NCBI GenBank assembly: GCA_964036665.1
Contig: OZ038526.1
Coordinates: 33,914,001-33,978,000, forward strand
DNA length: 64,000 nucleotides
Origin: Gordius sp. MW1
Lineage: Eukaryota; Nematomorpha; Gordioida; Gordea; Gordiidae
Direction: 5' to 3'
The notes beneath the pieces are model-generated. The model saw only the letters and a list, made by a program, of their open reading frames with translations. It had not been told where the DNA came from and did no database searches. Shown in pieces: positions 1 to 64,000 of this stretch. The stretch's first letter is position 1; each line of letters opens with the position of its first letter. The translations under genes were made by a program, and so were the position numbers.

Positions 1-466
1 TATCAAACGAAAATTTGTAATTGGAGATAGAGTATGGGTTAGAACTTTCACAACTAATGATCAATTATGGGTAACGGGAAAAATATTAAAAATCTTAGGC
101 CCAGTATCATACATGATAGAAATGGATAATGGGGCATTATGGAAGAGACATGGTGATCATCTTAGAAAATCTTTAGATAACGCGGACACGCTAAACAATG
201 AAGATCAATGGGCTGACATTTCGCACGCACTACCGGATGCTCTGCCACAAAATGTTCCCAGTGATTTACTTGACGCCACCGCTCCGCAACAGCCTAATCT
301 ACCACATGATGAAGCTAGCGATAAAATGCTTGTTTCCATTCCACCCCCGCTCTCACCTCTACCCCCTCGTACGGACTCCCCTTATTCACCTATACCCTCA
401 CCCGAAATAACGGTCCGGCGATCTACACGAATCCGAAAACCTATAGAAAGATATGGAATAACTTAA
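1..466 (+). mobile_element. Ty3/gypsy integrase C-terminal end (partial, cut by window start)
   Basis: The frame opens at base 2 and runs to the TAA ending at 466, about 154 residues. It begins KRKFVIGDRVWVR, continues KILKILGPVSYMIEMDNG and LWKRHGDHLRKS, then has a Pro-rich linker and ends RRSTRIRKPIERYG. The GDRVWVR...LGPVSY...RHGDHL pattern is the end of a Ty3/gypsy integrase (GPY/F-type region). The RRSTR.RKP tail is common at the end of these Pol proteins. A purine run and an LTR follow at once, as expected for a 3' end. The rest of the element lies outside the window. Confidence 0.85.
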
Positions 467-478
467 GGGGGTAGGAGA

Positions 479-840
479 TGTTGTATACTGCAACTGCATA
501 CTCCACCATGCGCGTTTATTCAAATTAGGACTGCAACTGCATACTCCACCATGCGCGTTATTTCAAATTAGGTTATTCAAATTACATTCATTATCACACA
601 ATCACCCTACCATCACGCGATCACCCTACCATCACGCGATCACCCTACCATCACGCGTTCTTACCCTTTATATACAAAAATCGCTAATAGTTAAACAGTC
701 CACCAAATATCAAGACGCAACATTTAGGATCTCTTATTGTATTCAAACTTGGTCGTGTAACCTGATACCATGAGCGCCCACCTAGTTAGACGTGGTGACC
801 ATTGTTCCTTGCCCCTTTTGCTTTGATCAAACATATATAA
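479..840 (+). repeat. 3' LTR of the Ty3/gypsy element, with internal tandem repeats
   Basis: A purine tract AAGGGGGTAGGAGA (466-478) precedes a start TGTTGTATAC, as expected for a polypurine tract and LTR start. Inside are a 30-bp direct duplication (about 488-520 and 531-563, core CTGCATACTCCACCATGCGC) and three copies of a 19-bp unit ATCACCCTACCATCACGCG (about 600-657). The right edge is estimated from where the reversed Pol sequence starts near 848. I could not fix the terminal CA. Confidence 0.6.
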
Positions 841-847
841 TAGCGGT

Positions 848-2530
848 CTATGTATGATCCGTCATAATAGTAACGTTTCGTCCTTGTATATATTCATTGA
901 ACCTTTTTAGTCCATAGACCACCGCCAGCGCCTCCCGTCCCACCGTCGAATATTGGCTTTCACTATCGTTTAACTCTTTTAAAGCAGAGGCCACCACTTT
1001 CCAATTCTCCCCTGGTGCCCGTTGCTGTAAGATAGCCCCTAACCCTGTACCCGAGGCGTCTAGGGCCAGGCCTGTCTCCAAATATCCATTAAAGTATGCT
1101 AGCAAGGGGCCTTTGTAAGCACGGACTTGATAGCTTCAAATGCAACTTGTTGTTCTCCACCCCAGTGGTACGTCACGTTTTTTTTTCATGAGTTTCTGAA
1201 TTGGGTGGACGATTTTGGCGTAGTCCTTCATGAACTTTGAAAAATATGCTGTTAACCCACGAAACGATTTTATTTCATTTTTGTTTGTTAAATTTTTCCA
1301 TTGCGTGACTAGCTCGGCTTTATTACTGTTGATTTGAATCCCCTTGTTACTTATTAAGTCACCCCAAAAATGTTACTTCCTTAGCCCACAAGATGCTCGG
1401 CACGAACCCCCATTTTTGTAACGTTTCTAGTACCTTGAGTAGCCGCTATTTGTGGAATTCTTCCGTTTCCCCTGCAATTAGTATATCGTCGATGTATACC
1501 GCTACTCCCTCCATGCCACCTAATATTTGATCCATTGTTTTATGAAAAATAGCCGCTGCACAATTTAAGCCAAAAGGCATAAAGATAACTTTAAATAAGC
1601 CTTTGTGCGTGGAGATCGTCAATCGTTGGCTCATCTCTGGACCTAACTCTAGCTGTAGGTAAGCTTTAGTTAGGTCCAGCTTAGTAAAACAACACGCGTT
1701 ATCAAGTTTATTAAACAAATCATTGATTTTGGGTAAGGGGTATAATAAACCTTGTGAGTATTTTTTTATCGTAAACCGGTAATCGATGCATAATCGTAGA
1801 CTCCCATCGCTTTTCTTTCAGGTACCACTCGACTGGCCCATCTTGAGATATCGATTCGATTGGTTCTATTACCCCGTCTCTGAACCATTTATTCAGTTCT
1901 TCTTCGACTTCTTTCTTCCAAGTCATCGGCACCCTTCGTGCGGGGATAAATACGGGATCTATGCCCTCTTTTAACGGTACTTCCACCTTTATCCTCTTTG
2001 GCTGCTTTTGAGAATTCGTTTAGCTGGCCATCCCATTGCTTCATAACGTGCTAAATTGCGGACTTGGTATCCTTCGGTCTTTCCACGGAATTGAGCGCGA
2101 ACCGTTCAGCCGCTGCTCTCGAGTTCCAACGTATTCTTCGCCAAATCTCGGGCTCGAATTCTTGGATCCAATCGATCCCGCACAACGGCGGTGCAGCTAA
2201 GTCTGCTAACAATAACGGCGGCTGTTTCTTCGTGTTACCCATTCGGACATCGACTTGCACCTTGGCTACGATCTTTATTTCCTCGTGGCCGCATGCGTAC
2301 ACCGTCGGAACGGGTTCTTTGTTGAGTGTGGGATCTCCTTCACCCATCTTCGCGCCTGTATTATCGATACCGTAGCGCCGGTATCGAAGATAAATTGGAA
2401 CAACTCGTTATTAATATATATATCTACTGTTAACACATCTAAAGCATGGTTTAACCTGGGAATCCGGACCGGCCCAGGCCACGCTTCTCGTCTCGCCACT
2501 ACGCTCCACGCCTCATCGGACACCCCCCCC
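848..2530 (-). mobile_element. Decayed Ty3/gypsy Pol (protease, reverse transcriptase, RNase H)
   Basis: Read on the minus strand, in order. Protease (2523-2275) with FIFDTGATVSII, where DTG is the aspartyl protease motif. Further protease/linker at 2347-2051. The RT entry segment (1986-1720) with WFRDGVIEPI. The RT palm (1718-1446) with FTKLDLTKAYLQLEL and the catalytic YIDDIL. RNase H (1105-848) with DASGTGLGAIL and SQYSTVGREALAVVYGLKRF. The pieces are in different frames and separated by stops, so the element is dead. It is cut off just after MTDHT at 848, where the neighbouring LTR sequence begins. Gag and integrase are absent. Confidence 0.85.
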
Positions 2531-3262
2531 CCCCCTGTTTTTTGATTAATAACTAAAATAAATGGGTTAAAATATTATCATTTAGTTACATCAAAGACTT
2601 TAAGACACTCATAAAAACCTAGAAACATAATATGTACGTCTAATTTTTTTGATTTAATTTTTGACAAAATGCGTTGTAAAATTTCCGAATATGATTGTGA
2701 AAATTGCTATGAAAAAAAATTGTTGAATCATTTATTTCCCATGAAAACACCAGACCACCCGAGGAAGTAGATAACTAATAGTTATTATAATGTTCCTTAT
2801 TCTATATAATATTAAGACTTTTATCATTTATCATATTTGTCGAAATTTTCTGCTAGAACCCATCATGGTTGGATAATTAAAATGCCTGCAAGGCCAGCCA
2901 AAACGCTTTAATTGCCCAATTCACTAATGATGTCCGTACAGCCCGGCCCAAAATGACTATTTTAAATTTCACGAATTAATTTTGTCTTATTTTCAAAAAA
3001 TTTTGATCTAATTCTAGAATTTTTATAAATAGAAAGTGACAAAAAAATAGTAAACTATATAAAAAATCTCATTATGGTGCCCGCTCAGTCCTACTTAAAA
3101 ATCTCAATTTAAAACGGTAGCCTGCCCGACCCCTTAGCCGAGTAGGCCCAGCAGCGAGCCTTATTTTTTGGTTGTTTAATTTTTACTTTTAATCACAAAT
3201 ACAACGGAATTTTTTTTGCTAGATTTCCCCCCCCCCCTTGTGAAAATCCTGGCTACGCGCCT
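2531..3262. mobile_element. Truncated hAT-like element, paralogue of the copy at 32015-33395
   Basis: The stretch from TTGATTAATAACTAAA (about 2541) to the end TGGCTACGCGCCTG (3262) matches 32085-33395 over its whole length with moderate divergence. The match includes the poly-C shoulder (3229-3239) followed by GAAAATCCTGGCTACGC. The left end is lost at a poly-C run (2521-2536) against the gypsy fragment. No coding frame survives. Confidence 0.6.
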
Positions 3263-3594
3263 GATCTCTAAAGAATTGAAACAATTGAAAGTTTCAACTT
3301 TGAAGAACTTGTGAGGGTAAAAAATATATAATATTAATAAGCTCGTAATTTTTCATATAATGTAACATTATTTTTAATTTGTTCAATTATCACTCCTAAT
3401 TATTAATGATTTATAAACATATACATCATGATAATGTTGCTTTTAAAAGTGATTTAATAGAATGGGCATTTTTTCACAACTTAACCCTTCTTATGTTTTA
3501 AATTGATAATAATGCTTTCAAATATTATTTTAGGGGCTTATAATAACAAAATTTGAGAAAGTTTCATTTTGTTTAAAGTCAAAATATCATACTC

Positions 3595-4230
3595 GTAGAC
3601 GAACAAGCCAGGCATCCCTTACACTGCCTGGCAAACAAATTCAAATATGTTAGACACAATAAGGTCAATGCCTTAATTCAAAGTGCTCAAGAGAGCAAAG
3701 ATCCCATCCATCTTGGAGCCATCGGACCCCTCCTTGGAGAGACGTATGCGTCCTGCTGGATCTTCTTTAGTCCCATGGAGCAATGGTCTTCACCTTAAAT
3801 GGGACTTCACATGTATAGACCTATTTGCCCCCTCTAACTACAACAATGACTCTTTAGCTGTTGCAGGGGGGCGGAAAACAAATAAATACAAAGCCTTATT
3901 ATCCTCAAACATTTTCATTTCATTGGTTGCTTCGTGTTCAGGCACCTTTGGCAAACTGGCGTTAGCTTTTTTTAAAGAGGTAGGAAGACGTTCTCCCCCG
4001 TCTAAGCATTCGGTATCCTTTTTACTTAAACAAAGACTTGGTATTCTTAAAGCCAAGTACAATTTTGAATCGTTCGCGGAATCTTGGTCAATTTTGGAAG
4101 ATCCCCTCGATGATGATATAAGAATAGAGTATTATTTTATTTGACGCATTTTGTCTTTTATATTTCATGTATTTATATTATATTACTGTCAACGGATTTT
4201 ATTTTAAAAAGAGCCGTTTTTTACCTAAAA
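3595..4230 (+). mobile_element. RLE-type non-LTR retrotransposon, 5'-truncated fragment (endonuclease end)
   Basis: Translations match the C-terminal zinc-knuckle and endonuclease region of the copies at 14042, 17372 and 23050: QARHPLHC (about 3609-3632), then after a frameshift KIPSILEPSDPSLE, then LVPWSNGLHLKWDFTCIDLFAPSN (3683-4144, TGA at 4142-4144). The key motif that reads RPDG in the sister copies reads RPAG here. The catalytic Asp is therefore lost, on top of the frameshift. An A-rich 3' trailer follows to about 4230. Confidence 0.75.
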
Positions 4231-4239
4231 AAAACTAAA

Positions 4240-7200
4240 CCCTTATTATGGCATAGTCATTCAATAGATGACTTAAGTTATTATTACATAGGACGGTCCT
4301 CAGTCTGTCTGTAAAAAGCAAAAGGTTGGACAGGCCGGAAACCGGCTGTAAAAAACAACTCAAAAATTAAGAAAGCTTCAAATAAAACTTTACAACAGAG
4401 AGTCACTGTATCTCCCGGCAGCCCCACGTGAAAAACACACTAGGGTTAACGCCTGACTCGAGAATGCGGTTAACATGGAATGTGGGCACGTTCATGAAAT
4501 GAGCATCAAGGTCGTACAAATGCTAGAAAGAAGAAAGGCACATACGCCCTCTTACAAAAGACATGGTGCAACATTTCTGATTACAAGCCATTCTACAATG
4601 GGTGTTACCAAATCGTTAAAACGGGGTCGGTGTCATTCTATAAAAATCGTTCAAGGAAAAGGTTGTAGAAGTCTAGCGTTTTTTAGACAGGTAAATCTGG
4701 GCGGAGACTGCCGGATCATGGGGGCGCCCTTACCGTTTGGGTGGTTGCAATGAGAGAAAGACATATTTTTCGATTCATTAGAAAAGGAATTACAGGGAAT
4801 AGGACAGGGTGAAAAGCTAATTATATTAGGACAAACTTCAACGGCCACATAGGGAAATCGGTATAAACGAAATTATGGAGGCTATAGGCGGGCTCTGAAG
4901 AACAGGGAAGAGGAGAAACTTACTTAAGTATTTCAAGCATATGATATGGCGATTGCTAACATTTACAAGGTTCAACAAAAAGAATCCACCGGTAAACTGT
5001 TTGCTGATTATGGTAGAGATATTTTAAGGTGAACCGGATTTTAGTTTTTTCTCTATATGTCAGGTTTTTTAAATATTCGCTATCAAAGTTGCCAAAAACA
5101 GCGAAGTCAGCGTTTTTCAAACGTCATTAACTTGCAAATCTATCGGTAAAAATTTGGTTCAATAAATTTTATTTATAAATAAAGGGGAGAGGAATCAATT
5201 AAATTTTTTTTTATTCTTGCACAATTAACTTCTAGATTATATACAAAATTAACTTGTCCATATATTTTATGACTCCAGACTTGAGGTCGCCCTCCCTTCC
5301 TTTTAACACTAGGATTAGGAATAAGGGTTTAAAGTTATTTCGTCCAAGTTTTTAAAATATATAGTTAGATAATCATCTAAACACATATAAATGTTATTTT
5401 TTGTTAATTTAAACTTAATTTTTATTTATTTGCCTAGAAAATTTTGGACATGGTTAACATTGTTAAAAAATAGTAATTTATAAAATATCTATTAAATTTC
5501 GCCTTAAACCTGCTGGGTTCTAAGAGAGCCTTAATGGATTTATGAGTTTTGAAGGGCTCTCCATCTAAAGCAAAACAATTATTTTTATTTTTAAACATAA
5601 AATCTTTAAATTAATAAAATAAAATTTCGGGATTTAAACATTTATAAAAAATTTATAAATAGAAGGATTAAAAATGAAGCCTTTACCGTTACAATTATAA
5701 TTCAATTTTAAATGATGCCACAGCGTCTGAAACATCTTCATCCTCCAGGTTCGCAAATTTAAAATATTGCATCCTAAAATTAGTCTCATTACTCCCTTCG
5801 TAAATCTGTTTACGCTGACTTCACATTTTGCCGCACCCATTATTTAACGTTATATCACCATTTATTTTGACCTATAACAACTATTTATAAAAATATGTAA
5901 TATTTCTTATTTAAAAATTTGTACGAAAGGTAAGTAACATGTATAATATTAAACAAAAAACCATATAAATTAAGTACAAAGAGCTAAATCATTATCGTCA
6001 AATAATATAGGTTTTTTGTTTACAATAATTACTTTTTTTGTAAATCTGAAATTTTTTACAAATATTTCAAAAACCTGACATAGTTACCCAGGAAAAACAG
6101 TTTGCCGGTTGATTTCACAAGTCCATTATTTGTTGACCGATGTAATTTTCAAAAGCGCGACAAAAATATTGTGACTTATACAAGTGGGAAGCACTTCAGT
6201 CTAATAGACTATCTGTTCATTTGACGAAAAGATTTATGGAGGATCAAAGATTGGTAGGGTACACACCAGGCAATATGTATCGCATGTTACAAATCTTGAA
6301 AGAAAAGTATTTCCGAAGAAAGGTTTATAAACCTTGAATTCGATACGAAATGCTCAAGGATACGTCGACGAACGAAAAATATCATAAATAAGACTCCACA
6401 CCTTCCAGAAAGTTGGAACGGAATATAGGACGATTGGGTGCCGCTAACTGTTGACCTAAAAAACGGTCAGTTTCTAGGACAAACAAAAGGAGGCAAAGCT
6501 TTGAATAGCTATGGTGGTGGGATCAATCGGTTAAAAATTTAATCAAAAGAAAGAAATCTTATAGATGGCATTATAAATAAAAAAAGTCGGAGGATTTCAT
6601 AATTATATAAGAACGAAGAGAGCCGCGGAGAAGGCCGCTGTTGCTATAGCGGAGAATGCACCGTATCCCCGAAATTGCAAACAAACTGGATTATATAAAA
6701 GGCGACAGTCCCTTGTACAAATTGGTCATGATAGAAAAAGTCGCGATGTTGGAGTCTTTAGAATAGTCAAAGCTAAATTTTATTCAAGTCAAAGGATGTG
6801 ATGGAAAGGTGGAGACTTTTTTCAGGGAACCCATGAATATTGCAAATGGCAAAGGTTACTTTTCCGATATTAAAAAAAATATAAGAATAGTGGAAATCCT
6901 CCAGGGAGATGAAGTTACGATACAAATGAACAAGGTGCTAAAAGGAAAAGCTAATGGCCCATATGGAATTTCTATGGAAGCATTTGGTGCCAATAAGAAG
7001 GAGTTAGGACAATGAACAAAATACTGGTATTAGAGTTATTCCAAATTCACGGATAGCATACACGAATATACCCTTATTAAAGGAGACCCTCAGGACTGTG
7101 GCACTTACAGATGTATTAAGCTAACTTGCCACTCCTTGAAACTTATGGAAAGGATCTTAGTAACAAGGCTTAAAAACGAGGTGGAAATTACGACTAACTC

Positions 7201-8260
7201 ATTCGGATTTCTGGCAGGCAAGTCCAAAATTGTCCCAATCTTAGCACTAATACAAATGACAGTTAAATAAAGAGAATAGATCTACATATTATCTGTATCG
7301 ACTTGGAGAAGCTTATGACAAGTCGCGTTTATTATGGTGGAGCATGGGAAAACACAACATACCTGCATATGAACGTTTATGAAAAATATTTATGAACCCT
7401 CAAGCTCTTGAGTTAGAACAACAGTTGTGGACTCTAAATCTTTCGGGTTGAAATTAAATTACATCAAAGATCTGCTCTAAGTCCCTTTTATTCAATATAA
7501 TTATAGACACGATAACTAGAGATATTCAAACGCCATTTCCTTAATGTATGATATATTCCGATAAAATAGTACTTTTCATAGAGACAAAGAAGAGAGTATT
7601 TGAAATAGCTGAAAAGCGGTCAAAGCGCTTACTTTGATGTGATAAGCAAGCAAAAAATAGTATACATGGAGATCAACATTTACCCCATTGCTAGAGAACC
7701 ACTTAAAGTATAAAAAAAAGATCGGTTTACATAACCCGGCTCGCTGCTACATCAAGAGGGAGGTTGGACAAAAAAGTTAATGTACGGATTTAAAATAGAT
7801 GGCTTGAATGGCGAAGTATATTCCGTGTAATGCGCAAAAATAAGATAGAGCTTTATATTGTAAAAGTGAAACATAGGTATACACTACAGAAGAAAAGCTA
7901 TTACAAGCCACTGATTGAGAATGAGACGGTGGAGCTTGGGGTATACTAAGTTCGACCTTATGACGACTTTTTCATAGGGAAAGCATGGCTATTTAATCGA
8001 TGGCGGACTTGAATTACGAAAATCGGCCTAAATGGAATGCTCATATACTAAGAAGGGAGACGAATGATGTTAAGAAAAATGTATTGGACATGGAGGTGCA
8101 GGGGAAGGAGAAAGACCTTTGTCACGTGGAAGGCCAAGTAGACAAAGTTATGAAAAATGAGAAGATAAATCAGGACATGGCGCTTCTCGATCAAGACGAA
8201 GGAATTTTATCGAAAAAAACCCACTATTGTGGGATCTAATACATGATAAAGAAGAAGATT
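4240..8260 (+). mobile_element. Decayed RTE-like non-LTR retrotransposon
   Basis: Endonuclease part: TWNVGT and KVVQMLERRK-like words at 4463-4540, and NFNGHIG near 4829. RT part: LKGKANGPYGISMEAF (6936-6985), GDPQDCGTYRCIKLTCHSLK (about 7086-7146), ITTNSFGFLAGKS (about 7190-7227), LHIICIDLEK (about 7282-7311) and LFNIIIDTITRDIQ (about 7489-7530). C-terminal part: NAHILRRETNDVKKNVLDME (8030-8090). These are the order and words of RTE/BovB-class Pol. Many stops and frameshifts are present. The tail ends in GATAAAGAAGAAGATT (8243-8258), a simple-repeat end typical of RTE rather than poly-A. A foreign inverted-repeat segment interrupts it at about 5058-6085. Confidence 0.75.
5058..6085. mobile_element. 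Inverted-repeat segment inserted in the RTE copy
   Basis: TATGTCAGGTTTTTTAAATATT at the left (about 5057-5078) is matched in inverse by AATATTTCAAAAACCTGACATA at the right (about 6059-6080). Just outside, CCGGTAAACTGTTTGC (4989-5004) and its near-inverse CAGTTTGCCGG (6099-6109) extend the symmetry. The interior is AT-rich with no convincing frame. It splits the endonuclease and RT halves of the RTE element, so it is probably a non-autonomous insertion. The exact ends and target duplication are not resolved. Confidence 0.4.
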
Positions 8261-8261
8261 A

Positions 8262-9600
8262 AATGACTTAAAGTATCAGCAATTTAAGTACCATGAGTAA
8301 TAACTTTTTTATATTTCTATTTTTAGAAATAGAATCTTAAAAGATTGAATGTAGATATTTATCTAAATATTAATCATTTTGATTACCTATCTTGAGACTA
8401 TTTGTAGATTGATTCGGATATTTCACGCTTTCTTTTTCCCACTATTTATTTTATCTATAGTTGGTTAATTATAAAAAATGGCAAAATTGAAAAAGGACGG
8501 AAGAAGGAGGATTTACATTTAACACTTTTTCTTTTGTCATTTTATGTATACCCCTTTCATTCCTTTCTTGTTTTCACTTTAATAAGATTATATAATTGGA
8601 TTAGAAAACTAGAAATGTTAGATTTAGAAATTATACCAAAATTTAAACTATAATTCTATGCTATTCTTTTTCAAAATCTATTGATAGAATACTACTTATT
8701 TAATTAATTTTTAATTACATCTGTTGATAATTATAACGCACAAAATAATTTTCCAAAATTATTTTATGCGTTGGAAAATTTAGTAATGGCCATAAAAATA
8801 GGGAATCACAAAACATAGTAATGGTGTCTAATGCGAAGCAAAGTAGCGGCTTTAAAAATTAAAGAATTACTAATATTTTTACGAATTTATCTATCTTTTT
8901 GTAGCACTCTAATTTAAGTAGTGAATTTATTAGGGAAATAACGATGATTAGATTTTGTTTCATTTCAACACTCAGAAGACAGGGAAAAATACTTTAAAAG
9001 AATAAGCGTACATGGAAAATTTTCGTATAAAATTTTATAAGAATTGATTTTTTATTCCTATTTTAGTACAACACTAATAAGCGACCTATTATTAAGTTCT
9101 GCATAAAATTTGGAAATTATTTTAAAGCCTTGCTCGCGAATGGTTGCAACAAAGCGGACAAATCTATGGTTTTAATATAAATATATTTTTTAATTAAGGA
9201 TTACTCTCATTCTAAACTATTAATTTATTTAAACTGAAGGTTATTGGAAGTGATTTAAACCGTCACAGTGTTATTTTTTCGTCATGATAAGTGCCGAACA
9301 GATAAGATTTATGATGAAAATAAGATAAAAAAATATTTTAAAAATCTAAATAACCATTTATTAACGTAGGGAAAAGAACGATACCATTAAATCAATACAA
9401 TCTATTTTAAAGTCCACCAAAACAAAGGCTTTAATAATTTGCCCCATTCCAGTTTAACATACACTTTATTGACTTCTTCATGTGGCAAAAAATAAGAATA
9501 AGCCTTAAACGCTATAAATACAACGTCTACCTTAATGGAGTTCCAGTTTAGCCCGATTCAGATAGAATATAACACCAGGGAAATAAAGCAGCTTTTCTTA
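8262..9600. other. AT-rich DNA, no gene seen
   Basis: Very AT-rich sequence with no long frame and no clear repeat structure. A minus-strand frame at about 9530-9410 (words HEEVNKVYVKLEWGKLL) is open for some 40 codons. It has no recognised family, and I do not call it. Confidence 0.4.
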
Positions 9601-9629
9601 TCAGGTATAAATGTCAATAAATGGATCCC

Positions 9630-9780
9630 AGGTTTTGAATTAGGGGGGGGGGGCAAAACGGTTAAAAGTCATTTAGAGGGAAGCAAAACATTATTTTTTT
9701 AATTTTTCAATGTTTTTGCATTGAAATGTTTTTTTCTCGTAATTTAGGGGGGGGGCTGTCCCCCCCCGGGTACGCCCATG
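9630..9780. mobile_element. Short inverted-repeat element, left end degraded
   Basis: G-tract (9643-9653), inner AT-rich core, a second G-tract near 9746 and the right end GGGTACGCCCATG (9768-9780) match the family whose right end is CTGGCTACGCCCATG. The left terminus is not recognisable (CCCAGGTTTTGAATTAG at 9627). Confidence 0.5.
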
Positions 9781-9789
9781 GGTGAATTT

Positions 9790-11500
9790 ACTATACATTT
9801 ATTGTATTTATCATGAGAGCCCAACACGGCGTCAAAACTTTATAGGTAGAGTAATAAGTAACGAATAACTGCCACAAGAAAGCACTTGACTAAACAGGTA
9901 AGTCGGATATAATTGTGAATAGAGCATGTTTAAATGATTAAAGATACCATCCTAGTCATCTAAGGAGATATGGAACATCTATTAAGTCAGTCTCAGCATC
10001 TATGAGGGCGCCCCAAGAATATATGATAAAATAACTTAAATTCAAGTAAAAAGTGAAGTCCTTAAAAGAGTGCCAAATAACTGACGAAGAGAAGATGATT
10101 TTGACATAGAGTAATTTGACTTATTGGACAATAACTCGAGTCTTTTATGCCAAAGTTCTTTCATGAGGGCCAAGTTAACCCTCAAAAAGGTAACATTAGG
10201 ACATCTCTAGTTTTCTTAAATTAATTAATAATATTCTTAGTTATTTAATAACCATTATGTATTTAATCCTACTAGCTTATACACCAGTTTGCTTCTTTCA
10301 TATAATTTAATATATTTATTGCGACTACCTATTTTGTCCCGAAATAAAATAATTTTACAATCAATAAACACTAATGTGGTTAAATCAGTAGGTTTAGATT
10401 GACATTTACTAGTTGTGATGGCTAAAGTCTATTAAAAAAATTGCTTTCAATTACATGTAAATTTTGTTGCAAAATTCTCTACTAATGTGTAGTAAATAGC
10501 ATAGATAATTATAGACTTTAGAATACTGAAATCACTTTTATCCTGGTAAATTATTAGATATATTTGGTTTTATAGTAACTAACATTTTATATATTTTGCA
10601 CAAAAATATTTCAAATTTAATTTTATAGCTCGAAACAAATAGACATTTACATATTTTATTTCTTATTTCCTTCCCGCTGTTTTTCGTCAATATTCATTCT
10701 TTAAAAGTACGTTTCAATAAAATATGTATTTAGCATCTAGTATCTACAATGTATTATAACTTGTACTTTGTTCGTATAGATGCTATATAATTATTGTTTA
10801 ACTATCGTTTCCTGTTAATTTATATTAATTTGATGGTTTAAAACATTACATTTACTTTTTTTATAGGGCTAACTTATTCGAGAGTAAGTCGTTACATGCA
10901 TTTTTTGTTCTCTATGTATCCTTTTATGGGTATTTGGTATAAAGAAATGCTATATAAATATTATACAATAATAACCCTTTTCTAATATTAACTGAAAATT
11001 TTTATTGTATATTATAGGGAACAAGAAAAATAACGTCCGATTATTTTCAGATTTGTATACTTATTTTATTCTATAAATGCTCAATAAATATATTTTGTTT
11101 TGTTGGTCATGTTGTGATGCATTAGTTTCCTTTCCTTTTATCCCATAATTAACAACCGCACTTTTTGACGAATACAACAATTTATAAGACAGACCTTAAT
11201 ATAAAGTTATTTTTAATTAAAAACATGACCATTGACTAGACAAATAACTTGTATAATAAATATGTGTGGCACATGGAATGTATGCATTTTGGTGATTAAG
11301 AATACTGAATTATAATTGCTTGTTTAAATGTTACTTAATCTTAGGGTTCACAAACATTTGTAATTATTAATATTGACAAGCAATAGATTGTTCAGAATTT
11401 TTCTCATAGATGTTTTGCTTTTGGTATTATTCATTAGACAACCATTTATAATTTCAAGCCTAAAAATGAATTTAAAATCAATTTAATATTATACAAATAG
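9790..11500. other. AT-rich DNA downstream of the last recognised kinase exon
   Basis: No gene or well-defined repeat recognised. If the kinase gene at 11507-30971 is complete, its remaining 3' exons should lie in this direction on the minus strand. I could not find a segment with the expected late kinase-domain CW...RP motif. Confidence 0.35.
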
Positions 11501-11506
11501 ACTTAC

Positions 11507-11689
11507 AAAATATCCTCTTTGTCTCCGTACAATGGGTCTAGAACTATTTTTGGTTCATCACCCTCCATTAAATGTGGTAGACCAATTGTTTTAGACATCA
11601 AAAGATTAATTGTTTGTAAATCTGAAAGTTGTTTGTATGGTATTTTGCTACATAACGTCACCAATTCCCAAGTTAATATTCCAAAACTC
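11507..11689 (-). CDS. Kinase gene exon: alpha-F to alpha-G
   Basis: Acceptor TTTCAAG before 11689 and a consensus donor TT|GTAAGT at 11507. It encodes SFGILTWELVTLCSKIPYK then QLSDLQTINLLMSK ... GDKEDIL. SFGI..WEL...PY..LS is the alpha-F/alpha-G region of tyrosine kinases. The strong donor shows that the gene continues to the left, but the next exon was not found. Confidence 0.8.
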
Positions 11690-14600
11690 CTTGAAACAAT
11701 TAGAAATAAATTTTTAACCTTATTCAACATTGATAATGATTATAAAAAGTTCTTCATAATATTTATACTAGAGTCAGAATAGTTTAAAAAAATCTGCCCA
11801 GCCATACATGGCCCATTTTTATACCTGATTGGCCTGCCCAGCCATGCCTGAATCAGTAGTGCTGCTTGGACCTAAATGATACTTTTTTAAATTCTTATAA
11901 TTTTGTCATATTTTCCAAAAAAATTATATTTTGATTTTTTAATAAGAACCACGATAAATGAATAATATACAATAAAACTAATAGGTGACTAATAATACAC
12001 TATATAGAAAAATGTCATTAAACCCTAATTTCCCAAATCCTGTTAACCCTCCGTACGCTTTTTGGGTCAATATGACCCAAGCCTTTCTAAAAACATGCAA
12101 GAAAAAAAAGTAATAAACATAGAGCTTCAGATTTTTCAGTAGCTTAACAAATTTTATCATATTACAACTCTGCAAATTTTGGTTAGTTTTCACCCATTGG
12201 TTCTAAATATATCATGGTTTTTTGAACGTCTTGGGTCATATTGACCCCTAAAGCGAACGGAGGATATTTTTTTTTCAAAAAAAAATTTTTTTTTTGCTTA
12301 AATGATAAAAACTAATACCCAAATGATATCGAAAAAATAAATTTTTCTCTAGCTCATATATTTTGTAAATTATGACGATTTTAAATTTGACTTTTTGTTT
12401 CCTCGTGGAATTTATCCATGCCAATATTTAGCAGCTGATTTGTTCCCGCGTATTTCTTTTTTTCTTTTCACATGGAATCTTTTAAAATTTCGGATATTTT
12501 TGAAGATTCTGATTGGGGAAGTAACATTTTTTTTTGGTTTTTAAGATTTTTAGGTAGCTCAGAAAGTGATACTGATGACTGTTTATCTATTAGTAGTCTG
12601 GAATAAATTCCCAAATAATTTATCTGGCAAATAGTGGTGTAAAACTAACGAGGAGCAAGTTTTTAAAAGAATTGGCATTAGAATTAATAAAGCCCTTTTT
12701 GATTGATCGATTGTCTCTACCTTCTTTGAGGTACAAAACCAAACTACTGATTCATCAACTCTTGGGTACAAAGGACGTTCACTCATCGCCCCCCCAAAAA
12801 GCTAGAGGTCGTTGCAAATTATGTCAAAATCACAACAAACATAGCACTTATTGCGCTATTTGTAAAAAATATATTTGTAAAACTCATATGTATCTGACAT
12901 GTTTGCATTGTAAGGACGCTGATAATATTATTGAATAAACAATAAATTGTAAAATTAATTGTGTGCAACTTCCAAATAATATAAAAGTTTAATTTTTAAA
13001 AATTGCTTTTAGGGCTTTATTGAAAAATTAAGTGTTACACTGTTAAAAATTCTTCAAAAAAATTGCGCCCCATTAAAACTTTATAAAACAAAAACTAAGA
13101 GGGTTAGAAACTATATTAATGGTTTAAATTAAAGAGGAAAATTATATTAATCAATGAAAAAAAAATTATATCTTAAATTAAATTGTTTTCAAAAATATAT
13201 AAATTTAAACTTAGCCAATATTTTGATGAAAAAATATGTAAATTTAATGTTGATGGTATTTAAACCGAAATATCTATATTTCGCATTATTTATTTTAAAT
13301 AATTTTTTTTTGTTTTTTTTTGCTTCAAGTCTATATTTTAAAAATATGTAAAAAATATCTAAAAATATTGGATAGATTTTTGTTAAAGTAAAATTTAGTA
13401 TACACAGTGAAAAATAATTTAAAATTTTACCGGGTCGGTTATAATTAGCGATAAAATAAAAAGTTATGAACAAAAATATAAATTTAAGAGCTCAAATTAT
13501 TGGCAAAAGATCATTTAATATATGTCTAAAATTTTAAATTTTAACTCCTAGTACTTTAGAAATTGTAGCGATTTAAAGTTATGGGTCATATAGACCCAAA
13601 AATCCGAACGAATGATGTAAAAATGAAAGGTGAATGAAGGGTTGCCCCAAAACTTTATATCAGTAACCCGTGGGCCAGGCCTTTCTGCTCTCTAATTTAT
13701 AAAACAAAAAAGAAATGGCAATGAAATGATAATTAAAACAATTATTTAGATAAATCTCAATTATCTAAATGTAATACTCATATAATTTATTTTTTCTATC
13801 ACCTTACCCCCCCCCCTTATGATAATTAAAAATATTAAAGTGTCAAATAAAGGAAAATTGAAAGAAATCAAGTTTGCTTATGCACTTAAGTGCAAACCAT
13901 TGCATTTAATACTATAACTTAACGAAAATATTGTTTACAAATCCACATAGTATTTAATTTAGAAACAATACATGATAATGATGATGTAAACTAATTTATT
14001 GGTGAAGAGAATTACATATTTTATGAAGGTGAATTAAAAAGTTAAAAATCGTAAATATTAGGAAAACATTCGGTTATGGCTAATGAATTATATTTGCAGA
14101 TGGTTATGCCGATTTTCTGTCGAATGAAAAACGATTCGCGATTATCATGGGATAGCAATAAAATTTGTTTCCCTATATTTTTAAAAAGTTGTAAGGCTAG
14201 GGGGCCAAAGGTTGTTAGGGTAGTTGTCGCATTGGGACAAAATATAATAGTATAGTCTATGATAGTAGTATTGTTAATATCCGAGTATTTTGAAATTTTT
14301 AGAGCCTCGGCAGAGGACAAGGGATCTTTGTTATGATTAGATGGGGCAAATACGTCAGTACATGTATAGTCCCATGCTAAACTGAGTCCTTTTTCCCAAG
14401 CACCTAAAGTTTGGCCATCGGGTCGTTTGTTGTCATCACAGAGGCCTGTGGGTTCGAGAATTGAGGGGGAACCAACTTTGGTGAAATAGATATGTATAAT
14501 TTTGTTAACCGCGGTATGTCGAAAGTACCGGGCTTTGTTGCGATTACAGTGAAGGCCATGATGGCCATTCGATTTTACGGAATTATTGCAAAGTGAACAA

Positions 14601-17600
14601 GTGTGTTCAGCCACTATATTGCATCCTAATCTTAGGCCTACTGAGAAGCGGAATTCGGTGTTGGATAAGAGAAGATTAAGGTTACGGCTTGGGAAAGTTT
14701 CGAGCCATTAGTGACCTGAGCGTGAAGCCAAGCTCCTAAGCGCTGAAAGTTCCTCTGCCGACGCGCCATTACTCGGACAGGGGGCCAATCCAACACTTTT
14801 GGGAGTTTACTTCAGAGAATTTAGTAGGGACGTTAAAGAATTCCTTCCATTGTTGGAAGGTGACGTCGAGTAAGTTGTCATGTTGTGGGGTTAATGTTGA
14901 AATTAAGCTTTCATTTGACATGCGGCTTGATATAAATGCGGAAAGAGATACGGAGGCTATTGAGCCTAAGCCTAGCCCCCCCCCCAGTTTTGTTGGAAGG
15001 CAAGCTTGTTGCCAGTGTGTAGAACCTAGGGTAAGATTGGTTATTTCTTCGGTTAAAGACTTAAGTTCTGTATCAAACTTGGACAAGGCCTCGTGATGTG
15101 AGAACACTGCAGAGGACCGGAAGCTGTGCATTAATTTAGGGATTAAGTAGCAGTATTCTACTAGAAAAAATGCTTGGTGGGCAGATAGGTGTTTAAATAG
15201 GCTTTTCATATCTGCTCGTTTGCGACTGGTTTCTTGTAACAATTTTAAAATGGGAACAGAGCCTCCTATTGGGGATCCGAGTAGGGTCAAAGAGGAAGGA
15301 TCTATTAATGTGTATGATAATTGGTCTTGATTGCCAATAAGAGGTGTATTAAGGGGACAAATTTCGGTTTTAGTGATTTAGAATTAGTCCGATTTTTGTT
15401 AATTCGATTTCCAGGTATCTCAAAGCGGCAAAAACATCATCGGGGGCACCTTGGATGGTACCATCGTCAAGGTACCAAATGTTTAAAGTCAAATTAAACT
15501 TTGTTGCAAGGCTTTTGATGCCAAGGGAAAACAGAAGCGGCCCTAAAGGGTCGCCTTGTTGAATACCTTCACTAGAATCGATGGTATGTTTGTGAAATTG
15601 TAATATTGAAACTGGCGAATAGCATGCATTAAGAAATGCGGAGTATTCAGGGAAGTTTGTATGTTTCATTAAGGAAGTGGGAACGATAAATGGAGTTGAA
15701 AGCATTCATGAAATTAATTTTAGCGATCACTGAGGGGGTTGGGGTGGTAAGAGAAATTCTTACCGCGTGTGAAGCAATTTCGCATCCTCCTTTTACGCCA
15801 AAACCGAGTTGAGTAGGTGCCAGGATTTCCACAGCTTTACTTTTGATGCGTTTTATGATCAGTTGGAATAGAGTCTGCGTAGAACAGACCCCATTGCTAT
15901 AGGTCGGATTCCGCCATCAGATTTTGAAAATGATACTAGAGTAGCGCCGAAGAAATGTGGGGCTACAATTTCGGGGATTTGGCCTTTCATAATGATGTTA
16001 ATGAGGGTGGTGAGAGAGCTCAAGAAAACTCCTGAGCGGTCTATTAAGGGATTTGATAGTTCTAGAAGGTGGGCTGGACGCAAGCCACCCTGCGCCTGTC
16101 GAAGAGCGCTTAAAATTAATGATAGTAGCAAGGACTTCTGAAGTGGAAAAGTTCTGATGGGCCTGCTGAATTGGATTTGGTAAAGGCAGGTTTGGCCTTA
16201 TAGGATGCCTAGCTATTAGAGATTCTAGGGTATCTTTGTGTCTGGGGATATTTTATTATCAGAGGAAGCAATGCGGATTGCACCTTGAATGTCGCAATTA
16301 TTGATTTTTGCGGAGACTATTCTTGCTCTATGTTAAAGGGACGAAAGAGTTTGCTCTTCCTGGGTATCATAAGTTATTGGTTCACTGAATTCTTGCCACT
16401 TTTTAAGATTTGTTTTTACCCAACTTGTAAGAGATCCAGTATATGATTTGGGCGGCACCGAAAGAACACGAGATGCAAAGTAAAAGAAATTTTGCCAATC
16501 TTCATAGTTGTTTACATTTTTGGTGAGTTCTAAAATGGCTCCAGAAAGTGTCTGAGATACTAGGTATCTTGCACTTTTAGGAATACTTTTTATTATTTTA
16601 TTAAAGGGAAGACTTCGAAAATTTGTTAATGTGATGTCTGAGGGGGTGTCTGATTTGGGGAAGGCTATCGGGTCCAAAATTATAGGTTTAGAGGTTTCCC
16701 CTGGTTTTCCTGACCCTTTGCATCGAGCTTTATGAGATCCATGAATGTGAATAAGTCCTGATTGTGTAAGGGAGACCTTTCTAAGGCATACTAACTATAC
16801 TGAAATGTACAGAAAGAACTTCAAAAAGATGTGCGTTAAATGGGCCACTATTGTTAATTAAAATAAAACTTAAACCGAAGAGAACTAGTTTTTTATTGCA
16901 ATGCAATATATGGACTCGCTTTCGTTGTCCAACTTGTAATTTTTGCATAATTGCCTTGGAAATTTTTAATGGCTGCGGACTTATCCTTTTGTAAAAGACT
17001 TTTATTTCGGTTTTGCAAATAGACTTGCTTATGACCGCTACTTGGCTTTAATTTTTTTCTAATTTAACATGCTTTATTATAGAAAAGTATTAAGTATATA
17101 ATGGTATTAATAAAAATGATACAAGAACGAAAATATTTATAAACAAATGATTAAAAGACACTATCCGTTTCTTCATCTTCTTTAAGAAGGGGCATTGAAT
17201 CCTTCATGGAATAATAATCGAATTTAGCGCTCGCAATGGCGATTGATTGTCATAGTAGAAAACTATTCGATATTTTTGAAAAAGGCCAGCGTTTATTAAG
17301 TTCTTTAAAAAAATTGACGAAACTATAGGAACAAATATAGAGGTTTCTGGTAAAGCTTAATATTTTACGGATTAATGATGCCGATCCTGGGTGTCATGAG
17401 TATCGTTGGAGGGTGCAAACAGGTCTATACAAGTGTACTCCCATTTTAAGAGAAGGCCTTTATCCCATGGGACAAGTGACGTACCGTCAGGACGCATCGG
17501 CCCTTCAAGAGAGGGATCTGATGATTCAAGGAAGGAGGGAACTTTTGCCCGTTTGAGGGCAGCTTGTAACGGTGTATTTATTATTTGATGCCTACTATAC

Positions 17601-20600
17601 CGGCTTTTGTTAAATTTACAATGTAGAGGGTGACGCGCTTCCTCATCTACAAGTGAATTACAAAGCTGACAGGGGTATGGTGCCGTGTATTTACAGCCCA
17701 AACGGAGGGCTATGTTGAAAGACCGAGCCCAATATTCATTATTGTTGTTGTGCTCAATTGGTTTGTTTTATACATCAATTTTTTGGATAACTTGTCTAGG
17801 TTGTTGCTATATATTGAATAATTGCGAACTGGCTAAATGATTCCCAGAAAATTATTATGATCGTTGCTTACTTCTACTTTTCTGACCCCGGCTAGAGGCC
17901 AAAATTCTGGTTATACTTATATTTGTTGTTTTTTTTTGAGAATTTTTTTAGGTTATTGCTTTATACGGATGATTGCGAAACTGCTGAAAAATTCCCTGCA
18001 AATTAATGATGACCGTTGCTTACTTCTGTTTTATCACACCGGCCAAAGGCCAAATTGATATTTTAATTGTATATTTGCTGCTATGTGAATTTTTTTTCTA
18101 TTTGTTATTACCTCAAATTTTGCATTGATATATTGAATATATAGATTTTTGGCCGTTTGCTGGCAACTGAGCAATGAAAAAATGACCACTGGCTAAAATG
18201 TAATTGAATTTTTTTTCTTCGTTTTTTTAATATTTGGCCCTTATGTACTTATACGATATTTTACCGTCTGCTGACTGCTGACCAAGAGAAAAAAAGGACC
18301 ATTGGCCAAAGTGTAAATTAATTTTTTTTCTATATGTCCTTATATAATTTCTTTCCCACGTCTCACCGCACCCCACACCCCTTACAAGGGTCTTTATATA
18401 TACAGTTTTACAAATGGGTTTGCCCCGTCCCTTTTTGCTTTTAAAACCTCTATCCACTAATTTAACCCTAAATTAAATATAGTGCAAAATTTTCACCTTC
18501 ATTTCACCGTCGCAAGTAATATTCGCACCATAATCCATTCTTTCTTTTACTCTCAAGATTAGGTAAAATGTAACCATTTCATTGTTTTGCTTTGTTGTTT
18601 ACACTATACATATGCGCATAATTTGAGAGTATATAGTCATAATTCAAATTATGGGTCGCTTACTCCAAAATTGTTTATGATTTATAAAGTATTAAATAAT
18701 TTTTTAAACTGTATATAACGTTAAAGGAATCCGCTTTAACTCTCAATTTAAAGTTATACGTTGATGACTATTGGCTTTTCCAAGGGAATCCCCTCTATTT
18801 GCTTGATTTGTTTAGAATTTGATATAAGGCAATGATAAAGCAGGTTATAATGAGTGAAAGAAAACCTATGCCTTTAAAACAAAGTATAAAATGCGGAATG
18901 ACAACTTGTTTTTTTGCATAAAAATATTTAAAAAGCTAAATTTCTCTGATTACTGCTATAAAACATTTAAGAATACATTATTAAGGTAAATTATTAACAT
19001 GAAAATATGTATGTAAAAAACTATTATAAAGTTCTACGAGCGTTATCTGACTCCCTGTTTGCCCATTGCCCCCTCCCCCCGCATAGGCATTTTAGCCCCT
19101 TCCCACCTTTCTCGCCCATTGCATAGCAAATGTGCTACGTTTATACGGAGTATATATGAGTATTGTAAAAACAATACCCCAAAATAGGTGATTGTATAGT
19201 ATTACCTAATTAGAATTTTGGTACCTTTATGATTTGGATGTCACTCTATTCACACTCCTCCTTACTCTATTCACATCCTTCATTATAATTTGAATATATA
19301 AGGGACATTGAAGTTGATGTTTAAATCCCTTAAAATTCACCGATATTATTCAAATTAATAACCTCGCCACATGTGTATATAAACACGATGTTTTAACTAA
19401 AACCATTCATTAGAATAACTTCTCTCTTTGGGTTATAATAAAGTAGAATCTTTTAATTCTCTACAAATGGTGACCCCGCTTTTTCGGGGGAGCCGAATTT
19501 TTTTTGATTCCTCCCCCCTAAACACTTATAACCCTAGCCAAATTTTTTCCTCCCCCCAAACATTCTCTCTAGTACCGGCGCCATGGTTATCATCAAATAA
19601 TGCAATTCAGGTTATTTTTGGGTACTGTTTTCTCAAACCTTCACCAAATAAGACACTGGCAAAGAGATCGAGATACAAAACAATCAATCCTTCAACTCTC
19701 AAATATATCTATACTGTGGAATGAACCTACCTACCTGGTTGCTAATACGATGACAATCTAAACGCCTTACTACACTATCAAACTCTGCAACGTCTACCGC
19801 CGACTAAAATTGTCCACTCCTTCATGGCCATATTCAACACCAACACACCTACACGGACCTTTTTAATGAGCAAGGACAAACAATTCGGCGATACAATGCA
19901 AATACCGGCTATTATTAGCATTTTCCTTACCACTAACCTATTTAACTGATGGAATACTGCGATAGATACGTCTGCTCGTGACATGTCTACTAATATATGG
20001 GATAGCAAAACAACTACCAACCAGCATTCACGCCTCACGCTAACTCCATTTACCTTATACTTTTATTTTTTTGCACTCCATGCAAATAGGGGGGGGGGGG
20101 GTAATATAGTATTACCTAATTAGAATATTAGTACCTTTATGATTTGAATCACTCTATTCACACTCCTTACTCTATTCACATCCTTCATTATAATTTGAAT
20201 ATACAAGGGACATTGAAGTTGATGTTTAAATACCTTACAAATCCCCGATATTATTCAAATTAATAACCTCGCTACATGTGTATATAATATAAACATTATG
20301 TTTTAACTAAAACCATTCATTAGAATCACTTCTTTGGTTGGGTTATAATAAAGTAGAATCTTTTAATTCTCTACAAATGTACCAACGAACCCCAAGTCGA
20401 ACCAGGGTGACTGGTTTTTAATTTATTATCTATTACAAACAATTAATAAATTGAGTTCTAATAATATTCTAGGCATTATAGATGTCAGTTGGATCCAAAA
20501 GTTTTCTACCAGGAACAAAAACAAATTACACTAAATAAATCTAGCTGTTTGTCACACTAGGTGGTCAGCTTCTTTAGATATTTGGATGAGGAGTGATGCT

Positions 20601-23600
20601 CGACTATCCAGACCTGAAAGCCGCAATGACGATGTGATATGTTTTACATCTTTTAAAAGAAAGTGCCGAAAACAGGATTTGAACCCGCAAGCTCTTATTC
20701 AAAGACAAAGCTAGAGGTTGGGAAACTGAGGTTTTATAACCATAACCTAAGTATTTAGGTTAGGTTGTCAGAAAACCTTGAGGTTCTCGAGGTTTTTTAA
20801 ATACCTCACCTTAAAACCTCAGGTTGAGGTTAGGTCACCGCAAGGTTTCATTTCAACACCTATGATTCATATTTTATATCTAAATTTAAAGACTAAATTA
20901 AAGTCACTATTAAAAATGTTTCATAATATATATATATATGTATAGAAATGGATCAAATAATTTTTTTTCTAATCATTTATTATTTTTTTAATATAAATAA
21001 AACTATAAATATACTGCCATCTATATTGTGGTATATATTTTATAAAACATTTCTCCCTTTTCCCGCGCATTGGGGTGTGCTGTGATAAACACACACACCA
21101 CACAATTATATACTTAATTTCTTTTTACAATAAGTATGTTATATGCTGCATTGCTTCGTGCGTGTGTATATCACAGCATACCATTAATGCGCGGGGAATG
21201 GGAGAATGTGTTATAAAATATATAAAACAACATAGATGGCAGCATATTAATTATACATTTTTTTAATTTAAAAAAATAAGAATGTATACATAATTAGTGT
21301 CCAATTTTAGAAGGTTTAATTGGATGTAATAATTCATGATATTGTTTTCTTGATTTATATGCGACTGCGAAATATACACGCGCGAGCGCGCGCGATCAAA
21401 ATTAATATATATATATTTTTATATGATGGAAAACGCAATATCTCTTTTTGATTGATGCTATGTGTGTGTTCTCGATGTAGTAGATTTAGGAATACATACT
21501 AAAATAGAATTTTTAATATTGATTATAACAGGGATGATAATCTAGCATAATATGCCACACATATCTTCTTTATTTGCATATATTTCTGGATCTTTATACC
21601 AGGATCCTGTTTGGATGATTAATGATGCACGTGTGTTATAAATGTCAGTAGGAGATGTACAAAATTAGAATTTTATAAGATCAAGTTTGAACAGGCATGA
21701 GTGTAATTCAACCAAGATAAAAATAAACTAAGAAAATCGAAAAAATAACAATCACCATATGCCACACCTTTCCCTTTATCGAAATGACCGCGGCTTAATA
21801 ATTTTTTAATTAGAGGTCGAGGATTTAGCTAGGGGTTTAGACGACAATTTACCTTATCAATTTTAATATGCCATAATTCAAATTTATGCCTATCGACACC
21901 ACTTACCAAAACCAAGGATCTGGGTTTTTTAGCAAAATCCGGTTCCTCATAAACCGAGGTTGACTCATTAATTGAGTTCAATGCCTCAAAAACCAAGGTT
22001 TAGGCTCTTTCTAGAAACCATTACCTTATTACCCTTTGGTAGTGTCAATTTCCAAAAAATTCTCTGGCATTTCCCTCAAAATATTAATGCAATCCAATTT
22101 ACAATTATCAACTTTATTTTGTTTACATTGTCCCAGCTCTATAAAGCAACACTGAGCAACAGCTTCAACCAAAATTATAATTAGTTTATACTAAATTATC
22201 CCAAAAACTTTTATTTTATACCTATACTTTAAATTGCCTTTTTACAAATCATCATTTCACTCGCCGCCCAATTTTATCAAAATCATACGCAAACCGCTAA
22301 ATTAAAGTATCAGAAAACGCGATGAGGGGTTAAATAACATTTTTTTAATTTATTGTACGTGAGCCCTTCCAGTGTGTCTGAATTCCATCTTACCAGACAT
22401 GAAGAATTTTGACCTTCAGAATTCCTAAGGATTGGTTTTGAATAATTGGTATCTGTATCTGAATCGTCTATGGAATATTGAGGAATTTTCTCTTGCTTCG
22501 TCAGGTGATAATTGACGCAATTTTAATTTCAAGAACTTTCCTTTTGTTGAATAATTCATGTGTTCTTCTTTCGGGTGAGGATAATTATTCTGACACCAAT
22601 TGTTTAAAAGGTTTAATTGGATGTAATAATTTATGATATTGACCCTTCAATTTTCTTTATTTATATGCGACTGCGAAATATAAGCGCGCGAGGGCGCGTG
22701 ATCAAAACTAAAATAGATATATTTTTACATAAGCGAGTTTTCTTTAAATATCTTGATGGAAAACGCAATATATCTTTTTGATTGATGCTACGTGTGTGTT
22801 CTCGATCTAGTAGATTTAGGAATACATACAAAAATAGAATTTTTAATATTAATTATAACAGGGATGATAATTTAGCATAATATGCCACACATATCTTCTT
22901 TATTTGCATATATTTCTGGATCATACCAGGATCTTGTTTGGATGATTAATGATGCGCGTGTTATACAGGCCCTATCCCTTTGGAATTTAAATGTTCTACC
23001 AGAAAGCTCACCACCACAAACACCAAATCAAAAGGATTAGGATGCATGTTTGGTTTCGCGCTCCGTTGCTTATCTCCTTTCGAGCTGCGATACCAAACAA
23101 CATTACAACCTTAGATCTTTGGTGTTTGATAAATCTGGACATGAATGGCTAGAGGCGTATCCTAGCAAGTTCTCCAATATGATGTTAGAAAATTGCGAGC
23201 TATCCTACAATATAGCACCACGCCTGGGAATAAAATACACCAAGGCATATGCCTGTAAAAATTGCAACCTGCCAGTGGATGAAGAAGCACGCCACCCGTT
23301 ACAATGCAGACTAAATAAATTTAGAAACTTGCGACACTCTAAAATTAATTCTATTTTCCAGTCAGCCCTTAGAAAGGCCCATATTCCCTATACTTGAACC
23401 TTCGGATCCTGCCCTTGAAGGTCGAATGCGTCCTGACGGTTCCTCGTTAGTCCCATGGGAAAATGGTCTCTTTTTAAAGTGGGATTTTACATGCATAGAC
23501 CTATTTGCCCCCTCTAATCTTAATTATGACCCCATGGCCCTCGCTGAACGCAGCCTTCAAAAATATAAGGCCCTTTTGGACTCTAGTATTTTTATCCCAA

Positions 23601-26600
23601 TAGTTTCCTCCTGTTCAGGATCCTATGGAAAAATGGCGTTGGCTTTATTCAAAGAAATAGGCAGGCAATCCCCTCCCTCCAAACATTCCCCCGCATTTTT
23701 ATTGAAACAATCAATAGCTATCTTAATTGAAAAATTTAATTTCAAATCTTTTTTGGATTCCTGGCCTCTTCTAAAAGAGGAAGATGAAGATTACTCATAT
23801 GATGTTTTTTTTTAATATAATTATTATATAATTGTATCATTTAATACTATGTTTAGATATATATCAATAAACTAACTTCATCTTTAAAAAAAAAATGTCA
23901 GGAGAAGATGTACAAAATTAGAATTTTACAAGATCAAATTAAAACAGGCATGAGTGCAATTTAACCAAGAAGAAAGATAAAATTACAATCACCATATGTC
24001 ACAATTAGCTAATACAAAAATTATTTGAACTCTTTTTAAGACATATATGTAGACTAGTTTTTAACAGTGATTTTAATTTAGTCTTAAAATTTGGATATAA
24101 GAAAATGAATCATGGGTTTTAAAACCTTGAGGTCGTTATAAGGTAGTTTGATAACCTTGAGGTTTTTAAAACCTGACCTCAAGTTGAGCTGAGGTTCACC
24201 TGACCTAAGGTTTTCCCCAGCACCAGACAAAGTATACCAAGTACGCCCCCACGCCCCTAAAAACAATAATTACATATGAATAAGACTGATTTTAGGAAAG
24301 CCACATGGCCTTAACTTGTTACCTATCATTCTAAAATACAACCTTTTAAATATCATCTATAGTTGTAATGAATAAGATTAGTAATTTTAACTCAAGACAA
24401 AAAAAATTTGCGGTTGTCAAAGAGAAATGGAACTAAAAACAGTGCTTTTTATTAAAAATCAAACAAGCACTGACAAAATAATATTTTCATTGTAAATTTT
24501 ATCTTATTTTTAAAATTACTTTAAATTATTTGACATAAGCTAAATGTTAGCTGTTGTCACCTGAGTCTTTCTTACTCCATTAAAGTGCATGTAAAACCAT
24601 GACACTGGATTATTTATACCCATATATTTTGTTCAAAAACTTTAATACAATACCTGCCTTTGATGCTTAAAAATTATTCATATTAGCTAAAATTAAGTGT
24701 TATTTATAGTTTAAATGATTTTTTTTTGAAATTTAAGGCCCAGTGACCTCTTAGCGATTTTGACTATAAGGAAAATGAAAATTCAATATAAAATGTTTTT
24801 TGAGGTATTTGTAGGTGTGGGACAGATAATGCAAACAAAGAGTCTAACCTATAAATAAGTAGCAGTCTAAAAAATGATTAAACAGGATACATTTTTAAAA
24901 GAAAATAAAAGTATAAAACATAAATATATTATATATTTAAACCTAATAAAGTCCTAAATGAAATAAAATATAGATAGAACTAAAAAAACGTAAACAATTC
25001 CATATATAAGTTAGTAAGAATGTTTAAAAGTATACCAAGTGTCAGCTGACGAGTTTGGCGACTTGATGCTTAGCATAACGCCATCGTACCTAATTGTGGA
25101 ATTGGGATCTAGCCACCTGATTGGAACAGCTGTATCACCACACCTAAAATATTCCTCCTGTAATATATGAACATTCGGTTTACCAATTAAAACTAAGGAT
25201 AAATTAGTTATGCTTTTTAATACGATATATTCTTTATAATTTCAAAATAGTATTCCACTTCCACTCGAATGGCACAAGCATTGCAATACTTTGGTTAAGT
25301 AGATACACGAATCTCATTTTTAATCGTTACAAAATAATTAACGGCTACTTATATTATATATTGTATTTAAAACTGTAAATACTAATATAGTAACGCTTTA
25401 TTAATAATATTTTATAAGGGAATACATAGATGGTCGATAGGATAAAATCTAAGAAATAAGCCCCTTAATATATGATGCACCTGAATTTTATTTAGCTTAA
25501 TAGAAATATAAAAATTTAAACTAAAAAATATCACGTTATAGCGTACTTGCAGTTGATCACTAAATGAAACTCTATCCTATTAGTTTTTTGAGTCAATTTT
25601 TAGAAAAGCAATAAATATTTACCTTCATTTTTAGTCGACTTGAGCCCAAACACAAAATTATAATAATGTTTTAAAATATCTGCTAATTATAACTTAAAAT
25701 ATATAAATTATTACCGAACAAAGCTAATTTGAACATTACAAAAGGTGTTAATTTCCAAACTTGACTAAAGGAATTAAATAATTTCATTGAGTTTTGACTA
25801 TATTTATATGATGTAAGCAATAATAACTAACTTTGTAATTGCTAACACCCAATCCGTAGTCGGCTAACTTAGCCGAACAATCTGCTGATAAGGCGACATT
25901 CCTGGCAGCCACGTCGCTGTAAATAAGGATTCAAAACAAACTTTATAAAGTTCATAAAAAAAATATTCTTTAACCAAAACTTGTAGAATCTGCGTAAGTA
26001 TTCGCGATTCAGTAGAGAAATAACAAACATTTTTTTGCTCGTTTAAACATATAACAACCATTTTTACATTGGGTTTCTACTAGTGTTGTAAAAACGCTTA
26101 GGTTTCGTTCGGTGGAACTTTGGTTCAACTAAGACTAACATTCAACTCAGCCTAGAAGGCGTCTAAGAAAAACAGACCCTAAAAACCCTTTTTCTGGGTT
26201 AATCCAGGTCTTTTTAAAACATTAGTTTCTACCTGGATATTCAAGCTTTCACAGTAAACGTTAAAAATGGTTAATAATGTTAAATTTAGGATATGAAACA
26301 GAGGGCCAGAGGTTGTTAATCAAGATTATTTTATAAAAAATCTATTATTGTATCTGTCCATAATCTAGTATAAAAAAACACATTACAACAACAATTATTC
26401 TTCAGTATAAAGCCCATATTAAATGTACCCGTGTGCCAATCCATTTCTATGTATATATTCCAATGCTGATGCAATTTCTCGTAGCCAATTGATTACTATT
26501 TTTGGAATTTCAACTTTCGAGATTCGAACGTTAGTTTGGGAATGATTGGATAATTGCGAAGTTTCGTAATCCCGATTGTTTTTGAGGTAACTTTTGACAT

Positions 26601-29600
26601 CGCCCTGCGACATAAATAGTACAAAAAAGTTTAGCTTTTATATATATTTCATAGATTTTTGATTTAAGTTTATATTAAGTAAACACCGCGACACTTGAAC
26701 CATAGTAAAAGGAAAATGTCCCATCATAGTGAGATTATATTTATCGCACACATTATTTAGTGTCCCTCACGGGCCTAGCCAAGAGGGACAGGGAGGGGCG
26801 GCGGCCCCCCCCCCCTCAAAAATCTGTTTTAATTTATTAAAATTATGGCTAAAATTTCAAAAAATGATCCCTTTGCCCCTCCCTAAATTGCCTCCCTATA
26901 ATCCCAATGCTGGCCTAAGCCCATGGTGACCCTTATTAAAAATAAAACTAATTTATTATAGGTCCCCAAGGTGAATATTATACTTCAAATAAGTTGATTT
27001 ATTTACGAAGATAGTATCGTGAGTGTAACAAGAATTTAAATCAAGAGGGGGGGGGGGCAAAAGTATAGTAAATAATAAACAGAGAGATTCAAAATATTAT
27101 TAGACACATTATAGGGGGAGGGCATATGCCACTCGTGAGCCGATGGAAAGTAAATCTTATGTAAATTTCATTGTATAAATACGGTGGATTTGGATTGATA
27201 GCGTAGGTAGAGGGAAATGGAACGCAATCTACCTACGCTATCAATCCAAATCCACCGTATTTATACAATGAAATTTATATAAACGGATTGAAAATTATTG
27301 ATTATATAAATCTTATGTCTTTAAAAACAATTTCCGATTTTTCTCAAAATGATAATTCTTTGCATTCCTTATGGCTTCATAAATGATAAATTTAATTTTC
27401 TACAAAACGTATCAAATGTTCATCTCTCGCCCTGCAAAATAAATTGTCTTCGGGCCCGAGCCTGGCCCAAAACCATCTCGGGCCGGGCCGGATTTAGGCG
27501 AGGACGGGCGGCCCGTGCAGGGCTCTCTCTAAGTCAGACAACTTTGGCTAAATGATGGGACATATAATTAAGGCATACCAAGGGATTGTGTTCGTAAACC
27601 AGTAGGTAAGGTTGAGTTTCCAAACAATGACCGAGTAGCCGAATGAGATTGGGGTGCCTTAAATCCCTGCACAAATAAATTCCTTTTAGACTGCCTTCAA
27701 AAATAATTGAAAAACAAAGCCTTTCAAAGTCGTTTAACTCGACCACCTAACGACTCTTCTAAATTAGTTTTAGCGTTTCAATTAAAAAACAAATTTTTAT
27801 GACGAACGCGTGCCAATATCAATTTGACCAATAAGGGTTAATAATGCATGCCAATTTTAAGCCTCGCTTAAATTCTCACAACTAAAGTTTAATTTTTCAA
27901 CGATTAATGTATTTTTCAGAGCGACTACATTTTCCCCAAACTGTTATAAATCGGCTTATTTAAACGTTGTACAAAAATAAATATTTAATAACCCTAAAAT
28001 CTAAGCAGCCAGAGATGATAATTATTATTCCATTTATACTAATTTTTATTTAATAAATTTGTGGTTCTTCAATGATTATCAAAAGCATTATTATGCCCTT
28101 TCTAAAATCTAAATTATTAGTGTTTTACACATATACTAACATGGGCGTAGCCAGGTAAATCCAAAAATTTGTTGAAATTTTCGCCAAAATTTCAAAAATG
28201 GATATTTGCCCCTCCCTTATTATTGTCCCACTCTAATTTCAATGCTGGCTACGCCCATGTAGACTAAGTATTACAATCCATTTTATATAAGCTATTGGTT
28301 AGAATCGATGAAAAATAAAATGCCTTCAGATCATAACAATCCGGATAGTTGTTGAAATATTTCAATCTTTACTTGTAAATCGTGGCTTCATGGAGGAAGT
28401 ATTCCTTTTCCCAATTACTTGCATCTTCTTTCATCATCTTAATTATGACTCTATTTACCCCAAAATATATTATTATGTAATTAGGAGCTTTTAAATAGAG
28501 ACTAAATTCAGGAAAATTTATTAAAATTTTCATAATAATTAATTATTTTGCCAATTCATGTTTTAAATTTAAAGTATTTTCTCAGCAAGATTGAATTAAA
28601 AATAAAGTATATAATAATAATTTAAATTTTAATGGTTTTATTGATTCCATTTATTTGCTTACCTTAAACTCTCTAGATAATATTTAATAAAATAGTTTAT
28701 TTACTAAATTATTTAAATTCAGTATTAATAATTAAAATTTTAAATTATAAGATTATTTTTATAATAAGTTTATTTAATGTATAACGCTAAATAAAACGAA
28801 TTGTTAAGTACGTAGTTTCCATTAGGTAAGGAGAACGAGAGTTTTGTTGCACTTTATTAGATTCGGTCGCGCAGACGATTATCTCATCAGCTGATATGGG
28901 CGAGATTATGTTAAACAAATTGCACGAAGCGGTACCTAGAATAACTTGACCAAACCAACCTAGCCAAATAAATTTTACAAATTTCAAGTAAAACAAATTT
29001 TGGATGTAAGGATTTTAAAAACATTTAAAAACAAGAATAATCTCTTTAATTATTAATAGTATGTTTTGAGAATACAATTCAGGTTACATATAAGGTATTT
29101 TGACAATTTTTATTTCGCCTAATACACAAAAGTCGATGCCACGGCAATTTGACAATTGACCTAACGAGTGAAATGAGAGTTTTGTTTATATATATATATA
29201 ACGAAACTATGACTAAAATTTCCATTTTTGTCCATCTCTAGATGTTTATCATAAATTTTTCCCCATCGCTCTCTTATTTAAAATTCTAGCTAAGCTCATG
29301 ATCCAAAGTGCAAGCTCTCTCAAAAATTGTGCGACCGAAATTAAAATATACATTGACCAGGCGCCCAGTGAAAAATGAAATAAACCGGGCTTATGGGGAA
29401 AAGATCGATGCCCTTTATAAAATCAATATTAATGAAATGTCATACATATAACGTAAACAGACCTCAAGTCTGCTCGCTCTCTACACCTCTTTATCAACCT
29501 GATATAGCATTAGCAAAAATTTTAATTAAATTAAAATCAAGTGTTGTTTATAACTAGCTCTCTTCTACTCGAGCTTCACAAATTGCGAATTTATGGTTTA

Positions 29601-30971
29601 TAAAACCGTAATAACACAAGTTTTTTTTCTATTAGGCGAGGTACTATCTTATATTGGTCTAAAAAAATTGCTACAAAATTTATAAATTCATTTTTTTACC
29701 CCAGTACGCTGAGTTAGTAGAAAGTTGTATTATCAAAATAACATTTTTAAATAAAAATATTTAAAAAAGGTGTGGGGGGGGGGGGGGGTTCACATCGAAT
29801 TCTTGTGATCTGTGAATTTAAATTATGTTAACCCTCCATTATCAGGTTAATAATAGTCGATAGTATTATAATGGGATCCTAAGGACCCCAATTTAAAATA
29901 GTTATAAATTGGATGTTGTTGTTATAAGACTAACTTCTCAAACTTGATACGCATAAAATTTGAGCTTTAATAGGTAAATTGCAGGATTAATTTCGTTATT
30001 TGAATCATTTCTAGTATTATATCAATATAGAACTATCCATAAAAATTTTACTAGTTTATTAACGGAGTTTCAGAAACTTCATATGACTGTTATGGGATTA
30101 AAGTCTTGTACGCTTAATATAAGGGTTTAATAGGTATAAGCAGTAATAATTTCGTTAAATAATTTCCTTCTAGTTAAGTTTCAGAAACTTTTTACAACTA
30201 GAGGGGTGTTATGATATTAACTTCCCAAACTTATATTCATGGAGTAGCCACGTTTTGGATTGGGGGGGGGGGGGGGGCGAAACCTATTAAAGTTCAATTG
30301 GGGGGGGGGGGGGGGGGGGCAACACATCTAATTTTTTTAATTTTTAAGGGTTTTTGCTTACAATTTATTTTTGATCATTTAGGGGGGGGGGCTCCCTGGC
30401 TAGACCTATGCTTATAATATTAAATAAATTGCAGGATTTCGTTATTTAATTGAATGATACTAATAGTATATCAATATAGAAATATCCACGAAATTTTCTA
30501 CAAAGTTTTCAACGCGTTTTAGTGTCGAAAAATAAATTACAAATATTTGAATTAGCTGGAGGGGTCTTTTAATTTGTTCTAACCTTTCCCTAGTTCCGTA
30601 TCGTAACGTAGCTCGCCCCGACGCAGGGCTAGGTCACGTGACCCGCCAATGCCCGTAATCGTCCAGCGTTCCTTTAAGTCACGTGCCTCTCCGCCCTGAA
30701 GCAGGCGTTCTCGAACGAATTCTATCATGTGACAGGGGCGGGGCTGAGTTGGTGGGGACAAGATGACGGAGCCTGCCCCCTCAGCCCAATCAGCTGTTTC
30801 TTCCCGTGCCCGCCCACAAATCAAGTGTTGAGGATAAGGTTCAAATTGTATTGGGCTTGAGTTCATGTGTTCATCAGTTATTGGTGAGAGGGGATTGGCA
30901 AAAGTTTCCATGGGTTGTGTAAGTTTGTTAGTCATTGTGGGCAATGAAATGGGAAAAGGATATCTGTAATC
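11507..30971 (-). CDS. LMTK (lemur/AATYK)-like receptor-type kinase gene, kinase-domain part, 7 exons
   Basis: Exons in transcript order: 30971-30584, 28959-28877, 27746-27579, 26604-26429, 25916-25832, 25157-25036, 11689-11507. Joining them with GT-AG introns keeps one frame. The protein kinase fold reads in order: glycine loop LGKGWFGQVILG, HPNLIRLLGHC, PYLLVYEHNPLGDVKSYL, catalytic loop HGDVAARN, DYGLGVSNYKEEY, PIRWLDPN, ADTWSFGILTWEL. GWFG in the glycine loop, PLGD(V/L)K.YL and DYG...YKE.Y are the distinctive LMTK-type words, which is why I prefer this family over other tyrosine kinases. The catalytic Asp and Asn and the DYG Asp are present. The beta-3 Lys is not identifiable and the APE motif reads DPN, so activity is doubtful. 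The 13.3-kb intron between the last two exons is full of transposons. The 5' end (signal peptide, membrane segment) and the 3' end are not found. Confidence 0.75.
12472..12606 (+). pseudogene. piggyBac transposase N-terminal acidic fragment
   Basis: An ATG frame reading MESFKISDIFEDSDWG ... SSESDTDDCLSISSLE and stopping at 12606. The Asp/Ser/Glu-rich start is usual for piggyBac transposases ahead of the catalytic domain. The catalytic domain with its three Asp residues is absent, so this is the stub left by an internal deletion. Confidence 0.5.
12672..12938 (+). pseudogene. piggyBac transposase C-terminal cysteine-rich domain
   Basis: Open for 88 codons: MALELIKPFLIDRLSLPSL, then after a spacer GRCKLCQNHNKH, STYCAICKKYICKTHMYLTC and LHC before the stop. 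The C-x2-C ... C-x2-C-x4-C-x3-H-x4-C-x2-C pattern, with a preceding helix containing LIKP, matches the C-terminal zinc-binding domain of piggyBac transposases, which contacts the terminal repeats. It is well preserved while the catalytic core is gone. Confidence 0.8.
14042..16677 (-). mobile_element. RLE-type non-LTR retrotransposon, most complete copy (broken frames)
   Basis: Read on the minus strand. The N-terminal part is at 16677-16333. The RT entry at 16131-15859 has GQIPEIVAPHFFGATLVSFS and GGIRPIAMGSVLRRL. The palm at 15832-15370 has GFGVKGGCEIASHAVR, EGIQQGDPLGPLLFSL and the catalytic WYLDDG. The thumb region is at 15290-14769. The C-terminus at 14614-14042 has a CCHC knuckle CSLCNNSVKSNGHHGLHC, then KRPDGQTLGAW and LSLAWDYTCTDVFAPSN, a restriction-like endonuclease (RPD...D). 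This order (RT, CCHC, RLE at the end) is that of R2/R4/NeSL-type elements; the exact clade is not determined. Frameshifts between the blocks make it inactive. Confidence 0.8.
16890..17060 (+). repeat. Dispersed ~190-bp repeat (ATTGCTATGCAAT family), diverged copy
   Basis: TTGCAATGCAATATATGGACTCG then GTTGTCCAACTTGTAATTTT, GGACTTATCC and TGTAAAAGACTTTTATTTCG match the copies at 50978, 54943 and 62635 (plus) and 38240 and 47965 (minus) in the same order. It is non-coding. No flanking duplication was resolved. Confidence 0.6.
17160..17770 (-). mobile_element. RLE-type retrotransposon, 5'-truncated copy
   Basis: The minus-strand frame 17701-17372 reads CQLCNSLVDEEARHPLHC (knuckle), then LEGPMRPDGTSLVPWDKG and LLLKWEYTCIDLFAPSN, before a stop. 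Degraded downstream sequence reaches about 17160 (words SIAIASAKFD, SMPLLKEDEE). It belongs to the same family as the copies at 3595, 22976 and 50622, and lies head to tail with the larger copy at 14042-16677. Confidence 0.75.
17820..18330. repeat. Diverged tandem repeats, ~140-bp unit
   Basis: At least three imperfect units share GATNATGACCGTTGCTTACTTCT, GGC(T/C)A(G/A)AGGCCAAA and ATTGCGAAACTG words (about 17820-17900, 17945-18060 and 18130-18200). A related stretch occurs at 60540-60720. It is probably decayed dispersed-repeat sequence that has been locally duplicated. No coding sense. Confidence 0.4.
19195..20377 (+). mobile_element. Miniature LTR retrotransposon (TRIM-like) no. 1
   Basis: Two direct repeats of 273 bp each (19195-19467 and 20105-20377), about 93-95% alike by eye, begin TATAGTATTACC and end TTCTCTACAAA. 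The left repeat is followed at once by TGGTGACCCCGC (19468-19479), a primer-binding-site-like sequence. The right repeat is preceded by a purine tract AAATAGGGGGGGGGGGGG (about 20085-20100). Only about 640 bp lie between, with no Gag or Pol. Each LTR holds a TATATAA box and an AATAAAG signal. The two elements of reverse transcription (PBS, PPT) are present, so it could have been mobilised in trans. Confidence 0.75.
20664..20697 (-). other. tRNA-like 3' half (T-arm and acceptor strand only)
   Basis: On the minus strand GCGGGTTCAAATCCTGT forms a T-arm with a GGTTCAAATCC B-box, followed by TTTCGGCA. No matching 5' acceptor strand (GCCGAAA) or D-arm lies upstream. It is a relic or part of a tRNA-derived SINE, not a working gene. 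Confidence 0.4.
20690..20860. repeat. AACCT/AGGTT-rich inverted-repeat sequence, copy 1
   Basis: Many AACCTNAGGTT and TTAGGTTAGG words in both orientations make a locally self-complementary stretch. A related copy occurs at 24110-24240. The short TTAGG runs are part of this repeat and not a telomeric array. Confidence 0.4.
21007..21249. mobile_element. Foldback inverted-repeat element (MITE)
   Basis: The left arm from ATACTGCCATCTATATTGTG is matched by the inverse of the right arm ending ACATAGATGGCAGCATATT. The pairing extends through TTTATAAAACATT, CTCCC, CCCGCGCATT and GCTGTGAT. Arms are about 90 bp, imperfect, around a CA-repeat centre. It is non-coding and nearly abuts the LTR element that starts at 21298. 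The terminal duplication is not clear. Confidence 0.65.
21298..24002 (-). mobile_element. Short LTR retrotransposon no. 2 (minus strand), one LTR split by a nested insertion
   Basis: On the minus strand the 5' LTR runs from 24002 (TGTGACATATGG) to about 22601. A primer-binding-site-like TGGTGTCAGAA (22598-22588) follows, then about 820 bp of internal DNA, then a purine tract GATAAAGGGAAAGG (21780-21767), then the 3' LTR 21766-21298 (TGTGGCATATGG start). Without the insertion the LTRs are about 470 bp. Flanks CTAAT at both outer ends are a candidate 5-bp target duplication. The interior has only a short Gag-like frame (from MNYSTKGKFLKLKLRQL), so the element is non-autonomous or deleted. An RLE retrotransposon sits inside the 5' LTR at 22976-23894. 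Confidence 0.75.
22976..23894 (+). mobile_element. RLE-type retrotransposon, 5'-truncated, nested in an LTR
   Basis: The frames 23050-23397 and 23426-23815, offset by a small indel near 23390, encode a pre-knuckle region, ACKNCNLPVDEEARHPLQC, then GRMRPDGSSLVPW, LFLKWDFTCIDLFAPSN and a C-terminal LLKQSIAILIEKFNF. The RPD and downstream Asp residues of the RLE are intact, but the frame is broken and the RT is absent. The 3' end is TTCATCTTTAAAAAAAAAA, the same tail as the copy ending at 50960. Both junctions fall at GTGTTATA^AATGTCAG of the host LTR, whose unoccupied partner is at about 21640-21655. Confidence 0.85.
24110..24240. repeat. AACCT/AGGTT-rich inverted-repeat sequence, copy 2
   Basis: Repeated AACCTTGAGGT, ACCTCAAGTTGAGCTGAGG and AACCTGACCT words match the stretch at 20690-20860. 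It is self-complementary and non-coding. Confidence 0.4.
25036..25157 (-). CDS. Kinase gene exon: activation segment
   Basis: Acceptor TTACAG before 25157 and donor TG|GTATAC at 25036. It encodes EEYFRCGDTAVPIRWLDPNS ... SPNSSADTW. PIRW is the P+1 loop. The following APE motif is replaced by DPN, losing the Glu that normally stabilises the C-lobe. The Trp codon at the end is split and completed at 11689 to give DTWSFGILTWEL. Confidence 0.8.
25832..25916 (-). CDS. Kinase gene exon: catalytic loop and DYG motif
   Basis: Acceptor ATTTACAG before 25916 and donor AAA|GTTAGT at 25832. It encodes DVAARNVALSADCSAKLADY then GLGVSNYK. The catalytic Asp and Asn (DVAARN) and the metal-binding Asp (DYG in place of DFG) are intact. 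DYG followed by a YK(E/D) motif is typical of LMTK kinases. Confidence 0.85.
26070..26230. repeat. Degraded copy of the TAGTGTTGTAAAAACGG inverted-repeat family
   Basis: The start TAGTGTTGTAAAAACG (26083-26098) and the inner word CTAAGAAAAACAGACC match the better copies at 48857 and 56709. The right end is not preserved. It lies in a kinase-gene intron. Confidence 0.4.
26429..26604 (-). CDS. Kinase gene exon: alpha-D/alpha-E, start of catalytic loop
   Basis: Acceptor TGTCGCAG before 26604. It starts GDVKSYLKNN, completing PLGDVKSYL from the previous exon, and runs through WLREIASALEYIHRNGLAHG. It ends with donor GG|GTACAT at 26429. The last codon is split and completed by the next exon to give HGDVAARN. 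Confidence 0.85.
26768..26925. mobile_element. Short inverted-repeat element (CATGGGCGTAGCC family) with 8-bp duplication
   Basis: Ends CACGGGCCTAGCCA and GGCCTAAGCCCATG, flanked by GTGTCCCT (26760-26767) and GTGACCCT (26926-26933), 7 of 8 identical. It has the family's poly-C/G shoulder and an AT-rich core with AAAATTATGGCTAAAATTTC. It lies in an intron of the kinase gene. It is non-coding; the short frame across it is spurious. Confidence 0.7.
27163..27276. repeat. Perfect 49-bp inverted repeat with 16-bp loop
   Basis: The left arm 27163-27211 (AAATTTCATTGTATAAATAC to TAGCGTAGGTAGA) is the exact reverse complement of the right arm 27228-27276. The loop is GGGAAATGGAACGCAA. Pairing continues outward a few bases with one mismatch. 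TAAATCTTATGT occurs on both sides (27151-27162 and about 27307-27318). It sits in the intron between kinase exons 28877-28959 and 27579-27746. It is non-coding and of unknown origin. Confidence 0.9.
27579..27746 (-). CDS. Kinase gene exon: alpha-C to hinge
   Basis: Acceptor TTAG before 27746 (an in-frame TAG overlaps the acceptor, so the exon cannot start earlier) and donor TTG|GTATGC at 27579. It encodes VVELNDFERLC ... DLRHPNLIRLLGHCLETQP then YLLVYEHNPL. The HPNL...LGHC...PYLLVYE words are the N-lobe and hinge of tyrosine-kinase-like domains. Confidence 0.8.
28140..28259. mobile_element. Short inverted-repeat element with 8-bp duplication
   Basis: Ends CATGGGCGTAGCCAG and GCTGGCTACGCCCATG are perfect inverse terminal repeats. 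Flanks are TATACTAA (28132-28139) and TAGACTAA (28260-28267), 7 of 8 identical. At 120 bp it is the shortest copy with both ends. It is intronic to the kinase gene. Confidence 0.8.
28877..28959 (-). CDS. Kinase gene exon: glycine loop to beta-3
   Basis: Acceptor TTGGCTAG before 28959. It reads GWFGQVILGTASCNLFNI then PISADEII. Donor ATC|GTCTGC at 28877 is unusual, but it keeps phase with the next exon and gives ADEIIVVELND, which aligns with the AQVVVKEL strand of LMTK kinases. In that alignment the invariant Lys is Val. Other in-phase or out-of-phase donors further on (AAA|GTGCAA, AC|GTACTT) also give no V-x-K motif. Confidence 0.6.
29000..30230. other. Kinase-gene intron, no feature recognised
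   Basis: AT-rich, with a poly-G run (29774-29788) but no recognisable ends, and no coding frame of note. Confidence 0.35.
30238..30410. mobile_element. Short inverted-repeat element with long G-tracts
   Basis: Ends CATGGAGTAGCCACG and CCTGGCTAGACCTATG, with flanks CTTATATT (30230-30237) and CTTATAAT (30411-30418) agreeing at 6-7 of 8 positions. Poly-G runs of about 16, 19 and 10 residues lie inside. It belongs to the CATGGGCGTAGCC family. It is intronic to the kinase gene. Confidence 0.7.
30584..30971 (-). CDS. Kinase gene exon: juxtamembrane region and start of glycine loop
   Basis: Acceptor AATGTAG before 30971 (an alternative ACAG would start at 30963 in another phase) and donor G|GTTAGA at 30584. 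The frame runs SLPTMTNKLTQPMETF ... RRGELRYDTELGK and joins the next exon to give TELGKGWFGQVILG. The exon is strikingly GC-rich for this window, with two CACGTG sites and a GGGGCGGGGC stretch on the plus strand. That looks promoter-like but is explained by an open coding frame of about 129 codons with good splice junctions. The sequence before the glycine loop is not recognised. Confidence 0.65.
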
Positions 30972-30974
30972 CTA

Positions 30975-32000
30975 CATTAGTCATTTAAACATAAAACTTT
31001 AATTAACCTTCCTCTTAAGTAGTGGCACATGTAACTTCTTACTTAGTTTTGCTTATAATTTATAACTCATTTTTAATTTTAAAAAACAAATACACATTTA
31101 ACTACAGATTTAAATGTTTTTGGTTTTATAGTTGAAAAATTTATTTGCCAATAGCAAATTGGTCAAATAAATTTTGTTTTAAGATAATTATAGAGCGACC
31201 ATTTTGGCAATTAATAGATACACTATAATTGTAAGCTAAAAAACCATACCAATGTAGTAAAAAGTAGAAAATTAGAATTTACCCCCGTTATTGTGTCTTT
31301 TAAGCAAAATAAATAAAATATGTTAGAAAAAGGTATTGTAAAGTTATTTTTGTAAAAATTCAGTAAGATTCATCATTTTCAATCTAATAAACATTAAAAT
31401 TGCCACTTGTTGAACAGTTAGAATTTTATAAAAATTTAAACAAAAATGGCATTATGGAATTAGCATATAAAATTAATCCTAAGCTCTAAAAACATGTTGG
31501 AAAATCAGTCAAACACTTTTACAGAATGATACAACATAAAAATTACGTTTTGATAATAATTGTCACAACAAATATTTCCCATTTCGCAAATTTAAAAATA
31601 ATCACATGTTATAACTAAAAGTTATTTTGGTACATAGCGTATATCCATAGACCAATAAAACCATACACTGCCAAACAGCTGATTTTGACTATTAAAATCA
31701 TTTAGACACTATTATAGCTGCCATCTTGGAGGAAAAACTCAACCACATATATATTTATGCTCCTCCACCATATAATTATAAGAGAATAAATTAGACAATT
31801 AGCTTAATTTATAAATTAAAAAAAATAAAGTTTAATAAAATAAGACGATAATATGCTGACTTTTATTGATTGGTTACAATTTCCAACAAAATGGCGGTTT
31901 CTATACTTGCTAAAAAATTATCAGCTGTTCAAGCAGTCTGTGATTTTATAAGTCTATGTTTGTATCATATTATAAAATGAGTATTGTTTTTATTATACAG
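30975..32000. other. AT-rich DNA upstream of the kinase exons, no feature recognised
   Basis: No coding frame or clear repeat. It is probably an intron or 5' region of the minus-strand kinase gene. Confidence 0.35.
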
Positions 32001-32014
32001 TGACTGTGCTAGTA

Positions 32015-33395
32015 CAGGCGCTTAGCCAAGGATCGGAGGGAAAAGAATTTTCCCTCACCTTGGCGAAATTTTAAATTTTTTTGATTAATAACTAAATTAA
32101 ATGGGTTAAAATATTATGGTTTAATGGCATAAAAGACTTTCAGACACTTATAAAACTGGACACATAATATATACATTTAATTTTATTAATTAATTTTTGA
32201 CCAAATGCATTGTAAAATTTTCGAATATGATTGTGAAAATTGTCATGGAAAAAACTTGATTGAACGTTTATTTCCCGTGGAAACACCAGACCGCCCCAAG
32301 GTGTAGATAACTAAGCGATTATGTTTTATATATTAATTAATTTCTTATGTAGTGACGTTAATTACGCCATACTTATATATCTCAATTGTTATAATAATTA
32401 TGGTTGACTTTTAAAGTTATTATTAAGCATTCAATATTAGAATAAATATTATTTATGGTTTCCTATCCTATCCTATCTATATATATATATCATTTTTAAT
32501 CCACTGATTAATAATGTCTAGATGATACCCTGTATTTGTTCAAAGATAAAGATCAAAACGTATCTTTAAATGTTATAAACAATGATGTAGGTAAGTGGCG
32601 TATACAAGGCCCCCCCCCTCAACTTAGTAAAAATTTAAAAAAATCATATAAATAAAATATTAATTAAATGAGTTAAAAATATTTAGTCATATATAAGACT
32701 CACTTATAAACACCATTAAAGATTTATATTTATTTTAAATTAAATTTTTGGCAAAAAGCTTTGACCACATTTTTTTGTCCTCTTAACACCACATGCATCA
32801 ATGATCGTAGTTATTTCATACTCAAGAGATTAGAAGCTTATTAAAAAAAATAGGCTGTCAAGACATCGATGGAATGAATTAGCAATATTAACTAATCATA
32901 GGTAATTCCAGGTGATATCTATAAATGACATTGCTGGGTAAATGAAAAATCAAATGACTATTTATTATAATGTTCCTGGTCCTATACAGAATTTAAACCT
33001 TTATCGTTTTTGTCTAAAATTTTCTGCTAGAACTTATCACGGTTTGACAACTAAATTGCCTGCCAAGGCCAGTCCAAACCCTTTAACTACCCAATTCACT
33101 AATGCTACCCTAATTTACGGGCCCAAAATGACCATTTTAAATTTCAAGCATTAATTTTGTCTTATTTTTGAATCTAGTAAATAAAAAGGTGACAAAAAAT
33201 GTAAACTATATAAATATCTCATTGTTATGGTGCCCGCCCAGGCCTACTTGAAGATCTTAATTTACGACCTGCCCGGCCCCTTGGTTGAGTGGGCCCAGCA
33301 GCGGGCCCGACCTTTGTTTTTTTATTTTTAACTACATGTCAAATTTATTTTTGGCAGCTTCCCCCCCCCTTGAGAAAATCCTGGCTAGGCGCCTG
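32015..33395. mobile_element. hAT-like DNA transposon, 1,381 bp, exact 8-bp target duplication
   Basis: Begins CAGGCGCTTAGCCAAGGATC and ends GAAAATCCTGGCTAGGCGCCTG, inverse terminal repeats starting with CAGGCGC. Flanked by identical TGCTAGTA (32007-32014 and 33396-33403). The 8-bp duplication and CA...TG ends fit the hAT superfamily. No transposase frame survives. A truncated paralogue is at 2531-3262. A poly-C shoulder lies just inside the right end, as in the shorter elements of the window. Confidence 0.8.
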
Positions 33396-33673
33396 TGCTA
33401 GTATAACACAAAATTTTCAATCAAGAATATAGGCAGATAATTAATTTGTGGCCTTAAAGTAGATAAAATTCAAAAAAATTGCCAAATCACTAAGCTATCT
33501 TGTTTTCTAAAAATATTTAATATATAATACAACATTTTCTCTGTATTGCTCCAATTTTTGCTACGACGTCAATTTTACACCTAAAACTGTTTTCTGCACT
33601 TTTCTTCCTTTTCTTTTCAATATTTGGAGCTGGAGGTTCTATATGAATATTAACTAATATAATATTAATTTAC

Positions 33674-33907
33674 CATTGTCCTTATTATTAGTAGAAGCTC
33701 TGAATACATGCTATCAGGGTTAATTGATAGATTTTCTCCAAACTTTATTGAGTCAAGACTAGACCATTGACTCCTAGGTTCTAAGGTAGGTCTTAAAAAG
33801 CCCATCACAGTAAAATAAGGCCAATAAAATGTGGTCAAACCACTTCCACTCTTAAGATTTTTGGTCTTATTCAACTCTTTCATGTATGTCTCTCTAAGAT
33901 TCTCCAT
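33674..33907 (-). CDS. Possible upstream exon of the kinase gene (uncertain)
   Basis: A minus-strand frame of 78 codons from an ATG at 33907, just after an in-frame TGA, to a donor ATG|GTAAAT at 33674. It includes SGLTTFYWPYFTVMGFLRPT and SIKFGENLSINPDSMYSELL. It ends in phase 0, compatible with the exon starting at 30971. I recognise no domain. Base composition and length look exon-like. It could equally be chance or transposon-derived. Confidence 0.25.
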
Positions 33908-33950
33908 CTTACTTTTATATCTTCACCTAAACTAATTAGCATTTTAAAAA

Positions 33951-35495
33951 TTTCGTATCCAAGCATTTTTATGTGATATGATTAAAAACTTGTTGGACCC
34001 AGAATAACTTGGGAAGAATATTCGTGTTAGGATTAAATTGATGAAAAGGGGGATTGGTCATTTAGAATATATTGGGGAGATTTTACTGGATGATAGGGGG
34101 CCGGGGAAAACCAACCTTCTCCCCGGTAAAATGTCGTATTATTAAACTAAAATCTCTCTTGTGTATAAACTTTATTTCTATTACACAAATACAACCAAGA
34201 ATAAATTAATTAATATCTAAAAGATATCCCCGTACTATCATAATGACTCAGGCATATTATCAGTGATACACAATCATATATGGGGATAAAATAAATAATA
34301 TCAGCGCGTCGGGGGGGGGATTTAATATGCGTACTAAACTTAATTAGAAAAGGAGAGACGTGTGGCGGCGGCGTCTATACCTTCTACAAACAAAGTAAAC
34401 ATCTGGCTTAGTCTTTGTATACTTGTATCTCCGGATACGCTAACTTCATTCTTCGTGTATGGGTACACGATATCTTTCCCTTTACCAAACTTGTATGCTC
34501 CCTCTGGGTGATGGGGGGGGGGGGGGGGGGGTGTGAAAAATTTTCCGGTCTTAACATTAAAAATATCAAACTAACTTCAATGAATTTACGCAGTATTTTC
34601 TTTTGAAGAATCCATGGCCAACGGGATTTACCTCATTTATGGCTTGTGGGACTTTTCATGTTCTTTTTCCCCGCTCTTTAAATTGTGATAAACTAATCCC
34701 TGCTCTCTGAATCCTAAACATTTTCTTGCAGTGCGTGTTGCCATCTGTTATCGGATACTCTTGTCCTATGATGCATCGTATTAATTATTTCCTGGTTGAA
34801 TAATTCCTGATTTCTTTAACCAGATGAAATTTAGATTTGTACAGGATGCGATTTTATATATGCTGAATAGGAATATCCGAGGGTGTGAATTTTGAACTTC
34901 TGTTATATCCTGAAAAATGAGAATAATACTAAAAAGAAGGTCGGCGCCAATTTCATATCCAAGCATTTCTATGTGATATGATTAAAAACTTGTTGGACCC
35001 AGAATAACTTGGGAAGAATATTCGTGGCAGGATTAAATTGATGAAAAGGGGGATAGGTCATTTAGAATATATTGGGGAGTTTTTAGAGATATATTGGGGA
35101 GATTTTACTGGATGATAGGGGGCCGGGGAAAACCAACCTTCTCCCCGGTAAAATGTCGTATTATTAAACTAAAATCTCTCTTGTGTATAAACTTTATTTC
35201 TATTACACAAATACAACCAAGAATAAATTAATTAATATCTAAAAGATATCCCCGTACTATCATAATGACTCAGGCATATTATCAGTGATACACAATCATA
35301 TATGGGGATAAAATAAATAATATCAGCGCGTCGGGGGGGGGGATTTAATATGCGTACTAAACTTAATTAGAAAAGGAGAGACGCGTGGCGGCGGCGTCTA
35401 TACCTTCTACAAACAAAGTAAACATCTGGCTTAGTCTTTGTATACTTGTATCTCCGGATACGCTAACTTCATTCTTCGTGTATGGGTACACGATA
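33951..35495 (-). mobile_element. Miniature LTR retrotransposon (TRIM-like) no. 3
   Basis: Direct repeats 33951-34472 and 34951-35495 are almost identical. The right copy carries an extra tandem duplication of about 23 bp near 35078. On the minus strand the first LTR is followed by a primer-binding-site-like TGGCGCCGACCTTC (34949-34936), and the second is preceded by a purine tract GGTAAAGGGAAAGA (34486-34473). The 478-bp interior has no Gag or Pol. Near-identity of the LTRs implies recent insertion. The outer target duplication could not be settled, and the LTR does not obviously start with TG. Confidence 0.8.
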
Positions 35496-35639
35496 GTTAT
35501 ATTATTACTTGAGACCAAATATTTTTTAACTAGTTTATCAAACTCTTCATTTTTTTATTATCCTTATATTCTTCATGGGATTTATCATATATCATTGGTA
35601 TATCCCGAATATCATTGATCAGATCGTAATTATGCTATA

Positions 35640-35880
35640 AACATATAAAATTATAAATAAAATACATAACATACCAAATTTAATTTTTTCACCATCGCGC
35701 GAAAAGTACAAAATGAGTTGTATCTTATTTTATTCGCTTTTTGCCGCGTGCGAAAATGATCGTCTGCGATTTCACTATGAACGCCTTCTATTTAATTACT
35801 ACATTTGTTATTTTCGTGCGAATTAATTCGCAATTCGCGCGTCATCACGAACGCGGGGTTAAACAAGTTTTTAAGCCTTA
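35640..35880. other. CpG-rich patch with palindrome
   Basis: CATCGCGCGAAAAG (35693), a perfect 14-bp palindrome GCGAATTAATTCGC (about 35819-35832), and CGCGCGTCATCACGAACGCGG stand out in AT-rich DNA. No frame or family was identified. Confidence 0.35.
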
Positions 35881-35986
35881 TTATTTTTTAAAATTATATT
35901 TAAGAACTTTATGTATCTGATCATATATGAATATATTTTTAAGGTAGGGCAAAAAAAACTAGTTTGGATTATGCTAGGGTATAACC

Positions 35987-37045
35987 TAGAGAACTGCAAA
36001 GTCACTTTTATTCAACCCAAACCCGACCCGACCCGAAATCATTTTCAAATTTTCTACCCGGACCCGACCTGACCCGAAATCATTTTCAAATTTTCTACCC
36101 GGACCCGACCCAAAATCTTTTTCAAATTTCCTACCCGAACCCGACCCGAAAGCATTTTAAAAACTTCAACCCGAACCCGACCCGAAAAATTATTAAAACA
36201 AATTACTTTCGAGCGCGAAAATTGCTGTGTGTAAGATTAAATCGACTAATAAAAGCCATGATGATTTGTATTCTTTAAAGGGGATGGTGAAAAAAAAACT
36301 AATATTTATTTATCTATATTTAGTTTCCTAACCAGTAAACTGCTCATATGTTATAGACTTGAGACAACTATTTAACATCCATTTATTGTTATTATAAAAC
36401 CATGATTATATAGCGGATTATAATCAATATAGTAAATATGATGAAATTTATAGTGACTGTTCAAATGTTTTAAGTGCAATTTAAGATAAATTCATTTGAT
36501 ATGAAACTTAAAAATAATTATAAGTTATTATAAAAAAAATTGCACATGAAACATTTATAAAATTATAACTTACTTTTAAGTTGGCTTTTGAATATGTATT
36601 AAATATTTAAATTAACGGTGAGGATTAGCCAAAACTTCACGGTTAACACTAAAAAATTTAAAATATAACTTTATTGAAATAATTTACCTTTTAATAGTCC
36701 ATTAAAAACAGGAGTAATTTATGTAGTTTGAATTAGTGATGAGAATTAGCTAGCACTTCAGAGTTGGGAGTTTTAAAATTTAAAAAAAGAGGAAGAGAAT
36801 TAAATGAATGAATGATTCAAATTAGTTGTGCATTTTGATATTTAAAAACACTCTTTACTTAGCAATTAATATTAATTAAAAAAAATAGGTCTCGCGTGTT
36901 TTTTACAATGTATAAACCTTAGACCCGACTCTATAAATTTGACCCGACCCGACCCGAAAGCATTTTCAAGTTTTCTACCCGGACCCGAAATCATTTTCAA
37001 ATTTTCTAGGTCGGGTCCGGGTCGGGTCACCCGTGCAGTTCTCTA
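35987..37045. mobile_element. Inverted-repeat element with CCCGACCCG minisatellite arms
   Basis: Ends TAGAGAACTGCA (35987-35998) and TGCAGTTCTCTA (37034-37045) are exact inverses. Near the left end a unit of about 38 bp (ACCCGACCCGAAATCATTTT, CAAATTTTCTACCCGG) repeats about four times (36017-36190). Near the right end two more units and an inverse copy occur (36920-37030). The core is AT-rich and non-coding. Flanks GTATAACC and GTAACCTT are at best an imperfect duplication. Confidence 0.65.
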
Positions 37046-37197
37046 GTAACCTTATATTTCGTGTTTAATATTCGACATACTGTGTTAAAACATCTTTAAA
37101 TAAATTTCTTATTGATAGCGTTTAAACATGACCATTTTATAGTTAGTATAAATAAAATATATGCGGCCAAACTTCCATTGGCCTTCTTGGATGGTGG

Positions 37198-37628
37198 CAT
37201 AGACTAGATAGACGGCTCATTAACGCTCAAAACGTGTACCCTTTTTTCCATCATTTAATGTTAACATGTTAAAGTGGTGATTATATAGATATTAGTATTT
37301 TTTGCGAATTAAATAATCTTAAAGTAAATAAAAATTGAATTGGTTAGATATCAAAAACAGCATTCTAAAATAAATATCATTTACACAGTAATATAACAAT
37401 TTAAAATGTAAAAAACTGGGATGAAAGTTTGTTTAATAATATAGCGCCATCTATCTTTTGTATAATATCAATTTACTTAAGTTCGTTCCAATAGGGTAGG
37501 TAAATTGACTGTTTTATCGAAAAATGACATAATTGAAATACACAAGTTGTTGTTTTCAAAATGGAGGAAAATTTGACACACAATTTACCATATTTAACAT
37601 ATGGTATGAGCAGTCTATCTAGTCTATG
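37198..37628. mobile_element. Inverted-repeat element, 431 bp, 8-bp duplication
   Basis: Ends CATAGACTAGATAGACGGCT and AGTCTATCTAGTCTATG are inverse repeats (CATAGACTAGATAGAC shared). Flanks GATGGTGG (37190-37197) and GATTGTGG (37629-37636) match at 7 of 8. The interior has no coding frame. This is a third terminal-repeat family with an 8-bp duplication in this window. Confidence 0.7.
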
Positions 37629-38239
37629 GATTGTGGTCAATATATATGCAAGATGATTTAGACGGTAAAAATTATAACCCTTTATTCAAAAAAATTTTCC
37701 AATTATTATATTTGGCCATTGTTAATAAATGCAACTTTAATTTAGGTCCACTAATACCAATAATAGATGATATTTCATTGAGTTCTATTCAAAATCTCTA
37801 TAGGAATTAAAAAGTTTAAACACATGTATTTAGATTTGTTAAACATAAGTTAGCACATTGATGACGATTAATAAAATTTCAAACAAAATATTTTTCGACC
37901 CCTCTAGCCTATGCCTACTCAAAATGCGATTCACAAAGGATTTAAAATGGATCCTGCATTTGCCAGAAAATAATTATAGAAATAAATAGCGCTGGGATAT
38001 TTTGAAAGAACATAATGTATAGGGGCTGGGTCATTTAACACGTTTAAGTTTTTTAGAAGTACTGAATGTTTTTAAGCCTGGAATAAATTTTATGATATCC
38101 TCAAAAATTTACTGTAAGCAATGCATTTGTTTTGTAGTGGGGATGTTTAATGAAATATAACTTAATCTTAAGTTTAATTAAATTAATAAATTTTTACACA
38201 ATTTAATTATGATTTATATAGATTAATACAAATTTGTAA

Positions 38240-38422
38240 TCCAATTGGATAGGACAGGACGGAAGGAAGCAAAATAAAAGTCTTTTACAGGAGCTTAATA
38301 AAGCCATTAATAACCCGTATAAGTTTCCACAGCAATTATGAAAAAATCACAAGTTGGAGAGGACGGACGGACGGACGGACAACCAGGAATTAGCCCATAA
38401 ATTGCATAGCAATTAATAAATT
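38240..38422 (-). repeat. Dispersed ~190-bp repeat (ATTGCTATGCAAT family)
   Basis: Read on the minus strand, it starts TAATTGCTATGCAATTTATG, then a GTCCGTCC microsatellite, ACTTGTGATTTTTTC, CTTATACGGG and GTAAAAGACTTTTATTTTGC, in the order of the plus-strand copies at 50978 and 54943. The (GGAC)n run differs in length between copies. Confidence 0.65.
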
Positions 38423-38768
38423 TTAAATTGGCTTATTCTATTTTCGATTTTTTTTCATATAAATAAAATTATTTCAAATTATATCAATAATAGGAGCAAA
38501 CGTTTAACATCTTTCATGCTAGTGTAAAAGTAGTATTGACATAAAAATTTTAACTGATAGGCCGCGGTATAAATCTAAATGTTTAGCATATTGAGGTGTT
38601 CATATTCTCATATGTCTTCTTCATACTTCATAGTTTTTGGTTCCACTTTACAAATATTATTATTGTACAGCAACTCAACTTTAATCTAACAAAATCATGG
38701 CATAAAATTAAAAACTAAATTTTAAAAACTTTCTACGGTCCCCCCCCCCTCAAAAAATTGGCTAGAGA

Positions 38769-39734
38769 CAGGCGCGTAGCCAGGATTTTCTCCGGGGGGG
38801 GGGGAATTTCCAGAAAAATCTTATAACTTTTTTATTTCAACATTAAAATTATAAAATCTGGTATAAAATAAAGAAAGTCATCATAAAATAATTTCATATT
38901 TTCTTTTTCCCAGCGTCATCTGGAGTAGGAGCTAATTCCCCATAAATCGCTAATAAAAGTGTCAATCCATTTAATCTATTCAAACGTCATGAAGTTTTAA
39001 TTGAAATGTTGTCAGAAATGGAAGAGAAACCAAAAAATGAGAATTGAAGCAAGCTGGTAAGATCACGATGTTGCAACAGAAGCTGCAACTTGCTCACTTC
39101 TCTACGACAATCTGAATATATTATGCAAGCAATTGCAAAAAAAGGACCTAGATCTTCAGCAAGTCGGATAGTTAGCAGAAACTTTAGTAATAGTAGTCGA
39201 ACCTAAGGCTAAGTTGTATGATTTTGAACTTAAGAAACCTCGATATGCAAAGAAAATGAACGATTTTTGGACAAGAAACAAGTTTTGTCAAAATTCCAAA
39301 TAATATTTCCTTCGAATTCTTTGACTGTATTGCCAGAAACGCGAACGAAAAAATTATAGAAGGATTTCGTCCAAAGAATCCCTTGGACGCCTAATCAGAT
39401 TATAAAATATTGTAACCCCAACATCACAATTCTTCTTTACCTATTAGCTTTTATATAAGAAATAATATGTCCAAAAATGGATTAAATGGATTGGCCCTTT
39501 TTATAGCATTTTTATTTCAACATTAAAATTAAAAAAAGAAAGTCTTTATAAAATAATTTTATATTTTCTTTTTCCCAGCGATAATATCTCAAGAACTTCA
39601 TCTGGATTTGGAGCCATTTTCCCATTAATTGCAAATTAATAAGTGTCTTACTTGGTCAGTTACGTTGTGCACAACCATAAAATATATAAACATTAGATCT
39701 AGAAAAAAAAAATTTCGGGGCATTTACGCCACTG
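38769..39734 (+). mobile_element. hAT-like element, 966 bp, exact 8-bp duplication, transposase relic
   Basis: Begins CAGGCGCGTAGCCAGGATTT and ends GCATTTACGCCACTG. Flanked by identical GCTAGAGA (38761-38768 and 39735-39742). Words in a decayed plus-strand frame near 39080-39170 (CSLLYDNLNILCKQLQKKDL) resemble the end of a hAT transposase, with stops nearby. About 110 bp just inside the left end are repeated near the right (38825-38930 and 39500-39600, sharing TTTTTATTTCAACATTAAAA and TATTTTCTTTTTCCCAGCG). The element is dead. Confidence 0.7.
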
Positions 39735-39744
39735 GCTAGAGACA

Positions 39745-41215
39745 TTTTTATCATTTTAAAAATCAGACAACATTACCAGATTTTGTAATCCTATGGCATG
39801 TGCTTATTTGTCTTTTACAACAGACCACTTTAGTATTTAAAAAACAATAGGTCTAACCTTTAAAAAACCTCTTTATTGATATTTTATGTTATGAATGTGA
39901 CAATAAAATGTTCAGGATTAATGCAATACTATTGAGAATCCTTAAAAATAGATTTTTAAATCATCCAGAATGTTTGAAGGATAGTAAAAAGTAATATTAG
40001 ATGTCAATATAAAACTATCAGAAACATCAAAAAACGGACGTAGTGAAGGAAAAATACCATCTCCAATCGTCAAACCCCCCCCCCCCCACCTTATTTTTAA
40101 AATACTTCGTTCGAGTTTTTTAAACAAATTTATTATTTTTAAACTAAATTATGCTCTAGTCTAGGCTCTAATAAACAAAATACAAATTTTCTCACAATCA
40201 AGGGATCTTTCAAAAATTACTTTTATATCCTGCCCTACAAAAAGCCTTAATAATTTGTGCCTGTTAAAACCGAACCAAAGGAAATTATGTTGTCACTTTC
40301 GTAAACGCATTTAACATACAAAAATTCATCTTGAACAATGTTATAAAATCCAACTTTTTCATATGACCTAACTTTTTCAATGATCTTTACATAAACCAAA
40401 ACTTAATTCTCTATACAAATTTACTATGCGTAAGCATAAATCAGCTGTATGTTAATTACCCTAACCCACATTGACCAAAAACGGGAGAGTTAATTTGTGA
40501 TCCATTTACATTCTCCAGTGTTTTCACGTCACTCATAGTTGGAAGCTCATTCAAAATTTGCCAACCTCACCGCCGTGGGATCGGGTGACCTAGGTGCAAA
40601 ATTGTCACGCAACCTCCATTAATTACCATTCCCATAATTATGCATATTATTACTTTTATATTCCGCGCGATGCATATTTTTTAAAACGAGGCCAATTTAT
40701 AAAGGGGTGCGCGCAATAATTTAATTAGCCGAGGTAGTAGTTAGTATGACAATTTATATTTGACATTTGTCGAGGAGCAATTGGCACGTATGTACATCTT
40801 GTAAGTGAAAGAAAGTATTCAATTTTGACATTCACAAATGCGCTATTAAAGGGAATATAAATTTGTAATGTTTATGCGGGTAGCCATTGAGGGAGAGGCA
40901 AAAAATTTCGTAATTAAATATAAAAGAATTTTTAGTTCTTTTGAATCCTTGGCCTATAACGTGCCGACTTAAAAAAAATATAAAATCTTTAAATGGAATA
41001 TAAAGAAAGTAGAGAGGGGTGGGTAGGTATGTTTTTTTAAAACAACTAATTGAGGGTAAGGGCAGGTTTATTTAAAAGAATATTGGGGTCGATTATATCC
41101 CAATTGCTAATGAGCTTTTGAATGGTGGCCTAGCTAGAGTTTTACCCTTGGGTGGGGCGAGCATTATTATCAATCAAGTGGGAAGTGGGTAAACGGCGGC
41201 TGAAATATTTTTCCT
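39745..41215. other. Intergenic DNA, no gene recognised
   Basis: AT-rich, with a poly-C run at 40076-40087. A slightly CpG-richer patch at about 40560-40740 shows no frame or repeat ends. Confidence 0.35.
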
Positions 41216-41220
41216 ATACC

Positions 41221-41393
41221 CGTGGGCGTAGTCAAAAGGGGGGGGGGGCAGGGAGGGTCGGCTGCCCCCTCTAAATCCAAAAATTTGTTGAAATTTATTA
41301 AAATAATGGCTAAAATTTCAAAAAATAATCATTTTGCCCCTCCCTAAGTTATTATTGCCTCCCCCTTTAATTCCAATGATGGCTACACCCATG
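41221..41393. mobile_element. Short inverted-repeat element (CATGGGCGTAGCC family)
   Basis: Ends CGTGGGCGTAGTCA and TGGCTACACCCATG, with G-tract shoulders and the family core (AAAATAATGGCTAAAATTTC). Flanks CCTATACC and CCTCTAAA agree at only 5 of 8, so this is an older copy. Confidence 0.6.
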
Positions 41394-42549
41394 CCTCTAA
41401 ACCTGTTTGCCAAATTAAATGGTCAATTGCTCTATTATGTATTTTCTCCCCATTTACCTATGCAGACATAAAATTGCTTGAATGTGTACCCTATCAATCA
41501 TTATCAATACTATGTGTCCAATTCCAATCAGCTCAGGTCTTTCCACTTTAGTTTGCCTATAACTCGCACCTTAATCAAGCCAATTCCTAGCAAAAATTAT
41601 TTTCCCATATAATTTAGAAAAACATATTGTAAAAATGGCAATATGTAAAAAATGACTATATAAAGGGTAAATAAAAAAGATTTTTATAAATAAAAAATGG
41701 AGCAGGTGTAATGACAAAGAATATTTTGATTTTTGTAAAATTATACAATTGATAAAACTATTAAAAACGACTATGTATAAAATTATAAGGTGGTGCATCC
41801 ACTCTTTTAGCATATCTAGCCACAACAAAAATAGAAAGTCTATGTGGTTGAATTTTTTAAGTCGCAATTATATCAGGAACACCGGCGGGGACATTTAAAA
41901 GTTCATAAAAACTGCCCATTGAAAGAAGTTATTGTATATTTTAGAATAATAAAATTTTGTTATTGTAAATAAAACCACTGGAATACAATGTAAAAATATA
42001 ATATACGAGTGATGGTTTAAATATTATTACCACTTTTTACCTATATATGAAAAGTAGAACTAGTCCCTTAAAAAGTTGCATTTAGGGACGGGTTTTATTC
42101 GATTTTGCAAATAAAGTTACAAAATCTTGGGAAAACCCTTTAGCCAAATCTTGTCCAATAGTGCCCTGCCTAGTCTGAAAGACATAAAGCCCTTCCCTCT
42201 GTATATAATTATTTTTTGCACTGAATTGTAAACAAAGAATCGTTTTTTTATATAAAAACACACGTTTCAAATGGCGATTATAACATTAAAAATAAATATA
42301 AAAAACGCCGAAAGCTTATATTTCTTCTGAAGTAACATTATACGATTTGAAGCTAGATTCCTATCCGTATTTAATTTAATTTAAATTATTTACAAATAGC
42401 AATTAATTTTGTTTTAAATTTATAAGACGAATTTGATTAGAAATATAATACTTGGATAAAAATTAGGATTATTAAAATGTTGAGTGGGTCAGGCTAAAAT
42501 AAAGGATTTACTTCAAGTTCGGGTCGTTCTCAGATGACTTTAACTGTGA

Positions 42550-43015
<466 letters not shown>

Positions 43016-43481
43016 TTTTACCTAAATAATTTAAATTGGGTCAAAAATTTAGCTTGGGGGGGGGGCCAGAGAGCCCAGATTTTGCGGCCCACTTTAGCTA
43101 AGCCACTGTGTTTAATTAATATAAGTTTGTGAAGTTTTGGCAGAAAACCATTTTATTCTAATTCGGACCCCAAAATAAAATTTTAATTTTTTTTGTGAAA
43201 TCTCAAAATTTTGCTTTTTCCGTTAAAGATACTGAAATGAAATAAATGCAACAACAAAAAATTTTGCGTAAGCTAATTTATTAATGCGTCTTTATACCGC
43301 AGTAAATTTGGTCTAAACGTTAATAAAAAAATCATTGTTTTTTAATTAAACTGGAGGCGAAACCATACTCGAAAATTCCTTAAATACACATTTTCATATT
43401 ATTTTTTTTTTAAACTAATAGAAGTTTATTTCTAAATAATTGTGTTTGATACGTTTACATGCTATTAAAAAGTCCTGTGTT

Positions 43482-43639
43482 CATGGGCGTAGCTAGCATT
43501 TAAAATTAAGGGGGGCACTAATGATTTATGGAAGGGCAAAATAATTATTTTTTAAAATTAGCTATATATTTAATAAAATTTGACACATTTTTTGATTAAA
43601 GGGGGGTAGTTACCCCTCCCCCACATTGCTACGCCCATG
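43482..43639. mobile_element. Short inverted-repeat element with 8-bp duplication
   Basis: Ends CATGGGCGTAGCTAGCATT and TTGCTACGCCCATG. Flanks CCTGTGTT (43474-43481) and CATGTGTT (43640-43647), 7 of 8 identical. It has G- and C-rich shoulders and an AT-rich core. Non-coding. Confidence 0.75.
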
Positions 43640-44031
43640 CATGTGTTCGCAGTTTGTTTCCCAGTCTCTATTAAATCAATTATAATTTGAAAATATAATT
43701 AAAACACCAATCAGAAAAGTGCCAAGACATTGGAACGCGCATTCTTCCTCCATTCATATTAAAACAACCACAAATATAGGAGAGAGTAAAAAATTTTACG
43801 CCCTTGCGACACAATTTCCTGCTTGGTGACATTAATATTCTCGGTATATGGTCGGAACGCGACAATTAATTAACATATTTAAAATGTGTTCAAGGATAAG
43901 TTATTCCCCGTTTACGGTCAGGTTGTATAACCAAGGACGGATTAAAATGCTTTGTTTCTCCAATAGAGTTTATTAGCAAAATCATTGATTGATTTAGTAT
44001 TTTTTTAAGCATATTTTAATACAAATGAACT

Positions 44032-44195
44032 CATGGGCGTACCAGCATTTGAATTAGAGGGGAGCAATAATAATTTAGGGAGGACGAAAATGATAATTCA
44101 TAAAAATTTTAGCTAAAATTATATCGAATTTTAACGAGTTTTTAAATTTAGAGAGGGGCAGCCGCCCATCCTTGCCTCCCCCTGGCTTGAGCCTG
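44032..44195. mobile_element. Short inverted-repeat element, right end degraded
   Basis: Left end CATGGGCGTACCAGCATTTG and the family core AAAATTTTAGCTAAAATTAT. Right end CCCCTGGCTTGAGCCTG is mutated. No flanking duplication remains. Confidence 0.55.
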
Positions 44196-44229
44196 AAAAG
44201 TGATTTTAGTGTAATTTAAAATAAGGTTT

Positions 44230-44885
44230 CAAAATGACTCCTGTTTGGGTAACCGCGAATCAAATATTAATAATAACTCTAAATTATATGCCATCTGGGG
44301 CAATCCTTAAATTAGAGACTAATTTGGCTAAATTTATCCCTATCTCTTTTAGCATGGAACTCGAAAAGAATAACAGACATATAACGTTTTTGTTCATATT
44401 GGAACTCCTCAGTATGTCATATTTAATTTTCAAGTCACATGCTAATCGAGATAGGTATATATAAGGCCAAATTAGATTGAGTGCACTTTTATGGTGATTA
44501 ATAAAAGTAACCCCCATATTAAATAACAATTGTTTTATTGTAATATTAAAATAAGGTTTTAATTTTATGGTGGTTAATAAAACTTCATAACCCCCATAAT
44601 CGAATAATATTGTTTGAATATAAGTATAACATTGAAATAAGGTTTCCTGTTTTGTTTGGGTGTTATGAAGAGAGGGCCCGCTTTATGACAGGTGGTAACC
44701 GCGAAGCCAAATTAGTCTCTAATTTAAAGATTGCCTTAGATGGCATGAAAATTAGAGTTAGGGAGGGGCAAAATGATCATTTTTTGAAATTTTAGCCATA
44801 GTTTTTAACAAATTTCAACAAATTTTTGGATTATGAGGTGGGTAGCTGTCCCTCTCTGCCCCCCCCCCATGGCTACGCCCATGCT
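44230..44885. repeat. Inverted repeat pair plus an adjacent family element
   Basis: Sequence at 44284-44331 (ATGCCATCTGGGGCAATCC, AAATTAGAGACTAATTTGGC) recurs in inverse at about 44693-44745 (GCCAAATTAGTCTCTAATTT). GGTAACCGCGAA flanks both arms. A CATGGGCGTAGCC-family right half (to CCATGGCTACGCCCATG at 44869-44885) abuts the second arm. It seems a composite of several insertions. The short frames across it are not credible genes. Confidence 0.55.
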
Positions 44886-45506
44886 ATCCCATAATATCTT
44901 TATAATTCATATACCAATTTGAAAATAGACCATATTATAGAAATACGATAAATATGTATGTTTTGAGGTAACTTTTCATATTATTTCTTCCCTTCTCTTT
45001 ATCTACCTTATTAAACTCCAAACTAGATATCTCTGAAGCAATCTCTACTCGGAATTTTATCACGCACTTTAGGTAACTAACTATTGTCTTTCCCTATATA
45101 TCATCTCTCCTATCTTTGTGGAAAGAAAGCTCGACAAATCTCACTCTAAACTTAGAGGATTTACGGTCGGTGTGTCGTGTTATTTTTAATTATAACCAAC
45201 CTTTGTCACAACAAAGCCCTTGATTCTAACCAAATCCTGAACTTTCACTGACAAAGTTGCGACTACAATTGTCGTAGCATTTACCATTATAAAACACCGT
45301 TGGATTAATAAATGTACCCGTCCGCCCCTACCCCCTAAAAAGTTAATATTTAAGAATACCGGTAGATTGTTTAACCTTTACTTTATTGTAGATTAGAGAT
45401 TAGTTAAATAACATTGAATCCTTTGTTTCCATTTCATATTGATTCATGTTCCGAATTTTATATTGGTTTCGCCAAAACACGTAACAGCAAACCCAGGGGG
45501 CGGGGG

Positions 45507-45771
45507 GAGGGGCGTACGCAGGATTTTATTTCAAGGGTGGTTTTACTTTTTCTGGGGGGGGGGGGTATAAAAATCATCTTAATTTTACGATTTATTTAAA
45601 TACAAACACATTCACAAAACATATTTATTATAAACGTCATATGCATAGTTAATTAAGTAAAACTCATTTCATAATATTTATTATATAATGCGATATTTGA
45701 AAATAAAAAATATTTTTCGAAATCCGCGGGGGTGATTCGATCCGCAAATCCACCCCCTTGCGTACGCCTCT
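45507..45771. mobile_element. Inverted-repeat element with GGCGTACGC ends
   Basis: GAGGGGCGTACGCAGGATTT (45507) and TTGCGTACGCCTC (45759-45771) are inverse ends. A G-tract lies inside the left end and a C-rich run inside the right. It resembles the other G-shouldered families, but the terminal word is different. No flanking duplication found. Confidence 0.5.
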
Positions 45772-46083
45772 GAAACTATGTTATCTCGCGACATTAGGCA
45801 ATGTGTCATCACCAAAAGCCTTTATACAACTTATGCACATTTTGCACGTAGGGTAGTGGTGGTAATAGCTAGACGCGTTGATAACTTTCCATTTTATTGT
45901 CACCAAGAGCGCGACAATGACAAAACTATTTTCCATCCGCACCCAAACAGCTGTGATACGGAATTTAATTAAGGATTTGGGTAATACATTCCCACCGGTA
46001 CCGTTATTATAATTATGGAAATTCCCTTTTTCCATTACCACACCACACTAACACTACTACCTTAACATTCATGCGGAGCGGCC

Positions 46084-46092
46084 TATAAAAAA
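46084..46092 (+). promoter_or_regulatory. Candidate TATA box of the DOMON/Kunitz gene
   Basis: TATAAAAAA in a locally GC-richer context (GCGGAGCGGCCTATAAAA), about 290 bp before the ATG at 46378. A possible initiator TTCACTC lies near 46126, rather far away. It is the only TATA word so placed, but no transcript start is known. Confidence 0.4.
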
Positions 46093-46377
46093 TACCAGCG
46101 GTTGTGCTTCGTTTATTAAGCAATTTTCACTCATTACCTCTCTCTCCGCTTTTTAACAAAACTCCTTGCAGGCAATCGAAAAATATTTTGGTATTCCCCC
46201 ACCCGACCGATTAATAACCGAGTTACAAGACCGAGCCGGATATTGAACTTTCGATTGAAAATAGCGGGAATGGTTTTATAATACCCGCTTCCGATGATAT
46301 TTAATTTCACACTACTTAATTTTAGTTGAAACACGCCTTATTAAAAAATTTTGTTAAATTTTAGCAAAAGCTTGGTC

Positions 46378-46615
46378 ATGAATTCCAAGGCAAAAATCAA
46401 AGGAATTTTAAGCATTCTATTGATTTTGATAGGTGTTATTGATGGAAGTTTAGTTAAATTAACTTATCCCAAAGCCTTTAATTCGCTCACTCTCGATTCT
46501 AGGGAATCTATATCCCGGACCGATATTGATTTGATTGAACGGAGTGGAGATGCGAGGCACCAGAGAGCTAACGTTAACGAAGTTTTAATTCGAAGATGTG
46601 GCAAGACATTTACTA
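46378..46615 (+). CDS. DOMON/Kunitz gene exon 1: signal peptide
   Basis: ATG at 46378. MNSKAKIKG has a positive n-region, ILSILLILIGVI the hydrophobic core, and DGS a plausible cleavage site. An upstream frame extension lacks an ATG, so this Met is chosen. Donor ACTA|GTAACA at 46615. The mature part ends RRCGKTFT and has no recognised domain. A 6-kb intron with several transposons follows. Confidence 0.7.
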
Positions 46616-49600
46616 GTAACAATTTTAATTTCTTATAATTTTTTTATAATTTTATTATAATTTTATTAGTTTTAAAATTTACTAACTAGCAATTACATAA
46701 TTGGATGAATTTATAATATTAATTATATATAAATATATATTTATATAAGAAATTAATCTTTCACTTCATGTTTAAGTAAGATCATAGGCGTAGCCAGGGA
46801 GTGGCAGGGAGAGGCGACTGCCCCTCTCTAAATACATAAAATCCTCAAAATTTTACAAAATTATGGCTAAAATTCCTAAAAATTATCATTTAGCTCCTCC
46901 TTAAATCATTATTGTCCCCCTCTAAATCCAATCCTGGCTACGCCCATGAATAAGATTTAATATTTAAGTATGTTATGAATTCTAAAAAATTTATAATTTA
47001 ATTTTTTTAAACATAAGGGTTTGCTTAATTTGCCGTCTTGATGTTAAAACCCAATTTTAAATCGCCTAAAAATAGGCTCTCAATTTATATATAAATGGTA
47101 GTTCCGAAAATTCTAAGCATCTGTTTTAGATTAAATCCCAAAATTCTAAATGCATTTTTATCAGAACTTTTGTTTCTGTAACACCATAGTTTAATCTAAG
47201 GTCGTAGACTAAAAGAGCCGAAAGTTGGGCGCATCCCTCAACATTAACAACTGATAAAAGCGTTAACTATTTCCACATTTAAAATTGAGCATAAAAAACC
47301 TTTTACTGTTATTCAGCTTTTTTATAAGCCAAATCATGTGAATAGATTTTCTCCAAACCTTTTTAAACATGTGTTTCCAGATGTAAAAAGAACTTTTTAC
47401 AAAACTAGCTAAGATTTTAAATGTCTGAACCTTTCTATTTTATTTCTCTTAACAACACTTAGTTCAAGTTTAAACATTTTAAATTAAAAAATTTTGAAAA
47501 AATTTAACTTAAATAAATAAATAGATAAAATTGTGCATTTTTTTTTGAAAAAAGGTTAAATATAATTATTTCCAAACCTTATTTTTCAAACAATATTCAT
47601 GAGTAAAACATAACGCTTGAGATAAAAGTGTGGAAAAACATATTTTAAAGTCATAAATTTCCCATTGTCGTCGTATAGCAAATTAGCGCTAAGTTGTGCG
47701 TGTTCATTAATCTTATGCGATAATTATGATGTACCATCGTGACATATTAAACACTTTTGGTCGTTTAACTGCTTAAATTGAGGACGGGGCCAGGTCACTT
47801 CTATTAAGAGTTTTTCTACGATATAAATGTAAAGTCATAAAAATAAACCTTTTTGTGCAAATAGATAAAATTTTAACAACTTGTTTTGACATCATTTGTT
47901 TAAGCTTCCTTAATTTTCGATTTACTCGGACAAATGTTTTTAATTTGATATAGTAAACGTTGAAAAATATAAGTTTCCACGGCAATTATTAAATTACAAG
48001 TTGGACAGGGCAGGAAGGACGGATAACCCAAAGGAACCCCTAAATTGCGCAATTTATGGTTTATGGGCTAATTTCACCAGAAAATCTTGTCTTAAATTCC
48101 CAGTTAATTTCTCATAAGATTTCTTTGCTTTTTCACTACGTGACAGATGATGTTTTTGATTTTTTTTTACATCGTTATAATATTATCTTAGCCATAGTGC
48201 AAATCTTACAGATTTCGCATATCATCATTAATAAATAATAATTTAAACTAGAAAAAATATAAAAATAACCATAAAGAAACTGGACTTTAATACAAAAAAA
48301 TTTTTATTTCAATAGATACTAGATTTTGATATACTTATGACATTCATTTTTGTTATATTTTAATCTATATACCCTTTCCCCTTAGGGCTTGTCTTAATAT
48401 CGGATTCAGATACAAATTGTGCGAATTTATCTTTGTAAAAATATCCAATTCAATTTCATGGGTCAAACTCGAATATTATTATTAATTTTTTTTGGATAGA
48501 TTAAAAGCGTTTAAATTTTTATTTAACCACTTTTGATTAAATCCAAACTTTGCTGATACCTAAATATTTAAAAAATCATACAACATTTATAAAAAAAATT
48601 GCAGCTTACAAAATCCCTGTTATGTTATGCGTCTGAAATGTAAATCTGCTGTGAATTCGAAGTTAAGACACGGCTATGTTATCACCGTAAATTTTTGCTG
48701 CCCAGCAAAATCCTATATTAAGATAAGTCCTTAAAGATATTTTTCCTAAATCATCTATTTTGTTTGTGAAATTAAAACAGCTATTTCAATATTAAAAACC
48801 CCAAACTTTTCCTCATACTAGCTAACAATTTTGCCAAATTTTATAACTCATATTAGTAGGTTGTAAAAACGGCTGGGTTGTGTTTGGTCAAAACGAAAGG
48901 TTAAACCAAAGGTTTTTGACCACAAAATCTCTGGGTTGTATATGCGACTAAGAAAAACAGACCAAAAAAGGATTGGTTTAATTTATGTTTGGTCGACTAA
49001 AACCATATGTCGACTAAACAAAACCCAGCCGTTACAACACTATGGTAAGAGATAGGCGAGAAATAAATTGAAAATTTTGAATAAATTGAATTTTTTCTAA
49101 CTTTATCAATTTAATCAAACATTCATAAGTTTATTTATTAAAAAATGTTACGATTTTTGTATTTTTTTAAATACTCAAAATTTCACTTTTATAAATTTTA
49201 GAAATTTGAGGGAATGATCTTATCAAGTTTCATTTGGAATTTAGTCTTATCCTTACCCGTGGGAGTAGCTAGAATTTTATTAAGGGAGGACCAGATGATT
49301 TTTTTAAATTTTTACCTTTATTTTATTAAAAATTAATAATTTTTTTTAATTTAGGAGAGGGGCAACCCCCCCCCCCCCCCCTGGCGACACTTTTGACCTG
49401 ACCCCATCAATTTTGTCGAACATTTATAAGTGTGGTCGATTATAAAAATTGAAATTGTTATTTTACAAATGATAATCTATATATCTTTTATTTTTATTGA
49501 ATTGTTAAATAAAACTTTTAAACGCAGATTGAAGAGATTGACCCACAAGCACCACCACCTATATTCAACGTCTTAGAAATTCCCACTTATTTCCCTATTA

Positions 49601-52600
49601 TTATACGCTTTGGAACTAGAGGGGGCAATAGTAATTTATAGAGGGACAAAATGATCATTTTTTTGAAATTTTAGCCATAATTTTAATAAATTTCAACAAA
49701 TTTTTGGATTGAGAGGGGCAGCCGCCCCTCACTGCCCCCCTGGCTCCGCCCATGACTAATTATCATTAATAATTTAAAATACTTTTAAAAATCAAAATAA
49801 TTATAAGTTTATCTTTTCTTAAAAGTTAATAATTCTAAAAAAATAATTTTTATACCAAAAGGTAGTCTATTTGGAGACAGAGAGAAAGAAACGGTAATGG
49901 TGTTATTGGTGTTTTAACCTAAACCTAATTCTTCCCATATTTTACGGGTGAATAGATCTTAAATTTAATGTGGCGTGCATGATGACAAACAAAAAAACTA
50001 ACTGTCAACATGGGTCATGGATAAAAAGCTCGAAATATCCTCACCCCCTCAGAAATTATTGCTGAGGGAACCGCCCCTGCAAACTATCTCCTCTATAAAT
50101 TTATCAGTTATAATTAATAGATATAGATATCATTTATTTTACAAAAATAAAATTTCGGGTTTATTTAAAAGTGAGAAAAAAGGTTAAGATTCTGTATCAT
50201 TCTTTTTAAAGTTTAATTAAAAGGGGAGTGGTATTTATATGAAAGTCTAAAGTTTTTTATGTTATCTATTGAAGTATAGCCATGGGCGTAGCCAGCATTG
50301 GACTTAGAGGGGGGGGGGTAATAATGATCTAGAGAGGGGCAAAATAATAATTGTTTGAATTTTGCCGATAATTATACCAAATTTTAATGAATTTTTGGAT
50401 TTAAAAGGGGGGGGGGGCAGCCGCCCCTGTTTGCCACCCCTGGGCTACGCTCATGAGTATAGCCAACACATTGTAACATTTAATTATAATTTAGATGTTA
50501 ATTTATCCAATATTTTCATTAAACATAATTTCCATGATAGTTTTGTCTTAAAACGCTTAATATTGTTTTATACAATTAAGTTTATAACATATGCCCATAT
50601 TTTAACCAATAAAAGAGTGCTTCATGGCCTTCGCCGAAGAACGCAAGCTCCAAAAATACAAGGCCCTTTTGGACTCTAGTATTTTTATCCCAATAGTTTC
50701 CTCCTGCTCAGGATCCTATGGAAAAATGGCGTTGGCTTTATTCAAAGAAATAGGCAGGCGATCCCCTCCCTCCAAATATTCCCCCGCATTTTTATTAAAA
50801 AATCAATAGCCATCTTAATTGCAAAATTTAATTTCAAATCTTTTTTGGATTCCTGGCTCATATAATGTTTTTTTAATATCATTACTATATATTTGTTCTA
50901 TTTAATATTATGTATAAATATATATCAATAAACACATTTCATCTTTAAAAAAAAAAAAAAAGACAAGCTAAAATTAATTGCTATGCAATTTATGGGCTCG
51001 TTTTGGTTGTCCGTCCGGCCTGTCCTGTCCGTCCTGTCCAACTTGTAATTTTTAATAATTGCTGATGGAACTTAAACTGGATTTTGATGGCTGTGGTGGA
51101 CTTATGCTTCTGTAAAAGACTTTTATTTTGCTTTCGAAAATAGACTAGCTAATGACCGCTGGTTGGCTTAAATTTATTCAACCTCCGAACCCAAATTCCA
51201 TTATTGCTTTTGCGCCCGACTGATTTTTTATATTTTAAATTAGAAAAAAAATTTGGGGTACAATGGGGGTGGAGGTGAAAGTTTAATAGTAAAAATTAGC
51301 TCATCTTCTGACGCCATAGGTTTAAAAACAAACATATTCCCCCCTTTAATTATTATTATCATTGCTCTAATTTTTCTTATTACCTGTCAAACTCATTGCG
51401 CGACCTCTTTGTATCTTACAAACACAATCCTGGATTTGTCAAAGGAAAGCTTTCAAAAAGGGAAAATATTGCTTTTGTGATCGATTGAACTTTAAATTAT
51501 GCTTATTTGATAGGATTTAAATTCTATTTTATTAGATTTTTTTCTCAAAATATACTATTTTTTTATAGGATAATTTTTTAATTTTTTTCCAAATTATTAT
51601 AAAACCAAAACATATTGAATTTATGAGCAGGCTTAGAGCCTTGTAACTGGATTTTATAGAATTTTACTTTCCATAGTAATTTTCTGCAAAAAATCTTTTT
51701 TTTGTTTTTTACATGATTACATTTTCAACAAATTTTAATTACGGTAAAAATTGGGAAAAATTCGGTATTTTTTCATAAAAATAAAAAATAAACTGTTTTT
51801 TATATTTTATTTTTCGAGTCCCTTCATAGTAAGTGTGCATAGAAAAGTGTTGTGTTTTATATTTTTCCCCACCTTTTTTAAAGAGGTGGAAGGAAAAAGT
51901 TATAAAAAGGCGGGCGCGTTAAAGTCTGTGACTGTTGAACGATTAGTCGAAAGACCTGCATTAGGTGCAGGTAGGACAAAGGGAATGAGAACGGTATAGG
52001 ACCCAGGAAGAAATTAAAAAATAAAAACTAATTGTTTTATTTTGCAAAGCCCCACAAACTTTTTTAATGCATAAATTATATTAATTAAATCCCTTTTATA
52101 GTTTCTATTAACTTTTCCCCTAAATTATCACACATATTTTCCTCTGTAGCTCTTTAAAGTTTGTTTTGTTCGATTTCTATTTTTAACAAAACTAATCATT
52201 AACCTAGAAAAAAAACCAAGTTAATTCGTGGGGGATTAGAAATAAACTGTTGATAAATGGGAAAAAACTATAATCTTGATTATTTTTCAATGGCAAAACA
52301 TTTAAAATGTTTTCAAGCCTAATTAGGTTCCGTGCAATTTTCCCCTCTTAGTCTACCATTGACTTTTAAGATCCACATATCTAAATTACATCCAATGGTC
52401 TTAGATTTTATAACATATTGTACAATATATTTTAGAAAGTGCTTCTAAGATAACGACTTTTTAACCAGGTTACATTAAATAAGCTCAGACTAAAACTTTA
52501 ATTTAAAAAAATAATATAATTTTGGTTTTAGACTTAATAATATTAACGAGATTAGAAGTAAAATCAACAAACACTTGGATAGCTTTAATTAAACCATTTT

Positions 52601-53477
52601 ATATAATATTTTGTTTACTAAATTTTTTGCTTTTTATTTCGTTATATTAATTTGTGCGATTTTATAGCTTACGATCCCTATACCATACTGGCACAAGATA
52701 TCAATCTCAATATAACATGGGATATGACGAATTATATAAAGGTAATTTAATTTAAAAATAAATAAATTTAAAAAATACTATTTGCTTTTAAAAAAATAAA
52801 ATTAAAGTTAGCCATTTAAAAACATATAATTTTACATTTTTTAACATCTTAACCAGTTTTACAAAAGTTTATATATCTTTTAAAATCCATAAGTTTGGTG
52901 TTTCTATGGAAGTTTGGGACCAAAGAAATCCATGGATCGTTTTTTCATTGACTGAAAATCATAAACTACTCCCTAGTCCTGAGTATATTTAATTCATTTA
53001 AAAGTTTTTTTAATTAAAAAGATAGATTTTATGTTTTTATTTTGAATTTTACATTAACTTATTTTTACATGTTTTTTTCTAAGTACGACATCGATTGAAA
53101 TTAAAATGCCAACGGAATTAAGTTGTCACCCGTATTGTATACTAAAAATGTCAGCTGTTTTTCCGAAAAATTCCGAACTCGACCCGGCTCAGTTTCAAGA
53201 CCAAGCCGGAACGAGTCGGGAAAGTCTGAGACAAGGCAATTTCGACATTTCTTCATCATGCGCTCGCTTTATAGTTGTTGAAGGTATGTTTAAATTGATT
53301 AAATAAATAGATATAAATAAATAATTAGATGAAGCGGCTATGAATTGCTCAAATAGAGGAGCTTATAGCAAAAGTCCTCAAGGAGAGTCGAAATGTTTAT
53401 GTGATTGGTTAAGATCTGGAAAATATTGCCAATATGAAGGTTTGTATAATCACAACATATATATATATTCATTTATT

Positions 53478-53529
<52 letters not shown>

Positions 53530-56500
53530 AGATGAGTGTTATCAAGCATCTGATTGTTCTGGGAATGGAGACTGTGTTGACATTTTGAAAGGCTTTCCAG
53601 CTGATTCCCATATGATGACTCCACGAGGACAATGCTTTTGCCACGATGGCTGGTTCGGCCTAAAATGTCGCAGAAGTACATTTATTCGTAACTTTACATA
53701 ACTCCATTTATTCCTTTATTTACTTAGGATCTATGCCCCAAACTATTAATCCAGCAAATATGGCTCAAGCCCGTTTAGGACCGGGTTATCAATTATTTTG
53801 GAAAATATTAAAAGTAAAATTGAAATAAATTCTTTTTTTTCGATATAAAATTTAATTTTATCTTGTTAATTAGAGAACGGGAGAAATAGAAGTTATCATA
53901 ATGGCGGATACAAACTCTTGGGTCATCTTAGGGTGGTCACCTAAAAGTAACTTTTTAAAAATAATATTTCAAAATTACATTTTTCTTTGTAAACTAAAAA
54001 ATTTTAATATTTAATTATTTAATGTTAAAAATTAAATGAGTTGAACAAATATATAAAACTTTATCAACAGCTTTAAAAATTACTTTTTTTTATGTTATAA
54101 GTAAATTTAAATTTTATAGTAAGGCGTGGAGAGTGTGTTTATAAAATAGACGATCATTTGTCCAAATTAGCCGCAACAAATTCAAACGAAACAAATCAAC
54201 CAAGTAAAATTTATTGAAAATCAAAAATTATTATATTTATAAATTAAAATGATAAACAAATCTTATGAAATTTTTAAACATTTGACCAATACCTATTAGG
54301 CGTTATAAAAATTTAAAACTTCCTATCGGTAAAAAATTATGATTGTTTTTATTAAATATTATTCTGCTCCTGGCCTATTGAATTACTAGGAAGCATATAA
54401 GCAATTTTTAAAAAAGCTTTAGAGCTTTATTGGTTTACTTGATTTCCTAAGGAATTTAATTGTATCAATAAAAAATTTTAAAAAATACGATTTTCTTTTT
54501 TTTCATCTTTAGATTATACACCAAGCTTTAATAGGGTTAAATATACATTTTTTAAAACCAAAATAAACGAAACAATAAAATAAAAAAAAATTTAGTTGTG
54601 TCTTACCTATTAAACTTCAATCGTGCCATATTAAATTTTTCTTATAAACGCGTTTGACATTTTATGAATTCAACACCAAATTTACCTAATTAAATAAATT
54701 TAATAATTTTTGTATAAAATTACACCAAATTTACTGTACACAAATCGCCGTTATATTGATATTAGCAGGGCTTCAAAAATGAAGCGACGCGCTTATTAGG
54801 ACGCAGCTATGCTTTATTAAGTTTTTACCTTTTTGCATCACTTTAGAATCGCATCTCAAGCCCCCCCCCCTAATATTACATATCAAAGGACTTATTTATA
54901 CATAATCATAAAATTAACTCTGGACATATTTTGCTTATAAAGTTTTATTTGCTATGCAATTTATGAGTTCGCTTTTGGCTGTCCGCCCTGTCCAACTTGT
55001 GATTTTTCAGAAATTGCCGTGGAAATTTATACGGGTTTTTAATGGCTGTGGAGTGTGGACTTATGCTCCTGTAAAAGACTTTTATTTTGCTTTAGCAAAT
55101 AGACTAGCTAATAACCCCTGATTGGCTTTACTTTTTTCGACCTCGCCCGAGCACAAATTTCATTATTGTTTTTGTGCCCGATTGATTACCTTTATTAATG
55201 AATTCCATTGGGCAACTTGACGAGTTATATTAATTTTCGTTACTATAAGTTTAATGTTTTCCCTATACAATTCAAAAAATTACTTTTTTTTGGTTACTTT
55301 AAGATGAATCTGAAGAAAACCGATGTTATGATATGGTTTTTGGAGCGGCCAACGGAGATAAAAACCGAGTTTTCGATTGGTTTTCTCCTGGTTCAAGCAC
55401 ATTTAGTTTAGATGATGCTGCACCAGATGAAACCTTTAAATTTTATGCCGTAAGATCTCCACCTGGCAGGGATAGTCTCCTGGATGCTAGTACCCACGAA
55501 GAAGACGGTGTCACGTTCGTCTATTTTAAACGCAAATTGAGAGGTAGGATAGCTATACATTTTTTTGTTACAAACGTAAAAATAAATGAATTAATGGGTT
55601 TGAAAGTAAAAATTAAAAGAATTTTGTCTTTTTTTGAGTTAATACACTTATTTGTTATAAATTTATTTGATATATCATGTATAGTTAGTGGCATGTGTCA
55701 TGCATTATCTTTTAGTTTGGACCTTAATTAATTCTATAATGGATTTTTACACTAGTAGGCACATGAATTTTGCATTAAAAACATTTGGGTTGGCTTTGAA
55801 GCAACCTAACATTGCACAACTCCGCCAAGCGTTTTTTTGTAATTATAGACTATAAATCGTTCAAAAAATAAGGGTTAACTGAATTATTTTGCTTATATCG
55901 CTGCGTAAAAAATAATTTCTGGACTAGAATTTAAATTATCCATATTCAAGTCGGGCTCAGTTTGATATATAAAAAGATTTTTAGGTCGGGTTTGGGTTGT
56001 GAATAGATCAAATTTCGGGGACTTTATTATAAGCATAACAATAAATCTTTAATCTTTTTTTCGTAGGTTAAGCTAAACATAATGACTTCTGACTTGGATG
56101 GTAAATCCATTTCCATCCCAAGCTTTTATTGGTATAACTTGGTTATTTAGAAATGACTTGTCAAACATTAGCCGTAAATTGTAGTTTTATGGCGTTATTT
56201 GATTTAAGTGGGTTTATTCAACTCCAAATTTTTCTTTATAATTTTTTTATAACTATAGAAAGTCTCATGGACCCCTTTGTAATATTATTAATATATATAT
56301 TAATATATGGCAATCCAATGCGTTTACTATTCGATAAAAATAACAAAAGCCTAGTTTTTATTAAAAATACCGTTCAATTAGCAATCAAGTCAAACAATTG
56401 TTTGCACTAAAAATTCACAAATTTTAATCTTTCATGGTTGAATATGAAAGTTATCATGTGACTTTAGCGTATGATATGGCTGATATCGAAATCAAAAACG

Positions 56501-59500
56501 AAACAATGCGAGTCTTATGGGCCAAAGGAAGACCCTTACAAAAGTACTTATAAACTCACAGATGTTCAATTCATTGTATAAGAAAGTTGTAGTATTAACG
56601 GCCTCGTCGAATCGATAAAAAAGTCTAGTTAGATGAGCCCATATTCGAGTATCAATTTGACAAGTCCATTAATAAAACCAACTTTTCTTGAAAGTACATA
56701 TCTTTAGTTAGTGTTGTAAAAACGGCTGGGTTTTGTTTGGTCAACCTTTGGTTATAGTCAACTAAACATAAATAACCAACGGTTTTGTGGTCTGTTTTTC
56801 TTAGTCGCATCAAAGGTTTTTTGGTCAAACCTTTGGTATGTTTATATTTAGTCGACTAAAACCAAAGGTCGACCAAATAAAACCCAACCGTTTTTACAAC
56901 ACATACCTCTTTTCAATTGTTAATTGCTATGCAACTTTTTAAAGAGCCTTTCTCCAACTATTTATTTTTTTTCTTCAAAATTATGTGAGTATTATTATAA
57001 AAATTGATGAGTTTAATTTTTAGTACAATCATTTTTTAGTTCTGTTGGTGGTTTTTCGTTCATGGAAGCAGACGATATTTTCATGTTACGTGACTTATCG
57101 ACTTTGGATTATGGCTTCACTGATATTAACTTTATAGGTAATAAAATAGTGTCTAATATATATTAAAAACAAATTATAAAAATTCCTATTAAAGTAAAAA
57201 ATGTGCAAAATTATTGGTTGCTTGTATAGTCTGGCTTTATATGAACTAGAGCTTGATGTTTGATTTTCAAATTAATGCTACCTTTGTATGCATGGGCGTA
57301 GCCAAGGGAAGGCAGGGAAGGGCATTGTATGCATGAAACTCTGAAAATGTTGGACATATCCCATCGTCTTTCAAATCTAATTTGGCCAATTATTTATTTA
57401 TAACATAACCTAAGCTGAGAAAAAAATAAAGCGTGGATCAACTAAAGTAAGGTCTTAAGCATGGGCGTAGTCAGGATTCGAATTAGAGGGCGGCAATAAG
57501 GATTTAGGGAGAAGCCAAAATTTTTTTTTTCTTTAATTCTAGCCATAATTTGATAAAAGTTCTACGATTTTTTGGTTAAGAGAGGGGCACCGCCCCTCCC
57601 TGCCACCCCCTAGCTCCGCCCATGGTCTTAATATTCATTTTTAAAAAGGCATAGTGGGAAACCTAGCTAAAAAAGTATCGCATAGTTTATAAAAGGTCCC
57701 TTAATAAATAAAAATGATTTTATAAAATGGCCCATAATTTTTTAAGCAAGTTTTAAGAAACAGTCGACCCACGTTAAATAATACAGCCTTTATATAAAAT
57801 CTAAGTAACAAGCCACAATAAACTTTTTCGGTGTAGAAACATAAAAGGGGATTTATTTCATTTTAGGGGTATTTAAATAAAATTTAATGAGAGGAAATGG
57901 TAAAATTTTTCGCATTAATTGCATTATTCATATCAATGGCAAATTTATAGAATTTCATATACAGACCGCGGATGAAATTTATTTTATATTTCTATGTCAG
58001 GTGATTACGAAAATTACCTAAAGGGTCTAGAAAATTCTAATTCAACTTTTGAAAGAATTAATAACAGCCCTTTACCCACCACCATATACGATCGTCAAAA
58101 GTTATCGACTGAAGTACTATATGAAACTATAAGGCCGCATACAACTACCTCTTATGTGAGCCCAACGCAATTTCAAAATACACCGACCGAACCTGAAAGT
58201 GTAAAAACAGCAGATTGCGGAATAACTACGTTCGGGTACCCCGAAAGTTGCAAGGTCGAAAGTGGTAATTGCGCTTATCACGTTAAAATAATGCGAGACA
58301 TCACGGTTCGTAACAATGGGCGGACCATAGTTCGATTCGAAATATCATCATTTAAAAATATCAGTGATTTTGCACTCGATCGAGAAGGGAAACGGATAGT
58401 GCCGAATGATTTTTCCGGAATTTTGTTTACTCGAGACCCTGAAAGAGTAAACAAATATTCAGATTGATAAAAAGATTTTTTTACGTTTTATTGCCAAACA
58501 GCAGCCATTTTCACTTTGGTATTGAGATATGATCATTTTTGAATTAAATCCTAAGAAGCTTAGAATAAATGTTTTAGCTGTTTAATGTTTGTAAAACCGC
58601 GTCGTAAAGGCAGAGTCTTTTCATAAAACATTAGCTTTTGTAGGGTGTTTAATAATATTTGAAAAGTGTCAATCATTGGAATTTCTTTGAATCTGGAATA
58701 TATTCTACACCCCTCTCTTTCCTATCTTCACCCCTAAACAAACTCTTTAATTTGGTTTTGCTTGAATTCATTAAATATAAAATCTCTTAATAGTAAAAAA
58801 TAAGTGTTTATATATAAGCACAAGGTTTTTATGGGCATATATGCTATAATTTTGTCTCGGCCTATGTAAAGTGAAGAATATATCGGGTTTTGTAACTATA
58901 ATAAATAGCAAAGTTTTATGTTTAATTAAAATTACTAACTTACCAATTGAAAATATAAATTTTAATAATGTAATAATAAAATATTTTTTATTTCATATTT
59001 TAGAATAGCGCTGATGTCATATTGGCATGGAGGGACCCTTACTCCTTACCCATAATCTCTGACATGTAAGCAATTGATCTAAAGCAACCCTAATCGATAA
59101 TAAAAATTTGTAACATATTAGATAGATTAAATATAAATTGATATATGCCTATAAGAACAAAAAATAATAGAATTTCAATGTTAAAACTTTAGACTGGCAT
59201 TAACATGGGCGTAGCCAAGTTTTGAATTTGGGGGGGGGGCAGATTTAAAAAAAACCGACATCCAAAAATTTTCCTGAGAGCAAAAGAAAAATTTCCGGCG
59301 ACCAAAAAAAACTCCCCATTAGGCAGTGGGGGCAGCCGGACCCCCTGCCCCCCCCCCCTGTCTAATCAGGGGGGGGGGCAAAACATATTTTTTTTTTTAA
59401 TTTCTAAGGGTTTTTGTATTGAATTTCTTTTTTAATTAGGGGGGGGGCCCCCCCCTGCCTACGCCCATGGGCATTAATGTGCTACATTATAAATAAAAAC

Positions 59501-62500
59501 GAGGATGACCATGTTTTGAGTTGGACTAAATTTTATTATATTTTACAACTTATTTACAAATTCTATTTAAATCAAGAAAAATAAAAGGTGCAATAAAAAC
59601 GCTGTCATAGCTAATACTATAATACAAATTAATTTAAAGGTTAACTTAAACTAGTAGACTAAGATATAAACCAATTCGTGTATCGATTAAAGCAGTTATG
59701 ATAAAATTAAATTTATTATAAACCCTTTTGCCGATCACACACATTCTGCAAAAAGGTTACAAATTTGTCAATTAAAATTGTCATAACATGGGTTTACAGA
59801 GGCGAAATAATAATTCCTAAATTTAGCCCAAATGTCTCTATATATGAATTTTTTTTTAGATTTTTCAATCTTTCATCGGCTATGGATCTGACAATTTAGA
59901 TTAAGAAACATTTTTTCTGCAATTTTCCATTTTTTTCCTTATGATGGGTCATAATTGCCCTAAACATAGCCTTCCTTTTCGCTCTACCTATTATATTAAT
60001 CCAAATCCACATTTTAAACAAATATTTATAACATAATAGACTGTTTCATAAGTCAGAAAGTTGAATGAATATTTAAAAATCGGAGCCTTGCATTTTTTCA
60101 CAAATTATATATTTTTTCTTTATTATCTATCAATATAACAACTTCCAAAACTTTTTGCGTTATTTAGGTTTACAGCTAATCAAGGTACCAGCTTGTACAT
60201 GGACACAACGCAAGATATTTTTGAAGCGACTCTTAGAAATTATCAAGTACCAGCACTTGCTCAATCCGAATATGAATCGGATCAATCTAATAATCAAACA
60301 AACGCGGTGCGTACTTAAATTTGTCATCATTATTTTCTACGTATGGGCTGGGCCCCCTCTTTTGTGAAAAATGTTCTCCGTTCTGTTCACCTTGGGTTTA
60401 TATCAGAAAATTACAATTATATTCGAGTGACCATTAGTTGGTTTTAATTTTTCTGACTCCATCCAACCCCAAATTCTGTTATTTCTTGTGCCCCGAATGA
60501 TTACCTTAATAAAATTTTTTTTGAAGCTTTTAACTTGTTAATTTATAAGGGAAAACTATGAAACTGGCTAAAGTTTATAAATAAATGATGATCTTAGTTT
60601 ACAATTAATTTGGCTAAACTCAGCCTGAGGCCAAAATCTCTTTTTATTTTAGGTGATTATTCTTGTGAATCATTTTGAGCTCGGCCCACTTGTTGGTTCA
60701 TGATAAATAACTACAATTATGCCTTAATATTTTTTGATTGTTTGATTTTAGAGTCGATATCATCAAAGGAGCCTATGATTTTATTAAAAATATTTATGGG
60801 CGTAGCCAGGATTTAACAAAGGAAGGGCGGGGTGAATATATTTAATTTTTAGTTGAAAATATATTTATGAATATTTCAAATATATTCTCGGATTAAGGAG
60901 GGCCCTGTAATAGTTTTGGATTATCATAATTCAAAATAGTATCACTAATATTTCAAATTTAACCCTAATATTAATATAAAAAGTAATATTAATAATATTA
61001 ATGGTAATTACGAAAATCATATTTACTTTTAAGGAAGGAGATGATTCAAGACAGGTTAGGAAGGTGGTACTTTCATTTTCTCGCCTCAGTGATATAGAAA
61101 CGCCATCGTCAACTCCGCGGAGGACTGCAAATAATAGGAATTTGTCGGTACAGGACCAAGCTAAGTTGGATAGGACTTTACAAGATGTGGGAATTAGCGA
61201 TGTTGGAATTGATGATTGTTTTTACTTTTTCAAACCTTCCGATAGAATATATGACCCCTTGAAATATCTCAAGCAATTTGGAAGTCGTAAAAATTTCACC
61301 GGGTCTGAGAGAGAAAATTTTTACCCTTACTTTGAACCTGTCAGTTTGGCTCCTATTTGTTTATCCGCTTGCGTTCCTGGTTAGTAACAATAAATCAATT
61401 AATAAATAGTTAATAATTTAATAATATTTAATATTGTTTATTAGAAATCCCGAGCTTAGTAAATTTTGTCAACAACAACAATCCAACCAATCTCGGGGAC
61501 ACTCCAGCCTCATACAGGCGAGATGTAAGTGTAACAAAACTTTATTATCACTTACAAATTTAAGTTATAATTTATATTTTGTTTTATAGATATATTTTTT
61601 TTATTAATCATAAAGTTTTACTAATAAATATATTCGCTTTTAACATTACTTACAAACAATAGAATAGCAAATTTTACAATTAAAACAAAGAAGTAATCAA
61701 CATACTCTCAAAAATATGCTTTTCTTTTGCCATATCAAAATTATTAAAAAAATTTATTTTTATATATTATATTTGAAATTTGGTAAATATAATCGCTTTT
61801 TAGTGGAGGCAAAGGGCCCGCGTTTCTGGGCAATCAAAAGCTCAGCAATTCGATTTTCCTCGACGATATATACAAGGTAAAGATGAATCTACACTCAGTC
61901 TAAAAGCCCATTCCGATCCTGCCGTTAAATCTAACCTATTATCTTCACAAGGTTATACAAGATAATTTTAATTTTTTGAAATTTAGACAATATTATACCA
62001 ATTAAAAATTCTGAAAAATTATATAAATTTAACTATAAAATAGTGAACAATCTAACAAAACCAAGAATTTTATTGATATATGTGTTAAATTTTTCAATCA
62101 TTAAAAATTTATAAGTAGTCGAGAAGTATGCCTTAGTGTTAACAAATGTGTTTTAGTCTATGGTTAGAGCAATAGAGATGATATAGCAGGTATTTAAGAG
62201 AAAATCATAAATAATGCCTGAAATTTAAAATATATTACCTAAAAATTCTTTCGTTTTTAAATTACATTCAATAAAGATCTTTAGCCACAAATTGTAATTT
62301 ATAGATGAAGACAATGCTACTGTAAAATACATTACGGAATCGGAATACAAACAATTAGACGCGAATAACACGCATCTGGGCAATGGTCAGAACGGTTCCA
62401 AATTTTTACCAGCGAATCATTATGATTCATTCCATGCCAGGGGAGCTAGACTTAGAGTCAATGGAGAATTTATTGATCCAGCTATAAAAATTCACTCTGC

Positions 62501-63969
62501 AGATGGTACTTGCATACTTAAACTTATTTTTGAATATTGATATTGTAAATCACATGGGGTCTATGAGACCCCAATGAGGTTATTAAAATATATAAATTCG
62601 AATAGCAATACAACATTATACCACCTATATCAACAATTAATTGCTATGCAATTTATCGGCTCGCTTTTGGTTGTCCTATGTCCTGTCCTGCCTTATATGA
62701 GATCGATCCAAAAAAATTAATTAATATACCTTTCTTAATAAAATTGATTAGGGTTAAGTTTAGTTATCTAAATTTAATGGCGTATGAGTCTGAAATTATT
62801 GGCTGCAATAAAACTTATTATTTTATATACTGCATATAACAATCTACACAGTTAGTGTTGACGTAATTTTGTACCACATATGAGCATAAAATTTTGATTT
62901 ATTTTATCTAGAATTTGAGGAAGATAAGCCCCAAACCATCTTTTGTACGCATACGCCCGATCCTGGACCTTGTTTTCAATACGTTCCTAAATGGTTTTTC
63001 GATCAAAGCACAGGTTCTTGTATTCAATTCGCTTATGGTGGCTGTCGGGGTTCTTTAAACAAATTCAATTCAAAGGATGAATGTCTTAGCATATGTGCCG
63101 CCGTGATAGCCAGAATTAATGATAGAAAAAAACCTAATTCCGCTTCTACTACAATTTTTACAATAATTACTAAGAATACCCAGGCATCCGAAGGCACAGA
63201 AAGTAGTGATCAGGGGCAAACCAACGATATATATACTGACAGACAAACTATACCTAATATAATACAAACTTATCGAAAATTAATTTTGGGTTCTAGTAGT
63301 ACGCAAACTAATCCTTCATCACCAGATTTTATACAAAATCCCAGCCCTAACACCATATTATCGGAAGAAATAACTGAAAAAATCTATCCAGAAATTTCTA
63401 ATTCTAGCATTTTTGAAGCTTCAGATTTCACTAGTGACTTTTCTTCAATCACTACACAATCGCGCAATATCATAGACAAATCTACGGATGCTTTACACGA
63501 TCTTAAAGACACACAAAACACTGTTTCTTATTACGTGGAAGGTATCAAATTAGATCCAAGTTTATATGATTCCACTGCAGAACGGTCCAAAAAACCGGAC
63601 ATCGAATTTATAGTAAACAACACAACTTTATTTGCTCCTGTATATACAGAAAAGACCTTAGACCCTATAGGGGATAACCCTAATTCCGCTTCTATAGTTA
63701 AAATTATTGATGACTACATAACTCATGGAGATATAAATGGTCAAGGGGAGACCAATAATCGCATAAGGTCCGCTATTTTGTCATCTCTAGAAACCGGTAG
63801 TTCACTTCCCATACCAGAAACTAATGATAAATCTATTACCGCGGGGGTATCTACCATTGGTGACAACTCTTCAAGCTATCCCATGCAAACTGAGGCTTCG
63901 AGAAATTACGAATTGCATTGGAAAGTTAGAGCCAGGGTTAGCCAAACACCATCAACCTCAGGTTTTTGA
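46378..63969 (+). CDS. Secreted EGF-DOMON-DOMON-Kunitz protein, about 18 exons, about 1,280 residues
   Basis: Exons: 46378-46615, 52668-52741, 53084-53283, 53329-53439, 53532-53675, 53728-53813, 53874-53946, 54120-54203, 55304-55543, 57024-57137, 58001-58446, 59004-59065, 60168-60306, 61034-61379, 61445-61524, 61804-61951, 62305-62505, 62912-63969. All introns are GT-AG and phases agree at every junction except exon 2 to exon 3. Order: signal peptide (residues 1-24), unknown Cys-containing region, EGF-like 1 (about 175-205), EGF-like 2 (about 210-255), DOMON 1 (about 265-455), DOMON-like 2 (about 500-750), Kunitz (about 940-990), Ser/Thr-rich tail. DOMON modules bind haem or sugars and Kunitz modules inhibit serine proteases, so an extracellular matrix or cuticle role is a reasonable inference only. 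I do not recognise a named gene. Confidence 0.8.
46783..46948. mobile_element. Short inverted-repeat element with 8-bp duplication
   Basis: Ends CATAGGCGTAGCCAGG and TCCTGGCTACGCCCATG. Flanks AGTAAGAT (46775-46782) and AATAAGAT (46949-46956), 7 of 8 identical. It lies in intron 1 of the DOMON/Kunitz gene. Non-coding. Confidence 0.8.
47965..48055 (-). repeat. Partial ATTGCTATGCAAT-family repeat
   Basis: On the minus strand: AAATTGCGCAATTTAGGGG, a GTCCTTCC microsatellite, then CCAACTTGTAATTTAATAATTGC and GGAAACTTAT. It matches the first half of the copies at 50978 and 54943. Confidence 0.5.
48857..49043. mobile_element. MITE with long inverted ends (TAGTGTTGTAAAAACGG family)
   Basis: Left TAGGTTGTAAAAACGGCTGG and right CCAGCCGTTACAACACTA are inverse. 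Within, TTTGGTCGACTAAAACC and its inverse alternate. Nearly the whole 187 bp can fold back. The best copy is at 56709-56903. Target duplication not resolved. Confidence 0.65.
49258..49385. mobile_element. Short inverted-repeat element, degraded
   Basis: Left CGTGGGAGTAGCTAGAATTT, core, and right poly-C run followed by CTGGCGAC. It belongs to the CATGGGCGTAGCC family, with the right terminus lost. Confidence 0.45.
49611..49754. mobile_element. Short inverted-repeat element, left end truncated
   Basis: The right end CCCCTGGCTCCGCCCATG (49737-49754) and the family core are clear (TTTTGAAATTTTAGCCATAA, TTGAGAGGGGCAGCCGCCCC). The left start TTTGGAACTAGAGGGGGC lacks the terminal 13 bases. Confidence 0.6.
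50281..50455. mobile_element. Short inverted-repeat element, exact 8-bp duplication (reference copy)
   Basis: Ends CATGGGCGTAGCCAGCATTG and CTGGGCTACGCTCATG. Flanked by identical AGTATAGC (50273-50280 and 50456-50463). G-tract GGGGGGGGG inside the left end and poly-G, then GCAGCCGCCCC, inside the right. It is 175 bp and non-coding, in intron 1 of the DOMON/Kunitz gene. Confidence 0.85.
50622..50961 (+). mobile_element. RLE-type retrotransposon, short 3' fragment with poly-A
   Basis: The frame 50624-50809 starts MAFAEERKLQKYKALLDSSI and runs to SPPSKYSPAFLLK. It is almost identical to 23543-23710 of the nested copy. It ends TTCATCTTTAAAAAAAAAA with about 15 A residues (50947-50961). It is severely 5'-truncated, lacks the RPD motif and is recent in appearance. 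Confidence 0.85.
50978..51180 (+). repeat. Dispersed ~190-bp repeat (ATTGCTATGCAAT family), full copy
   Basis: Starts ATTGCTATGCAATTTATGGG, then a GTCCGTCC/CTGTCC microsatellite, CCAACTTGTAATTTTT, GGACTTATGC, TGTAAAAGACTTTTATTTTG and AATAGACTAGCTAATGACCG. It follows the RLE poly-A tail within 20 bases. Non-coding; class unknown (SINE or MITE). Confidence 0.7.
51185..52660. other. Intron 1 (3' part) of the DOMON/Kunitz gene, no further feature
   Basis: AT-rich with short frames only (51253-51480, 51751-51999) that lack family resemblance and splice support. Confidence 0.4.
52668..52741 (+). CDS. DOMON/Kunitz gene exon 2
   Basis: Acceptor TTTTATAG and donor AAAG|GTAATT. In phase with exon 1 it reads TYDPYTILAQDINLNITWDM then TNYIK. 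It ends in phase 0, while exon 3 as read needs two leading bases. Either a tiny exon is missed, or there is a sequencing error or a different upstream join. Confidence 0.5.
53084..53283 (+). CDS. DOMON/Kunitz gene exon 3
   Basis: Acceptor TTTTTTTCTAAG and donor GAAG|GTATGT. The open frame reads MPTELSCHPYCILKMSAVFP ... SSCARFIVVE, with three Cys. The frame is set by the next exon. The ATG at 53106 (AAAATG) could also serve as the start of a shorter transcript. Confidence 0.6.
53329..53439 (+). CDS. DOMON/Kunitz gene exon 4: EGF-like module 1
   Basis: Acceptor ATAATTAG and donor GAAG|GTTTGT. It encodes DEAAMNCSNRGAYSKS ... CLCDWLRSGKYCQYE. The C...C-x-C...C spacing is that of the second half of an EGF-like module, with its first Cys in exon 3. 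Confidence 0.8.
53468..53527 (+). repeat. (TTTA)n microsatellite forming the 3' splice-site tract of exon 5
   Basis: About 14 units of ATTT/TTTA end four bases before the AG of exon 5 (AAAG at 53528-53531), taking the place of the polypyrimidine tract. Branch-site and tract length must vary with repeat number. Confidence 0.9.
53532..53675 (+). CDS. DOMON/Kunitz gene exon 5: EGF-like module 2
   Basis: The acceptor TTTATTTAAAG lies directly after a (TTTA)n microsatellite. Donor AGAA|GTACAT. It encodes DECYQASDCSGNGDCVDI ... CFCHDGWFGLKCRR, a complete six-Cys EGF-like module with the typical CxC....G..C end. Confidence 0.85.
53728..53813 (+). CDS. DOMON/Kunitz gene exon 6: start of DOMON 1
   Basis: Acceptor TTACTTAG and donor AAA|GTAAAA. 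It reads SMPQTINPANMAQARLGPGY then QLFWKILK. GYQLFWKI is the first core strand of DOMON modules. Confidence 0.8.
53874..53946 (+). CDS. DOMON/Kunitz gene exon 7: DOMON 1 core
   Basis: Acceptor TTAATTAG and donor AAAA|GTAACT. It encodes RTGEIEVIIMADTNSWVILG then WSPK. The (I/V)E(V/I)...A.T.SWV..GWS pattern is the most characteristic DOMON stretch and makes the domain call secure. Confidence 0.85.
54120..54203 (+). CDS. DOMON/Kunitz gene exon 8
   Basis: Acceptor TTTTATAG and donor CCAA|GTAAAA. It reads RRGECVYKIDDHLSKLAATN then SNETNQP in phase with both neighbours. It is a loop insertion in DOMON 1 with a potential N-glycosylation site (NET). Confidence 0.65.
54943..55140 (+). repeat. Dispersed ~190-bp repeat (ATTGCTATGCAAT family), full copy in intron 8
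   Basis: TTTGCTATGCAATTTATGAG, GGCTGTCCGCCCTGTCCAAC, TTGTGATTTTTCAGAAATTGCC, GGACTTATGCTCCTGTAAAAG, TTTTATTTTGCTTTAGC and ATAGACTAGCTAATAACC align with the copy at 50978. Confidence 0.7.
55304..55543 (+). CDS. DOMON/Kunitz gene exon 9: DOMON 1, second half
   Basis: Acceptor TTACTTTAAG and donor AGAG|GTAGGA. It encodes NRCYDMVFGAANGDKNRVFD, then WFSPGSSTFSLDDAAPDETF, and ends GVTFVYFKRKLR. D(M/I)V.G...G...V.D and G.T.V.F.R.L are the later DOMON motifs. Confidence 0.85.
56709..56903. mobile_element. MITE with long inverted ends (TAGTGTTGTAAAAACGG family), best copy
   Basis: TAGTGTTGTAAAAACGGCTG at the left and CCGTTTTTACAACAC at the right are perfect inverses. Further in, GGGTTTTGTTTGGTC pairs with GACCAAATAAAACCC. 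The middle keeps TTAGTCGACTAAAACC. At 195 bp it is almost entirely self-complementary. It lies in intron 9 of the DOMON/Kunitz gene. Confidence 0.75.
57024..57137 (+). CDS. DOMON/Kunitz gene exon 10: end of DOMON 1
   Basis: Acceptor AATTTTTAG (a second AG lies 16 bases on, but breaks the frame) and donor ATAG|GTAATA. It reads VQSFFSSVGGFSFMEADDIF then MLRDLSTLDYGFTDINFI. Confidence 0.7.
   Translation, partial: YNHFLVLLVVFRSWKQTIFSCYVTYRLWIMASLILTL
57291..57323. mobile_element. 33-bp single-ended remnant of the CATGGGCGTAGCC family
   Basis: CATGGGCGTAGCCAAGGG and GGCAGGGAAGGGC only. Flanks are TTTGTATG and ATTGTATG (57283-57290 and 57324-57331), 7 of 8. It looks like an insertion that later lost its other end, or an aborted insertion. 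Confidence 0.45.
57460..57624. mobile_element. Short inverted-repeat element with 8-bp duplication
   Basis: Ends CATGGGCGTAGTCAGGATT and CTAGCTCCGCCCATG. Flanks GTCTTAAG (57452-57459) and GTCTTAAT (57625-57632), 7 of 8. It is in intron 10 of the DOMON/Kunitz gene. Confidence 0.75.
58001..58446 (+). CDS. DOMON/Kunitz gene exon 11: linker and start of DOMON-like 2
   Basis: Acceptor TCTATGTCAG and donor AGA|GTAAAC, chosen because the next exon continues in phase. The first about 70 residues are Ser/Thr/Pro-rich (ETIRPHTTTSYVSPTQFQ). Then comes DCGITTFGYPESCKVESGNC and RTIVRFEISSFKNISDFAL, with four more strands ending ILFTRDPER. Three Cys are spaced closely before the strand region. Confidence 0.75.
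59004..59065 (+). CDS. DOMON/Kunitz gene exon 12
   Basis: Acceptor CATATTTTAG and strong donor AT|GTAAGC. It reads NSADVILAWRDPYSLPIISD, matching the DOMON pattern of a hydrophobic strand followed by a loop and D. Confidence 0.75.
59204..59469. mobile_element. Inverted-repeat element, exact 8-bp duplication, internally repeated
   Basis: Ends CATGGGCGTAGCCAAGTTT and CTGCCTACGCCCATG. Flanked by identical GGCATTAA (59196-59203 and 59470-59477). At 266 bp it is longer than its relatives and has four G/C-tract shoulders, as if one element inserted in another. Intron 12. Confidence 0.85.
60168..60306 (+). CDS. DOMON/Kunitz gene exon 13
   Basis: Acceptor TTATTTAG and donor GCG|GTGCGT. The first codon is completed from exon 12. 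It reads FTANQGTSLYMDTTQDIFEA then TLRNYQVPALAQSEYESDQS. A following D..QDI fits the DOMON core. Confidence 0.7.
60795..60915. mobile_element. Inverted-repeat element, right end lost
   Basis: ATGGGCGTAGCCAGGATTTA at 60796 and a core ending GGATTAAGGAGGGCCCTG. The right terminal repeat is not recognisable. Intron 13. Confidence 0.45.
61034..61379 (+). CDS. DOMON/Kunitz gene exon 14: end of DOMON-like 2
   Basis: Acceptor TTACTTTTAAG and donor CCTG|GTTAGT. It encodes VRKVVLSFSRLSDIETPSS, where F.R.L.D is the terminal DOMON motif, then DDCFYFFKPSD and ENFYPYFEPVSLAPICLSAC. Three Cys suggest disulphides with exon 11. Confidence 0.75.
61445..61524 (+). CDS. DOMON/Kunitz gene exon 15
   Basis: Acceptor TTTATTAG and strong donor GAT|GTAAGT. 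It reads EIPSLVNFVNNNNPTNLGDT then PASYRRD. Linker, no domain. Confidence 0.65.
61804..61951 (+). CDS. DOMON/Kunitz gene exon 16, two in-frame donor choices
   Basis: Acceptor GCTTTTTAG. It reads WRQRARVSGQSKAQQFDFPR then RYIQ. A donor CAAG|GTAAAG at 61876 and another CAAG|GTTATA at 61951 leave the same phase, so the 75-bp difference (25 residues GKDESTLSLKAHSDPAVKSN and on) could be optional. RQRAR-type basic runs look like a linker or a processing site. Confidence 0.6.
62305..62505 (+). CDS. DOMON/Kunitz gene exon 17
   Basis: Acceptor AATTTATAG and donor GATG|GTACTT. It reads DEDNATVKYITESEYKQLDA ... GEFIDPAIKIHSAD. No domain recognised. NAT is a potential glycosylation site. Confidence 0.65.
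62635..62700 (+). repeat. Partial ATTGCTATGCAAT-family repeat
   Basis: CAATTAATTGCTATGCAATT, TATCGGCTCGCTTTTGGTTG and TCCTATGTCCTGTCCTG match the first 65 bases of the 50978 copy. Intron 17. Confidence 0.6.
62912..63969 (+). CDS. DOMON/Kunitz gene exon 18: Kunitz module and Ser/Thr-rich tail
   Basis: Acceptor TTTTATCTAG. After EFEEDKPQTIF comes a complete Kunitz module with six Cys spaced 8, 15, 7, 12 and 3: CTHTPDPGPC, FQYVPKWFFDQSTGSC, IQFAYGGC, RGSLNKFNSKDEC, LSIC. The residue after the second Cys (P1) is Phe, which in this family points to chymotrypsin-like targets. The YGGC and FDQSTGSC words are canonical. About 290 residues rich in Ser, Thr, Asn and Pro with no Cys follow, ending at TGA 63967-63969. 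A CAG|GTTTTT just before the stop could instead be a donor, so the end is not certain. Confidence 0.85.
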
Positions 63970-64000
63970 AATTAAATTTTTCCTCTAAAAGTTACATTAA

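Follow-up and report, generated by a model that had tools for sequence, protein, structure and literature searches.

A Gordius DOMON Gene with a Kunitz Domain, Predicted to Continue into a SEA Domain and a Membrane Anchor

Described DOMON Architectures

The DOMON domain has been described in several combinations with other extracellular modules. DOMON/EGF and LPMO_10 sequences sit on an early branch of an LPMO tree (PMC6950343). The gene considered here has the same three domain types, and its relative on contig C1 of the same genome (see below) fits that group. The group, as described in the text consulted, comes with no mention of Kunitz, SEA or a transmembrane (TM) region; the present gene, compared with it by description and not by sequence, is set apart by a Kunitz domain and by an LPMO_10-like domain that is degenerate and lacks the first histidine. 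DOMON also occurs together with SEA, TIL and EGF domains, as stated in an extract of PMC3197665, where the preceding sentence cites Aravind 2001. The association of DOMON with SEA and EGF is common to those proteins and the present one, and the C1 relative additionally has a Cys-rich module with weak VWC and TILa matches, both below cut-off; the difference is in the remaining module, which is TIL there and Kunitz here.

A DOMON ectodomain and a C-terminal TM helix are also found in the Acropora DOMON protein of transcript B5, whose topology is predicted as type I transmembrane and for which the text consulted (PMC3204972) reports no Kunitz or LPMO_10; this comparison is by description only. 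The C. elegans chondroitin proteoglycan T10E9.3/CPG-22 (PMC11632948, PMC8418075, both in excerpt; DOMON is listed in the former) is likewise an extracellular DOMON protein and differs, again as described, in having DOMON only. Knickkopf, a DOMON protein of the apical surface, is built as DM13-DM13-DOMON (PMC11354708, in excerpt), whereas DM13 is not among the Pfam families listed for the pieces of the protein considered here. A Trichinella DOMON protein is named among molting-related ones in PMC6757440.

The original prediction held that no animal protein with the order EGF-EGF-DOMON-DOMON-Kunitz had been described. This holds for the pairing of DOMON with Kunitz, of which no description was found in the literature searched, as represented by partial texts, and has to be narrowed for the rest, since DOMON with SEA/TIL/EGF (PMC3197665) and with EGF plus LPMO_10 (PMC6950343) had been reported. 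Overall, the module set is known but little studied, and the Kunitz module seems to have been added in the present gene.

The Locus and Its Exon Chain

The window, i.e., the whole 64,000-nt stretch analysed (C8:33914001-33978000, in a searched genome of 212 Mb on 12 contigs), contains 20 exons of the gene on the plus strand, rebuilt from splice sites and phase agreement (Table 1). The joined frame contains no internal stop codons, and phases match at 18 of the 19 junctions. With the exons found further downstream, the chain grows to 26 exons, 24/25 phase-consistent junctions and 2,210 amino acids without a stop. The preferred reading, to which a probability of about 0.6 is given, is that of one multi-exon gene, whose product would be a type I membrane protein with at least ~2,200 residues and would belong, as a divergent member, to a family that includes relatives on C1 and C7, with the Kunitz domain held in a phase-1 block (exons 17-21) between DOMON 2 and SEA.

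The earlier count had 17 junctions, 16 of them in phase, and the present recount enlarges it to 19. Our guess is that the two exons absent from that count are exons 3 and 11, the latter being the end of DOMON 1: it adds the C-terminal DOMON strand and also restores the phase between its flanking exons. The signal peptide claimed previously is confirmed as a hydrophobic stretch in exon 1 (Kyte-Doolittle 2.31).

Table 1. Exons of the gene and their content. Positions are those of the window and are counted on past 64000 for the downstream exons.
Feature	Position	Strand	Content
Exon 1	46378..46615	+	Signal peptide; start of N-terminal LPMO_10-like domain (GSLVKLTYP)
Exon 2	52668..52741	+	N-terminal domain (INLNITWDMTNYIK); 74 nt, phase 1 in, 0 out
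Exon 3	52857..52982	+	N-terminal domain; phase clash with exon 2
Exon 4	53084..53283	+	End of N-terminal domain (MPTELSCHPYCIL ... SSCARFIVVE)
Exon 5	53329..53439	+	EGF-like module 1, 4 Cys
Exon 6	53532..53675	+	EGF-like module 2, 6 Cys
Exon 7	53728..53813	+	Start of DOMON 1
Exon 8	53874..53946	+	DOMON 1 (EIEVIIMADTNSWVILGWS)
Exon 9	54120..54203	+	DOMON 1
Exon 10	55304..55543	+	DOMON 1 core
Exon 11	56468..56543	+	DOMON 1, C-terminal strand (ADIEIKNETMRVLWAKG)
Exon 12	57040..57137	+	Inter-DOMON linker
Exon 13	58001..58446	+	Linker; start of degenerate DOMON 2
Exon 14	59004..59065	+	DOMON 2 (ADVILAW)
Exon 15	60168..60306	+	DOMON 2
Exon 16	61034..61379	+	End of DOMON 2 (DDCFYFFKP ... ICLSACVP); 3' intron matches C1 phase-1 intron
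Exon 17	61445..61524	+	Linker
Exon 18	61804..61951	+	Linker
Exon 19	62305..62505	+	Linker
Exon 20	62912..63961	+	Kunitz and S/T-rich stalk; phase 1 at both ends; donor 63962; stop 63969 if intron retained
Exon 21	67150-67413	+	In phase with exon 20; no Met
Exon 22	67654-67826	+	SEA
Exon 23	68055-68116	+	SEA
Exon 24	70323-70537	+	SEA
Exon 25	71407-73034	+	S/T-rich stretch (S+T 0.28); hydrophobic helix
Exon 26	73647-73910	+	Basic tail
Further candidate exon downstream of exon 26	75168		

Relatives in the Same Genome

When the DOMON region of the window protein was used as a genome query, a single weak place, on C1, was found outside the window (E 0.0086). A frame-by-frame genome scan with the DOMON model listed five places, three of them at the C1 locus and none inside the window; therefore, the DOMON of the window becomes visible only after exon joining. 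DOMON loci are also present on C3 and C4, and the match at C3:5306644-5306982 lies in one open frame inside what appears by eye to be a long inverted repeat.

The C1 relative comprises 18 exons on the minus strand (C1:818550-809056; the p13/p14 junction excepted), coding for LPMO_10-like, EGF, EGF, DOMON, DOMON and SEA domains, in this order, and for a C-terminus that is hydrophobic by eye; a Kunitz domain was looked for in it and none was found. The whole protein scores 139 bits with DOMON, in three stretches, and stays under the cut-off with LPMO_10 (21.0 vs. 23 bits) and SEA (20.1 vs. 26.4). Its N-terminal domain taken as a piece exceeds the LPMO_10 cut-off (27.6 vs. 23) and has a weak BIM1-like match (20.7 vs. 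27); EGF module 2 taken alone passes the EGF_2 cut-off with 23.2 bits. Comparison of the same N-terminal domain with solved-structure sequences gave no relevant match (best E 0.11). The genome search with LPMO_10 returned no matches despite the C1 locus; the probable reason is that several exons share the coding of this domain.

The window protein gives three significant, collinear BLASTP matches with the C1 protein (9e-17, 5e-13 and 1e-4). Nine of the 25 window introns lie no further than one alignment column from a C1 intron, with an identical phase in all nine, and the other 16 have no C1 counterpart in the alignment.

With the C1 protein as the genome query, a third member was found on C7 (37% identity, E 6.5e-12), along with two further weak places on C2 (E 0.014) and C3 (E 0.018). 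The C7 relative (C7:7866641-7861815, minus strand) begins with six phase-consistent exons harboring the N-terminal domain, two EGF modules and DOMON 1; its Pfam matches are weak and under the cut-off (BIM1-like E 0.002, 19 vs. 27 bits; DOMON E 0.034). The order LPMO_10-like, EGF, EGF, DOMON is common to the window protein and both relatives. DOMON 1 of C7 is followed by a single open frame of ~800 codons, N/S/T-rich and mucin-like, and no SEA-type motif showed up when 20 kb of downstream sequence were scanned for it.

DOMON and EGF-Like Modules

The first DOMON of the original prediction is a clear one (PF03351, 50.9 bits in the protein up to 63969 and 44.6 as a piece, cut-off 32.7), with no relevant match among solved-structure sequences (best E 0.91). 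The second DOMON-like region falls below the same cut-off with 16.7 bits as a piece and is recognized by its alignment with DOMON 2 of the C1 relative (z 4.2, 1/500 shuffles). A similar picture was obtained for the two EGF-like modules: all EGF models stay under their cut-offs with the window sequence (as a piece, EGF_2 19.3 vs. 22.1 and EGF_Teneurin 20.2 vs. 24.3), and module 1 has only four cysteines, but both modules are homologous to those of the relatives (z 11.0 and 17.5, respectively).

Continuation Downstream of the Window

Exon 20 has a phase-1 donor at 63962 (CAG/GTTTTTG), not strong in consensus, by use of which the stop at 63969 can be skipped, and each of the six junctions that link exons 20 through 26 is phase-consistent. 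The 150-aa piece obtained by joining exons 22-24 matches SEA (PF01390) above the cut-off (30.1 vs. 26.4 bits, E 5.6e-7). It includes the sequence FREGSVIVD, which we take to be a putative SEA autocleavage site of the GSVVV type. For the extended protein, Pfam was run on separate pieces, which take in a smaller part of exon 25. The top hydropathy peak of the extended protein (Kyte-Doolittle 2.84 at aa 2056) belongs to exon 25, and the tail between this helix and the end of exon 26 contains 24 K/R vs. 13 D/E. Since an S/T-rich stretch is thus combined with the most hydrophobic helix and a basic tail, the protein is predicted to be membrane-anchored.

The original prediction ended the protein at 63969 and took it for a secreted one. 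An EGF-DOMON-Kunitz protein stopping there, with a separate SEA/TM gene downstream, is unlikely: the open frame does reach the stop, the sole cost being that the donor at 63962 goes unused, but the C1 relative likewise has SEA after DOMON 2, two SEA introns align with the same phases, and exon 21 is in phase and has no Met of its own. A description as “secreted” is not preferred, given that SEA and a TM helix come next. The in-phase downstream exons encode SEA, TM and a cytoplasmic tail, so the end at 63969 is disfavoured as the main form and kept as a possible soluble isoform arising through intron retention. The modules seen earlier are real, and the model that contained them covered only the first two thirds of the gene.

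Oppositely oriented repeat copies, in introns 20 (64183-66026) and 23 (68250-69994), flank exons 21-23; their outer 438 nt are 97% complementary.

The sole phase mismatch in the window separates exon 2, which leaves phase 0, from exon 3, which requires phase 2. As the corresponding C1 intron is of phase 0, the clash could be taken as a trace of decay in a pseudogene copy. That the whole locus is such a copy is decidedly unlikely in view of ~2,210 codons without a stop and of splice sites that are consistent elsewhere; besides, a slip in the assembly would give the same picture at exons 2 and 3.

The Kunitz Domain and Its Exon Block

The Kunitz module, previously called a perfect six-Cys one, is confirmed: it has six cysteines, scores 60.4 bits with PF00014 in the protein up to 63969 and 67.7 bits as a piece (cut-off 21), and matches inhibitors among the solved-structure sequences. 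Kunitz and TIL modules represent different inhibitor folds. The genome contains at least 70 Kunitz matches; therefore, a Kunitz domain alone is unremarkable here. Among the 70 places listed, none is at the C1 or C7 relative loci, and the window domain has no similarity to the C1 protein (z 0.2, 194/500 shuffles).

The failure to find a Kunitz domain in either relative and the abundance of Kunitz matches in the genome would also suit a merger, in the chain as rebuilt, of at least two adjacent genes, one with DOMON and the other with Kunitz. Such a merger is very improbable. Exons 16-20 contain a single in-frame Met, residue 1316, well past the Kunitz domain; therefore, the Kunitz exon requires the exons upstream of it. 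In addition, the junctions from exon 3 to exon 26 are all phase-consistent, and the Kunitz domain is flanked by DOMON 2 and SEA, whose order is conserved in the C1 relative. Hence, the Kunitz and DOMON exons look like parts of one gene.

Within this one gene, intron 16 is located no more than one alignment column from a phase-1 intron of the C1 relative, which is directly followed there by the SEA exon that matches window exon 22. Therefore, exons 17-21, with phase 1 at both ends, occupy the place of one C1 phase-1 intron. Exon 20 itself is of phase 1 at both ends, as shuffled modules usually are. The block with the Kunitz domain seems to have been gained in the window gene, as opposed to being lost in the C1 relative. 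The P1 residue is presumably Phe, as read from GPC-F by BPTI numbering, which makes a chymotrypsin-like target likely; judging by its sequence, the domain, with the framework kept, is predicted as a likely inhibitor of a chymotrypsin-like serine protease.

The N-Terminal Domain

The earlier domain list missed an N-terminal domain of ~190 aa, which is related to LPMO_10/BIM1-like domains via the C7 relative. No Pfam family was detected in the first 190 residues of the window protein at E<=10. Direct comparison with the C1 domain was non-significant (z 0.79, 106/500 shuffles; z 0.87, 393/2000 shuffles). An exon-anchored comparison with C1 gave z 4.3 (0/2000 shuffles), a signal coming mostly from exon 2 (P 0.0007), with z of 2.4, 0.0 and 1.2 for exons 1, 3 and 4 singly; exon 2 and its C1 counterpart p2 are alike in length and in both phases. 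The match to the C7 domain is clear (z 8.4, 0/2000 shuffles), and the C1 and C7 domains match each other strongly (z 23.8). Thus, the homology of the window domain runs through C7.

The copper-binding histidine brace is formed by the N-terminal histidine and one further histidine, as given in the extract of PMC10952591. The window sequence GSLVKLTYP aligns to GHIRLTYP of C1 and GHLRLTFP of C7, and the N-terminal histidine is absent from it. Provided that the signal peptide is cleaved at the corresponding place, as presumed here, the window copy should lack the brace; the missing first histidine points to binding, not oxidation, for this domain. That it still binds copper and gives the protein a redox activity, such as the relatives retaining GH(I/L)RLT(Y/F)P may have, is hardly probable for all the homology, as GSLVKLTYP would leave no N-terminal histidine after such cleavage.

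Proposed Protein and Its Possible Role

In the predicted order, the signal peptide is followed by the degenerate LPMO_10/BIM1-like domain, two EGF-like and two DOMON modules, Kunitz, an S/T-rich stalk, SEA, a second S/T-rich stalk, the TM helix and the cytoplasmic tail. The N-terminal part would be a binder of glycan or matrix with no copper-based redox activity, the Kunitz loop would act on the cell surface by blocking a serine protease, and self-cleavage of SEA may decide whether the ectodomain is held or shed. The best guess is a protease inhibitor that binds matrix, is tethered to the membrane and may be shed; its expression, topology, inhibitory action, ligand and shedding are presumed. 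The gene is read as a variant of the DOMON/EGF/LPMO_10 group (PMC6950343) that bears a Kunitz domain and is probably non-catalytic.

A broader scenario, tentative and on balance doubtful, can be outlined as follows. An animal family of membrane-tethered proteins would join an LPMO-type copper domain and a possibly haem-binding DOMON as a surface redox unit, of which the window gene lost the copper site and became a SEA-shed protease inhibitor after a phase-1 Kunitz block had entered a phase-1 intron. If this is true, a symmetric exon block brought a protease-inhibitor module into a modular surface protein that was losing its catalytic histidine, and the C1 and C7 relatives, in which this histidine is kept, are candidates for animal copper proteins that are membrane-bound and combine the copper domain with DOMON.

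Other Features of the Window

No Rfam matches were found at gathering scores within the 64-kb window. The clade markers Col_cuticle_N and Chitin_bind_4 had no match, and neither did the controls, which makes them uninformative on the organism; the domains and introns point to an animal. Positions 42530-43040 are a simple repeat (LFIY units), open for 155-166 codons in three minus-strand frames and not a gene. The minus strand also carries retroelement-like frames, recognized by eye, at 848-2574 and 14042-17767, which include reverse-transcriptase/RNase H-like ones and a second, LINE-like set.
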